Assembly: GCA_033065855.1 (NCBI GenBank)
Contig: JAVXUO010002581.1
Coordinates: forward strand, 868,001 to 932,000
Direction: 5' to 3'
Length of the DNA stretch: 64,000 nucleotides
Origin: Escallonia rubra
Taxonomy: Eukaryota > Streptophyta > Magnoliopsida > Escalloniales > Escalloniaceae
Below the pieces are notes generated by a model, which made no database searches, was not told the DNA's origin, and saw only the letters and a list, made by a program, of their open reading frames with translations. Position 1 is the first letter of the stretch. Each line of letters begins with the position of its first letter. A program made the translations under genes and the position numbers. Below are positions 1 to 64,000 of this stretch, piece after piece.

Positions 1-1963
1 TACACCAGACTCATTTGATCACACCAGGTTAAATTTGCTCTAAAGAGCCAAACCTAACCTCCATGGCATCGTACAATATACTCATGATTATGTTAATTGC
101 TGAAGAATGAACATAACATGTCGACAATAAGTCATATTATGTCGATGTGATCCTTTGCCCTCGTATCACTCAGTGTTGGATCAACTGCCAATCCAACAAT
201 GCCTTTTTAGTACCGAATCATTCATGGTCATGGGTGACATGTCAAAGTATAGCTAGCACTAATCCTTTACGTCATGATGTAGTCAAAGCTCCCATAGGGT
301 ATAGATAATGTTTGAAAACTCATATGTTTAATAAGACTCACACGGGTGAGGAAGCAGGGACCCATTCACTCACCTCTAAAAAATGATCGCTCGGTACATG
401 TGGTATGAAACACATGTTACGACAAAAATACTCATCTTAATGAGCATATGTCACTTATATATTAATCTGTCATTCGGGTCTTGGTCTAGTCATTCCTCGA
501 GTGCCTAACCTGAGCCCCAGATAAGCTCGTTTGTCAAGCGCCAAATCTAGGTCTCACACCCAGCTTTTATACAGGCTAATATGGATGATAGGGCATCCAT
601 ACACGGTCTACTCTTAAGACCTCATCTTGAGTACAGCCAAGGCGATCAAAAAAGTCTCATCTTTTACTCCTTATTCAAAGACCGTTAAAAGGTGATTGCT
701 CATGTGAGTAAGTCAATCAGCATGTTGACATACCTTTCGCATATTATAAACACGTGCTAATTAAACATAGCATTTACGCTACAATGAAACAAAACACGTA
801 ACAAGTGCATAAATAACACAAATATTCATTGTACAGTGGATTGTAGACAAATAGCTAAATTCTACGAAGTCCAAGTGCCCTAACATGAGAAACAAACGAA
901 TCCCTAGGGATATGTTTAGTTAGGGGGTTTGCAACCATCCGACTCATAGAAATATGCTCTAACACCACTTGTCGTTGCGCCACGACCTCTCGAACGAAGT
1001 TATAGTTGATATCAATGTGTTTGGTTCTACCGTGATACTTGGGGTCTTTTATATAATCAAGGGCTGCAATACTATCATAGCGAATTGTCACCGGGTCCAA
1101 TGCACTTGTGACAACTCCAAGTTGTTATAGAAACCTTCATAACCAAATCGCCTCCTGACTCACTGACTCACTGCTGAACATGCTACGAACTTTGCTTCCA
1201 TGGTGGATCGTGCTACGCATGTTTGTTTCTTGCTACTCCAAGATATGACGCCATTATTTAGCAAGAACATATACCTTGATGTCGATTTATGCTTATCAAG
1301 GTCACTGCCCTAATTAGCATCACTGAAACCTTCAAGGTGTAAATATGAACCCTGATAATATAGCACATAATCCAAGGTCCCACTAAGGTAGCGCAACATC
1401 TTTTTGACTACCTGCCAGTAGGCAATACCAGGATTCGATAATGATATCAGCTAACTAGCCCAACAACATAGCAAATATCAGGTCGAATACACATCATAGC
1501 ATACATAAGGCTACCAACGGCACTGCTGTAAGGTACGTGCATCATTTTATCCTTTTTTTTAGGAGTCTTAGGGCAGTCCTTTAGGCTCAAGTCACCTTTA
1601 GCAACATGGGTGTCCATGGGTTTGAATTTGTGCATCTGGAATTGTTAAGTACATTCTCTAGGTAGCCCTTTTGAGACAAACCAAGAAGCCTCTTAGAGCG
1701 ATCCCTAAAGATCTTAACTTCGAGCACGTAGTCAGCTTCACCCATATTTTTCATTTTGAAACTTGAGGACAACCATCTTTTAGAGGCAGCTATCAGCTCC
1801 TTATCATTTCCGGCTAACTAAAATATCGTCAACATACAAAAAGAGGATAAAAAAGTTTTTCTTGGAGCATTTAACACTTCGACCATCGTAAACCCATCAT
1901 CAAGGATGCCTCAATGAAATTTAAAATACCACTGCCTAGATGATTGCTTTAAGCCATAGATAG

Positions 1964-2733
1964 CAGGGGCGGAGGGACGTTAGGACAAGGGGGGCTGAAG
2001 CACCCCCTGACTTCTGGGAAAATATATATTTTATTTATTATATTTTTTTTGGGAATCGCGTTTACCCCGTTCCCCGAGGCCGAGACCCGTTCCTCAATCC
2101 CCGATACCCGTTCCCCGAGACTGGCCGAGAGGCACAATCGACTCTCTCTCTCTCTCTCACCGGCGACCGGTCCACCCACCGGCGACAGCTCCACCCACCG
2201 GCGACAGCTCCACCCACCGGCGACAGCTCCTTCAGACAGGAGCTTCAAGCCTTCGACGACGACGACTCGTCACGACGGAGTGACGCCGTGACCGGACGAC
2301 GACCGTCGACCTCCGCTGTCCCGCAGTCCCGCGACGCGCCGGTGCCGACGCCCTTGAAGAACCATATCTGAATTCTCATCTTGGCCTTGCGTGAGTCTTC
2401 CCTCTTGCTCTTAGATGCTGATTGCTGAATGAATTGATGTCTGCTAGTGCTAGTATTTAATATGATAATATGTTACATTTATATTTTAGTTTAATATGTT
2501 ACATTTATATAGCTGAATTTGTAATTTTGCTTGTAAACGCTCGGAGTATAATTTGTATTTATATATTTTTTGTTTGTACTTGTAAAGAGTCTTTAATGAC
2601 TCTCGTGAAACTTAATATTACTTTTTGTATGCTTTATAAGTGCACTTTATTTTTAATATTATTTTAATTAAAATTTTGGTAACGGACATATAATTTTTGC
2701 ACCCCCTGAAAAATATTCCTAGCTCCGCCCCTG
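1964..2733. mobile_element. Non-autonomous hAT transposon with 8-bp target duplication
   Basis: The ends are CAGGGGCGGAG and its exact inverse CTCCGCCCCTG, an 11-bp terminal inverted repeat of hAT type. Directly outside lie identical 8-bp copies of ATAGATAG (1956-1963 and 2734-2741), the target duplication size of hAT elements. The 770-bp body has no transposase-like frame. It holds a CT microsatellite near 2140, an 18-bp unit (CACCCACCGGCGACAGCT) repeated three times at about 2170-2228, and an AT-rich right half. It splits the reverse transcriptase region of the Copia fossil, so it is younger than that element. Confidence 0.9.
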
Positions 2734-5700
2734 ATAGATAGATCTTATAAGCTTGCACATTTTGCACTTTTGACCTTACAAAGCCAACGGATTGATCCAT
2801 ATAGATCTCCTGATTTAGCTCTCCCTTGAGAAAAGTTGTCTCAACGTCCATTTGGTAAACTTTAAATCCAAGTGTGCGACAATGGCCAGAATTAGACAAA
2901 TTGAGGCAAACCTTACCACAGATAAAAAAATTTATTCGTAATCTATACCCTCTTGTTGGGTATGCCCCTTTGCTACATGACGTGCCTTGTACCTTTTGAT
3001 GGAACCATTCGTTTTCCATTTGACCTTCATAACCCATATGTTTCCAATATTCTTACAGCTAGGGGGAAGGTTAACCAAGAGTCGGACGTGATTGGTCTTC
3101 ATAGACTCCACTTTTCTATTATTGTATCCATCCACTCTTTAGTAGCAGCTGATGACAGTGCTTGATGATAAGTTTTTGACTCATCATCATCATGCACGAC
3201 AACCATGTAAGTTTTCCCACCTTCAGTCTCAAAATGACGATGGGGAACCTTGCCACGTTTGCTTATGTGTGGTTGAATATCCTGTGAACTTTCTATATGA
3301 GGTGATCTACTATGTAAGTCACTCCCACTATCCACATGAGGTTGAGGAATTAGCTTATCAGTCTTTATTAGGCGAACTGAGATGCATATATTAGGATCTT
3401 GCAATTCATAAAGCTCAACCTTTTTGCTCACCTCACCCCTACTAGGGAAATCCTCCTCGAGGAAATCCACATCACGTGACCCAATTTCAATTATGCCTTT
3501 TTCGGACTGCTTACTAATGAACACATATCCCTTAGAGTGATTATGGCACCTGATGAAGATATTCTTCTTTCCTCTAGGGCCTAAGTTCCCATGTTGGTGG
3601 GTAGTATTGCGTACATAAGTTGTCAATCCCCAAGGTCTTAAAAGACTGAAATCAGACTTTTTGTCAGTCCGTACTAGTTTTGAGGGTAAATGGTTAAGGA
3701 TGTAAGATGCAGTCAATAATGCATCTCCCCAAAAAATTATAGGCAAATTAGCTTGAGCCATCATTGACCTAACCATGTCAAGCAAGGTTTGATTCCTTCT
3801 CTCCGCTACACCATTTTGTTGTGGTGCTCCAGGAATATTTAACTGTTTGATAATTCTTTTACTTTCACACTTATCTGATATATATTTCATCCTTGGTTTG
3901 TCCTTAAGGCCTTTATCCTCTTGTCTACTTGATTCTCAACCTCGTTCATACATCGTCTAAAGCAATATACTGCCTCTGACTTATAGGAGATTAAGTTGAA
4001 ATGATCGAAGCGCGTGTAATCATCTATGAAAATGATGAAGTATGAATTACCATGCATTGCCCTCACATTCATTTCGCCACAAATATTATAGTGAATTAAT
4101 TGCAATGGAACGTATGCCCTAGTTACTTTCCCGAATGGTTTTCTAGTTGTTTTTCCAGCTAGGCAATGTTCACATGTGGGTAGATTGACTTTAGCGAGTG
4201 AGCTCAAAAGGCCTTCTCTAGCTAACTTAACCATTCTATCATGTCCAATGTGGTCAAATCTAGCATGCCACTTAACAGAATCATCGTGAGCATTGTCAAC
4301 AAAAGCTAGCAACGAAAATGAACTATCGTAACAAGGATTGTTAACGATGTCCAAAACCATAAAATCATTCGATAGATAACCAAAACCATAGAAAATAGTC
4401 TTGTGGAATATGTCCAGCTTATTACCCCAAAACTGAAAAGAGAAACCTAACTTAGGCAAAGAAAGGATTGAAAAAAAATTTCGCAAAATTTTCAGAGCAT
4501 TAAGTACATCGTGGAGATATAATACACGACCTCCTTGCATTTCCAGTTTGGAAGTGCCAAGGCCCAAAACCTCTACATTGAACTGGTTCCCCATGTATAC
4601 ATTTTTGCTCCCACTAGGAACGTGATAATACTCCACGAACTCAATCCGCTCCCTTACGATGTGGTCTGTACGCATGACGTAAAAAAGCAATCTGAAAAAG
4701 GATTTAGGAGTACCTTATTCGATGCATTGCACTCATGAGCAAAGTGTCCCTTCTTGTTACAGTTATAACAAGTCATCTTTGACTTGTATTTCTTTCCTCT
4801 TTTTCCTTTCCTACCTTTGTTGGTCTTATCCTTCTCTTGTGCAGGTCCAGCACTACCCTGAATTTCATTCACATCTCTCCTCTTCCATTTTGACCCAGAT
4901 GTCCCTCGAGAAAAGACTCAGTAGCATATGCTTCAGAGGCCTTAGTTGCCTCAAGGCGCTCATCCTCGAGCTCTAAGTGTCCCGCAATGTCCTCAAAAGT
5001 TCTGATGTTATCATTATGGGTCATGTTGACTACCATATGCTGCCAGGACCTGGGAATGAAGCAAATCACTGCTTGGACTTGCTACTCATCGGTAAGTTGT
5101 TACCTGCAGCCGTTAACTCATGAATCATGTTTGACATCGCCTTTAGGTGTTGTTTCATATTGTGATTAGTACGTTTCGTGTAACCGTCAAACTTGATTAT
5201 CATATTTCCGAGTCAAGTGACTGAGGTACCTCCAAACTTGGCTTTGAGGGCATCCCACAGCTATTTTTCAATAAAGTATTGCTCAAATTCGCATAGAAGA
5301 TCATTTTACATGCTGCTCAATAGCGTAATTCGAGCAACGTGATCTTTTTTCAACTACTACTCATAAATTTCTTGATCTTTCTCGAATTGAGCAGTACCCT
5401 GAGCGGGCCTAGCCATGACAGCAGTCAAAGTCTCCAAAACCTCTTGCTCATCAAGCATATACTGTACTTTGCGATGCCAAATATCATAATTGTCACCGTC
5501 CAATTTCTCGCCCTTGTTCAAGTCAGCAACAATTTGCTTGGAGGCCATAATTAACTATGTTACAAGAGATTCCCGCAATAAGAATATCTTTAATTAGCGA
5601 TGTGTATTCTTTCTTTTTGTAACTTCATAATTGAATAACGATAACTAATTACATGTGCATGAACGGAAATATCGTTATGCTCAGAATCACATCACGCCAC

Positions 5701-7206
5701 AAAATGCATTAATTATCTTTATTCAATTATATTTGCATAAAAAATAATCTCATCCAACGTAGAAGGGCGGGGTCTACCTTGTAAACCCCTATTAAGTTTC
5801 ATATGCACCTGAGAGGGAAAATTACTTTGAGTAAAAATGCAAAAATACACCCCCTTACAAGGCTTCATCGAATAATACATTAATTCTTACATATCTGAGG
5901 AAACTACTACAATTTACAGAAAAAACTGAGGGTGTTGCATTTAACTCAAAACAAGAAACTTTTGCCTCAGTCTCTATCATGTTGGGAAGTCCATCTAACC
6001 ATATGCTATTGACACTCGATCCTTCAACTACTAACCATAAAACATACATGCGTGGCCTTTTACAGAAGGCGGCGTCATACTTTCCTTCCAAGGAGACGTG
6101 CAATAGTCCAAAAGAGTCCAGGGTTATGGATATCTGTGCTAGGTGCGCCAACTAAATAATAATATAACTCCCACTCAATTGAACAATTATACTAGGCATC
6201 ATATCATTCTATCCATTCGCATATTGATTCAAGCAAAAAAGAGAAATAAACATGCACGCTAACATACGTAAAATGACGATTATACTTAATCCACAAAAAA
6301 ATATGGAGTATGAATTAAGCATGCCATTAATATATGCAAAATCAGAATATGAAAAAAAAAAATCTAATGCACGAAGAGCAAATTTAGTTAACATTTTTTA
6401 AATTTTTGCTTAGTTATCATATATATTTTTAAAATAAAATCAATAGGTTAAAACAGACAATAAAAATATGATAAGCTAAAACCAAAAATTAGAAACCCAC
6501 ATGCGCGCAGTGCGTGTCAAAAAGAGACCACCATTATGGTCCCATGCGCCAACCAGCTTTCTCCCTCTCTTGGCCGAGAAAACTACACCTTCACGCACCT
6601 ATAGTGGGACGTGACCTACACGTGCTGCCGTAGTGGCAGTTCCTGGCGGCGTGGGTCGCGCAATTCCCTTTTCTTTTAGATTTGGAAACCATTGGTGAGC
6701 TTAAATTCGAATTTTGGTCATAATACGATATTGCGTGGTTCAACAAAGAAAGGAGTGAGAGTGGGAAAAAATTGTTTAGAAAAATAATTTCTAACTCCCC
6801 AAAATATTTCAGATTCGACCCAAAAACCCTAGATTTTCAAAAAATCATAACTCATTCAATTAAGGAACCAATTTCGAAGGGTCTTATATTGTTTGGAAAG
6901 CTAGTTCAATGTAGATTTTGATGGTATCAACCAAGCATCATAAATCAAGTTGAGCAAAAACAGGATTCAAGCCAAAGAATTCAAGTTTATAACTAGGGTT
7001 TGCAATATCTCCCCAATTATAAATATGTTGATACTCAAAATTTGCAGGTACGATCAACGAATCATATAGAAAAATTGACGTGAAAATCAAGTTCTAAACC
7101 TACACGAATCTAAATATGTCATTTACATGTAATCTAGCTTTCAAACGTATAAATCTCAACACATGCTTTCTAATAACGGAAACAACAAAAATGGCTCTAA
7201 TACCAA

Positions 7207-7682
7207 TGTAAAACAAAGCCAATATGTTTAGATTGCGGAAGCGTACCCGTTGAAATTTATCGCACAACAAGTCCAGGATTAAACTTGTTGTTTCACATGA
7301 ATTTATCTTCCCACGGTAGAATCAACTACGTGCTTGACCCTATTCGTGTTCCACCGAACAAAAGTTTTTCCTTCACCAACTAGTGCAAGAGCATGTGTGT
7401 GTTTATCTCTATCTTTTTCTTCTTCACAGATAATTAACCACACCATTTATCTTTCCCTTTTCTTTATATCATTAAGTTCAATAGGTTAATTCTATTCATG
7501 AGAGACTTAATGTGCTCTCTTAAATTTGGGAATTACAACCCATGGACTTCCAAAATAGGTGTTAGAGAAAACCAACAAGTCTCGCGTCAAGCTTGCCCTG
7601 AGCGTACCCGCTCCAACCCGAATTACCGACATTAACATTAACAATCAAGTTAAAACCTAATCTTGGTTTTTGGCTTATGACA
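7207..7682 (-). repeat. Probable 5' LTR of the left Copia element
   Basis: The LTR begins (plus strand) with TG at 7207, directly next to the initiator-Met primer-binding site at 7193-7205. A TATA-like ATATAAAG on the minus strand lies near 7470. The outer end is a guess at a CA near 7682, because the partner LTR is outside the window and cannot be used to fix it. Confidence 0.45.
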
Positions 7683-7727
7683 TTAAAGAGTTTAAAGACA
7701 AAAGCTTCAGTGCCAGGTTTTGAAAAT

Positions 7728-8718
7728 GAGTTTTTCCCCCAAATAATACCATTTTAATACTTAATTACATATCTACTCCATTTTGAAATTTATTTATCAG
7801 CATACCACACTTTTGAAAATTGCGGTTTAGAACCGACTTGCTGTTGCTTTAACCCCCACAGTTTTACTATGGCCATTCACTCTTGTTTTGATAAAAAAAA
7901 ATGGCTTAGGGCGGGTATTGGGTTATCTTGTTATTTCAATTCTATTAGATGTGGATCAGCAGCTTTCTCCACTTTATCTCCTGATAAATTTACTGCTTTA
8001 GCCCATGGATTATTGTTAGCCTCTTCTTGGGCTCTGCAACAAAAGTTTTTTCACATAAAAGTACTAACTGATTCGTGTTTTCTCCTAAATCAGATGGAGG
8101 GCTTTGAGAATATCCTAGATACGGTGGCACCCATCTTCTATGACTTTTGCTCTATGGTAACAGATTATCATCATTATAGTATCGACATGGCAGATCCATA
8201 CCTTTTGAAGGAAGCAAGCTTTCTTGCTACTTTTGCTTGCCAGGCCCGCACAAATATCTATCAAGATTGGGTTGATGATACTGTCTGGATGTAGGCATGT
8301 CTTATTTTATGATGATAGTTTGTACATTGGTAGGGTGCCCCGATAGGTTTTTATGACTGTATAGCCAGATGTTGGCTTTATTTGTATTTCGATCTTGTAT
8401 GGCCTCCGGCCGTGGACTTCCTTTTAAATTATCTATGCAATTCTCTTATTACAAAAAAAAAACGTGATTTAGAACCATGTTTTCATTTCCTTGTTCATTT
8501 TCTGCATCATTTCTCAAAATTTAAGAAAACTCAAGAAAAGAAGAAACTGTAAGGAAAAAAATGGCGCATTAAAAACAAGATATGGAACCACGTTTTCTTG
8601 TTTTAAGTCATGATTCTAAATCGTGACTTTCAAAATTATGGTATGCAGGTAAATAAGTTTCAAAATAAATTAGATAGGTAATTAAGTATTAAAATTGTAT
8701 TATCAAGGAAAAAAACTC
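7728..8718. mobile_element. Hairpin MITE with long inverted arms (copy A), split by a LINE tail
   Basis: The sequence from 7728 (GAGTTTTTC) to about 7830 is mirrored by 8620-8718 (ending AAAAAACTC), giving arms of about 100 bp. The 9 bp outside each end match at 8 of 9 positions (TTTGAAAAT at 7719-7727, TTTGAAATT at 8719-8727). Nine-base duplications fit a Mutator-type element. The arms share the same text as copy B at 62350-62598, so this is a family. A LINE 3' end occupies the loop, so the MITE came first. Confidence 0.75.
7835..8462 (+). mobile_element. 5'-truncated LINE 3' end with RNase H domain and poly(A)
   Basis: The open frame at 7869-8294 (141 aa) matches the plant LINE C-terminal RNase H type: TALAHGLLLASSWAL, then VLTDSCFLL with the conserved Asp, and the closing NIYQDWVDD motif. 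It is followed by a short 3' untranslated region and an A-run at 8453-8462. About 13 bp flank it as an imperfect target duplication (7822-7834 and 8464-8476, sharing TTTAGAACC). The rest of the LINE is missing, as expected for incomplete reverse transcription. Confidence 0.8.
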
Positions 8719-10534
8719 TTTGAAATTTTGCATTTGCCACTACAATTTATTGAATTTGGAAGAAATGAAATCAAAGAGAGTTGAAGCAAGAAACCTGTGG
8801 AAGAGGTTATGATAGTTATTGGCCAATAGATGATTTTTCAGGTACTCAGTCCAAAGAAATTGTCCAAGAACCAAATAATGAACTTTTATGTAAAGCTTGG
8901 AATATTCCTACTTCTATCTTGCAGAATTATATTTCATTTGCATGTAAAGGTGACTGAGTGTTCATAGAATTTGGTTTTATGTACCGATTGAGTCACACAA
9001 GAATTGAAAGAATAGAATGCCGACCAGATCTGGAACTCCGCGACGAGGCGACGACGGTGACGAACTCCGACCATATCTGACGCCGACCGCGACTGAAGGA
9101 AGGCTCAGCCGCTCAGGCTACGCCGCGACGAGGATCTTCGACTTCACGACTTCTACTTTAGTCTGTCGTCTGTGAATGTGAGTCTGTGACTCTTGTGAGT
9201 TGTGAGTGCACACTCTCATAGTCTCATCCTATGCTTTTTTTGTTCTCCCAATGTTTGGTTGATATCACATACTTATGTCACTTGTATCAATTCAGAAATT
9301 TTGTAAGGCCTGATGATCCCTGGATATTTGTGTAGCCTTACTGCACTAGATCATGAAAAATTAACCAACATGAGAAATGTAGCATAATAACTGCTCAAAC
9401 CTCCATATGCTTTATGTACTTTGGATGCTTTTTAAGTCATATTCGAAAGTTAAAAAGGGCAATTCCATTTAGCATATTTATTTTAAGCATAGTTGTTTAG
9501 AAGACTATGGTTGGATGAATATTCACCTGATATGAAACAGAGAAGTTGAGAGATAAAATCTAATTTCTCATTATTTTCTCTCTTTTTATCAAATTAATAA
9601 TTTTTGCAGGCAAATGGAGGTTTAGACTAGCACCTGCATTTGTGGCTCCAACTACTTATCATAACTCCTCTTCAGTTGTTGTGACTCTCTGAGGTAATAC
9701 TTTAGTTTTAGTTTAATTTTAGTTTAATAGGTTAATTTTAGTTTAATTAGATGGGAGGATATAACGCGATGACAGGTCGAGTATAGGTGTTTTGAGCTTA
9801 AAACTAATTGTTAGAATTGAACAAATTGCAAAAATTACACTGAATACTCCCGAGTTTTGTGTTTAAACACTCGGTACCCCTCATATTCAGAAAATTACAC
9901 TAGCATCTCTTGATAATAGAGACCTTGTCTCATGAATCCCCTTTTTGTTAGTTTACACCCAATCTGACTGTTAAAATTTAATGGAAACCCAAAAATACCC
10001 ATCTCAATAATCCCAAAGTTAAGCCCAAACCACTGTCGTCTGTATAACCCTTCCACCATCTTTGCTCCCACAACCTATCCCATCCATACACGCATAAACC
10101 TTCCACCGTCTACACACAAATGCGCACACAAACATCATACGGTCAACAAGCCCCCTGCCTTCCACCATCAGCACTCCCCACCCTCTACCACATCCACCCA
10201 CACCCACACATACACACCCTCCTTTCAACCACTGACGCTCTCCACCGCTATCCCATCCACCCCTCTCACCCCCACACGGCATGCGCAAGTGCGTGTGCGT
10301 GCACACACATACACACCCTCTCTACAGACGCACGTACACACTCCACGGTCATAACCCCCCCCCCCCAACACACACATGGCACACACACCCACCCTCTCGG
10401 CGGTAGTGGTGGCGTCACTTCAGTTGCTATGGTGGTATTGGCAGTAATAATTGGCAAACATGGTGGTGGCAATTCAACAACTGTGTTGTGTGTGCGAGCG
10501 ACAATCTGTGTGGTGGGTTTGCATGTGATGGTTG
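8719..10534. other. Intergenic, no supported gene
   Basis: AT-rich DNA. The stretch 8770-8957 reads as a short coding-like segment ending in a stop, without a recognised family. A GC-rich patch lies at 9010-9150. At about 9830-9960 the text (AAAATTACACTGAATACTCC and on) resembles one end of a MULE-type inverted repeat, but I found no partner end. 10040-10400 is low-complexity CA/CCCA-rich DNA with a C-run near 10357. Confidence 0.5.
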
Positions 10535-11411
10535 TGTTGGAAATATAATAAGGCAGTAATAGAGAAAATGAAAAAAATATCTTGTGTCGAATGCTTTGCA
10601 CTTTATTCTTAAGACAGTATTTGCTCCCTTATATTATACTTAGGCTTACAACAAATCTATTTCCCAAGATAAAACGGGCTAACACTCTATTGATCATGGC
10701 TGAAAGCAATCAATAGACAGAAATTTGAGAGAGAGAGAGAGCGCAAGAGTGAAAACGATGTGAGAAATGACATTGCCATCGATCTTACCTATAGAGCACC
10801 AACATGTGCCTTGAACAGGTACAATCAGTTATGATAGTTAAATGACTATGCATGTGTCATTTAACAGTCACAATTTGACAGACACAATGAATAGGTGCAA
10901 TTCTGAACAAAAGACACCATGAAAAGGTGTCAATTTAAACATAACAAAAAATTCTGTTTAATTCACCAATAGTCACACTCAGTCCAAAAGTCACACCCAG
11001 TCTAGTTTACAAGCTGAATTTGTCGCAAAAAGTTAAGGCTGTGCTCGGGGCGAGGACTCCTAGTGAAGTGCAAAGTGCCCCTAAAAGCGCCTTTACATCG
11101 TTGCCGCCAGCGCCGCGGGCACTTGCGTGTGTGGTGCACTGCACATGTGCGAGTGCATGACCATGCATACTTTGTGTTTCTAGAACAATAATGTATGTTA
11201 CATGGTCACTTCAATACCCTTAACCTTGCCATTTTTCAAGTAATGTGGGAACCCACATAATGACCATTTTCCAAACCTTGTTAAATGCCCATCTTTGAGA
11301 CATTATACCTCTCTAACTAATCAATGAAATTGATTGATTCTTTTTGGGCGTTAAACCTTGTAGTGAAAGGTTTGCAATAGTCAAGAGTCCATTTTTGAAA
11401 ATTTTCCAACA
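10535..11411. mobile_element. Solo LTR of a Copia-type element
   Basis: The 877-bp block begins TGTTGGAAAT and ends ATTTTCCAACA, so its ends are inverted copies with TG...CA termini. The 5 bp outside are GGTTG on the left (10530-10534) and GATTG on the right (11412-11416), a 4/5 match. No internal domain exists. Parts resemble the LTRs of the Copia element at 50363-56668, for example the GTGAAGTGCAAAGTGC and GTGCACATG stretches, so it is probably a related family left after LTR-LTR recombination. Confidence 0.72.
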
Positions 11412-11626
11412 GATTGGTGGTGGGTGAAGAGGGGAGGGGTGTAAGGTTGGCGGTGCTCGGAAGAAGGAGATGGGAAGAGGGCTGCCGGTGGTGGGAGGTG
11501 GGTTAACTTAAGTTTAAAATTTGAAAATTTGATATTCCAATAAGAACAATCAAGTAAACAAAAATGTAGCATCTTATCCGGCGGTAGGTAATGCTAATAT
11601 AATTTTTTTAGTTGAAATGATTTTTT

Positions 11627-12918
11627 TTTGATAAAGATGAGAATAGCATTGAAATTAAAGCGCTTTGAAGCGATTACAAGGTTTTGCCAAACGGCTGAAA
11701 AGGTCACGACAATTTCGTGACTCAGAGTATACAAGAAATTAAACCACGAACCTATAGACCGTAAACTAATTACAATTAAACTGAAGCAGAGCATATCCTA
11801 CACTTCAGCCTAACTTAAAGTAATATGTTTAGGCCTACAGATTATAAACAACAACAAAAAGCGTACAAAGATTACAATGAGGAAGTACAATTACGTAGCC
11901 CTACGAAAATCGAAGGTGAACTCGATAACCAAAGGGATCGCAGCGCAAAATGAAGAGGATGTAAAACTAGCATGGGTCATCATATTTTACCGACCTTGCC
12001 ACCCCCAAAAACACGGCAACCGAAAAACCCAGGGAGCAAACCAAAACAAACACAACCGGCTATCGGGCAACAAACCAAACAAACACAGCCGGCTAAGCAG
12101 GACTGTAAACCCCCCCCCCCCCCCTAGCAGGTTACCCTATACCCCCTCCCCCCTCCCAAGGCCCCACCCCCCCCCCACCCCCCACACACACACGCGCCCA
12201 AACCCCTATGCCCCCCCGAGGCCTTATCCCCCCCACCCCCCACCCGAGGACAACCCATTCTTAAACCCAAAATGCAAACCCCCCCCCCCTTCCTGCTTTT
12301 GAGCCCCCACTGCTGCCGAAAATTTCTGCCCCCGCCGGTTGTTTCCGGCCGCCGCCGGTGGGTTTCCGGTCGCCGCCGGTGGAGATCCAGCCACTGTCGG
12401 AATTTAAGACAAACACCCTAGCAACGACAACCTCGTCAATCAAGCATATTATTGAGCACGATCACCCAGAGCCTGTAGATCCCACGCTTTACCGGCAGGA
12501 TTCCGGCAACCGCCGGTGAAATCCCGGCCACATCGATTCGGTCTAAACGATCTAGTAGATCGAGGAAAAATCCAGATCTACGTAGATCGAGAGAGATCGG
12601 CGCAGACTGAGGGAGATAGCGCCTCACCGCACCGCCGCTGTCCCCGTCGGCCACCCCCCATCCATCGCCGGCCACGGAAGTACCCTAACCCTCAACGAAT
12701 CCAAAACACATCTTGACGGAAAGCAATCAAAAGCAAGGCCGGATTCTGGCCGCCGCCCCACGCGCACCTGCGCACGGTGGGGCGGCCATGGCTGCTTTGC
12801 GGAGGGAAGATAGGGTCTAGAGAGAAGGCAGAGAGTTTTTTGGTTTTTTGGTTTTTTGGTTTTTGGCTGGGTACCCTTATTCTTGTGGCTGGGTACCCTT
12901 ATGTTTTTGGCTGTCCCC
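11627..12918 (-). mobile_element. LINE with both ends but no coding middle, 16-bp target duplication
   Basis: The identical 16-mer GTTGAAATGATTTTTT lies at 11611-11626 and 12919-12934. On the minus strand the insert starts with a GC-rich, LINE-like 5' leader (12918 down to about 12270) and ends with text typical of plant LINE 3' ends (TTGTAATCGCTTCAAAGCGC, then ATCTTTATC and an A-run, at 11627-11680). No endonuclease or reverse transcriptase sequence lies between. This is a short, internally deleted copy mobilised by LINE machinery. A C-rich stretch at 12105-12300 sits near the join. Confidence 0.72.
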
Positions 12919-12934
12919 GTTGAAATGATTTTTT

Positions 12935-13518
12935 GAGTTGGAATGATACAGAGTGTATTAAACTCAAGATTAAGTACAATATATCTGAAGAAATTTATTA
13001 TGTATAACAGCTATGTTTTGGGTTTAGACAGATAGGTTTGTTCAAATCTATAAGGAACAAGAGAATCCCGGTCCACATTATCATCGTGTCTTCTTAATCT
13101 ATAAGGAACAAGAGAATCGTTTCTTGTGTTAGAATAAGGGAAGGAGCTACCCTTGATGCATGAACATGTCCTTTATGGTTTTGGAAAAAATGAAAAAAAA
13201 ACTTCTGTTTTTTAGAGCTTCGTAAACACTATAATGTTTTTGCCAAACACCATACGAATCTGTTTAAAACCCTTTAAAGTCGAGAAAGCAACCAGCGGCA
13301 TGTCGAAAAATGCGATGATAATAATAATTCACAATTGGCCAGATGCAAATTACTAACACATTTCTAATTTTCAAAGCAAGACAGCCATCTCATTGTTCTT
13401 TGTTCATACGTTGAACTGAGAATCCGTCGCTATTGTAGTACTCGAATCCTTGCTGCATCCTAACAAGGCTTAATTTTAAGTGCTAAACTCTCTCCATTGC
13501 TGAATTTATATGTACACA
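12935..13518. other. 3' flank of the small HMA gene
   Basis: AT-rich DNA downstream of the minus-strand HMA gene. It probably holds that gene's 3' untranslated region. An 18-bp phrase, TCTATAAGGAACAAGAGA, occurs twice (near 13047 and 13097). I see no gene in it. Confidence 0.5.
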
Positions 13519-13960
13519 TCAAACCTCTGAAACTCCATAATACACATGTTGATGAGCTTGTGGAACACCACGGCCTGTGACTTGGGGCTGCTGTCCTATA
13601 TAGCCATTGCTGCCACCAAACTCTTGAATCTCCAGAATTTCGACTCTACGATTCATCTTCTTCCTGATCTTTATTGCAATATCTGCCGGTCTGAATCTCC
13701 CACGTGCACTTACCCTGTACTGCTGCTTCTCTATCGAGTGTGTCTCTATTTCTTCAATGGCAGATCATGTATAAAAAGGATTTTAAGGGGTCATGACAGC
13801 TTAAGCCAAATATAGCACACGAAAGACTACATTTACTTGACATTGAAAAGAAAGCTGAACAAGAAGCGTTTACGAACGAGGCCTTACCTTTTATATTTAG
13901 AAGGATTCGCCTCATTTTTCTGCAACAAGCATTGCAGTCAAGGCTGATCCTCATTACCAT
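13519..13960 (-). CDS. Small HMA-domain (HIPP-like) protein, 101 aa
   Basis: Two exons, 13960-13888 and 13751-13519, join in phase to give 101 aa; the intron is GT-AG. The start MVMRISLDCNACCRKMRRIL carries the beta-alpha HMA fold with a CNACC motif (Cys9, Cys12, Cys13) in the position of the usual CxxC. It continues with RFRPADIAIKIRKKMNRRVEILEIQEF, typical of plant heavy-metal-associated proteins. The C-terminus (YYGVSEV) has no CaaX box, so it is not predicted to be isoprenylated. The role is inferred as metal binding or protein interaction. A second HMA-like gene lies upstream on the same strand. Metal specificity cannot be told from sequence. The start could lie in an unseen upstream exon. 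Confidence 0.8.
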
Positions 13961-15032
13961 GCAACAAACCTGCCATTTTCCGAGAACTGTTCATAAGAGT
14001 TTAATCCAAAAATCACAGAAATGTATTTGTAGGCAAGTACAACACAGATTCCAAGCTTAAAGACACGACTGCGCAACTACTTATCCTCGATCGATTTCTA
14101 ATTATCATTTCGCGAAAAGTAACATACAACGACGTGTTGTTCTCAGTAATTCGATTTTATCTCGCCACATGTTCTGTGCTTAAGATATGCACTCAGAGCA
14201 TATGTTAGGAGGACCCGTAATAAGAGGTGACGACTTGCCTGTGCTGACATGAGCTTGCAAATTCCAGGCTAATGACGGCAAAAAGTGGCTGGAAAGGGGA
14301 TGGTGGGATTTTTGGAAAGAAAGCTGGGGTAGATGCCTTTAGGTTATATTGTGCATGATACAAGAATCTGATCATGCTTTGGCTGAGAACTTGAGCTAAA
14401 GGAAGACTCTTGCCTTGGTTTTCTTAATCCATGATGTCTCAGGAAAGGAAGCATATCTTGATTTGCATTCCTTCATGTTTCCTTACAGGCTCTCTTTCCT
14501 TGTTCTGAAGGTTACATTCTCGCATGTTCAATTTCAGTACTTTCATTTGAAATTTACTATATAATTTGTATAATATGTTCTCGTATGTAATTTTCCTTCC
14601 ATTCTCTCTTAAAAAGCAACAAAAGCAATTGCAAAAATCGTTGATGAAGTGGAAATAAAAGGAAGCGTTATGTCCTCGACCAAAATATGGGGAACTACTT
14701 CTGGCAATATCAACTTCATGAATAACATGTAGAAGTAAAAGAAGCAATTCTGGCTTCCTTCGCTCTTCCACGTATTTCTCCTCCTCATTTTTCATTATAA
14801 CAAACTAGAACTTGAATATGCATTCATAGTTTTACTTTCATTCGTAAGACTTCTTAGTAATTTCTTCCTTCAACAAGACCTACTGAATCTCAAAGAGTAC
14901 ACCAGCAGCACAATCAATCAGAAGTAGAAACAGGTTACCTCTGTGAGGTTATTTACCTATGCAAGGTTATACTATCTATCTACATTCCTAAAAGAACTAT
15001 GCCTTGTCTTGTGTTTGGTATACAACGTCTAA
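13961..15032. other. Spacer between the two HMA-like genes
   Basis: This holds the promoter side of the 101-aa HMA gene and the likely 3' untranslated region of the upstream HMA-like gene. It is AT-rich and unique. The 118-codon minus-strand open frame at 14439-14795 has no recognisable domain and biased composition, so I do not call it. Confidence 0.45.
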
Positions 15033-16457
15033 TCAGGAGCGGGAAGAGCGAAACAGCCGTGTGACTACTGCGAATTTTTTCATTGGGTTTCTGCACATCG
15101 TTACAAGTTGTCCTGCAGGTGCTTTAACAACCCTGGGATATCTGCAAGTGAGTGTAACCTTCTTCTCCAATACACTCACCACCACCGAGTCCGTCTCTCC
15201 TGGCAAGTAACAACATAGAGACATTATCACCAACTGTATGCAAACAAACCAAAGTAAGTAAACAGTAACAAACTAAAACCGGTAAACAGCGATTTTGACA
15301 TTGAGTTCAACAGAACTTGGATTCGTAGGTTTTTTATCCTCGCGACTACAAGACAACATCAGAACAACTCACTTTACCGGAATTCATGGCGGTAAATCAA
15401 CCCATAAACATCCCAAGAAATGGAAAACACACTTTGGTAAATCAATTGAACAGAGAACATGCAGGTCAGCAAAAAGAGCCAGCTACTGGACAATTATACT
15501 GACACAAGGCACGCGGATTTTATGTTGTCCCATGTGTTGGACACCCATAAACTATCTAGTCCCCATACTAGTACACATTGTGACCAAACTATTGTGGTAG
15601 GGTCATGAGGATCCCAAGCAATTCTCAATTATTTCTCGCAAAAGAGCAACAGTAGGAGCATAAAAAATAAGCATATCTAACACTTTCAACCACCAAGCTG
15701 GCCTGGATGATTTCAGCTTATCTAGGACATCCAAGTATGGCACTTTTAAGTTTTTTTTTTTTTTTTTTTTTCATTTTTACATCTGGGGAGCAACCTTTAG
15801 GTCCAATTTTTTCAGTCCGTGAAAGAATACGGACCGGTAACCTACCACCAAACAAGGAAGCAAGAAGAGAACAAAAAAGGAATAATTTTAAGCTCGAAAC
15901 ATTACTTTTCGACTGAAAATAACTTTGCCCAAAGATGAAAGCAATGTAGGATCCAATGTAAAGTCACTTGTGAGGGAATCTGGTGAACAAATACCAGCAC
16001 GTCAAAAACAAAAGACAGCCTTTTGGATTTGTCACCCTCTGTGGTCCTTTCATGGACCCCAAAGATGCTAGAAGAAAAGTCACAACGGCTAGTAAGAATG
16101 GCTGTAATGGTGAAGCAAAGGACCACAGCACTGGAAAGAAGAAGAACTTACCATTCATTCTAGAAATGATGTCAGCTACCCTCTCCTGACACCCTGTGCA
16201 TCGAAAATCAGCTAACAGAACAACTTCCTCCACCTGTTCCCACACCCATTAGGACATATACCACAGAAATTGAACATATCACCATAAAATTTACAGACAT
16301 TACACCATCTGTATGTACTGATCATGGAGAGAGGACTTACGAAAGGAAGCGACAAAGATTCAAGAGAGGCAAGCGTAGTTTGAGGAAGCAGCGGGCCATC
16401 CGAAGACCTGAACCCGATTGCAGCGCGCCGCTTCTTGTTCCGATCAACAACAGCCAT
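15033..16457 (-). CDS. HMA-like protein with CTGC motif, 121 aa
   Basis: Three exons, 16457-16341, 16233-16152 and 15199-15033, join in frame to 121 aa. The N-terminus (MAVVDRNKKRRAAIGFRSSD) is basic. The HMA core is in exon 2, with FRCTGCQERVADIISRMNG; Cys51 and Cys54 form the CxxC pair. Exon 3 adds ETDSVVVSVLEKKVTLTCRY and a basic tail ending LFRSSRS. The sequence follows the beta-alpha-beta order of HMA domains, but the exon 3 strand is unusual, so metal binding is likely rather than certain. Introns are 107 and 952 bp; the larger holds a T-run near 15750. No CaaX box is present. It lies about 1.1 kb from a second HMA gene in the same orientation. Confidence 0.82.
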
Positions 16458-17215
16458 GCGTTCTTCTGCAATTACTTGAACAGAGCAGGTCCTTCATATA
16501 TATGAAGAAGGATCGAGTTACCAACCACAATCTCACCTTGCGGGGCAAGATTGAGAACGATCAAAGGCGGTGTCAAGTGTTGGGGAGAAAAGGATTTATG
16601 AGCGGACTCTGCAGCAATGAAAAGGCAATCCCATCTTTCTGAGATGCTTCATATGTTGGAGAACAAGGAGGATAGGGGGCAGTACGTTATGTTGGAACAG
16701 CATAACAAAGTGGAAAAGGTCTTGAGTTGACAAAGATGCTTCATTCCTCTAAGCAGGGGGGGAGGCCCACCTCACTGCTGTTTATTTACTTTTCTTTTTC
16801 CATAACAGAATTATTGTGCTGAGGTTACTTAGAAGACCAAATCTCCCCCTTGTCCAGTCAGATGTCAAGTTTGGTTTGCTTACTGCTAATCAAGCCGAAT
16901 GAAGTGCTCAACTTTAGGCTTGGCTTTCAGTTAAACATTCCATAGTTTCTATTTTAAGTATTCATAGCAGATAATGCTGCACGTTTTCTTCTCCACCAAA
17001 CCCCCCAAAAAAAATTATTTAGGTGAAGATTTCGATGTTCAGTGTTTATCAGTTAACGACAGTTCATGATGTTGATTCCCGTTTGCCATGTCCATTGTAG
17101 TTGGGATGAGCTCATAATATGCCAATCCACAAAGCAACACCCAGCTAGCTATAAACCAGTGAAGGATTGCCCACAAAGCCATAAATCAGAGAATTTCTTA
17201 ACCAGATAAAAGAGA
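16458..17215. other. Promoter side of the HMA-like gene and 3' flank of the BAH-Agenet gene
   Basis: Short unique spacer between two minus-strand genes. It should contain the promoter and 5' untranslated region of the 121-aa HMA gene. I see no repeat or gene, and no clear TATA box. Confidence 0.45.
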
Positions 17216-17237
17216 AAACAAAGATTAATGAATCGAT

Positions 17238-17243
17238 TTTATT
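17238..17243 (-). terminator. Candidate polyadenylation signal of the BAH-Agenet gene
   Basis: AATAAA on the minus strand, about 335 bases past the stop codon at 17576. The surrounding DNA is AT-rich, as usual for plant 3' ends. Other signals could be used. Confidence 0.4.
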
Positions 17244-17575
17244 GATGGAAACATTATGTACAGAATACAGGAAAACAGTATGGACACTGAACAGGGCGGT
17301 CAGATCTCCAAAAGAGTGTTCTACTGCATTCAAAACTGCTGCCGGCGATGTGCAGGCATCATGCTGTTAACCTATCCTACACGCGCCAACTTCAGACGTT
17401 AATCAGCGGTGAGCCAGTGACAAATCCTTTATGGGTCAAAGAACCTAAACCTAACGCCTAAAAACCGCACTGTATCAGTGTGCGGGACTACAGCATCTTA
17501 ACACAACAAAGATCCATTTCAATAATAATTAGACCTTTGGCGAAAGACTCGAAAGAGAACCAGTCGTGCGATTTT

Positions 17576-20500
17576 TCATCTGGACATAACCAAGCTTGTT
17601 AGAGGAGACGCAACTGAAGAACCAAAAAGAGAATCCCGACCGTACTTGCAGTTTTCATTTTCAACACTTAGTGATGAGGGAATGAAAAACCTATCACTAG
17701 TTCGGGTTCCCAAAATATCTGAGCTGCTTTTGTGCTTGATAACACTGTGATGCAGGTTCTGGTAAGAGTTCCTACTGAGTTTTCTCTTCCTTGAAGATTT
17801 CCACTTCAATTGAGCAAGTGAACCATCTTTCGAAAGATCCTGGACCATCCCTGCATCTTTCATTTTTTCTGTTCCAAAACCCGCTGTAGGGTTACCACAT
17901 GCAACTTTTTTGTGAACAGCACCAACAAGCTTTTTATCAGCACTACATGTAGCTTGGTCAGCTTTACCATCACAGGACTTGATGCTACCTAGCTTTCTTC
18001 CGGAATCAGACAATATGAACGTCACAAGCTCTGGCCTTCCCTCCATATATTTCCACCTAGAACCCAACCATTCCTGAGAAGGTCTCAGGTCACAGCAACG
18101 AAACACTGATTCAAGCTTTTCTCCTGCAATAAGTAAAAGATAGATGTATAATGTAGAGTTAAGAGTAGCCAGCTTACAGAAAACACTATAGGCTTTACAA
18201 AAAGAAACCAAACCAACCTGGGAAATGAACGTGGATTCTATCATCAGATTCTCTCCCAATTACGATGCCTTCCCACCAGCCATCATGCCACCATGCATCA
18301 ACAACACTACCAACACTCTCAACCAATATAGAACTGCCTCCGCTGGAAAGCGGAGACGGCCTAACGGTAGTCCTTCCGCTAAGCCGGTGACTTAATTTAT
18401 CAGGAACAGCAGCCTTCGATGCCAAAAGCCATTCCTACATGGTTCAAATAGTGAAAAAACTTAGTCAGTAACCTAAAAAAAAGGGTAGTAAAACCCAGTT
18501 AAGTAAAATATTTCCTCTCCATTGAAATGCTGAAAAAATATATAATGATTATAAATTTTAGTTTCTTCACCTCTAGGTTGCTAGCTTCATCACATGCATC
18601 CTTGATATCCAAATATCGCACTTTGACCTTATCTTTGCTCTTGCGGATGATAATAGCTCTAAACCAGCAGCCTCTAATGCCACTATCCTGGGAGAGCACT
18701 TCAACTTGAGATCCCACACTTAAATGTTGGGGTTGCTCCTGCATAATTGCATCCTTTCCGGATGAAGAGGCAGCAGAGGGAACTTCTTTCAAACTGCAGG
18801 TTCCATTTCCACCTTTGGAACCAATTGAGCTGCCACCAACATCCCGCACATCTAACCATACATTTGAAGCCTTTTGTTTGTTAGCAGACTGCGAGAGCAG
18901 ATTATCATCTCTTGATCGACGGAGCCTCTTCTTGTGTCTGATTTCGGGATCATCACAATTTCCTTCCACTATTGGGCCATCATTCGGGGACTGAGACTTC
19001 AAATGAACCTTTGAAGCAGGTGTAGCAAACATGTATCTAAGTATTTCTTGTTTCCAGTAACCTTTAATTTGGGTCACATCATATGGCTTGATTTCGTCAT
19101 TCTCAAACTGCCTGTGACATACAAATGGCTCCAACTGAGTGTGTCTAGCCTCTTTGAGAAATTTCTCGTAGTGCTGGAGACTAAGAACGGACGCCAATCC
19201 ATCGATGCATTCAATACTTAAATCTTGAATACAAAGAGAAAAGAAAATCTCTCTGTCATTATAATTGTGAGGTAAAACAATACCAACCTCATCAACTTTA
19301 TGAAACCACCGTACCACAACAGTCTTGTTGCCTCTGGAATCCTCATACATATCATCCAAGTAGGCAACAAGTCGTTTATCTTCTTCAGCTAATACATATA
19401 CAAAGTCATGAACCTGGAAAGGTGGGAAAAAAACAAACAAGAATATAATGAGTTTAATCCAAAACTAGATATGGCTCAAAAATTAGCCCAAAATGAGCAT
19501 CTAAAGAAGAGAGATAACCCCAATAGTACTTACAGAGATCTCAATACCATTACGCCAAAATGATTTATAGTGTCTCCTCTTTTTCCTGCAAGTCCATGGA
19601 GAACCCAGCCAAAAATATTCTGTAGTATGCTTGCCCAGCTTTCTTGATTTAGCGAACTGGAAAATATAAATTACAAGACAAAACCCAGAAGAAGCTTAAA
19701 ACGTGTGGAACACATAAGGGAGAGCATTAAGAAAATCCAAAAGATTAAGTAAATAAGAGAGAAGTCAAGTGCCGAATTCTTTCATGTACCTCTAACATGT
19801 CTATGTCTGTCTTGCAAGAATTTCTGTCGTCCAAGGAACCGATAACTTGCTGGGGTGCACAATGAGGAAGCAAGCCTGAATCTAATTCCAAAAACAAAAA
19901 AAAGCAATTACTATTGTAATCAAAGGAATGACGTGATTTACGTCTAGGAAAATTGAAAGATGGCCACTAGTTATCTGCGGTAGAAACAGAAGAGATGTGC
20001 AAACAATCAATACACCACGACAGTCAAAACATATATGACGTAAAATGTAAAAAAGTTTATGTATCTAAGCTGCAAGGTGGTTAATGTTTCATCAGGGCAA
20101 GAAAAAATGAATAGAAAAAAAAAGTAACAAGCAAAGATTAAGTGAAGAAGCAAAACAATTGGCCATGAGAGAACATTGTAGACCTTGACCTAGATTGAGG
20201 GCATATGAATTCCGAGGCTCTCAACCAGCTCTTGGAATTTGATTTTCCTGCAGCCCAGATCAGAGTCAGTTTTCAATACATAAACCTCAACTTTGAGACG
20301 GTGAAAAACTCTATGAAGGAAGAAGATGGAAGATCTAAAGAACTATAAGTCAGGGAAGTCCTAAAAGTGTAAAATCTTCATCGACAGATCACTTCTTTTG
20401 GAGAAGCGAATAGACCAAAAAGAAAGAAGAAAGAAGAGATAAAATCAACTCCAAGAATGCTAGAGCCTTCCAACTCCACAAAAAAGACTAAAACAGGCGA

Positions 20501-22184
20501 GGGTGTGAACCAAGAAAAACAATAAAATTATCAGTGGAAGAACGACCGATATCAAATCCAGCAACAAAAATGAAGAAGCATTCCTCAACATAGAACAGCC
20601 CCTGACTCCCAAACAAAAACGACCAAAATAAACAATGGAGAAGGCTGGAGAAAACATGGAATTTTCTTTAATCAACTCGCAAAGACATGATGTGGACCCA
20701 GACAGCAAGATACTTGATTTGACCCTGAAAACATTGAATGAAGAATCCGGATAAGAATCCCAATCGAATCCGGATAAGAATCCCAACAGTAATGAACCTC
20801 GTAACTGACATGGTTTAAAGCAAAAATCTTTGATCAAAACTATATGGTCTGACAAAGAGAACCCTGACAAGGACAGGCAAAAATCAATTCAGGCTAGTCA
20901 TTATTAGACCTAAAGAAGAAATAAATGATAATACATCTTCTATTCATTTTTTCAAGGCAAAGGGGAGAAGGAGAGAAGGGAAAGGGAGGGGGGGGGGGGG
21001 GGGGGGGTTGGAAAGGGGAAGGGGATGTCAAATTCAACATGTTTCAATCAAGACGAAGGAAAAGGTAAGATTTCAGTAGCAGCATGAAAGGACGGTGGGT
21101 TTTTCTGGGTTTCTTGCAGAACAAAAAACTAGGATCTCGTAAGAACGGTACAAAAATACAGAAGATTACAAAAATAAAAATTATTAGAAGAAAACAGGAC
21201 ATGAGAAAACTAGTCATTTGAAGGAGGGTTCGCTGAATAAGGGGGAAAAAAGATATATAAGCAAGAAAACCACAAAATAGCTTCGTGAGGAAAAACCAAA
21301 AATTGAGGCGAACGACACCAACAAGAAATGATAAACGGACGACAACACAGACAATAAATGGTAAAGATGCAATCTTTTCAATAGCCGGCAAAGACATACA
21401 ACGTGAAATTTCAACCCTTCTAAATCGCAAGGAGAAAAAACCGCATAAGGGTAAACTTGGTTAGATGTATTTCTCCATAAACGGAAATTAAAGCCCATAC
21501 ACCAGATCTGAGAGAAAGAGAGACGACAGAGCAGAACTGCAGAAGACAAAAAAAAACAATAGATACAATAAAATCTACAAGACCATACCAAGCTTCGTAA
21601 AGAACGCGAGAACTGATAAAAAAAAATTCAATCTTTCTCATCCTAAAAAGGGTAAAATTAAAAAAAAAATGAATCTCAAAGATGGTGGGTTTGCCGGATT
21701 CATCCTTAGAAGAAGGTAATACCGTATATCTCAGACCAATCTAGACCAAATAAAATCAATCAGGCCACAGCTATTTATGAAATCGAGAAAGGAGAAATAG
21801 CAGGGAAGAAAGTTCCTTAATTTTACATCAAGAAAACCAATAGAACCCGGCCCCGGGTAGCAAAAAAATAAAGAAATAAACGGGCTTTATAAGGTGCAAA
21901 TAGTATATACCTGGAGCGATGGAATTCAGCCAATCAATGACTTCTCTTCTCGATCTCAACTTCAACAGGGACGAAGATAGCGAGATTGAAAGGAGGGATT
22001 TATCCTTAATCGCGTAGTGATACGACATGTGCCTCAAACTCTTTTCTTTGCCCACAACCACCAGATCTGAACACCCATCCTTCCTCTTCAGATAGTAATT
22101 CACCTCCCTCTTGCCCGGTTCCCTCGAAACATACAACTCCTCCCATCCCACATACGCCGCCGTTTCACCACCCTCTACCTGCAT
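17576..22184 (-). CDS. BAH plus Agenet domain chromatin reader, 698 aa
   Basis: Six exons: 22184-21911, 19881-19790, 19656-19534, 19413-18571, 18434-18218, 18123-17576. Every joint is GT-AG and in phase; total 698 aa. The BAH (bromo-adjacent homology) domain covers about residues 160-295, with [19 protein letters not shown] and [29 protein letters not shown] basic KKRLRRSR stretch near residue 325 could be a nuclear signal. A tandem Agenet (Tudor-like) pair follows: [10 protein letters not shown] to LEEWLLA (about 394-448), then [20 protein letters not shown] to PSQEWL (about 478-535). The order matches plant agenet/BAH proteins such as Arabidopsis At1g68580. By family knowledge it should bind modified histone tails in the nucleus; the mark is not predictable. 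Intron 1 is 2 kb and has a G-run at 20990-21007. Confidence 0.92.
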
Positions 22185-22300
22185 ATCAACAGCAACAAAA
22201 CCCTAACACATAAACTACAAAACTGGATATGGGTGTTTTCAGCTTTCACTATTTTCGTCGAGAGCTTTATTTTTGAAGGACATTGAAGAGTCTCGAGGGT

Positions 22301-22335
22301 TAAATATAAATATAAACATGGGAGGCCTAGGGTTT
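22301..22335 (-). promoter_or_regulatory. Core promoter of the BAH-Agenet gene (TATA and telo-box)
   Basis: On the minus strand a TTTATATTTATATTTA stretch (22301-22316) sits about 120 bp before the ATG. The telo-box AAACCCTA (22328-22335) is just upstream of it. Telo-boxes are common in promoters of plant housekeeping and growth-linked genes. The start of transcription is inferred near 22270. Confidence 0.5.
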
Positions 22336-22900
22336 CGCGAATTGGGGATTAAGATGGACGGTTGGGATTGGGTCTCCACGGGCGATGACACGGAGGAAAG
22401 TGGTGAGAAATTGCGGGGGAGTTAAATGTGTGTATTTACGGAACTGCCTCTCAGAGCGTTACGGATTTACTCCGTCACATGAGGCTGTGACTGCGATTCT
22501 CTGTGTCGTTTGTGTAAGGGTATGGATTTGCCGATTAGATTTTTCCGGAGCAGACCAAGACGGTCTTTGGATTGATTTTATGATGATAAAGTTTGATTGA
22601 ATTCATATTAAAATTAGTTTGAAGTGTTAGGCAAAAAAAACAAACGTAAATCGATTGAATATGCTTCAAGGGACTTAAAAAACTAATTAAATTCGAATTT
22701 TCTTGAATTATATTTTAATCAGTTTTGAAAAATCAGGTTTGACCAAGATAATTCAAAAATTACACTCACGTATAAACAGAGATTAAATGTCGCATTTACA
22801 TTTGAATATATTGTATGGCAATTTTTCCGTAGTAAGCTTAGTTTCATCCCTTTTTATTCAAACGCATTTGAAATTTTAATTTATTATGTTTACAACATAT
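22336..22900. other. AT-rich spacer beside MITEs
   Basis: No gene. The part 22590-22760 shares words with the MITEs to its right (for example AAAATCAGGTTTGACCAAG) and may be an older, eroded copy. Confidence 0.4.
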
Positions 22901-22903
22901 TAA

Positions 22904-23552
22904 GAGGGCGTTCGAGATTGATTTTGGGATGATCAAACCTGATTTACCTGATTTAATTTAGATTAAATTAGATTTATGGATGTTTAGCAAAACAGATTAA
23001 GAGATTTAATCTGCCTCAAAAAGTTCAAAACTGATTAAATTCATAATCCTGAAAAAAGTGAGGATTATGGAATAATCACTTTTCTCATAATCAGATTTGA
23101 CATTTTACTATAATATCCTCATATTTCTCACAAAATAACATTTCATACCATTTGACTAACTCGCGAAAGTTATTGTACTATAAGTATTAATGTAAGATCG
23201 TAGTTGTTTTTTATTTAAAGTAAAAAATAAACAACTTTTGTAGATAGACGACAAATAACTTTTTGGTAATTTATTTATGTAGTATTGTTATTTACAAATG
23301 AAAGATATCTTAATATCATCTTTTTAGATGGATATTAGAAATATATTCATTAAGTGTCATCTACGGTCATTTTGTTATCGTGAAACTGATTTAAGCACTT
23401 TTTATCTAAACAATTTTATAACTTTAAACTAGTTTACAATTATTTTTGTCAAACATGAAAGTGATTCTGTTTAAAGTTGATTAAATCTGATTTTGAAAAT
23501 TGATTAAGATCTAAGCAGAATTCTGCCTTTAGAAACAATCACAAACGGACTC
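22904..23552. mobile_element. Tourist-like (PIF/Harbinger) MITE, first of an inverted pair
   Basis: The left end is GAGGGCGTTCGAGATTGATT and the right end, inverted, GAGTCCGTTTGTGATTGTTT. TAA flanks both sides (22901-22903 and 23553-23555), the target size of PIF/Harbinger MITEs. The 649-bp body has no coding sequence. Its text is repeated in inverse orientation across the neighbour at 23556-24215. Confidence 0.78.
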
Positions 23553-23555
23553 TAA

Positions 23556-24215
23556 GAGGCCGTTTGGGATTGATTATGAAAAGCAGATTTCAGCTTAAAT
23601 CTGAATCAGATTTAATCTACTTTAGGCAGAATCAGTTTGTTGTTTGGCAAATTAGCTGTGAACTAACTTAAAGTTACAAAAAGTGTTTGGATAGAAAGTG
23701 ATTAAATCAGTTTTGATATGACAAAATGACCATAAGGGACAGTACATAAATAAAAATTTTAATATTCATTTAGTGAAGTAATGTTAACATAACTTTCATT
23801 TGAAAATATACGAAACATTATTGAAGAAACTATTTTCAACCGTCTACAAAAGTTGTTTACTTCTTATTCTGAATTAAAAAACCAACAATCTCGCATTAGT
23901 GCTTATAGTACTATAACTTCCCCAAATTACAAATAAAGTCTACCTTAAAAGTCACACCCAATAATTAGTTAAAAGGGTATGAAATGTCTTTCTGTGAAAA
24001 ATGTGAGGATATGATGGTAAATTAAAAGGTCAAACCTGATTATGAAAAAAGTGATTATTTCATAATCCTCACTTTCCAGGATTATGGATTTAATCAGTTT
24101 TTAGCTTTTTTAGCCAGATTAAATCTCATAATCTGGTTTGCCAAACACTCTCACACCTGATTTAATCTAGATTAAATCAGGTTTGATCATTCCAAAATCA
24201 ACCCCAAACACCCTC
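23556..24215. mobile_element. Tourist-like MITE, second of an inverted pair
   Basis: The ends are GAGGCCGTTTGGGATTGATT and, inverted, GAGGGTGTTTGGGGTTGATT, with TAA on both sides (23553-23555 and 24216-24218). It shares the middle TAA with the element to the left. The two bodies (649 and 660 bp) are inverse copies along nearly their whole length, including the ATGATCAAACCTGATTTA stretch next to each outer end. Confidence 0.78.
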
Positions 24216-24218
24216 TAA

Positions 24219-24286
24219 AACAGATTTTTAAAACTAATCCTGATTTAATCAAAATTTACTTTTGAAAATCAATCTCAAACAACCTC
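24219..24286. mobile_element. End fragment of a third related MITE
   Basis: Inverted, this reads GAGGTTGTTTGAGATTGATT and is followed outside by TTAA, so it is another terminus of the same MITE family. No matching second end was found nearby. The pair to its left may have inserted into it. Confidence 0.55.
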
Positions 24287-24633
24287 TTAATTTTTCTTTG
24301 GGGAGACGTTAGTGGCGTATTTGGAGCTCTTAGGCCACTAGAAGTACCAACCAGTACCTGTCATGTATCGACGAACGACTCGGAATGTCGTGAATAATTT
24401 TGAGGCGCTCGTTCTAGATTAATAAACAAACTAAACCATGTCAGTATATGAAAAAGCCATGTCACTGAACAGTCTTTGCTAGCATTTATGATTAGGCTTT
24501 TGGACAGGGCTCGGGATTGAGACATCAAGCATACTATTGTCGTTTCCAATCGAGGGTTATGCCATCAGCTTATGGGAATATCAATTACATAACCGAATAT
24601 GGCCCCAGGTTTTCATGATTTATTTGTTGTCGC

Positions 24634-24942
24634 TGTTGAACCTGGTGTTCAACTAAAAGTATGCTCAAGAGTTGGAAAATCCCACCAGGTATAAGAATCA
24701 ATCTCAAACCCCATGTATTGTCAATGTAAGACTTGACACTCACCCTCACGCGAAGCGTGGGAATAAAATATGCTCATCTTGAATAAGAGATGGTCCCGTT
24801 GGATCGAATGGGGGGCAATAGCCTAACTCTAATACCATGTTGAACCTGGTGTCCAACACAAAGCATGCTTAAGAGTTTGAGAAGTTCATCAGGTATAAGA
24901 ACCAATCACAAACCCTATATATTGTCGATGTGAGACTTGACA
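24634..24942 (-). mobile_element. Complete TRIM (miniature LTR retrotransposon), 309 bp
   Basis: Two direct repeats of 105 bp (24634-24738 and 24838-24942) start with TGTTGAACCTGGTGT and end in CA. The 99-bp middle holds, on the minus strand, an initiator-Met primer site (TGGTATTAGAGTTAG, 24823-24837) next to the right LTR and a purine tract (GAGGGTGAG) next to the left LTR. The 5 bp GTCGC flank both sides (24629-24633, 24943-24947). No coding space exists; it depends on proteins of other elements. It looks whole apart from LTR divergence, about 15% by eye. Confidence 0.88.
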
Positions 24943-25798
24943 GTCGCAAGCTCATTTTGTTTCTACAAACCCAAAAAATTATCTAAAATAACTTTGAAGG
25001 GGAGTTGTTAGATCAACTCACAACCATGTCATATCAGCTTAACTGGACTCGTTGTCCTCGTAAATGACTGGTGTCACCACTAGGTGAATGGGGAATGTAT
25101 TGTTGATTTGATAGGTTTTACCTTTGTTGCTTATTAGTGTTGTACTCTTTCGTTGTACACACTATTCGATTTGATTCGACAAAAAAGGATAAACAAAAGA
25201 AACTCGTAATTAGTTTCATAAAGTGTGTTTCTTATTAAGCTTGGTCGAGTAAGCAAGCCCTTACGAATAAAAAGGCTCAAAGATTAAAAATGATGAATTT
25301 ATGCTTGATAAATTTTGATGCTTGATAACATTTTAAAAATCTTTATTTTGACCCAGCTACGCTCATTTATATTGTTGTACCTCATATAAAATTTTGGATT
25401 GTGGAGTGACGCATAATATGCACACATCAAAACGGGGGGTTAAAGCAATGAGGAGTGGTCTTTAGGATTACAACGTTGCAAGATGGATGTAACTCGAGTC
25501 CAAGGGTCGATATGGAGATATTTAAATCTGCTACTTTGTAATAAGATGCCTCAACGTAAAAAGAGAAAGGTTCCTTCTTTTATAGTGGTTGACGTGGGAA
25601 GAAGCCCACTTACCAAATTCAATCGTAATTACATTCTTGTTTACGCTCACCCATGAGAAAAATCACGAACCTAGTGACTTCAACTGGACTCAAGGGGTAA
25701 CATCGACTTTGTGGTTGAGACTTGTGTGGGTCCCATGGAAGATATGAGGTTTGAAGGTTAAATTCAAGTAAGAGTATGGCCACTATAGAAAGACTTGG
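24943..25798. other. Intergenic, no feature seen
   Basis: Unique AT-rich sequence between a TRIM and a MITE. I see no gene, long repeat or clear regulatory site. Confidence 0.5.
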
Positions 25799-26099
25799 GG
25801 CCCCGTACGCTTACCATATTCGTTTTCTGTTTTTAGCAATGATGATGAAAAATATTCTTTTTTTGCGTACTTTTATCATTTTCTGTTTTCGTTTTGGATA
25901 AAATTACTCAAATAATAACAAAAAACTGAAAACACCTAAAAGGTGTTTCAGTTTTTTTCACTCAAACTTAACTCAATATAAGAAAAAATAACTAATTTTT
26001 TTTTTTTAAAATGATAAAAGTACATGAACGGATTTTCAAACTGAATATGAAAATCATGAAAATGAAAACAGAAAACAAATATGGTAAGCGTACGGGGCC
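25799..26099. mobile_element. MITE with GGCCCCGTACGC inverted ends
   Basis: The left end GGCCCCGTACGCTTACCATA is mirrored at the right end. The inverted match runs for about 37 bp with one or two mismatches. The roughly 300-bp body is AT-rich and non-coding. CTTGG occurs directly outside both ends, but I cannot fix the target-duplication length, so the superfamily stays open. Confidence 0.7.
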
Positions 26100-28263
26100 T
26101 TGGTAACTTAGGCTCTGGAACTAAGATTTTGATGAGGGTGTGATCCCTGCTTCACCATTTCTGGAAATAATGTATAAAATATCTGAACGGTTCAACTTGT
26201 ACATGCATATGAAAATTCATTGTGTGATAGTCTAAAAAGAAAGTAAAGAAGATCCTATTGTTCAGACTCTGTATCTAGTCACCATTGATTAGCGTTTGAC
26301 GGTATATGGTTGAGAGCGATTGGCATGTCGTGCTCCCCGTTAGAAAGAGGGAACTCACTTAATTTTGAGATCTTTATGTTTGCATAATGAGCCCTGATGC
26401 GAAAAGGAAGGATCGGCAGGCCGCCGGGGACACGTAGGGCATAGGAGACGGCACAAGTGACGGCTAAGCCGGCCCCTCCGAAAATTTAGGCCTTCTCATA
26501 AGGCGGGAATTGCTTTTGGAAATTTTGGAATCTCCCTCTCCCCTTCAAAGTTCAAACTTTAAAAATCCTTCAGATCTGACCGGTTCCTTCCCTTCACAAC
26601 ATCCATGGCCTAGCTCACGTGAAGTGGTACCCCGCAGTCACGTGCCCCTTTCTTTATATGGTGCAAAAGAGAATAAACAATATTGTGTCTACATTTAAAG
26701 TTAAAGCATTTTTTGGGAGGTAGAATGGGCTGCAGGCATCTCTTTGTGCTTTCCGTGCACATGCAACTTTCAGCTGGTGCATTTGCTTTTTTTATTTTTA
26801 TTTTTATTTTTTTTATAATAAGAAAATTATATTGATAATTAAATAACGGTTACAAGAGCCACAATCAGGCTTGTGACTAACTACAATTAGATTGTACTTG
26901 CTTTCAAGACTTCAAATATTCAAAATATAGTAGAAAGACATTTATATCACCATCTTATAAAAACAAAAGCAAAATAGGAGCGGGAGATCATTCATAACAT
27001 ATTGTCGTGCACCCAATCCTAGTGGACGTCAATGCGTTTCTGTTATGCAAAAGTTGTTAGAGATCTCGTTTCTTTTAGTTGCGATACATGTACCATGTCT
27101 ATGTTGTACTCATGAAAGTCGGATGCTAGATAATAAAAGTCATACAAAATGAGTGCGACACAATCTCTAAAACTGGCGGAGTTGTGTGTATCGTACAAAT
27201 GTCAAATGTTTTTGAAAAAAAAATGTATAAGCCTTTTTAAAAATTTGATTTTTGATAAGAAAACTGGAATCTCGAGAACTTTTGAGAATCCTTTATCTTT
27301 GTCACAATTAAAAATAATTTTCTTATGAACACTTACCCATTTGATTATTGTTTTCTTCAGTTTGGTTTTTATCTTCTTGAAAATGTGAAGTTTTTTAAAG
27401 AATGCAACGTCTAACTTGTTTGGATATCAATTTTTAAATAGCAATACTATATAACATGTATGAAAAATCATTTATGCTAACTGAACATCATTTTCAATAT
27501 ATTTACATCTCAAAAGAATTGAGGTGAGTTTCAATAATATTTTTGCAAAGAATTGACAAATAGTAATTAATTTGGTGCTTTTGAAAACACTAGTATAATG
27601 CACGTGCGATGTACGTGAATGTTAACATGTGACAAAATTAGATTATTGTATAGAAAAACCATAACCTCATGTATTATATAGATTATGACAATCATTTTCA
27701 GTAATTCAAGTATACATGTTAATATAATTGAAGTAAAAAAGGCAAGTTAAAATTTAAACGTAGATGCATGAGTATTGTCCTAAAAAAATGTTATGAATCC
27801 ATTTTAAAAATATTAATTGTCTCACAATTACCTCATCTCGCACAACTTTTATATAATATAAAAAAGTGTAATTCAATTTTATGTCAGTGATGGTCCATCT
27901 CCTTATAATGGTCTTACCCACCACTATTTTGAAGTAAAAACAAATATAATTAAGAACTATGGCATAGTTCAACTAAAAGGTATTTAATAGCCAACATAAT
28001 AGTATTATCTTTATGCCAACATCTATAAAGTCGTAGTTTTTCGACTTTAGCTTTTAATCATTTTTTACTTGTTTCTCGTATTTATATTATTTTATAGTCT
28101 AATTTGATGAACACAATAGTTGTCGTGAATGTCTCACAGTTGTCCTTAGTCACCGTATTTTATGAAATATTTTTCATATTTAATTTAATTTAATTTAATT
28201 TGAGAAAGATGTTCTTATAAGATTAGTATATAACTAATTTACTTGTTAGGAATTGCTGCAATG
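26100..28263. other. Intergenic with a possible LINE tail
   Basis: Mostly AT-rich. At about 26788-26850 a T-run is followed by ATAATAAGAAAATTATATTG, which on the minus strand looks like the poly(A) end of a truncated LINE; I could not find its target duplication. 27200-28260 is AT-rich with no gene seen. A short TTTAA repeat lies at 28180-28200. Confidence 0.4.
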
Positions 28264-29069
28264 AAAGGTTGATGCCAAGGAAAGTGGGTTCGTACCTACG
28301 TGGAGGTGCCACAAAGGCTGTCGTCCGAGTCAGCTTCCAAGTATGCAAAGTGAGAGACAGTGGGGGCGGAGTAAGGGCAGAGAGCAAGACTTCTCAGACA
28401 AGCCGTAAGGAGTGGCAGTGCTGCGAAGACAAGGCTGAGACGAACATGGCCGATAGTCGACAGTCCAAGTCAAAGTCCGAGTCAGGGTCCAATGCTATGG
28501 TCCAAAGTTATGTCCAATTTGTGTTTCTCTCTTTAGAATCCAAGAGCTCCCAAATTCTAGAGTGGGAAAGTGATTTTGTGAAAAATGAGCAAAAGTCCCT
28601 TTTTGAGACATAAAGTCCACTATTTATAGGAAACAGTGTGCATGTGTCATAAAATGTCACATGTCGTCCCCTGGGAGTGACACGTCACCAGGGGTCCCAA
28701 AAATCGGTTCTATGTTGGACTGTCGGTTCCTAAATTCGTGCTACCTGCCCCACACAGCGTCGCTCTACCTGTCTGAGAAGATTGAACACACCATGACAGC
28801 ATGATCAGAGTAAGCCCGTTGCCCCAGCCACCGGTCGAACCCTTACTGAATCCCATAAGGTGCGTTAAGAGACGCGTAGAGAACCTGACAGCGGTGAGGG
28901 TTCCCCTGTAGCCAACTTCCAGGCAGACTAAGAGCGATGCCTTCCAAAGACTTGTTCCCGTCTCGGAGTGACCCGGGGGTCATCGTCCTGGGGGTGCCGA
29001 TGATCACCGGTAACGTGAATGGACATGGTCATAGCTTAGTGCTCAGTGTCATGTAAGTCACCCCAGACG

Positions 29070-29330
29070 GCGATATCTTTGTGGTAACGAGCTTATCCTG
29101 CTGCGAAGGGTCCTCGTGCCGAAGCACTACGAGCGAAGCCCCCCAAAATGAAGACGGTGATAGCTTTGTGGTAACGAGCCTATCCCGCTGTGAAGGGTCC
29201 TCGTGCCGGAGCACTACGAGCGGAACCCCCCGAAATGAAGACGGCGATAGCTTTGTGGTAATGAGCCTATCCCGCTGCGAAGGGTCCTTGTGCCGGAGCA
29301 CTATGAGCGGAGCCCCTCAGAATGCTGCAC
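29070..29330. repeat. Tandem repeat, about 87-bp unit, three copies
   Basis: Units begin near CTTTGTGGTAA at 29078, 29164 and 29251 and carry TATCC(C/T)GCTG(C/T)GAAGGGTCC. The opposite arm of the giant inverted repeat has this unit once (about 32395-32470), so the array grew in the left arm only. Confidence 0.8.
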
Positions 29331-29472
29331 ACTCTGGAGAGTGGGACGAAGCATGTTCCACGTCCATGGCGTGGGCACATGGTGTGGTGAATGAATATGA
29401 TGCCCGGAGGCATGTAACATGATTGTGGCACATGGGCGCAGTGTCTATAGCACAAGAGATTGGTTGTGGCGC

Positions 29473-29830
29473 ATGGAAGTGGCGCACGGGCGCGGCGACA
29501 CAATACCTGGTGCCGGGGCACGTATCATGGAAGTGGCACACGGGCACTGCAACGATCTTCGCGGAGACAATACCTGGTGCCGGGGCACGTATCATGGAAG
29601 TGGCACACGGGCACTGCAACGATCTTCGCGGAGACAATACCTGGTGCCGGGGCAAGTATCATGGAGGTGGCGCACGGGGGCGGCGACGACCGTCGCAAAG
29701 ATAATACCTGGTGGTACTGGGGCACGTATCATAGAAGTGGAGCACGAGCGCGATGACGATCGTCGCGGAGACAATACTTGGTGTCGGGACACATATCATG
29801 GAAATGGCGTACAAACATGGTGATGAATGT
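29473..29830. repeat. Tandem repeat, about 67-bp unit, five copies
   Basis: Each unit holds a version of AATACCTGGTGCCGGGGCA followed by a GTATCATGGAAGT-like stretch. Two neighbouring units (from about 29530 and 29597) are nearly identical, while the outer ones are diverged. The right arm of the giant inverted repeat has only one or two copies (about 32190-32290). Confidence 0.8.
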
Positions 29831-32800
29831 CGTGGAGACGGTGCACATGCGCGCGTCGGGTGTCCCTAAGACGTGGCGTGAGCCAAGTGTGCAGGTTATA
29901 CCAAAATAATAAGTACAATATTCAGTAATGACAAAGTTGGGAAAGATGATACGCGGTCGTCAGCGACGGGTCATTCGGCGGTAACGCCTGACTTTGGGCT
30001 ACGGGCATCGCGGAAGCGGTGCATGGTCGCGAGCAACAGACAACGGACGTCGCAAGGTTGATGTACGGGCATCGATAAACATCGTGAAGGTGCAAAGACT
30101 CGAGAAGACAAGTGCACGCGGGATGGGAGGCCGATGGCCAAACAATTGGGGGAAGGCCAAGGCCACCACCCCTGGGGAGGCTGAGGCCGAGGCCGACCTT
30201 AGGGGGTGGCCAAGGCCAAGGCCAATTCCCCCGAAGGGGGGCCAAGGTCACTCCCCCTTTTGGTGAACTTCGGGCACGCTGACGGTAGGTGTTTTGATGG
30301 GCAATGATAAATCGGGAAGTTAAGGTACGACGAGCGTGTTGTCATGAGTCATACCCATGTGACGAATAAGGTGCCAAAGTCACATACGAAATGTACGAAG
30401 CGAACAAAGCCCGAAAAGGACTTTGCACAAAAGGTGAACAACCGGGGGGGGGGAGGCCAACCCCCCATGGATGCCGAGGCCGACCCCATGGGGTTGGCCA
30501 AGGCCTTTGCCCCTTGACCCCATCACTCCGGTTGTGCCGTCGGTTGATGTTTTTGGTAAAAAGGTGTTCGGGTGGTCACGGCGTGATGATCGTGCTACCT
30601 TGAGTCACACTAACATAAAATAATTGGTGACTAAGTCGCGCACAAAGCGTGCGAAGCGAAAAACGTACGTGACTTGGGCGCGCGCACTTTGACAGGTTCG
30701 AAGCATTGAAAAAATGACCGTTGAATGTGTCGACGTGTTCGCGCGAAGCGGGTCCCTTAGTGGGCCCTTGGGTCCGACCAAGATAGGTTGGGAACAAAGG
30801 TTAATAACTTCGAACGCTTAAAACATAAAATATGAATATATATTTGCAAATACACGACTACTTTCCATAAATAATATGATTATTAAGATTTTCCTTGTTA
30901 AATGAAAAGGAATTATATGTTGCAAACCAAATAGCAACCACGCTGTCAATCACTTCCAATCTAATTACTGTAATATTTTGTCGCCTATAATGATGTAGTG
31001 GTATTTTTAACTGTTCATGTTACCTTTTACTGGCAAGTGATGAGGCAAGTGATGAATTATTTACTCCCTTGCTGATATGGTGGTAAATATAATTTGATTA
31101 GAAAAAGAAGTACTTTCGAAAGAGAAAACAAATGAACAGAAAAAAATAATGACTCGTACAATTGAATTTATTTAAATTTATTCTCTTCTCTTTTCGGTCA
31201 CGTCAAAAGTGGTATGGAGAATTTTTTATTATTTTAAAGTTAATTTCTGATTGCAAATGCGTAGAGCTGTCCATTCATGTAGTATCCAGTTAGAGATTGT
31301 CCAAACACGTCGACACATTCAACGGTCAATTTTTCAACACATCAAACGTGTCAAAGTGTGCACGCCTAAGTCACGTGTATTTTTCGCTTCGCACGCCTCG
31401 TGCACGACTTAGGCGCCAATTATTTCACGTTAGTGTGACTCACGGTAGCACGTTCGTCACGCCGCGACCACCCGAACATCTTTTCGCCAAAAATATCGGT
31501 CGACGGCGCAACCAGAGCCATGAGGTCAAGGGGTAAAGGCCTCCCCCTGCCCATGGGGTCGGCCTCGGCCTCCCCAAGGGGTTGGCCTTGGCCTTCCCCC
31601 CAATGTTTGGCCTTAGGCCTTCCCCAAGTCACCTCATCCCCGTGCAATGTCCATTTTCGTGCGTTGTTCACTACGTACGCCTCGTGTGTGATTTTGGCAC
31701 CTTGTTCATTACGTGGGTGCGACTCACGGAAACACGTTCGTCGTACCTTGACTGCCCAACTCCTCGTTGTCCACCAAAACACCAATCATCGGTGTGCCCA
31801 AAGATCACCAAAAAAGGGGGGAAGTGGCCTTGGCCTTGGCCACCCCCTAAGGTCGGTCTCGGCCTCCCCAAGGGGGTTGGCCTTCTCCTTCCCCCAAAGT
31901 CCGGCCTTCGGCCTCCCCTTTCATGCGCATTTGTCTTCACGGGGTTTTGCGTCTTCGCGATGCTCACTAATACTCGCACACCAACCTCGCGACATCCGTC
32001 ATCCGTGGCCGCGCACCGTCTCCACAATGCCCGTCACCCAAAGTAACGCGCTACCCCTGAGGGACCCTTCGCTGACGGTCACATACCACCAAACTTTGTC
32101 ATTACTAAAGATCACATTATCATTTTGGTACAACATACACACTCAAGTCTCGTCCCGTCTCCGGGACACCCGACACGCGCATGTGCGTCGTCTCTGCGAT
32201 GGTCGTCGCCGCGCCCGTGCGCCACTTCCATAACATGTGCCCCCGACACCAGGTATTGTCTCGCCACGGTCGTCGCCACGCCCATGCACCACAATCATGT
32301 TACATGCCTCTGGGCACCACACTCATTCACCACACCATGCGCCCCCGCCATGGACGTGGAACATGCTTCGACCCACTCTCCGGAGTGTACAGCATTTTGA
32401 GGGGCTTCGCTCGTAGTATTTCGGCACGAGGACCCTTCGCAGTGGGATACGCTCGTTACCACAAAGCTATCGCCGCCTGGGGTGACTTGCATGACACTAG
32501 GCACTAAGCTGCGACCATGTCCACTCACGTTACCGATGATCGTCGGCGCCCCTAGGACAATGACCCCCGGGTCACTCCGGGACGATAGCAGGTCTTTGGA
32601 GGGCATCGCGCCTAGTTTGCCTAACAGTTGGCTACAGGGGCAACCCTCACCGCTGTCAGGTTCTCTACTCGTTTCTTGACACACATTTGTGGGATTCAGT
32701 AAGGGCTTGGACCAGTGGCTGGGGCAACGGGCTTACTTTGATCATACTGTCGTCAGTCTTCTCAGACAGGCAGAGCGACGCTGTGTGGGGCATGTAGCAT

Positions 32801-33519
32801 GAATTTAGGAATCGACAGTCCAATGGAGAACCGGTATTTTTGGACCCCTTGGTGACGTGTCGCTCCCAGGGGACGACATGTGGCACTTGATGACACATGC
32901 ACACTGTTTCCTGTAAATAGTGGACTTTATGACTTATTCAAGCACTTTTTTGGCTTATTTTACAAAATCACTTTCTCACTCTAGAACTTGAGAGCTCTTG
33001 GATTCTAGAGAGAGAAACACAATTGGACATAATCTTAGACATAACATCGGACCGTAGCATTGGATCCTGACTTGGACCTTGACTTGGACTGTCGACTACC
33101 GGCCCTATTCATCTCAGCCTTGTCTCTGTAGCACTGTCATCCCTCACGGCCTGTCTGGAAAGTCTTGCTCCCTGCCCTTACTCCACCCTCACTGTCTCTC
33201 ACTTTGTATATCTGGAAGCTGACTCGGACTGCAACATTTGTGGCACTTCCACGTAGGTACGAACCCACTTTCTTTGGCATCAAAAGGTAAATAAGAATTG
33301 AAGTCACAATAATTTACATAGTCAAAGACAAAATGTGCTATTTTCTTGTAAGGAAGACAAATTATACTTGGCAAGTGTTCATCAACTTACGGTGGGATGC
33401 CTATCTAAAGGAAATGATAGACATATCTATTAATTTTTACTTTTAAGATTCATATTATAGAGAGGCGAAAGAGGTAGAATCGCCCTTAGTTCAATGGCTG
33501 TGTTGATACTTAATCAATA

Positions 33520-34070
33520 ATTAATATGGAATGAGTAATTTCAAGATTTTATTAGGGCATGATGTTCACAGCATAATTTTCAATCCTTAGACAACAAAAA
33601 ACAAATAGGAATATGATGAGAGTACTTTATAACAATCAAATGAAGAGAAAGAAAGTTAAGTTGCTCAACATTTTGAAGTTTGCTTAGAGAATTACCAACC
33701 ATTGCATGACCAAACCTAATTCATACAATTAAGACACACGTGCGTGGGCGCGTATATATGCACAAATATAATATCAAGCTTTAAAGCCAAATATAGAAAA
33801 GTTGAAGGAAAATATTAATTACCTATTTATTACAATTTTTGTTTTATATTTTCATTTTCATCATTTTCGTATCCAGTTAGGAAACATGGTGGTCTAATTT
33901 AATGATTTTGACCAAAATAAAAATAAAAATTTGCTACTATTCTCCGATAATGGGTGAGAGATGGCAACAAAAAAAATAGGTGTTTTCACATTGTCGTACT
34001 ACTTGGGTAAGAATTTTTTACGACAAAATAGAAAATAGTAAACATACATGATGATGGAAAAAATATTCTT
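33520..34070. repeat. Direct duplication, copy 1
   Basis: About 550 bp of AT-rich DNA closely repeated at 34391-34928, offset about 873 bp, roughly 90% identical by eye. Shared landmarks include TCAAGATTTTATTAGGGCAT and CATATCCAGTTAGGAAAC-like text. It is non-coding. No terminal repeats or target duplication were found, so it could be a tandem segmental copy rather than a transposon. Confidence 0.75.
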
Positions 34071-34390
34071 GGTCAAAGTTAATTGTTCTACTTTTGTTAC
34101 AAGACGTTATCATCATTAAGGTCTCGTGTGTCCTAATTTATGTAAAGTATTACGTTGTGGATGACAATGAACATACATTATTTAAGTAATGATAAGTTTT
34201 ATGAAAAATGAGAGATACATTCATGTACTAATTATAGCATTCATGAGTAGTGAAAAAAATGGATTTGATAAAAGAATCTAGATTCTTGGTATGTCAATTG
34301 TATGGCAATGTAGTAATTTTAAAAGACAAGAAGGGTATTGTGGTCCAAAAAATAATTTTCAATGATCCACACTTTTGTATGTAGTACGGA

Positions 34391-34928
34391 TAATTAATAT
34401 AGAATGACTAATTTCAAGATTTTATTAGGGCATGGCTCACAGCATAATTTTCAATCCTTAGACAACCAAAAATAAATAGGAAGATGATGAGAGTACTCTA
34501 TAACGATCAAAGGAAGAGAAACAAAAGTTAAGTTGCTCAACATTTTGAAGTTTGCTTAGAGATTTACTAACCATTGCATGACCAGACCTAATTCACACAA
34601 TTAAGACACACGCGCATGCGCGCGTATATATGCACATAAATAATATCAAGTTTTAAAGCCAAATATAGAAAAGTTGAAGGAAAATATTAATTACCTGTTT
34701 ATTACAAATTTTGTTTTATGCTTTCATTTTTATCATTTTCATATCCAGTTAGGAAACATGGTGGTCTACTTTTATGATTTTGACAATTTTTTTTTTGTTG
34801 TTGCTACTATTCTCCGATAATTGGTGAGAGATTGCCAAAAAAGATAGGTGTTTTCACATTGTCGTACTACTTGGGTAAGAATTTTTTAAGACAAAACTAA
34901 AAATAGTAAACGTACACGATGGAAAAAA
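34391..34928. repeat. Direct duplication, copy 2
   Basis: Partner of 33520-34070. Its right end meets the first unit of the 38-bp tandem repeat in the Gypsy LTR piece. The 320 bp between the copies (34071-34390) are AT-rich without a gene. Confidence 0.75.
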
Positions 34929-34929
34929 T

Positions 34930-35045
34930 AGTATGGGCTAGTGCCTTGACGGACTAGTCGGAACATTGGTATGGGCTAGTACCTTGATGGATTAGTCGGT
35001 GTATTGGTATGGGCTAGTACTTTGACGGACTAGTCGGTGTATCTA
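34930..35045. repeat. 38-bp tandem repeat, three copies
   Basis: TATGGGCTAGTACCTTGATG-like units start at 34932, 34970 and 35008, each ending GACTAGTCGG with small differences. They lie inside the Gypsy-type LTR piece. Confidence 0.85.
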
Positions 35046-35823
35046 TGATTGTCTGCATCGTATCTAAAATTTTCCTTTGATATCTGATCGAATTAGTTAT
35101 GATTCTTTTGAAACTCTTGAAAAATTATCATTGAATTGCATCTGTGAATTATTTTGTAATCTCTATGTATTACGGGATTTGGTGTGGGCAGAAATGATTG
35201 GATTTGTGCTTGTGTTGAAATCCTTTGAGAAATTTTCTTGGTACTTTGGAAATGATGACTTTGGAAGTGATCTTTTATTGATCGTTTAGAAACCGTCGTG
35301 ATTGTTATTGTTATTTTGCTATCGATTTATGACGAATTTTGATTAATTTGGACATTGAGTTTTTGATCGTTCGAAGTGTTTTGAAAATTTTCGTCGGTTG
35401 GATTCTTTGGAATTGTTTTTTAATTCTTTGTTAATCCTTGTACGACCTTACTGAGCTCTCAAAAGCTCACACTTCGTTTGATTCCTTTCTGCAGGTTTTG
35501 ATCAACAGTAGATTGCTCGGGAATGGGATTTAGAATCTGTGTGAGATTCCGGTGAGCCTACCACTACTGTATAGTAAGACCCTTGTGCGGGTCGGTGCTG
35601 TTAACACGTTATATAAGGACTCGAGTTTGTAAAGAACCTAGGTCTTAATAGTTAAAGTTTAAGTAATTTTGTAATATTGTATTTGAGGAATTTGAATTGA
35701 TGTCTAATTAGATGCTTTGAAGTGTATGTTAGTGAACATGATCTGACAGGTTTGATGTGATCCGAGAGGTTAACGACCCGGAAGTTCGGGGTAGCGGAGC
35801 TCTGAATTTCTGAGGGCGTTACA
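34930..35823 (-). mobile_element. Gypsy-type LTR fragment
   Basis: On the minus strand this begins TGTAACGCCCTCAG at 35823. TGTAACGCCC is a common LTR start in chromovirus-type plant Gypsy elements. It includes ACCTGCAGAAAGGAATCAAA near 35495, also usual in such LTRs. No internal domain or partner LTR is present. The low-coordinate end is not fixed; it abuts the direct duplication. An old solo or truncated LTR is the likely explanation. Confidence 0.55.
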
Positions 35824-36205
35824 GGACATTGCAGACACAGTAGCACCCATCCTTTTTTATTTACGTCATCTTCTAGCTGATTTGCACTTTTGTCAAATTG
35901 AAAGGAAATTGCCGTTGCAAATGCAGGAGGCTCGATCCTTAGCCAAGTATGCAGGTAATGCTAGGATCATGGTATACCAGGACTGGATACGAGTTGTGCA
36001 TAAATAGTTAAAGATTGTCTCTATTGCGCTACTGTAGTAAATAAATTGCTAGGAGAATGCTCAGTGTGACGGGTGCAGTCTGCTTTTCGTATGTATGTAT
36101 CAGTCATGGAATATGTCATGACCTACAAACTGTTGTACCGGCACTAACGTGCCCAATATGTTCTACGTTAATGTTATTCTCGTATTTATATAAATAAATA
36201 AAAAA
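35824..36205 (+). mobile_element. LINE 3' end with RNase H tail
   Basis: From 35824 the frame reads DIADTVAPILFYLRHLLADL and ends YQDWIRVVHK before a stop near 36008. It parallels the LINE tail at 7835-8462 (DTVAPIFYDF and YQDWVDD). An A-rich end lies at about 36190-36206. ACAGG occurs at both edges, a possible short target duplication. It starts exactly where the Gypsy-type LTR ends. Confidence 0.7.
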
Positions 36206-36214
36206 CAGGTGTTG

Positions 36215-37239
36215 ATTGGACTTCCGAATCAAAATTTCTTTGAGATGTTGGATTGGAGATTACAGTCTTAGACTCTTGCAGTTTCGCATGCTTTGGCTTC
36301 TTACGAAGCTCCCGAAGGTACGGATGTATCTTTTGCACTCCAATCACCATCACCTCGAGGCCTATCACCAAAGGGTCTCTGGCCTTATTACAGAACACGT
36401 ATTGTTCATTGAGAGGGAAAGAAGAGCGCTCTGAAGACCTTAAGAGGTATTATTAAGTTTTGAACCAACATTTTGATTGCCAGAACTCCCTGATAACCAT
36501 ACTCACTCTGCATCTCTACTCCACTTCAAGCACTACCCATGTTCAGGCCCCTTTTTAGCTCCAGGCAGGTTACCTCGTCTCCTTCCTTTGTTCTTTACTT
36601 CCAGTCATATTCAGAAAACACTCGGTCCCTGACAAATATATCAATCAGCTAAAATCAATCTTTCCTAAAAAGATAAGTAGCAAATATATGCATATAATCA
36701 CAACATTAATGACTTCTGTCAATGCATTAGATCCCGACTTGATCCATTAAGCTCTCTTATATGCACGGGTTTAGGACTTTAGGCTAGCCTTTAAATATTT
36801 AAAAGGCAGCCCCTGTTGCAAGCAACAAGGGCCATAACTAAATCAACACTATAAAACACACTACTACTTGACAAAAATACCCCTGTTTTCTCTTAGATAA
36901 CAACTCCTCCATCTCTCTTTCCCCGTCAAATCAGCACCATCAGCCGATGTAAAATTTCAGTAGCACCATCATTTCCAACCACTGCCTTCCATCTATGCAC
37001 CTCCCTCTTTAGCAATTGCCACCATCACCCACCTTACGATAGTGCCCAACTGAGCTACCACCCTGATTCTTTCAAGTTTACCCGCCCCAACTCCATTAAA
37101 AATGGTATATTCAATCAAAATTGTCAAAACTTTATCACATGATTTCAGGAATACTCACTTTTCTGCCACAGTCTTGCTCACAATCATGGCGGTGATAAGA
37201 CATTCACGTGATTAAGTGATTTATCAATTAAGAAAACAT
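36215..37239. other. Intergenic, no supported gene
   Basis: Short frames near 36186-36456 lie on both strands and have no recognisable domain. The remainder is unique AT-rich DNA. Confidence 0.45.
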
Positions 37240-37284
37240 ATTACCAATCTTCTAACTTAAGACTTTGTTATATTTGGCAACAGA

Positions 37285-37360
37285 AGTCGAGCGGTTAATG
37301 GGGACGGACTGTAAATTCGTTGACAATATGTCTACGCTGGTTCAAATCCAGCTCGGCCCA
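37285..37360 (+). pseudogene. Plastid trnY-GUA relic in the nucleus
   Basis: GAGCGGTTAATGGGGACGGA, the anticodon context ACTGTAAATTC, and TGGTTCAAATCCAGCTCGGC match chloroplast tRNA-Tyr(GUA) almost exactly. The 5' acceptor half is replaced by unrelated bases, so no functional tRNA is expected. The 5' end may mark the edge of the plastid insertion. Confidence 0.88.
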
Positions 37361-37736
37361 ACAATTCGCCAATCTACCACGGGGCAGTATAAACTTCCTC
37401 GTCTTTCATAAATGCTTGCTACAGATGAATTAAATAATTTTTTTCCAGCTAAATCCTTTATTTTCTTGGGATTGTAGTTCAATTGGTCAGAGCTAGAGAT
37501 CTCAAAAGGGCCGGCCTGGCGCGGTCCTAAGTGGTGAACAGTGCGGCCCTGGTCCATAGGGCCAAGGGCCAGGGCCAGGCCATGAAAATTTCCAAAAAAG
37601 CCCGGCCCGGGTCAGGTCCGGCCCTGGCCCTCTTTTCGACCATCTTTTTGGCCCTTTTTTGGCCCAACCCTTTGGCCTTAAATCTGGCTCTAAACCATTT
37701 TGAGTCACATTTTTTTTCTTTCCCCTTCTTTCTCAT

Positions 37737-37740
<4 letters not shown>

Positions 37741-37780
<40 letters not shown>
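37741..37780. repeat. (CA)n microsatellite
   Basis: About 20 CA units followed by a short CT run, inside the hAT. Confidence 0.95.
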
Positions 37781-37784
<4 letters not shown>

Positions 37785-38368
37785 CTCTCTTTTTCTCTAC
37801 CTCATATATTTTTTTTATTTTTTTTACTTTTTCGACATGCACATTTCTTTTCAGCTCATGATGATGGTTTATACTTCTTTATCAAATTTTACTTGCAATC
37901 ATCTTTTGTACTAGTTTCATGGAATTATGAAGAGAAAATATATATTTGTTTGTCTAGGAACTAGAAACAACACAATTTAGGTAATATAAATGGGGAACAT
38001 AACTCCAGAAAGTACGGGAAAGTTGATAGTAAAAGTGGTCTAATGATGCATGCTTCTAATGAGATACATAATACTACGTAAAATGCAAAGTTAGAGGTAT
38101 GTTTGAGTGAAAATTTTAGAGATATTATTGAAAAAAGTTTTGTAACCTTGTAGGTATCGATTGTTGAGTTTAGATAACAAAAAGCCGTGGCATGAAATTA
38201 AGTGAATTGATAAGAAAAAATGCAAAATGTTTGATAAGAGAAAGTAGGAGCAGATGGATTAGATGAAAATGCTTAACTAATCAACTACTAATCATTCTTG
38301 TTTTCCTAAAATTACAAGAAACCGGTCCTAAGCCCGCATAAAAGGAGGATGGTCTATCAAAAATTTTA

Positions 38369-39580
38369 GGGTTAATTACTCACGGCACCCCTGAGGTTTG
38401 CCCTAAATTACACACGGCCCCCGCCTATCTTTGTAAATTACACTCCGCTCAAAAAATCTAGATTTTTTTGACGGTGTTAACGGCTGGTCATAAAAAGACT
38501 TTTTTGCCCTCGTATATAACTACACAGTGTCTCTTGGGTTTCAGAGGGAAATCAAAACGTCTGGCTTTGGAACTCCCAATGCAGCAGCCACCCATGACCG
38601 ACCTTCCTTCCTTCCACTTTCGAGCTGTCGCCGCTCCCTCTATAAACTCCTCTCTTTGCACCCTTCCTCTCTCCCTCCAAAAATCTCTCTCTAAAAACAT
38701 GTCACTCTTCAGAACCCTCACAAAACGCCGCACCTCTCTGGCCAGATCCTCCCGTTACATGAGCAACATCCCTGAAGACAGCGTGTACGGTGGACCCAAG
38801 CCCCAGAACCACAACCAGAGGGTGACCCTGACTCACCTGCGCCAGAAGCACCGCAAGGGTGAGCCCATAACCATGGTCACCGCCTACGACTACCCCTCCG
38901 CCGTCCACCTTGACTCTGCCGGAATTGACATCTGCCTCGTCGAGGACTCCGCTTCAATGGTGGTTCATGGCCACGACACCACACTGCCTATCACGCTGGA
39001 CGAAATGTTGGTGCACTGTCGTGCCGTTGCGCGCGGCGCTAAGCGGCCGCTCCTGGTCGGGGACCTTCTGTTCGGGACATACGAGTCTAGCTCTCACCAT
39101 GTAGAGTTTCTTTGTGTTACCGTTTTGAATTCGTGGAAAAGGGCTGAATTTATTAGGCTTTGATGTTGTTCCGGCCTGTAATCCTTGTTAAGAGTTGCAA
39201 TACCAATAGTTTTGTGGGGTTGTTTAAATTTCCTGACCTTGACATTTTTTGGTTAGAAGGGAAAGAATGAAGTGAAGGAAGAAAGGAGGAAGAATGAGAA
39301 ATAAATGGGTCTGCAGAAGAGAAAGAGAATGAAGAAGAAGAAGAAAACCTTAAAGGGCAAAAGGGGTTTTATTCAAGAAATGGAGGGCAATTTGGGGATG
39401 AAAAATCCAAAAAGTAAGGGGTCAGAGCATCTTTGGACGGAGTTAGGGTCCCCGTCAATTTTGCGGGGCTCCGTGAAATGCGGGTACAAACCTGGGGGGA
39501 GCGGAGTGTAATTTTTAAAAGATAGGGGGGTTCGCGTGTAATTTAGGGTAAACCTCAGGGGTGCCGTGAGTAATTTACCC
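38369..39580. mobile_element. Pack-MULE carrying a host gene fragment
   Basis: Inverted ends GGGTTAATTACTCACGGCAC / GGGTAAATTACTCACGGCAC stay alike for about 80 bp. The perfect 9-bp AAAATTTTA flanks it (38360-38368, 39581-39589). Long inverted repeats with a 9-bp duplication define Mutator-like elements. Between the ends lies the 5' part of a ketopantoate hydroxymethyltransferase gene plus about 300 bp of GA-rich text of unknown origin, and no transposase. That makes it a Pack-MULE. It is nested in the hAT at 37494-39820. Confidence 0.92.
38699..39100 (+). pseudogene. Captured first exon of ketopantoate hydroxymethyltransferase
   Basis: The 134 codons start [18 protein letters not shown] and run to SSSHH at a GT splice donor. 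KPHMT (panB family) makes ketopantoate for pantothenate/CoA synthesis, in plants in mitochondria. [40 protein letters not shown] and [20 protein letters not shown] are near-exact family text. Family enzymes are about 350 aa, so only the first third is here. Two family-conserved positions differ: VGDS reads VEDS and GDLPFGTY reads GDLLFGTY. The open frame extends upstream to an ATG at 38468 near the MULE end, so a chimeric peptide is possible. Part of the first intron follows 39100. The parent gene is elsewhere. Confidence 0.9.
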
Positions 39581-40129
39581 AAAATTTTATTTCATGTGTT
39601 AATATTTTTGCAACACAAAATAAGAATATAAAAAAAAGGGCCCGGGCCCGCCCCTAAAATTAAGGCCTAGGGCTTGGGCTTGGACATGGCTTGGATTTCT
39701 CAACTTTGGGCCCAAGCCTAGCCCGTTTTTTAGGGATCGAAGCCTTGTTTGGCCCGGCCCGTTTTCTGGCCCTCTGGGCCCGAGCTGGGCCGGCCCAAGC
39801 CCGGCCCTTTGACACCTCTAGTCAGAGCACTACCATATCAAGGCAGAAGTTGTCCATTCGAGCCCTGTCGGGATACAATAAGTACATCAATCCTCCCCCC
39901 TTCATTTGAGAAATTTCATTCTTAAGGGAGTTTTCTTTTTTCCTTTTGTGTTTCGTATTTCTCATCAAATAAACGAAGAGATTTAAATTACTTCAATTGA
40001 TATTGATTAGTAGGAGAAAGACGTATATAAATTAGTCTAATTATTGGTAGCATTGTTGTCAGTTTTTCGATTGCTCCCTACCTATGTAATGGAGTAGGGT
40101 AGTTATTACCAATGTTCTAACTTAAGACT

Positions 40130-40458
40130 GTGGTACTTCTACCTAAGCCGAAAGCTCCCTGCTTGAAAGTTAATAAAACACCCTTAACAAAAACCTTAGT
40201 ACTAGTTGGAAAACAAATAAGGTTCCAAAGTAGTCCAACGAACTCGATGACATGGCCAATGTCCGGGCGATGTGAACACTGCGCAGTTCCAACTACCTTC
40301 ACCTCGTCTTCTCCGTCCCCCCCACCTTCATTTCACACTCCACTCCATCTCTCTCCCTCCAAATCCACCATTAACATTCAGCTCGTAATCGTGATATATA
40401 CACTGGTCACTCCTCCTCAAGCAAAACCCACAAACCCATTTCCTCACATTTCTCTACA
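40130..40458 (+). promoter_or_regulatory. Promoter and 5' leader of LTA2
   Basis: Only about 330 bp separate the plastid-DNA border repeat from the LTA2 start codon. The last 150 bp are rich in CT and CCT runs (about 40305-40360), usual for plant 5' leaders. No clear TATA box is visible. The transposon stack upstream therefore borders, and may have displaced, the distal promoter. Confidence 0.45.
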
Positions 40459-43400
40459 ATGTCTTCCCTCCTCCAATCTAGGGCTCCCGCGCTCTCCTTC
40501 TCCTCCTCCCTCTCCCCTTCTCCCGCCAACCCCTTCCGACGCCCCTCCGCGGCGTTTCCCTCCAGGCCCCGCCGCACAAACACCAAAATCCAGTCCAAGA
40601 TCCGGGAGATCTTCATGCCCGCGTTAAGCTCCACCATGACCGAAGGGAAAATAGTCTCGTGGATCAAATCCGAGGGTGACGTGCTCTCCAAAGGCGAGTC
40701 CGTCGTGGTGGTCGAATCCGATAAGGCCGACATGGACGTGGAAACCTTCTACGGCGGAATCCTCGCCGCCATCGTCGTCGCGGAGGGCGAAACCGCCCCC
40801 GTCGGCGCCCCCATCGGCCTTCTCGCCGAGTCCGAAGCCGAAATCGCCGAAGCCAAGGCGAAAGCCGCCAGCTCAGGCCCCTCAGCTCCGTCCCCGCCGC
40901 CTCCTCCACCTGCTGCGGCAGCTCCACCACCACCACCAACACCGGTAGCAGCAGCACCAGCTCCTTCAGACGGGCCCAAGAAGATTGTGACCACGCCGTT
41001 TGCTAAGAAGCTGGCGAAGCAGCACAAGGTGGACATAAATACGCTGGTGGGTACGGGGCCGTTTGGAAGGATTACGCCGGCGGATGTCGAGGCAGCGGCT
41101 GGAATTAAGCCCAAGAATCCGGTAGCCGTTGTAGCCCCGGTTTCTGCAGCTGAGGCTCCGAAAGCGGCTGCTGCTCCGAAAGCGGCTACATTTGCTGAGA
41201 TTCCAGGGGCTACTACAGTGCCCTTTACCACAATGCAGTCGGCCGTATCTAAGAATATGCTGGAGAGTTTATCCGTGCCGACTTTTCGGGTAGGGTACCC
41301 GGTTTCAACCGATGCCCTCGATGCCCTGTATGCTAAGGTACATTAATTTATGATGTTTGTTACAGCATTGGGTTTAGGACTGGGGGAATTTGTGATTTGA
41401 CTTGGTGTTGATTTTTTAGGTTAAGAAGAAGGGCGTGACGATGACGGCCTTGTTGGCCAAGGCTGCGGCCATGGCCCTCGCACAGCACCCAGTTGTGAAC
41501 TCGAGCTGCAAGGATGGGAAGAGTTTTACGTACAATGGTAGAGTTAATATCGCGGTTGCGGTGGCAATCAATGGTGGGTTGATCACCCCTGTTCTTCAGG
41601 ATGCTGATAAGGTAATTTTGATTGGTAGAGTTCTGTTAAAGATTTGTGAAATATTCCATCTGTTTTACAAGTTTTCGTACATAATTTTCCTCAAATTATA
41701 GGATAAGTGCGAATATATAAATACTGAATCTAATGAAATTAGAAATAGAGATAAGATAAGTATAGTTTGACAAATTAAACTATGGCTAAAACAATTAGTA
41801 GAATCAAACTTACAAGTTCAGAAATCTATTCAAGGAATTTGCAAAAAGGCTAATGGGAAAAAATTGTGAAACAGAGGAGTAAGCAGAATGTTGTTTTCCT
41901 GGTCTTTTTATTGTTGTGGGTAACCCATCTTCTTTGCTGGTGTAGTTGGACCTTTATCTGTTATCTGAAAAATGGAAGGAGCTTGTGGAGAAAGCCCGGT
42001 CAAAGCAACTTCAGCCTCATGAGTACAACTCAGGTTTAATTTTTTGTTATACTAATTTTCCCTCCAGAGCACAATGTCATTTTCAATAATTTAGCTTTGG
42101 TTACCAGGACAGTTGAATTCAACTCGTGAGTTAGAATAAACAAAATTGAATTTTACTCATAGCTGGAATAAAGCTCCAAGTACAGAGAAGAACAGGGGAC
42201 TATGCCAAACATGGCAACTGGACAATCAGAGAATACTAAAGGAAATAGCATAGGCTTATGTTGATATACTTTTTCAAACATATGTTCTGTATAGTTTTGG
42301 TGGTAAAGATGTAAATAGTTTTTTGAGCCATGAATGAAATACAAGGACTTTTGACCAAAAAAAAAAAACAAATTTGAATTTTACTGGTTTTGCATACAGG
42401 GACTTTCACTCTCTCCAACTTGGGCATGTTTGGAGTGGATAGGTTTGATGCTATTCTTCCTCCAGGCCAGGTTAGTTAAGAGAGCCAAAACTCTCACCTA
42501 ACGTCAAACATAAATTTAAGCATTAAATTGTGCATTGTGTTCTCAATTTGATGGATATATCAGGGGGCTATCATGGCTGTTGGAGCATCAAAGCCTACTG
42601 TTGTAGCTGATGCAGATGGATTTTTCAGCGTTAAAAGTAAAATGCTGGTGAGTATAGTTTATAGCTCTTTTCAACATCCATGCTAAAAGAAAATATGCGG
42701 CAATGTATATGTGGGTATTGCAAAACATAATAGTTATATTGGGAATACTTGTGTTGACCAATTTGGTAGCATGCAATTGATATATGATTGAAGATAAAAC
42801 CCCTTCGTTGGTACTTTGATCTGTAGGAATAAACTCAAAACCAGTCTCAAGTAGAGCAGGAATGGAGGATGCATTCAGTCCTGGACTTTATGTGAGGAGG
42901 AGTAGGTTAGGTTTATAAGCCATGGGTCCCACGATATGCCATGGGAAAGTAAATAGGCTAGAGTTGCCTTATTCCCTACCACATCAAGTGTCCTGCTTAT
43001 AGCTTCGGCTATTCAGAACCTGGTTCTCCTGCGTACAGGTTGTCTAAATGTAGCCAGCATATTAGATTTCAGGCCATGGGTTTTTGGTCAAACTTGGTAT
43101 GAAACCATTAGCATATTATATGAGTTCCATTCTCCTTGGCTTACCCTTCTTGTAAGGCAAACCGATGCATACTGTGCCATATATGAAAGTTAGTCTGCCG
43201 TCGCGAACCAAAGAGGTGATTCTAAGCCATCCGTAACCAATAGCAAACCAACTAAGCCTACCCTCTATGCACTGGATACCCAAAGATTGAAGCCTGTACA
43301 TGCTGTGTTCAGAGACGAACCAAGAACTAGGTAGCATTGATATAGGCAACGCAGCACATATGCGGACATTTGACATGGACACAGAACAAGAAGAAACAAA

Positions 43401-46400
43401 ATGATAGTCTTAACATTATACATCATATTCATTTTAAAAGTAAAACTAAGAGTAACCTTATCACTTTGCCATATTCTTCAATCTTTTAAGTTTCAACATT
43501 TCAAAACCTAAGAATTGAAAATGTAAAAGGGAGAAGAAAGGTCTGCCTTAATCACGCAACCTTACCCGCAAAGGGATCAACCTGCTGGGTACGGGTAAAA
43601 CGGGTCCGAGTAAAAATTACCTGTGTATTTTCGGGTAGTCCTTTCTTTCACCCGTATCCTACCCTGGTGGTCCGAGTAAACTCGCGGTAAACAAGCAAGT
43701 TTCAGAATTTTGTTCTTTTTTAAACCAGTTTTCAGTTTTTCATTAATCATGATAGTTCACATATATTTTCTAATTTTTGCTTCTTTCTATTTTATTACTA
43801 GCATATTACTTAGTTGTTATAGGAAGTTTTTATTTAGAGATAAATTAATAAATCAGTTCTAAACCTTTAAAGATAATAATAACAAGTAACAAATAAATAA
43901 CAAAATCAAGCAAATACAAAAGTAGCAACAGTAGCATCAAGCCATAGCCATAGATTCGACTGTTAAGGTGACGGTGGAAGTGGTCAGCAGAAGTGTTCAC
44001 AGCATTCGGCTATGACGGCGGATCCGGTCTGGGGTCTGAGGGGTGACATGGGTGGCAGAAGCTTTGGATCTACGGTGGATGGTGGAGAGGGACGGCGTGT
44101 GGACGATGGATCTGTGGTGGCTTTGCGGAGTCTGTCGTGTGGACTGGTCTGAAGGAACAAATGGACGGCGGAGGCTTTGGATCTACGGTGGACGATGGAA
44201 AGGGATGGCCTGCGGACAGTGGATCTGCGGTGGCCATGCGGGACTCCGTCGTGTGTGGACGGTGGATCTGTGATGGCCGTGAGGACTCCATCATGTGGAC
44301 TGTGGAGTGGACGGTCATAGAGAGATGTTGGGAGGGGGGGGGGGAGGGGCGACGACTGGAAGATAGAAGGAGAAATGAGAATGATGGTGACAGCCTTAAA
44401 ACCTTTATACTAGCTAAAATCCCATGCTATGCATGAGCACGAAAAGGGAGGTAATTCATTATAAAGTGGAAGAAGGGAGGTCATCGGGTCGGATGGTTAG
44501 ACGTCATAGGGTTGGAGGTTACTTTTTGGCCAATTATAGTTTAACAGTTAACACCAATTTAGTTGTATTTTAAAAATGAAAATTTTTAGAAAAAAAGATT
44601 AGAGGTTTGGAAGACAGAGACCCTCTTAATTGAATCCAAGTACATAAGGTATAGATATGCACGAATATCCGGGTAAACTCGGGTAATTTGTACCCGAACC
44701 AAACCAAACCAAACCAGAATTTGCGGGTTGGTTCGGATACGGGTAAAAAAATAAACGGGTTTTTATTTCATATGCCTGTACCAGGGTTTCTTCAGTAGGT
44801 CGGGTCGACCCGCAGTTACTGGCTTATTTTGCCAGGTCTACTTTCCCCTACTTATTGCCTACGGAAGCAGTTGCCCTTCTTCGGATTTACCCGGTGAGGT
44901 GGTGCTTGTGAGTCAGAGTTGAGGCTGTTTCTATTTCGAACGACCACTCACGATGAGCAACCTTACCATTGTGCCAAGAAATCAACACTTTCAAAACCTA
45001 AGAATAGAATAACTCGAAGAATCATTCACATTAGTTTACCCGTTTCGCTTTTATCTTTTCATTTTAGTCAACTGGCTGTTATTTAAATCACGAAGACACC
45101 ATTACATATAGTACAAAGAAAAGGACAGAAGGTAAAATGGTTGCAGCATAAACATGAAATACTCATTTCTATGTACTTGAAAAGACACCATCACAAATAG
45201 CAAAAAAAAGGACAACAGACAAATTGGTTGCAGCATAAACATAGAATACTCATCTTTACCCGAAAAGCTCAGATTACACTACTCTGACTTCGGCAGAGTA
45301 GTGCAAGGTGGTTGTGGTTTGCTGGGCCAAGAGGAAGCTAATCACGTGGTTGCCCTCCCTTGGCATGGTTGAGGTGGCTGATCACAAACTCTACAGTCAT
45401 GCCATAAGATTGGAATTCTCCACAGTTAGAACAGGCACATCAATGACTACTTGCAGGAGGCACCACCGCGCTGAGCATGTGCATCAGGAACACCATACAT
45501 GGTATCCCGCTCCATTGGGGTCTGCAGGCATCAGGGAACACAATAGGAAAAGAGAGCAAAGGGTCATGTCACTCTAGGAGGGTTGGGCTAAATTTTCTGC
45601 AATGAACTATCCAGGGAAAAAGGTCAGACAAGATAAATTCCTTAAGCCATTTCAACCCCTATTTTTCAAACAAGTTATGTGTGCTCAGTGTCTGCCACAC
45701 TTGTAACTTTGTCTTGCTCATTCAAAATAGGTCTATTTTACCTTCCAATCCTCGTTCTATTTTAACACGTACCCTAGAGTGCCACCAAAAACCAAGTACA
45801 TGGTGGCTTAGGGCTGATGAAACTTTCCGAAGGTAGGTCCTACAAGTTAAAATATATATTGGCATTGTTTCGGAAGTGTTGGTCGTAGGAAGTTTAGTAA
45901 AAAGCTTGAGATAATTTTTAGATGCTGGCTATTTCACAGTATTTTAGTTTAGATAACGGGCAAAGAGCTAAAGCTAACTAGGGATTGGTAGATACTAGAT
46001 TATAAAAGTTATATATATAGGGTCGTTCTTCAAGGTGCTGTTGAACAGTGCCTAGTGAACAAGAACATCGGTGTTTTCCTATGGCAAGTTTGGGCTATTA
46101 TGTGTTTAGCTGAGGGGAGCCATTAGTGGTTTTGAAGTTGATAAATTTTTAGTTCATAAGTCTCATTGCTGATACAAGATGGGCATAAAGAAGAAGAACA
46201 ATCTAGGTATAGCAGATTTTATTTCCTCAGAATTGCCCCATAAGTTAATCTAATTTTCAAAAGGAGACCATTGAAGTACAGGATCCTACACTTTTCTGTA
46301 TTAATTTTTTATTCCAAGCATTTTATAAGGATCTTGTTTGGGCCATAAAATTTGCAGAAAATGCATTTTGTCCACGGGTGTAGTAAGAATAAAATTGTGA

Positions 46401-46625
46401 AAAGCACTTTGTTTTGGCACATCAGAAAGTTGGTTCCCTGACATGCCCCAAGAGTGTGTGTGTGTGTGTTTGGGCGCACGCGTGTGCTTGAACTTAGTCA
46501 GTTTGTGCATCTTTTCTCAGGTGAATGTTACAGCTGATCACCGGGTCATCTATGGTGCTGACCTGGCTGCATTCCTTCAGACGTTCTCAAAGATCATTGA
46601 GAACCCAGACAGCTTGACAATGTAG
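40459..46625 (+). CDS. LTA2: Plastid pyruvate dehydrogenase E2, dihydrolipoamide acetyltransferase, 472 aa
   Basis: Six exons: 40459-41337, 41420-41611, 41946-42033, 42400-42470, 42564-42647, 46521-46625, all GT-AG and in phase. The protein transfers the acetyl group from lipoamide to CoA in the chloroplast complex that feeds fatty-acid synthesis. A Ser/Arg/Pro-rich transit peptide covers about residues 1-45. The lipoyl domain follows (about 48-125) with lipoyl Lys89 in VVESDKADMDVETF. A Pro/Ala linker leads to the E1/E3-binding domain (about 176-212, TPFAKKLAKQHKVDINTLVG). The catalytic domain starts near 252 and ends with DHRVIYGADLA (His445). Tyr where other E2s have Asp after DHRxx is normal for plant LTA2. 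Length is close to Arabidopsis At3g25860 (480 aa). Intron 5 is 3.9 kb and filled with repeats. Confidence 0.97.
42158..42369 (+). mobile_element. Poly(A) retroposon in LTA2 intron 3
   Basis: A 212-bp insert ends in an A-run (42357-42368) and is flanked by 16-bp copies (42142-42157 and 42370-42385, sharing TTGAATTTTACT; 15 of 16 match). This is the mark of LINE-driven retroposition. The body has no open frame and I do not recognise it; a LINE tail or SINE is possible. It sits 15 bp from the intron 3 acceptor. Confidence 0.72.
43560..44830. repeat. GGGTA-rich segment in LTA2 intron 5, possible non-autonomous transposon
   Basis: Two blocks rich in GGGTA/TACCC words (about 43590-43690 and 44660-44820) enclose about 1 kb. 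Such subterminal motif clusters are common in non-autonomous hATs, but no clean inverted ends or target duplication were found. TTTCAAAACCTAAGAAT occurs on both sides (about 43497 and 44989) as a direct repeat. Confidence 0.4.
44061..44290. repeat. GC-rich tandem repeat, about 113-bp unit, two copies
   Basis: GCTTTGGATCTACGGTGGA starts units at 44061 and about 44174. It lies inside the GGGTA-rich segment of LTA2 intron 5. The open frames across it reflect the repeat, not a gene. Confidence 0.65.
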
Positions 46626-47442
46626 ATGACGATTTATGCTGATCAAGAGTCGTAATAGATATTGGACAGAATATAGAGTTATCATTAGAAACCTGGTTTG
46701 CAGCAGTAACATCAATTATCTGAGAAGCTATGTTGTGTTTCATTCTTTTTCTGGTTTTGGCAATAGAGTCGGCCAGTCTGAGCAGTTTCTTGAACGGGGC
46801 AATAAACCTGCAAATTTTCCATACAAATAGCAGAGGACATGTTTGTAAGTGGTCAACTTCTGTTGTTGCTAAAATTTTGTGTCTGCATCCTGCAAATTCA
46901 TTGGATAACTAGTATTAATCTTGTGCGTTGTACACAGGACCAACAACAGCTAATTAAAAGCTCATACTTATCTGTCGAATAATAATAACAAATAATGCTA
47001 TTTTCACTTTTTATGAGTTTTCTACCATTTTTAGTAACAATATTAATAATCCACGTGTTAAGGTTTTTATTAATAAAACTCACCTAGAACGGTATAAAAA
47101 GTTTTGCGACATAAGAGAAGATATAATATGAGAGATAATTATATGTATATACAAACATATATATACATATACGTTTTATATGACTTATAATAAAGTAAAA
47201 GGAGGGCGACTAATTTTGCTAGATTATGAAAACATATTAAACTTGTGTAAAATATAGGAAAGTTTTAAGATTTAAATGATATATATAAATTTAAAATTGA
47301 GATAGAGAGATTTGTTTTTAAACGGGATATGCTGACGTGGAAGAGAGAGAAAGTGAAATTTATTTGATTGGTTGAATGTCAAATGGCTTAAAAAGGGGTA
47401 TACCAAGTAGGAAAGAGAATGTTACATTCTCTCGGTTTCGAC

Positions 47443-47477
<35 letters not shown>

Positions 47478-48350
47478 ACTATATCTATGAATATGTATTG
47501 TGTAATTCCGTCAAATTTTCAGCCGCCCTAAATGTGAGAAAATTCGATTTAACCGCGATGAAATGGCTGCAATTTCTTAGTGGCACGCCATCGTTTCAGT
47601 CAAAACATAGCATGATCAAGCTTCCAGCAAAGTTTGGACTTCCCTTTTCGAGTTACAACAAAGACTACTTTATCACGATGAGACCCCGGTATTAGAATGC
47701 CTGTTTGCTATACCAGTTCACTTCTGCCTGAATTGTTGTCCTTTCTAGTAAGGATCAAAACTAGCACCGTTTTTCTCCTCAAGTTATGATCAGTCTTTGA
47801 CTGTGTGTGAGTTGAAAGAACCTTACAAGTTTCAAGTGTTGACACAATATCTCAGATCGAGTTTAAAGCAGATACTTCTTCTGCACCTGTTCGTTTACTA
47901 TTTTTATTTTCATTGTCTTTTATCCAGTAAGGAAATATATGTGTACTTTCAGCGTTTTGGCTAGCCTTTTTTGTAGCTACTTTTTTTTATTTGGTGTTTT
48001 GTGTACTTATATAATCTTCGGTCACTTTTTTTGGTCAAATCGTACATGTGTACTATATTCAGAAAGAATTTAATCTATTCTTTTACATCTTGCCCTTACC
48101 ACCTTCACACAAAAATTTACTATGTTACCTTTGCTTTCCCTTTCAAAGTACCACAACTGGGTCACGTGTCAAGATCATGTTTGAATGTGTATTCTATGCG
48201 TGTGTGAGAGCGAGAGAAGGAAGGGGGGGGGGGGGGGGGTTGTATTCACGATGATGTGACATTAAAGAGAAAAAGGTGAATAGTAACTTGGTGAAGACGT
48301 CTTTCCTAACAGTGGGTAGGAAATAATCTGAAAAAAGTGAAAAATACCTT
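46626..48350. other. 3' flank of LTA2 and intergenic DNA
   Basis: AT-rich 3' untranslated region and spacer. A (TA)n microsatellite lies at about 47448-47475 and a G-run at about 48222-48238. A 65-codon frame at 47498-47695, just after a splice-acceptor-like TTTTCAG, has no recognised family. Confidence 0.5.
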
Positions 48351-48359
48351 TTAAATGTA

Positions 48360-49760
48360 GGGGTAAATGCACTTTACCCCCCTATACTTTAAAGCGGTTT
48401 CACTATGGCCCCCCTACTTTAAAAAGTTGAACTAAACCCCCTTGAACTCATCAAAACTGGGCAAAATGGAACGGCCGTAACTGAGATTGCTGAAATGTCA
48501 CAACTATCCTTCTTTTAAACAGAACTGAAAATCCTCTCAAACCATTTGGGGTGGGTGAAAAGGAGAATGGAGAGAAGAGCAAGGAGCAGCGGCGGTGGCG
48601 GCGCCGCGGGGCTGTTGCAGCCGCGGGTGGCGAGAGGAAAGAAGAGGAAGGAAGAGAGGGGGGGTCAGTGTCGCCGACAGGGGGGAGGGGGACTAACGAC
48701 ATAGCGGGGTTGTTACAACAGCGGGGCTGTTACGGTAGCGGGGCGCGGGGGGGGGGGGGGGGGGAGAAGAAGTGAAGAGGAAGGAAGAGAGAGGGAGGGG
48801 GTTAGAGTCACTGATGGCAGGGAAGGGGCTGCCGACGGAGAGCTCGGTTGTTGGGCAGCGAAGGGCGGGGGATAGAAGAGGAAAGAAGAGGGAGGGAGGG
48901 GTTGGCGTCGCCGATGGCGGGGAAGGGGCTGCCGGCGGAGAGCTCGGTTGTTGGGCAGTGAAGGACGGGGGAGAGAAGAGGAAAGAAGAGAGAGGGAGGG
49001 GTTGGCGTCGCCGATGGCGGGGAAGGGGCTGCCGGCGGAGAGCTCGGCGGTTGGGGCAGTGGAGGGCGAGGGAGAGAAGAGAAAGGAAGAGGGTGGGTCG
49101 GCGCCGTCGACTGGGGGAGGGGGGCTGCCGGCAGAGAATGGAGCGCCGGTGTGAGATGCCCGAAGGAGGGTTGGCGGCGCATGAATAGAGATTAGAGTTT
49201 TCAGTGGAAAAAATTAGGGCTTGGGAAAGGCAGGGTCGGGTGGGCATGGAGCAGGTCAAATTTGGGTCGGCCTGTGACTGTGAGGAAGTGCCAAAGAGGG
49301 CGGGCGCGGGTCGGGGCGTATGGGTTCGGGTATACCCACTGGATTTTTGAAATTAAAATTTGAAAATTCAAAATTTCAGAATAAAATTCTTTTTTTTTTT
49401 GGTTTTGTTTTGTGGTTTCCCTTTAAAAGGAAGGTTTGCAAATGAATTGAAATGAAAATGGTCACCTTTTGTAAAATTTCTAGGGTTTAATTGCAAATGG
49501 AGTGAAATGAAATTGGTGATTTTTTGGGTGATTTTTTGCAAGTCTTAAGCACTTTATTGGGTCAAAGGGGTAGTTTCGTCTTAAAAATGCAGGGTTTGGG
49601 CGCCAAACACTTTCCGCCCAAAAACTGTGTTAACTTGGATGAAAACCGTCCATTTTGCCCAATTTTAATGAGTTCAGGGGGGTTTAGTTCAACTTTTTAA
49701 AGTAAGGGGGGCCATAGTGCAACCGCCTTAAAGTATAGGGGGTTAAAGTGCATTTACCCC
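48360..49760. mobile_element. Non-autonomous MULE with about 110-bp inverted ends
   Basis: The left end GGGGTAAATGCACTTTACCC is mirrored at the right, with similarity for about 110 bp. The perfect 9-bp TTAAATGTA flanks it (48351-48359, 49761-49769). There is no transposase. The middle is very GC-rich and holds about four copies of a 99-bp unit with GGGGCTGCCGGCGGAGAGCT (from 48825, 48924, 49024 and about 49121). The inverted ends differ from those of the Pack-MULE at 38369, so this is a separate MULE family. No captured gene was recognised. Confidence 0.9.
48776..49140. repeat. 99-bp GC-rich tandem repeat, about four copies
   Basis: It lies inside the MULE at 48360-49760. The long Arg/Pro-rich frames on both strands across it come from the repeat and are not called as genes. 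Confidence 0.8.
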
Positions 49761-49769
49761 TTAAATGTA

Positions 49770-50357
49770 TTCACACTTTCTCACTCTTTGAATTAAACTT
49801 TTTTAAAAACAAAAATAAAAAGGGGAAAGTACATAACTAGGTGAATCTTTTAAGTCATTATTACACAAAATGAGAACAGAAAATAATAAACAAACTGGGT
49901 CGGGATCGTGTATTGTTTCAAAGTCCTGAGCTTAATATGTTGCACCTTACCTTCATTCGATGGAAGCCAATTTGTTTGAAGATGCTTATAATTTTGGGAC
50001 AATTCACCTTTTAAGTCTTCATTAATAAGCCTCCAATATACGATTAAGAACTATGTTTTGAGAATGAGGAACCCAAAATGAGCTCGAAAGCTCATTTTGA
50101 TAAAGAGCATGTTCGAAAGCTTTGCATGTTAGGCTACCAAAATGAGCTCGGTTCATTCGCAAGTCCTCACACTGACGATACAACCAAGGCAAAAGACCAA
50201 ACAATAATGGATGTGCTTCTAAAAGCAAGAAGAAACAAGAAGCCCAGAAACCCCATATTTCTCATTTCAAATGATTTTATGAAAATACCCAAACTGTCAA
50301 GAAGCACGAGAAGACAAGGGAAACGTCATGCGACATTTTCTCCTGATCTCTCTTCCA
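49770..50357. other. Spacer between a MULE and a Copia element
   Basis: AT-rich unique sequence. AATGAGCTCG occurs twice near 50077 and 50141. I see no gene. Confidence 0.5.
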
Positions 50358-50362
50358 TAAAT

Positions 50363-51311
50363 TGTTGGTGATTTTGTAGTATGACTTTGTGACTGAAATA
50401 AGGATCGGCTTCGAGGCACGTTGTAAAACGCTCTCATTAAGTTTATATTTGCCCTCACCAAAGAAAACGGTGTGCAGCGGGTTGCAGACAAATATCCTCA
50501 AAGATACAACGAAGCACTTTAGTGAATAGCGTTTGCACACACGATATTCACCCCACATATATGTGTATGAAATTCTGGATAATGATTTTACAAGTAAAAA
50601 ATTCTGAGGAAATTCTTGTTGTAAAAGATCTGCAGAAAGGAAAAAATGAAGAGAGTAGAAGCTAATTAACTAGGTCCGAAAATCTGACCATTGTGCTCTA
50701 TTTATAAAGCATTAGTGGTTGCTAATCAATGGTCACACCCTTTCATCATGCACCCAAGCAATCTGGACCGTTGGACCAGAAACCGTTAAGATTAACGGTC
50801 CAGATCTGGGCTGGTAACTAACCAGCTCCCAACAGTTGGGTCTGGCCCGAACTGGAACCACCCAGCTGCCCAACAGGTGCAACCGTTCAGGTATAACCCG
50901 AACCGGTGCAAGTGTAACCACCCATCTGCTAACGGTCGGATCCGACCCAATTCGTTGCACCGACGGCATAGTTTTCGTCACGAAAACTTAAAGGCGTCTA
51001 ATCGATGCGCACGTGCGAAGTGCAAAGTGCGCCATCAAAGCGCTACATTGCACCTCACAGCCCACTGCCACGCGCGCGCGTGAGTGCGATCGTTCCTCGT
51101 ATGGTGCTTCGCATCATACTCGGTGCACATGTATACACCTTAGCATACCACATAAGTATTAAAGTAAGTGGAGTTCTTTATTATATACTCACTTACTTTT
51201 CTAATTCCCTTCTATGTGAGATTCCTTCCTCTTTGCCACTTCACATTCCTTTTATCATTTTGACAAAGAAAATGAACCAAACTTGACACTATATTTTGGA
51301 AAACACTAACA
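50363..51311 (-). repeat. 3' LTR of the Copia element
   Basis: Starts TGTTGGTGATTTTGTAG and ends GGAAAACACTAACA. Length 949 bp. The short inverted ends TGTTGGTG / CACTAACA match with one difference. Confidence 0.95.
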
Positions 51312-54300
51312 ATCCCCACCATTTTACAAAATATAAAAACAAAATAAAAAATCAGATCTTATTATCCAGTGAAGTACATGCATAAATGAAGATGTCTTAT
51401 GACTTGAATCTTCACTTAGTGATTACACAACAAGACTAATCTGAAAAGTGTGGTAGATAAACTTTGAACCACCTATCCTTGTTGATTAGCCGGTCACATT
51501 TCACACATGAAACTCCTATCCATACACAAATCCAGAAAACTGCTTATACAATAAAGGCCATGTAATTTGTATCTTGTTTTCATGAGTGCTCTAGAGTTAA
51601 GCCTTTTAAACTCGATAGAAGCGGCCCCACTTCACACTCACTAGTCAGGTCTATCAAGAGTGCACCGTAACTAACACCCCAAAGAATGATCCTTTTATAG
51701 ACCTATTAAGAGCATAATACTCACCCTATTCTTTCATTACGGTTACCAAGCACATGACTTTGGGATGACTAAAATTTGTGCTTCAATCACCAACATAATG
51801 TACTTTTGACTCGTTGAACTCAAGACTTGGTGTTAGCAAGAGTTGAGTCGAGATTTCCATCATTTGTGATCCTTGACATGGGCTTGAGACCCATCCCTCG
51901 TGAGATCCTAATAATCATTTCCCTTGGAAGCCCTTTAGTTAACAGATCCGCTAAATTTTTTAATGACCTCACAAATTCTAATGTGATTACTCCTTCGGTA
52001 ATCAAATGCCTCACGTAGCTATGTCTAAGACCAATGTGTCTAGACTTTCCATTATACACTTCGCTACATGCTCGTGATAGAGTTGATTGACTATCACACC
52101 TTATCGATATCGGAGCCATAGGCTTAGGCCATAAATGAATCTCTAAAATCAAATTCTTTAGCCATTCTGCCTCTTTGCCCCCTGCAGCTAAAGCAATAAA
52201 CTTTGCTGCCATGGTAGAATCAGTAATGCAAGTTTGTTTCTTCGAACCCCAGAATATTGCACCCCCACAAAGTGTGAAAATCCATCCATTTATGGAAGCA
52301 TAATCTTCCTGATTCGTAATCCAACTAGCATCTATGTATCCTTCCAAAATAGAAGAATACCCGTTATAACATATGCCGAAATCCATGGTTCGTTTAAGGT
52401 ACTTAAAGACCCTATATACTACATTACAATGCATACTACTAGGACAACTAGTATATCTACTAAGTTTTCCTACTGCATAAGCAATATCCGGTCTAGTACA
52501 AGTTATGGCATACATTAGGCAGTCTATTGTACTCGCATATTCTAGTTGTCTCACAGCTCTACTATCATTGGGAGACAACTTAATACTCTCATCAAACGGA
52601 GTACTAACTGGTGTGCTGTCCAAATGGTCAAACATTTTTAACACCTTCTCAATATAATGAGATTGTGACAAGGTTATGCAACAATTATTCCTTATGATTT
52701 TAATTCCTAAAATCACGTCAGCAACACTCATGTCCTTCATTTCAAAATTATCGGATAAGAATTTCTTTGTCTTTACAACTTGTTCCAAGTCAGTACAAAA
52801 AATGAGCATATCATATACGTATAAGCAAATGATAACTCCCTTACCGCCATCGAACTTACTGGATACACACTTATTCGATTCATGTATTTTAAAACCATTA
52901 GACATCACAATTTGATCAAACTTTTGATGCCACTGCTTAGGGGCTTGCTTAAGTCCATACAATGACTTAATCAACTTACAAACTTTATTTTCTTGCCCAC
53001 GTACAACAAACCCTTCTGGTTGTTGCATGTATACCTCCTCATCTAATTCACCATTTAAGAATGCCGTTTTAACATCCATTTGATGAATTACTAGCTTATG
53101 GATGGAAGCTAGTGCTATAAGCACCCTAATAGTGGCTATCCTTGCAACTGGTGCATAAGTGTCAAAGTAATCGACACCTTCCTTTTGGGAAAATCCCTTA
53201 GCCACTAACCTGGCCTTAAAATTTTCAATCGATCCATCGACCCTTAACTTTTTCTTGAAGATCCATTTACAACCAATGGGTTTAGAACCGGGTGGTAAAT
53301 CCACCAATTTTCATGTTCCATTTTCCATGATTGAATCAATCTCTTCATTTATTGCTTCTTTCCAAAAAGAAGAATCTTGAGATTTCATGGCCTCTTCATA
53401 AGTCTTAGGGTCAGATTTCACATTTAAAACAATCGGTATGGAGTTTTGTATTGCCGTCCTAGTTCCTTCTACCAAATACATGTAGAAATCGGGTCCATAT
53501 GTTTTAGCAATTCTCATTCGTTTGCTGCTCCTAGGTTCCACTTTATTTTCATGGTTTTCCTCAACTTCACGTTGACCTTCCTTTTGCTCAACTTGCTTAG
53601 GAAGTGATTGGAACCTACTTTCGTCAAAGATGGCATCTCTAGATTCAATGATAGTGTTTTTAGAATAATAATCATTTTGTTCCACTACCATGAACCTATA
53701 TGCTTTACTGTGTAAAGTATAACCAATGAAAATACATCAAATGCCTCTTTCACCCAATTTCTTTCTTTTTGGTTCCGGAACTCTTACAATGGCCCTACGA
53801 CCCCAAACTTTAAAATAATTCAGATTAGGCTTCCTTTTCTTCCATAACTCATAAGGAGTAACATTATTTCCTTTAGTTGGAACTCTATTCAATATGTAGC
53901 AAGCCGTTAATAAAGCTTCCTCCCAAAATCCTTTTCCTAGACCCGAGTTGGAGAGCATGGCATTAACCATTTCGACTAATGTCCTATTCTTTCTTTCCGC
54001 GACACCGTTCTGTTGTGGTGTATACGGTGCACAAAGTTCATGTACTATGCCATTTTCTTCAAAAAATGGTGGATCATAGTACTCTCCTCCCCTATCGGTT
54101 CTAAGTACTTTTATTTTGGCATCACAAAAATTTTCTACTTCATTTTTATATGTGACAAAACTAGGCATGGCATCATTTTTATTATGCAATAAATAAACAT
54201 AACAATACCCATAATAATTATCAATGAAAGTCATATAATATGAGTTTCCTCCTAACGAAGGAGAGGAGTGAAAATCTCATAAATCACTATGTATTAAATC

Positions 54301-55744
54301 TAAAATCTTAGACTCTTTTTGTCCATTTTGAAAAGGAGCTCTAGTGATTTTAGTAAGCATACATGTCTTGCAAAATCCTTTATCTACATGCATACTAGGC
54401 AAAAGATTTAATTTAATCATGTCATTAATTTTCCTAGCATTAACATGTCCTAAATGATTATGCCAAAGAAAAGATTGTGACTCAATAATATAAGCAGAAA
54501 TAACATTCTTATTATTAATATTAAGTTTAAACAATCCCTCACAAAAATATCCCTTTTCCACAAAAACCCCTTCCTTAGAGAGTACAAATTTATCAGCTTA
54601 AAAAACAAGTTTGAAACCAAACTTGTTAAGCATACAACCCGAGACTAAATTCTTCTTAATTTCGGGCACATGACAGATATTGGTAAGGGTGACAACTGTT
54701 CCGGATGTAAACTCGAGCTCGACATTTCCTTTCCCCGCAATTTGTACAATTGACGAATTTCCCATTTAAAGAATGCTTCCATCATTCACCGGTTCATAGG
54801 TTGTAAAAAGCCTCGTCTTTGCACACATGCCTTGTCGCACCCGAATCAATCCACCATGCATCGTCATCTTCAAGGACATTTGCCTCACTGATTACCGCGA
54901 CTAAATTATTTTCGGTCGCCTTTTTCTGTTTCTTCAAGGCACGACCATCACGCTTATAGTGCCCTGGTTTGCCACAGTGACCTTGTCCTTGTCGTCGTCA
55001 TCATTTCCTTGATGCTTCCTTTTGTTGTTCTCACGGGAGTCCTTCTTGGATGACTCTCTTTCCTCCACGGCCAAAATTTTAGAAACGCCATCGCTTTTAG
55101 CCTTTTCTTCCTTGCGCAAGTCTTCCTCAATCCGAAGATGAGTACCCAACTCGTCAAGGTTGATGTCTTCCTTGCGATGCTTAAGGCTGTTTCTAAAATT
55201 CTTCCAAGAAGTAGGCAATTTATCAATGATAGATGTAACCACGATAAACTCATCCAAGGCTAACTTGTGTTGGGAATAACGATCAAGAATATTTTTAATC
55301 TCATTAAACTGTTCCATAACCGACCTACCATCAACCATTTTGTAATTAATTTTTTTAGAAATGATGAACCTTTTACTGGTGGCATCCTCGGTGATCTAGC
55401 GATGCTCCAATTGGTTCCAAAGTTCCTTAGCGGTCTTGACAGTATGATAGGCATCGAACAACGTGTTGGACATGCCATTCAGAATATGTCATCGACATAT
55501 CTCATTATCTTGATCCCACCTCAATCTTTCACGTCTTCGCAACACTTTCTTCCTCATTTTTACCAGGTTCCGGAGGTCTTGGATTCACGATCACATAGTA
55601 CACTTTCACTGTTACTAGTAGGAAGTGCATCTTCCTTTGCCAATGAACGAAGTCCCCACCATTAAAGCGCTCCAAGCGGTGAAAATCCGAGCCCATGTCT
55701 TTCAACGTCACGAACACCATTGTTGCAGAATATAAATTTAAGAT

Positions 55745-56668
55745 TGTTGGTGATTATGTAGTATGACTTTGTGACTGAAAAAAGGATCGGCTTCGAGGCA
55801 CGTTGTAAAACGCACTCATTAAGTTTATATTTGCCCCCACCAAAGAAAACGGTGTGCAGCGGGTTGCAGACAAATATCTTCCAAGATATAACGAAGCACT
55901 TTAGTGAATAGCGTTTGCACACACGATATTCACCCCACAGATATGTGTATGGAATTCTGGATAATGGTTTTACAAGTAAGAAATTTTGAGGAAATTTCTT
56001 ACTGTAAAAGATCTGCAGAAAGGAAAAAATGAACAGAGTAGAAGCTAATTAACTAGGTCCGAAAATCTGACCATTGTGCTATATTTATAAAGCATTAGTG
56101 GTTGCTAATCAACGGTCACACCCTTTCATCACGCACCTAAGCAATCTGGACTGTTGGACCAGAAACCGTTAAGATTAACGGTCCAGATCTGGGCTGGTAA
56201 CTAACCAGCTCCCAACAGTTGGGTCTGGCCCGAACTGGAACCACACAGCTGCCCAACAGGTGCAACCGTTCAGGTATAACCCGAACCGGTGTGAGTGTAA
56301 CCACCCATCTGCTAACGGTCGGATCCGACCCGATCTGTTACACCGACGGCCTAGTTTTCGTCACGAAAACTTAAAGGCGTCTAATCGATGCGCACGTGCG
56401 AAGTGCGCCATCAAAGCGCCACATTGCACCTCACAGCTCACTGCCACGCGCGCGCGCGTGCAATCGTTCCTCGTATGGTGCTTCGCATCATACTCGGTGC
56501 ACATGCATACACCTTAGCATACCACATAAGTATTAAAGTAAGTGAAATTCTTTATTAAATACCCACTTACTTTTTCAATTCCCTTCTATGTGAGATTCTT
56601 CCCTCTTTGCCTCTTCACATTCTTTCATCATTTTGACAAAGAAAACTATATTTTGGAAAACACTAACA
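55745..56668 (-). repeat. 5' LTR of the Copia element
   Basis: 924 bp, about 95-96% identical to the partner LTR by eye. Its outer end lies about 430 bp past the stop codon of the ACD11-type gene, which is read toward it. Confidence 0.95.
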
Positions 56669-56673
56669 TAAAT

Positions 56674-57099
56674 TTCATCTGGAGGGCAATCATCCGGAAG
56701 ACGAATAATATTCAGAAGATAATGGGTAAAGATAAATTTCATCATCAAGTATGATAAGAAATCTACTTTGATTCGACTGTAATCACCTTACAGCATACAC
56801 AAAATTCCAACTTTACATCTACCTTACCCCAAAACTTGAAATATGTACACATCACCTATAAGTTGGTAGCTTTAAGCCGTATGGCGACTCCGCTTCGTTT
56901 ACTGTTTGGCAGTCTAAAACTATGTTAACTTTCGTAAAAAAGAAGTAAGGGATGTCTTTCGATCAATCAATGTTAATTAACGGGCGTGTCCGGATTTTCA
57001 TGCTCAAAAAACATAATAAGGAGCATAGAAGCACATGAAGTTTGCTGCCGCCCATACGAGAGGTACGTGGATTTCTTTCGAGCCCCTCCTAAGACATGT
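56674..57099. other. 3' flank of the ACD11-type gene
   Basis: Short unique region between the Copia element and the gene's stop codon. It should hold the 3' untranslated region and polyadenylation site on the minus strand. Confidence 0.5.
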
Positions 57100-60000
57100 T
57101 CACCAGTCCAAGCTGATATTTCTTGAGATGTATAGCTTATCAATGAATTGAATAATCGGAAGTGAGGCATTTATATACCTTCTCATCTCCTTCTCTGCAG
57201 ACTCATCTGCAGTAAAATTATTTATTCAGTCAAAGGTATAACAAACTTCAGGTTATTTATAGACAAAAAATAATAAAGCCAATACGAGAAATTGTTGTTG
57301 TAACAGGTTCATAGCCAATTCATCATTCAGTTACCCATTACTTCCTGAGAGTTGATTCTTGAATATTATCTTACGAGGACTTCTCACTAAAATCACCTTA
57401 AAGTACTCTATGCGCAAAAGCGGCAATTAAACCTTTTGGTCCCATATTACGTATTAGTATCTTTCTATTTTTGAGATATTGTCAGCAAAACTTGAACACC
57501 CAAAATTTAAAACAGATTTAGGAATATTGATGAAACTATACCCGGAAATAGTCCGTAAAAATGGTAGCGAAATCTGATCGGTGCTGCAGATGGGTATGCA
57601 AGCATCCTATGGATTGTTCTTGGAACTGGCGTAAGCTTATAAAGATTAGAGGATAGGTTCAACAATATGTAGATCATCTGATTGGCAGTGGTAAAAAAAT
57701 TGATTGCCATTAGACAATTGGTTCCCTGGTGGTCCTCTTCGAGCTCAATATAAAGACAGACTAATGGGGTTGTATTTTGCCTCCACCTAGATCTCAGGAA
57801 CTGAGGGAATGGCTTCAGTCCTTTCCTCCAGATTTAATGCCCCATCTTGAAAGAGATGACAAGATTAGGTGGCTCCTCACACCCACTGGTGAATTCACTA
57901 TTGCCTCTGCCTGAGACGATCTTAGGGAGCATGATCCTAAAGTTAACAGGTGGCATCTTATCAGGTTCTGTGATCCCAAATGTGCCTCATTCATGGATGC
58001 TATCGAGGGGAGTGCTAAGAACCAAGGATAAACTTAAGAGATGGACGACAGGTCCTTCTGCCAACCCACAGACAGACCGATGATCACTTATTTCACTTGT
58101 GCAAATATTTTGCAGATGTTTGGAAAATGGTGCTGCAATAGCCTATGATTACTACATGTATTATCAGCTGGCAAGAGTTCCAAGAAATGGCCATCAACGA
58201 CCTCAAGAGGTGAAAGCTTTCGAGCAAGAATCTGCAAACTAGCACTTGTGGTCACTGCATACTTCCCTTGGAGACAAACAATAAAATCTTCAAGAGTGCA
58301 CAACCTGTGGAGTATGTGCCATGTGGTACCTCAAATCACTCTGTATGTCACTCAGGAGTCTCAGTTGGAAAAAGTCTAGAAGGAGCTTTGTAAACTGGCA
58401 CCTATGTAGGAACTGGGAATCTCGACTCAGTGCTGGCTTACATTGATGATTACATACCCCTTGTATAGTGTAGTCTGTTTGCGCTTAATGGAATAACAGG
58501 ACCCTTCACCCAAAAAGAACAAAATAAAATCCATATCATATAAAAAGACACAGGTATTCACGTTCAGTCATATCACAAGTCTCTTGCTTGGATCCTATTA
58601 AATTATGCATATGCCTAAAAGTGATAAAAAGACACCTGTTTCGTTTAGCTTCAGCAATAGTTGCTCCCTTGTTGGAAGGGCACACATTCCAGCCGAAACT
58701 GCTGTCCTGACTGCCCATGTGTGGTATGGTGCACAGACTTGTGCATAAGCTGTTGAAGCTGCTTCTTTTAAAGAGTAATCACTGAAAAGTGAGAAATCAA
58801 ACATCAGAAATCATCGAAGAAAATGGAAAGCAAAATAGCTTTCTTAGCATGACAATGCAACAAATATGCTTAAACTCAACAAACACAAAACTAAAAAAAC
58901 GTCACTGGGAAGAGGAGGGGGGGGGGGTGTGGGGGTGACGGGAGCACTGGTTAGGGAAATGCAGCCCCAATCGGGCGTTTATACAATTTTCAATGGTGCT
59001 GTCCATGCCATCTTGAATATTCACAGCTCTCTATTGCCACAATAAGTCAATATATGCGATAAGAATCTCTGGATTGTTGTTGAAATTAAATGAGGAATGA
59101 ACAAAGGCAAAAAAGGAACTCAGGGTGACATTTCAAAATTTACAAGCAAAACTCCTACATATCCGTTATGCACGTATGCAAGATTACTTCATAACAAGCA
59201 ATATTGGTACAACATGAGACTACTGTCTCCAGCTCTAGACATAATATCCTGGAAAAGGTAACATTGCCTCCAGTTGGTTGCAGCAGAGTTAATGTGTAAA
59301 CAGAAGTACTCCAGGAATGACACCACAGAGCATATATTGCAACATAAGAGCCTATAATAAAGCCGAAGTCATCTTCTGGTTTCTGTTCCAAAGGAAGTTT
59401 CATGTTGTGACAGTCTACGCACAGCGAGTAAAACACTTCACTTACATACGACTCATCATCTTTCAAGAAACACAGTACCAATATTGGGAGCACTGAGACA
59501 TATCAGCAAGTGAACTTCACTTAGAAGAAAGACTGGATTTTAATGGGGGGCATTTTTTTTTTTTTTTGGGGGGGGAGGGGGGGAGGGGAGCGCTGATTAA
59601 GGAAATGCAGCCCGTGCTGGTTGCAAATTCAAAACTTTAATTAGCTTTCTATTCAACTTTAGACCATTAAATGCGTAAATATATCTGGTCGTTGTACACA
59701 TAAGAAACATAGGGAAAAAAGGAACTCAAATTGTATTTCAAAGTTTACAAGCAAAACTGCTATATTATAATTATGCAAGATTACGTCATAACAAGAAAAA
59801 TTGCTATAATGTATATTATTGCCTACAGCTCTAGATATAATATGGAAAAGGTACCACTGCCTCCACTTAGTTGCAGCAGAATTAATAGGCACTTCGAGCC
59901 GGTGGAAGCAACTATTTCGAATAAAACAGAAAAAAGGACTCCCGCAATAACACCACAAAGCATATATTGCAGCATTGTAGGCTATAAGAGAGTCAAATTC

Positions 60001-61905
60001 TTTTCCTGGTTTCTGTTCCAAAAAAATGCTTTGCATTGTGAGGGCCTAGCAAGTGAAGTACTCCACTTCTGTGAGACTCATTATCAGCGCACCAGTATAT
60101 GGAGCATTGTGATATATCATCCACATTCATACTAGTGATCGTAGTCAGTTTACTACATGTTAAACAGGAAAGATGCTGTTACAAGAAGGGAAACGTACTC
60201 TGATGACAAAAAATTCTGAAATAGAACTCTAATGAGGTCAAGGCCCTGCCTAACTCTGCGTAAATTGCGCGACAGGCTTCCTGGTGTTCTCACCGTGTCA
60301 TTTTTGACATCTATATCAAGTATAGTGTTTAAAGTACCATATCTCTTTGATGCTTCTGCAAGATCACGCACCTGAAAATATCAGGACAGATTGAAGCAAG
60401 TCAGTACAAGTAACACATGAGATTGAATATGCTTTGGAAGTTACATACACAAAGTGGACCCTTTAGTATCTAATGCTTGTGGGAGATGCTATTATCATAA
60501 CTTTATCCACAAGTACATGATATAGATTATTTCCACTACCATTAAAAAGTCAAATATCCAAGTTAAGACAACAAAAATCTTCTGGATAACCAAGAGAATG
60601 TCAAGCGTATCTTCTTTAATGACTTGAGTGACAATTTAAAGAGCGTCTCTTCTCACAAACAAGTTGACGAGTTTATATAACACATATTGATCATTTGTTG
60701 TCAATCAGAATGTCGACTGTAACTTCTTTAATCATTTGAGTGACAATTTAAAGAGCGTCCCTTCTCACAAACAAGTTGACGAGTTTATATAACACGAATT
60801 GATCATTTGTTGTCAATCAGAATGTCAAGTGTAACTTCTTTAATCATTTGAGTGACAATTTAAAGAGCGTCTCTTCTCAGAAACAAGTTGACGAGTCTCT
60901 TCTCAGAAACAAGTTGACGAGTTTATATAACACATATTGATCATTTGTCGTCAATCACAAAACAATTTTGTTTGCCTAGTTCTCTTCAGACCATTGAAAT
61001 TCTACTTATATCACCAAGTGTATACTGCGCTGATGTTTGCAGTCATTAGCATCAACAAACACATCAAAAACTTAGTCCGGAAATCATATCTTGACAAAGG
61101 TTAGATGATGAACTTAATCTCATCTGAAGGGCGAAAGGCTCCTCTAAAGAATTAACTAAGTCCCTTGGCCAAGACTCATGCCATCAACAGAAAATCTTAA
61201 TATAATCTAGATAATCAAATCCCAGATATACTAGCAGCAGACGGTTCTTAGCCAAGATATGTCCCCTTTTCGGTAGCCCAGGATGCAGGCATGTGGAATT
61301 CCATTTCGGGTATAATTTATAAGCAAAACATAAGTATGGCATTAAACAATTACTCCTCCCTTTTCACAATTTCCTCCTCTTTAACTTTTTGCAAATTTCT
61401 AGGATATAATTCAAACATACAGAAATCTAAACAAACTCGAACAGCAATTATATATCAAACAAATAATGTTTGATAAGTCAAATTCGGACAAAAACAACGA
61501 TTGCCTCAAACGTTCAAGAATTCGCAAAAAAGTCAAAGGGGAGAAAATTATGGAACGGAGGGAGCAAATGATATTATATTTTAATCTCTTTCCTTCAACC
61601 TTTCTCTCAACCTTAGTTCCTCCAATTTACGTTAAGATTTTCACAGGGAAAAGGACGAAGATTTTGACCTTAGAGACGTACTCCATCTCGGCGAACTTGA
61701 AAGCGATGCCCAGGCAGCCGAAGAGCACCGAAACTAGCGAGCACGCATCGCAAAACGGCTTCAAACGGAGATCATATCCATCACCACGTCCGCCGCCGCC
61801 GCCGGCGGGCTTGATCAGGACGCAGAGCTCCTCGAACGCCTCCGCCATGCCGGAGAGCGGCGTTCCGGTGCCGGCGTCCTCGAACAGCGCGTCATCCTCA
61901 TCCAT
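57100..61905 (-). CDS. ACD11: ACD11-type glycolipid transfer domain protein, 220 aa
   Basis: Four exons, 61905-61669, 60371-60199, 58781-58636 and 57206-57100, join in phase to 220 aa; Arabidopsis ACD11 has 206. ACD11 moves ceramide-1-phosphate between membranes, and its loss triggers cell death. CDACSLVSVLFGCLGIAFKF is near-exact family text. Likely phosphate-head residues are kept: Asp82 in VRDLAEASK, Arg114 and Arg118 in SRNLRRVRQGL, and His157 in APYHTWAVR, matching Asp60, Arg99, Arg103 and His143 of ACD11. The end ISRNISLDW parallels ISRELGIDW. The N-terminus is acidic with a Gly-rich loop (GGGGGRGDG), longer than in Arabidopsis. The last exon is too short to show as an open frame of its own. 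Introns of 1.3-1.4 kb hold tandem repeats and a LINE piece. Confidence 0.95.
57770..58515 (+). mobile_element. LINE fragment in intron 3 of the ACD11-type gene
   Basis: The plus strand reads DDKIRWLLTPTGEFTIASA, then in other frames LSRGVLRTKDKLKRW, the zf-RVT (reverse-transcriptase zinc-binding) end of plant LINEs. The sequence continues to a short 3' tail near 58515 (CCTTCACCC then A-rich). It has several frame changes and is dead. It lies antisense to the host gene between exons 3 and 4. Confidence 0.65.
58905..60115. repeat. Tandem duplication of about 600 bp in intron 2 of the ACD11-type gene
   Basis: Two diverged copies (about 58905-59530 and 59555-60115) share landmarks in order: a G-run, GGAAATGCAGCCC, CAAGATTAC(T/G)TCATAACAAG (59178 and 59776), and CTGGTTTCTGTTCCAAA. 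The offset is about 598 bp. Non-coding. Confidence 0.8.
60597..60960. repeat. 112-bp tandem repeat, three copies, in intron 1 of the ACD11-type gene
   Basis: GACAATTTAAAGAGCG recurs at 60630, 60742 and 60854. The units are nearly identical. The last copy has an extra 27-bp internal duplication of CTCTTCTCAGAAACAAGTTG. Confidence 0.92.
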
Positions 61906-62349
61906 AATTCTTTTCCCCTTCCTTCACAGTCAACAGCAACATGTTTTCGTCATTCGATCAAAAGTAAACAGGAAAATCTGAGAGCCAAACAAGAACACGG
62001 AGAAAAAAGAGAGAAATTTTTACGGAATGTTCACCTTTCTCTGCGAAGAGCATCCGTTTTGTTGAAAAGATAACGGAAGGCCATGGATTTGGTGGTTCGG
62101 CTGAAATCACGGCCTGCCTTCTACAAAATCTGCCGTTCTACTTTGGCGCCATTAAACCAAACAGACTTTTCCCGGGGAAGAGGGCGTGGGGGGTATGTGG
62201 CACGGAACCCGCGGTTTAGCGTTTGACTGGCTTTAGAGTTGGCGTGTGTGTAGGATTCTTAAAGAGTTTTTGACGGGGGAATGAATAACGTTGTTTAGTA
62301 ACACGTGTATTTTGGGACGTACATATCGATTTATACGTCGGTATACAAA
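61906..62349 (-). promoter_or_regulatory. Promoter and 5' leader of the ACD11-type gene
   Basis: About 440 bp between the ATG and a hairpin MITE. No clear TATA box is seen by eye. The MITE border defines the unique part of the promoter. Confidence 0.4.
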
Positions 62350-62598
62350 GAGTTTTTACACTCAATAATTCATTTTTAATACTTTATTACCTCTTTACAA
62401 CCTTATTTACCTATCTAACTCACTTTTGAAAAACGTGATTTGAAACAGAGATTTCTTTTGAAAATATATGAAATCTCTCCTTGAAAACGTGGTTTGAAAC
62501 TACGTTTTTCAAAAGTGGGTTAGATAGGTAAATAAGATTCAAAATGGGGTAAAAAGATAATTAAGTATTAAAAATAAATTATTAAGAGAAAAAACTCG
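62350..62598. mobile_element. Hairpin MITE (copy B)
   Basis: The arms GAGTTTTTAC... and the mirrored ...AAAAAACTCG are about 95 bp each, with a short loop. The 9 bp outside match at 8 of 9 (GTATACAAA at 62341-62349, ATATACAAA at 62599-62607). The arms match those of the element at 7728-8718, including CTTATTTACCTATCTAA and ACTTTTGAAAA. Confidence 0.8.
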
Positions 62599-62607
62599 AT
62601 ATACAAA

Positions 62608-64000
62608 TACGTTTGTTTTTTCATTCTTTTTTTTAAGAAAATGACACCGATTCCTTCACATTCCTTCCGCATATTATAAACTCTTATCCATTATCTTTCC
62701 ATTCATTTTGACATCGAAATATTTTGAAAACTCGAAAGTATCCCTGCCATCATCAACTTAGGTAGTATTTGAAATCATTTTTTTCTTAGTTTTTTGTTCA
62801 GTTTTGAAAATTGAAAAAAAAATATCGATGTTTGGTACGCAGTTTTTGTTCTTTTTTCCTTCTTTTTTATAAACTACTTTTCAAAACAGGGTTGTTTTTA
62901 AAAACTCGGGTAGCGTTTGAAATCACTTTCAGTTTTGATTTTTTGTTTCAAAAAAAAAAAAAATCAAAACCAGTTTAGTTTTTATTTTTCACAAAAACAA
63001 ATGAGTGTTTGATTACCCAGTTTTTATTTTGAGTTTTTTCTTTGGTAGTGGTTTATGGTGGCGGTGGTAGGGCGTGGCAGTGGCCGGCGGTGGGTGGGTG
63101 GTGGTTGTGGTGGTCTCAAAATAAAAACCAAAACTGAAAATCCAAAACTCATAAATGGGAGTTTTAAAAAACAACCATGTTTTAAAAATTGGTTTTAAAA
63201 TAAAATAAAATAAAATAAAATAAAAGATTGTGTGCCAAACGCGTATTTTTTCTCCAGTTTACAAAATTGGAGAAAAAACTGAAAACGAAAACGTTTTCAA
63301 ACAGAGTCTCGAATTTTTGAGTTTTCAGTTTTGAATATATTTTTTAATCTAACCTTCAACCTTCACTAGAAGCAATTTAGAAACCACATTTTTTTCCCTC
63401 TTCATTTCATCATTGCCACTAGTTACCCGCAATGCGCAACCACTACCACGTGACAAAGCTATCACCACCGCAATGCCATCGACGACCCTGACATTGAGAC
63501 TACCGTCGCCACCCCACCACCATTGCCACTTATATCCCTGCCCCGTTGCCGCCATCGTACTGACAAATCTGCCCACCGTCACAGATCTGTTCCGCCCAAC
63601 CGTCGTCACTCATATCAGATAGTGTAGCCATAGAAAACGAAGAAGAAGTAGGGAATCGAGATCAGCGCCACTGACTCCAAGGCGACGACGAATGCACACC
63701 ATCGGGTCCATGATCGAGAAGTCCAGAAATCGTGGTTTAAATCTACTTTACCAGAAAACATGTTTTAAGACCAGATTTTACGATATGATATCGTGATTTA
63801 AAACCAGATATATTTTAAACTACCACATGTCCGTAAATACAGTTCAAGTACATAGATTATGAAAGTACATACGTATACTTTAATAATAGAAGGTAAATGA
63901 TTCGTTTAAACTTTTACTTTAATAATAGAAGGTATATGATTCGTTAAATTGCTTTCTTAGTTTCTTACGGCACCCGATTCTGTTGACCTTTACGATAGAC
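62608..64000. other. Intergenic, MITE-like debris
   Basis: AT-rich. GGTAGTATTTGAAATCA (62761) and GGTAGCGTTTGAAATCAC (62909) look like two related transposon ends. A rough inverse near 63300 (TTTTCAAACAGAGTC) may close a MITE of about 400 bp, without a clear target duplication. A TAAAA microsatellite lies at 63196-63225. Two imperfect direct copies of a TTAATAATAGAAGGTA phrase sit at 63880-63935. No gene seen. Confidence 0.4.

Follow-up and report, generated by a model that had tools for sequence, protein, structure and literature searches.

A giant inverted repeat in Escallonia rubra, most probably composed of two separately inserted solo LTRs of a Tat-type retrotransposon

Introduction

Ogre elements usually carry a primer-binding site complementary to tRNA-Arg. 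A published study (PMC6317226) gives a second RNase H located between RNase H and integrase as the mark of Ogre and Retand elements, names tRNA-Arg among the primers of non-chromoviruses, many of which have tandem arrays and LTRs up to ~5 kb, and states 5-bp target duplications for 93.4% of elements. Foldback and long-inverted-repeat DNA transposons are the other systems that a large two-armed structure brings to mind.

We analyzed a stretch of 64,000 nucleotides from Escallonia rubra (assembly GCA_033065855.1, contig JAVXUO010002581.1, positions 868,001 to 932,000 of the forward strand), hereafter the window, in which a preliminary description had reported a giant inverted repeat and had proposed either one unit of unusual origin or a DNA transposon with long inverted repeats. 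The locus resembles solo LTRs of the Tat lineage (Ogre/Retand-type) in its TG...CA ends, its 5-bp target duplication and its long G+C-rich LTR with internal tandem repeats, and relatives elsewhere in the genome show the tRNA-Arg primer-binding site after the 5' LTR and, in one case, a second RNase H. It does not differ from them in kind, and is set apart only by the head-to-head placement and by a 57-bp loss in the right copy. The likeness to foldback or long-inverted-repeat DNA transposons is a superficial one of two-arm layout, whereas here the arms appear to have been inserted separately, the loop is host DNA and the family occurs mostly as direct repeats.

Structure of the inverted repeat

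The large inverted repeat was borne out by self-comparison and by alignment of the arms. The paired blocks lie between 28269 and 30739 on the left and between 31304 and 33283 on the right (85% identity over 900 aligned columns in the outer block and 74% over 1,049 columns in the inner block), and along the whole arms 1,613 of 1,933 aligned positions agree (83%), with 640 gap columns. Two arms of 2-2.5 kb had been described; both are present, although they are unequal in length (2,527 bp on the left, 1,979 bp on the right). The outer tips read ...CATCA and TGATG..., in agreement with the TG...CA layout claimed for them, and both are LTR 3' ends, so that the view of two LTR right ends facing outward also stands. 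The pair resembles one giant inverted repeat because the orientations of the LTRs are opposite. A TATA box had been placed about 360 bp from each tip. We found a TATA-like box in both arms, but it is intact in the left arm only, because in the right arm TATAAATAG is replaced by TGTAAATAG, which differs by one base. The features of the locus are collected in Table 1.

Table 1. Features of the inverted repeat and its surroundings, in coordinates of the window.
Feature	Position	Strand	Basis
Older non-coding host repeat, segment 1	27589..28269	+	Matches in repeat copies elsewhere
Target-site duplication of left LTR, copy 1 (AAGGT)	28265..28269	.	Junction reading and empty-site alignment
Left arm: complete solo LTR of the Tat-type Ty3/gypsy family, 2,527 bp, TGTTCCC...GGCATCA	28270..30796	-	Ends and length read
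TATAAATAG in left LTR, 359 bp from its 3' end	28620..28628	-	Read in sequence
Target-site duplication of left LTR, copy 2 (AAGGT)	30797..30801	.	Junction reading and empty-site alignment
Host repeat, segment 2 (loop between the arms)	30802..31303	+	Matches in copies elsewhere
Right arm: another solo LTR of this family, lacking its first 57 bp; 1,979 bp, ends in GGCATCA	31304..33282	+	Alignment with relatives
TGTAAATAG, one-base variant at the matching place of right LTR, 371 bp from its 3' end	32912..32920	+	
AAAGG, read as surviving 3' target copy of right LTR	33283..33287	.	L028, L033 and L034 read ...CATAAAGGTAAATAAG without LTR
Host repeat, segment 3	33283..34386	+	Matches in copies elsewhere

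The left arm by itself has the make-up of a solo LTR, with TG...CA ends, AAGGT directly on both sides and no internal region. On the right, host sequence ...TTGTCCA is interrupted by the LTR minus its first 57 bp, after which follows AAAGGTAAATAAG. The 5' target copy of the right LTR was probably lost in a deletion at 31303/31304, and its target duplication can be read at the 3' junction only, because the 5' end is deleted. Two ordinary elements with separate target duplications had been named in the preliminary description as the outcome that would speak against it; for the left arm this was found in full, and for the right arm at the 3' junction only.

The left LTR contains tandem repeats of 87 bp (3 copies) and 67 bp (4.6 copies) at 29065-29324 and 29500-29809 of the window, and in the tandem-repeat listing these arrays do not appear for the right LTR. 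An ORF inside the right LTR (31439-32230) showed one weak, sub-threshold match to TPR_TNPO3_IPO13_2nd (E = 0.0051), which was put down to chance. An Rfam scan of 26000-36000 returned nothing at gathering scores.

Identity of the LTR family

The family tip, at up to 1 mismatch, is present at 2,897 places in the 566-Mb genome (3,222 contigs). With the primer-binding site behind it and up to 2 mismatches allowed, the count is 833 (backward control 0 in both searches); the junction form CATTTTGGCGACTCNGCTGGGGA has 510 exact occurrences. The primer-binding site TTTTGGCGACTCYGCTGG follows three of the 16 distinct tips outside the window (L018, L019 and L024). In L018 the full site reads TGGCGACTCCGCTGGGGA and is complementary to a sequence made up of the 3' end of a tRNA-Arg(ACG) gene from this genome and an added CCA; primers of this type are usual in Ogre elements. 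About 0.9 kb downstream of the tip and primer-binding site lies a gag-like region, four pieces of which were compared with Pfam: L024:303-701 matched Retrotrans_gag below the cut-off (21.4 versus 24.1 bits; E = 0.00029), and the remaining three matched no Pfam family. On contig C938, two tips 14.4 kb apart point in the same direction, and a 3-kb piece from between them (L045) gave the domain order RVT_1 (two pieces), RT_RNaseH, RVT_3 and Integrase_H2C2 (six pieces scanned, one without match). In this one copy RNase H and integrase are separated by a second RNase H, the arrangement known from Ogre and Retand elements.

The arrangement of the copies was counted from exact-match tips in contig order. 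Among the first 100 of the 2,897 tips listed, there were 17 neighboring pairs within 12 kb, of which 16 were direct, 1 inward and 0 outward, and in 11 of the direct ones, by hand count, the 5' member carries the primer-binding site. Direct copies in which a primer-binding site follows the 5' LTR are the configuration of an LTR retrotransposon; a genome search for direct-orientation LTR copies had been suggested beforehand, and its result favors the LTR reading of the tips. Judged from these sequence features, the LTR family is a Tat (Ogre/Retand-type) Ty3/gypsy retrotransposon.

The host repeat and the two insertion sites

When the loop (query 30801-31303) was searched against the genome, 155 first-look candidates were obtained, 40 of which were scored; another part of the host repeat gave 186 first-look candidates. 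Twenty loci (L025-L044; 18 of 9,901 bases and two shorter), chosen because they hold the loop, were examined. The left flank of the palindrome (within 27589-28269) adjoins the loop in all 20, and the right flank (33283 on) follows it in 15, the exceptions being L029, L030, L031, L035 and L044. Two arms around the loop were seen in none of the 20 loci (matches of 150 bases or more); under the same threshold L028 and L037 have one family tip each, away from the loop. The three host segments of the window are thus, from their matches elsewhere, one older non-coding repeat of ~2.3 kb. Several copies start near ACTAGTA and end in a variable GATATA-rich stretch, and any stop-to-stop ORF in the L025 copy (4054-6313) is shorter than 100 aa. 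The loop, which had been taken as part of the element, is host repeat DNA.

Two side observations concern copies of these repeats. Part of the host repeat is tandemly duplicated at 33517-34500 of the window, with a spacing of ~871 bp. At 7538-9901 of L037, a family LTR tip (7538-7785) is split from the remainder (9262 on) by ~1.5 kb of other sequence.

Once the LTRs had been removed from the window and the host pieces put end to end, the resulting sequence was aligned with every one of the 20 copies except L041. Site 1 is continuous in each of these 19, apart from a one-base gap in L043, and 14 have AAAGGT at this point. Site 2 is more variable. Three copies without LTR (L028, L033 and L034) read ...TACATAAAGGTAAATAAG unbroken, with AAAGGTAAATAAG in place; L036, L037, L038 and L044 also run across, with one or more changes in AAAGG; L025, L026, L027 and L032 run across with ~20 bases missing; L039, L040, L042 and L043 are without a stretch just before the site; and L029, L030, L031 and L035 diverge. 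The unbroken site 2 with AAAGG is therefore a matter of three copies; two of these, L033 and L034, share a contig and agree at 96% along most of their length. Since both sites are crossed by LTR-free host copies, the arms are best explained as separate insertions.

The matching 6-bp flanks of the preliminary description are real, but they are not the target duplication of one element, as L028, L033 and L034 carry both AAAGGT stretches without LTR. The match is a coincidence on this evidence, because the two stretches belong to different host positions already present in LTR-free copies. With two given sites and equal base frequencies, the prior chance of such a match is 1 in 4,096, and this improbability counts against two insertions.

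Kinship of the arms and chance of the pairing

Among the matches listed, the best copy elsewhere reaches 91% identity with the left tip; for the right tip the figure is 89%, compared with 85% between the outer 900 columns of the arms, so each arm has closer kin elsewhere than its partner. In a 17-row tree, for which best hits to one arm or the other were selected (L013 was dropped as too short), the nearest rows of each arm do not include its partner; three of the 14 inner branches have strong support, and the terminal branch leading to the right arm is long (0.17). Match coordinates (best 40 or first 100 places) were used to judge whether the inverted arrangement recurs, the tip loci reaching ~2.1 kb inward. 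If the 2,897 tips were scattered at random, ~1.9 head-to-head pairs with a gap of up to 510 bp would be expected, and one such pair accordingly needs no explanation.

Origin of the locus

Two LTRs of a Tat-lineage Ty3/gypsy family almost certainly inserted independently, ~0.5 kb apart and in opposite orientations, in an older ~2.3-kb repeat, and now remain as solo LTRs. Two copies of the family would have entered the host repeat separately, and the internal region of each would later have been lost, most likely by LTR-LTR recombination, a step presumed from the solo LTRs. A small deletion, whose junction shares AA, may then have stripped the right LTR of its first 57 bp and its 5' target copy, along with ~20 bp of the host repeat. 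We infer that the events took place in this order.

The two outer tips, both LTR 3' ends, and the matching 6-bp flanks would also be expected if one palindromic product of reverse transcription, with a U5 end at both tips, had integrated as a unit and AAAGGT were its single target duplication. However, the loop of such a product would not be host repeat DNA that adjoins both outer flanks in LTR-free copies, nor would the left LTR by itself be bordered immediately by AAGGT at each end; the arms are 83% identical and each has closer kin elsewhere, and LTR-free host-repeat copies crossing both sites, the result that contradicts this origin, were found. We regard it as extremely improbable. Inverted arms and TATA-like boxes are likewise what a long-terminal-inverted-repeat DNA transposon whose ends contain promoters would display, but there is scarcely any likelihood of this for a family whose members are direct repeats in 16 of 17 close pairs (first 100 tips listed), in which a primer-binding site follows many tips and one copy flanks pieces of reverse transcriptase, RNase H and integrase. 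The centre is moreover a separate repeat, and the two arms do not behave as one unit sharing one target duplication, the left arm having its own. A false join of loci during assembly seems, from the sequence, hardly credible either: the host segments keep the order and orientation that they have in other copies, which a chance join would not give.

The locus is thus a case of ordinary nested repeats. Reading the tips as LTR ends was right and reading the whole as a single element was wrong, the unit proposed in the preliminary description being replaced by two LTR insertions at two sites of a host repeat. Opposite solo LTRs in a repeat-rich genome can mimic a new giant palindromic transposon, even down to matching flanks, and LTR-free copies of the surrounding repeat settle such cases. 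It is a very improbable further idea that this chance head-to-head pair, if read through, could yield a hairpin RNA of ~2 kb with 83% matched arms; if true, it would be a source of small RNAs silencing this LTR family elsewhere in the genome.

Other features of the window

Polyprotein pieces with RVT_2, and with SH3_retrovirus, gag_pre-integrs and Pol_BBD, were detected on the minus strand at 51823-53310 and 3102-4714; we take them to be of Ty1/copia type. Three probable host gene exons were also observed: a ketopantoate hydroxymethyltransferase match at 38462-39160 (+), biotin/lipoyl plus E3-binding domains at 40375-41343 (+), and Agenet plus BAH domains at 18502-19464 (-).
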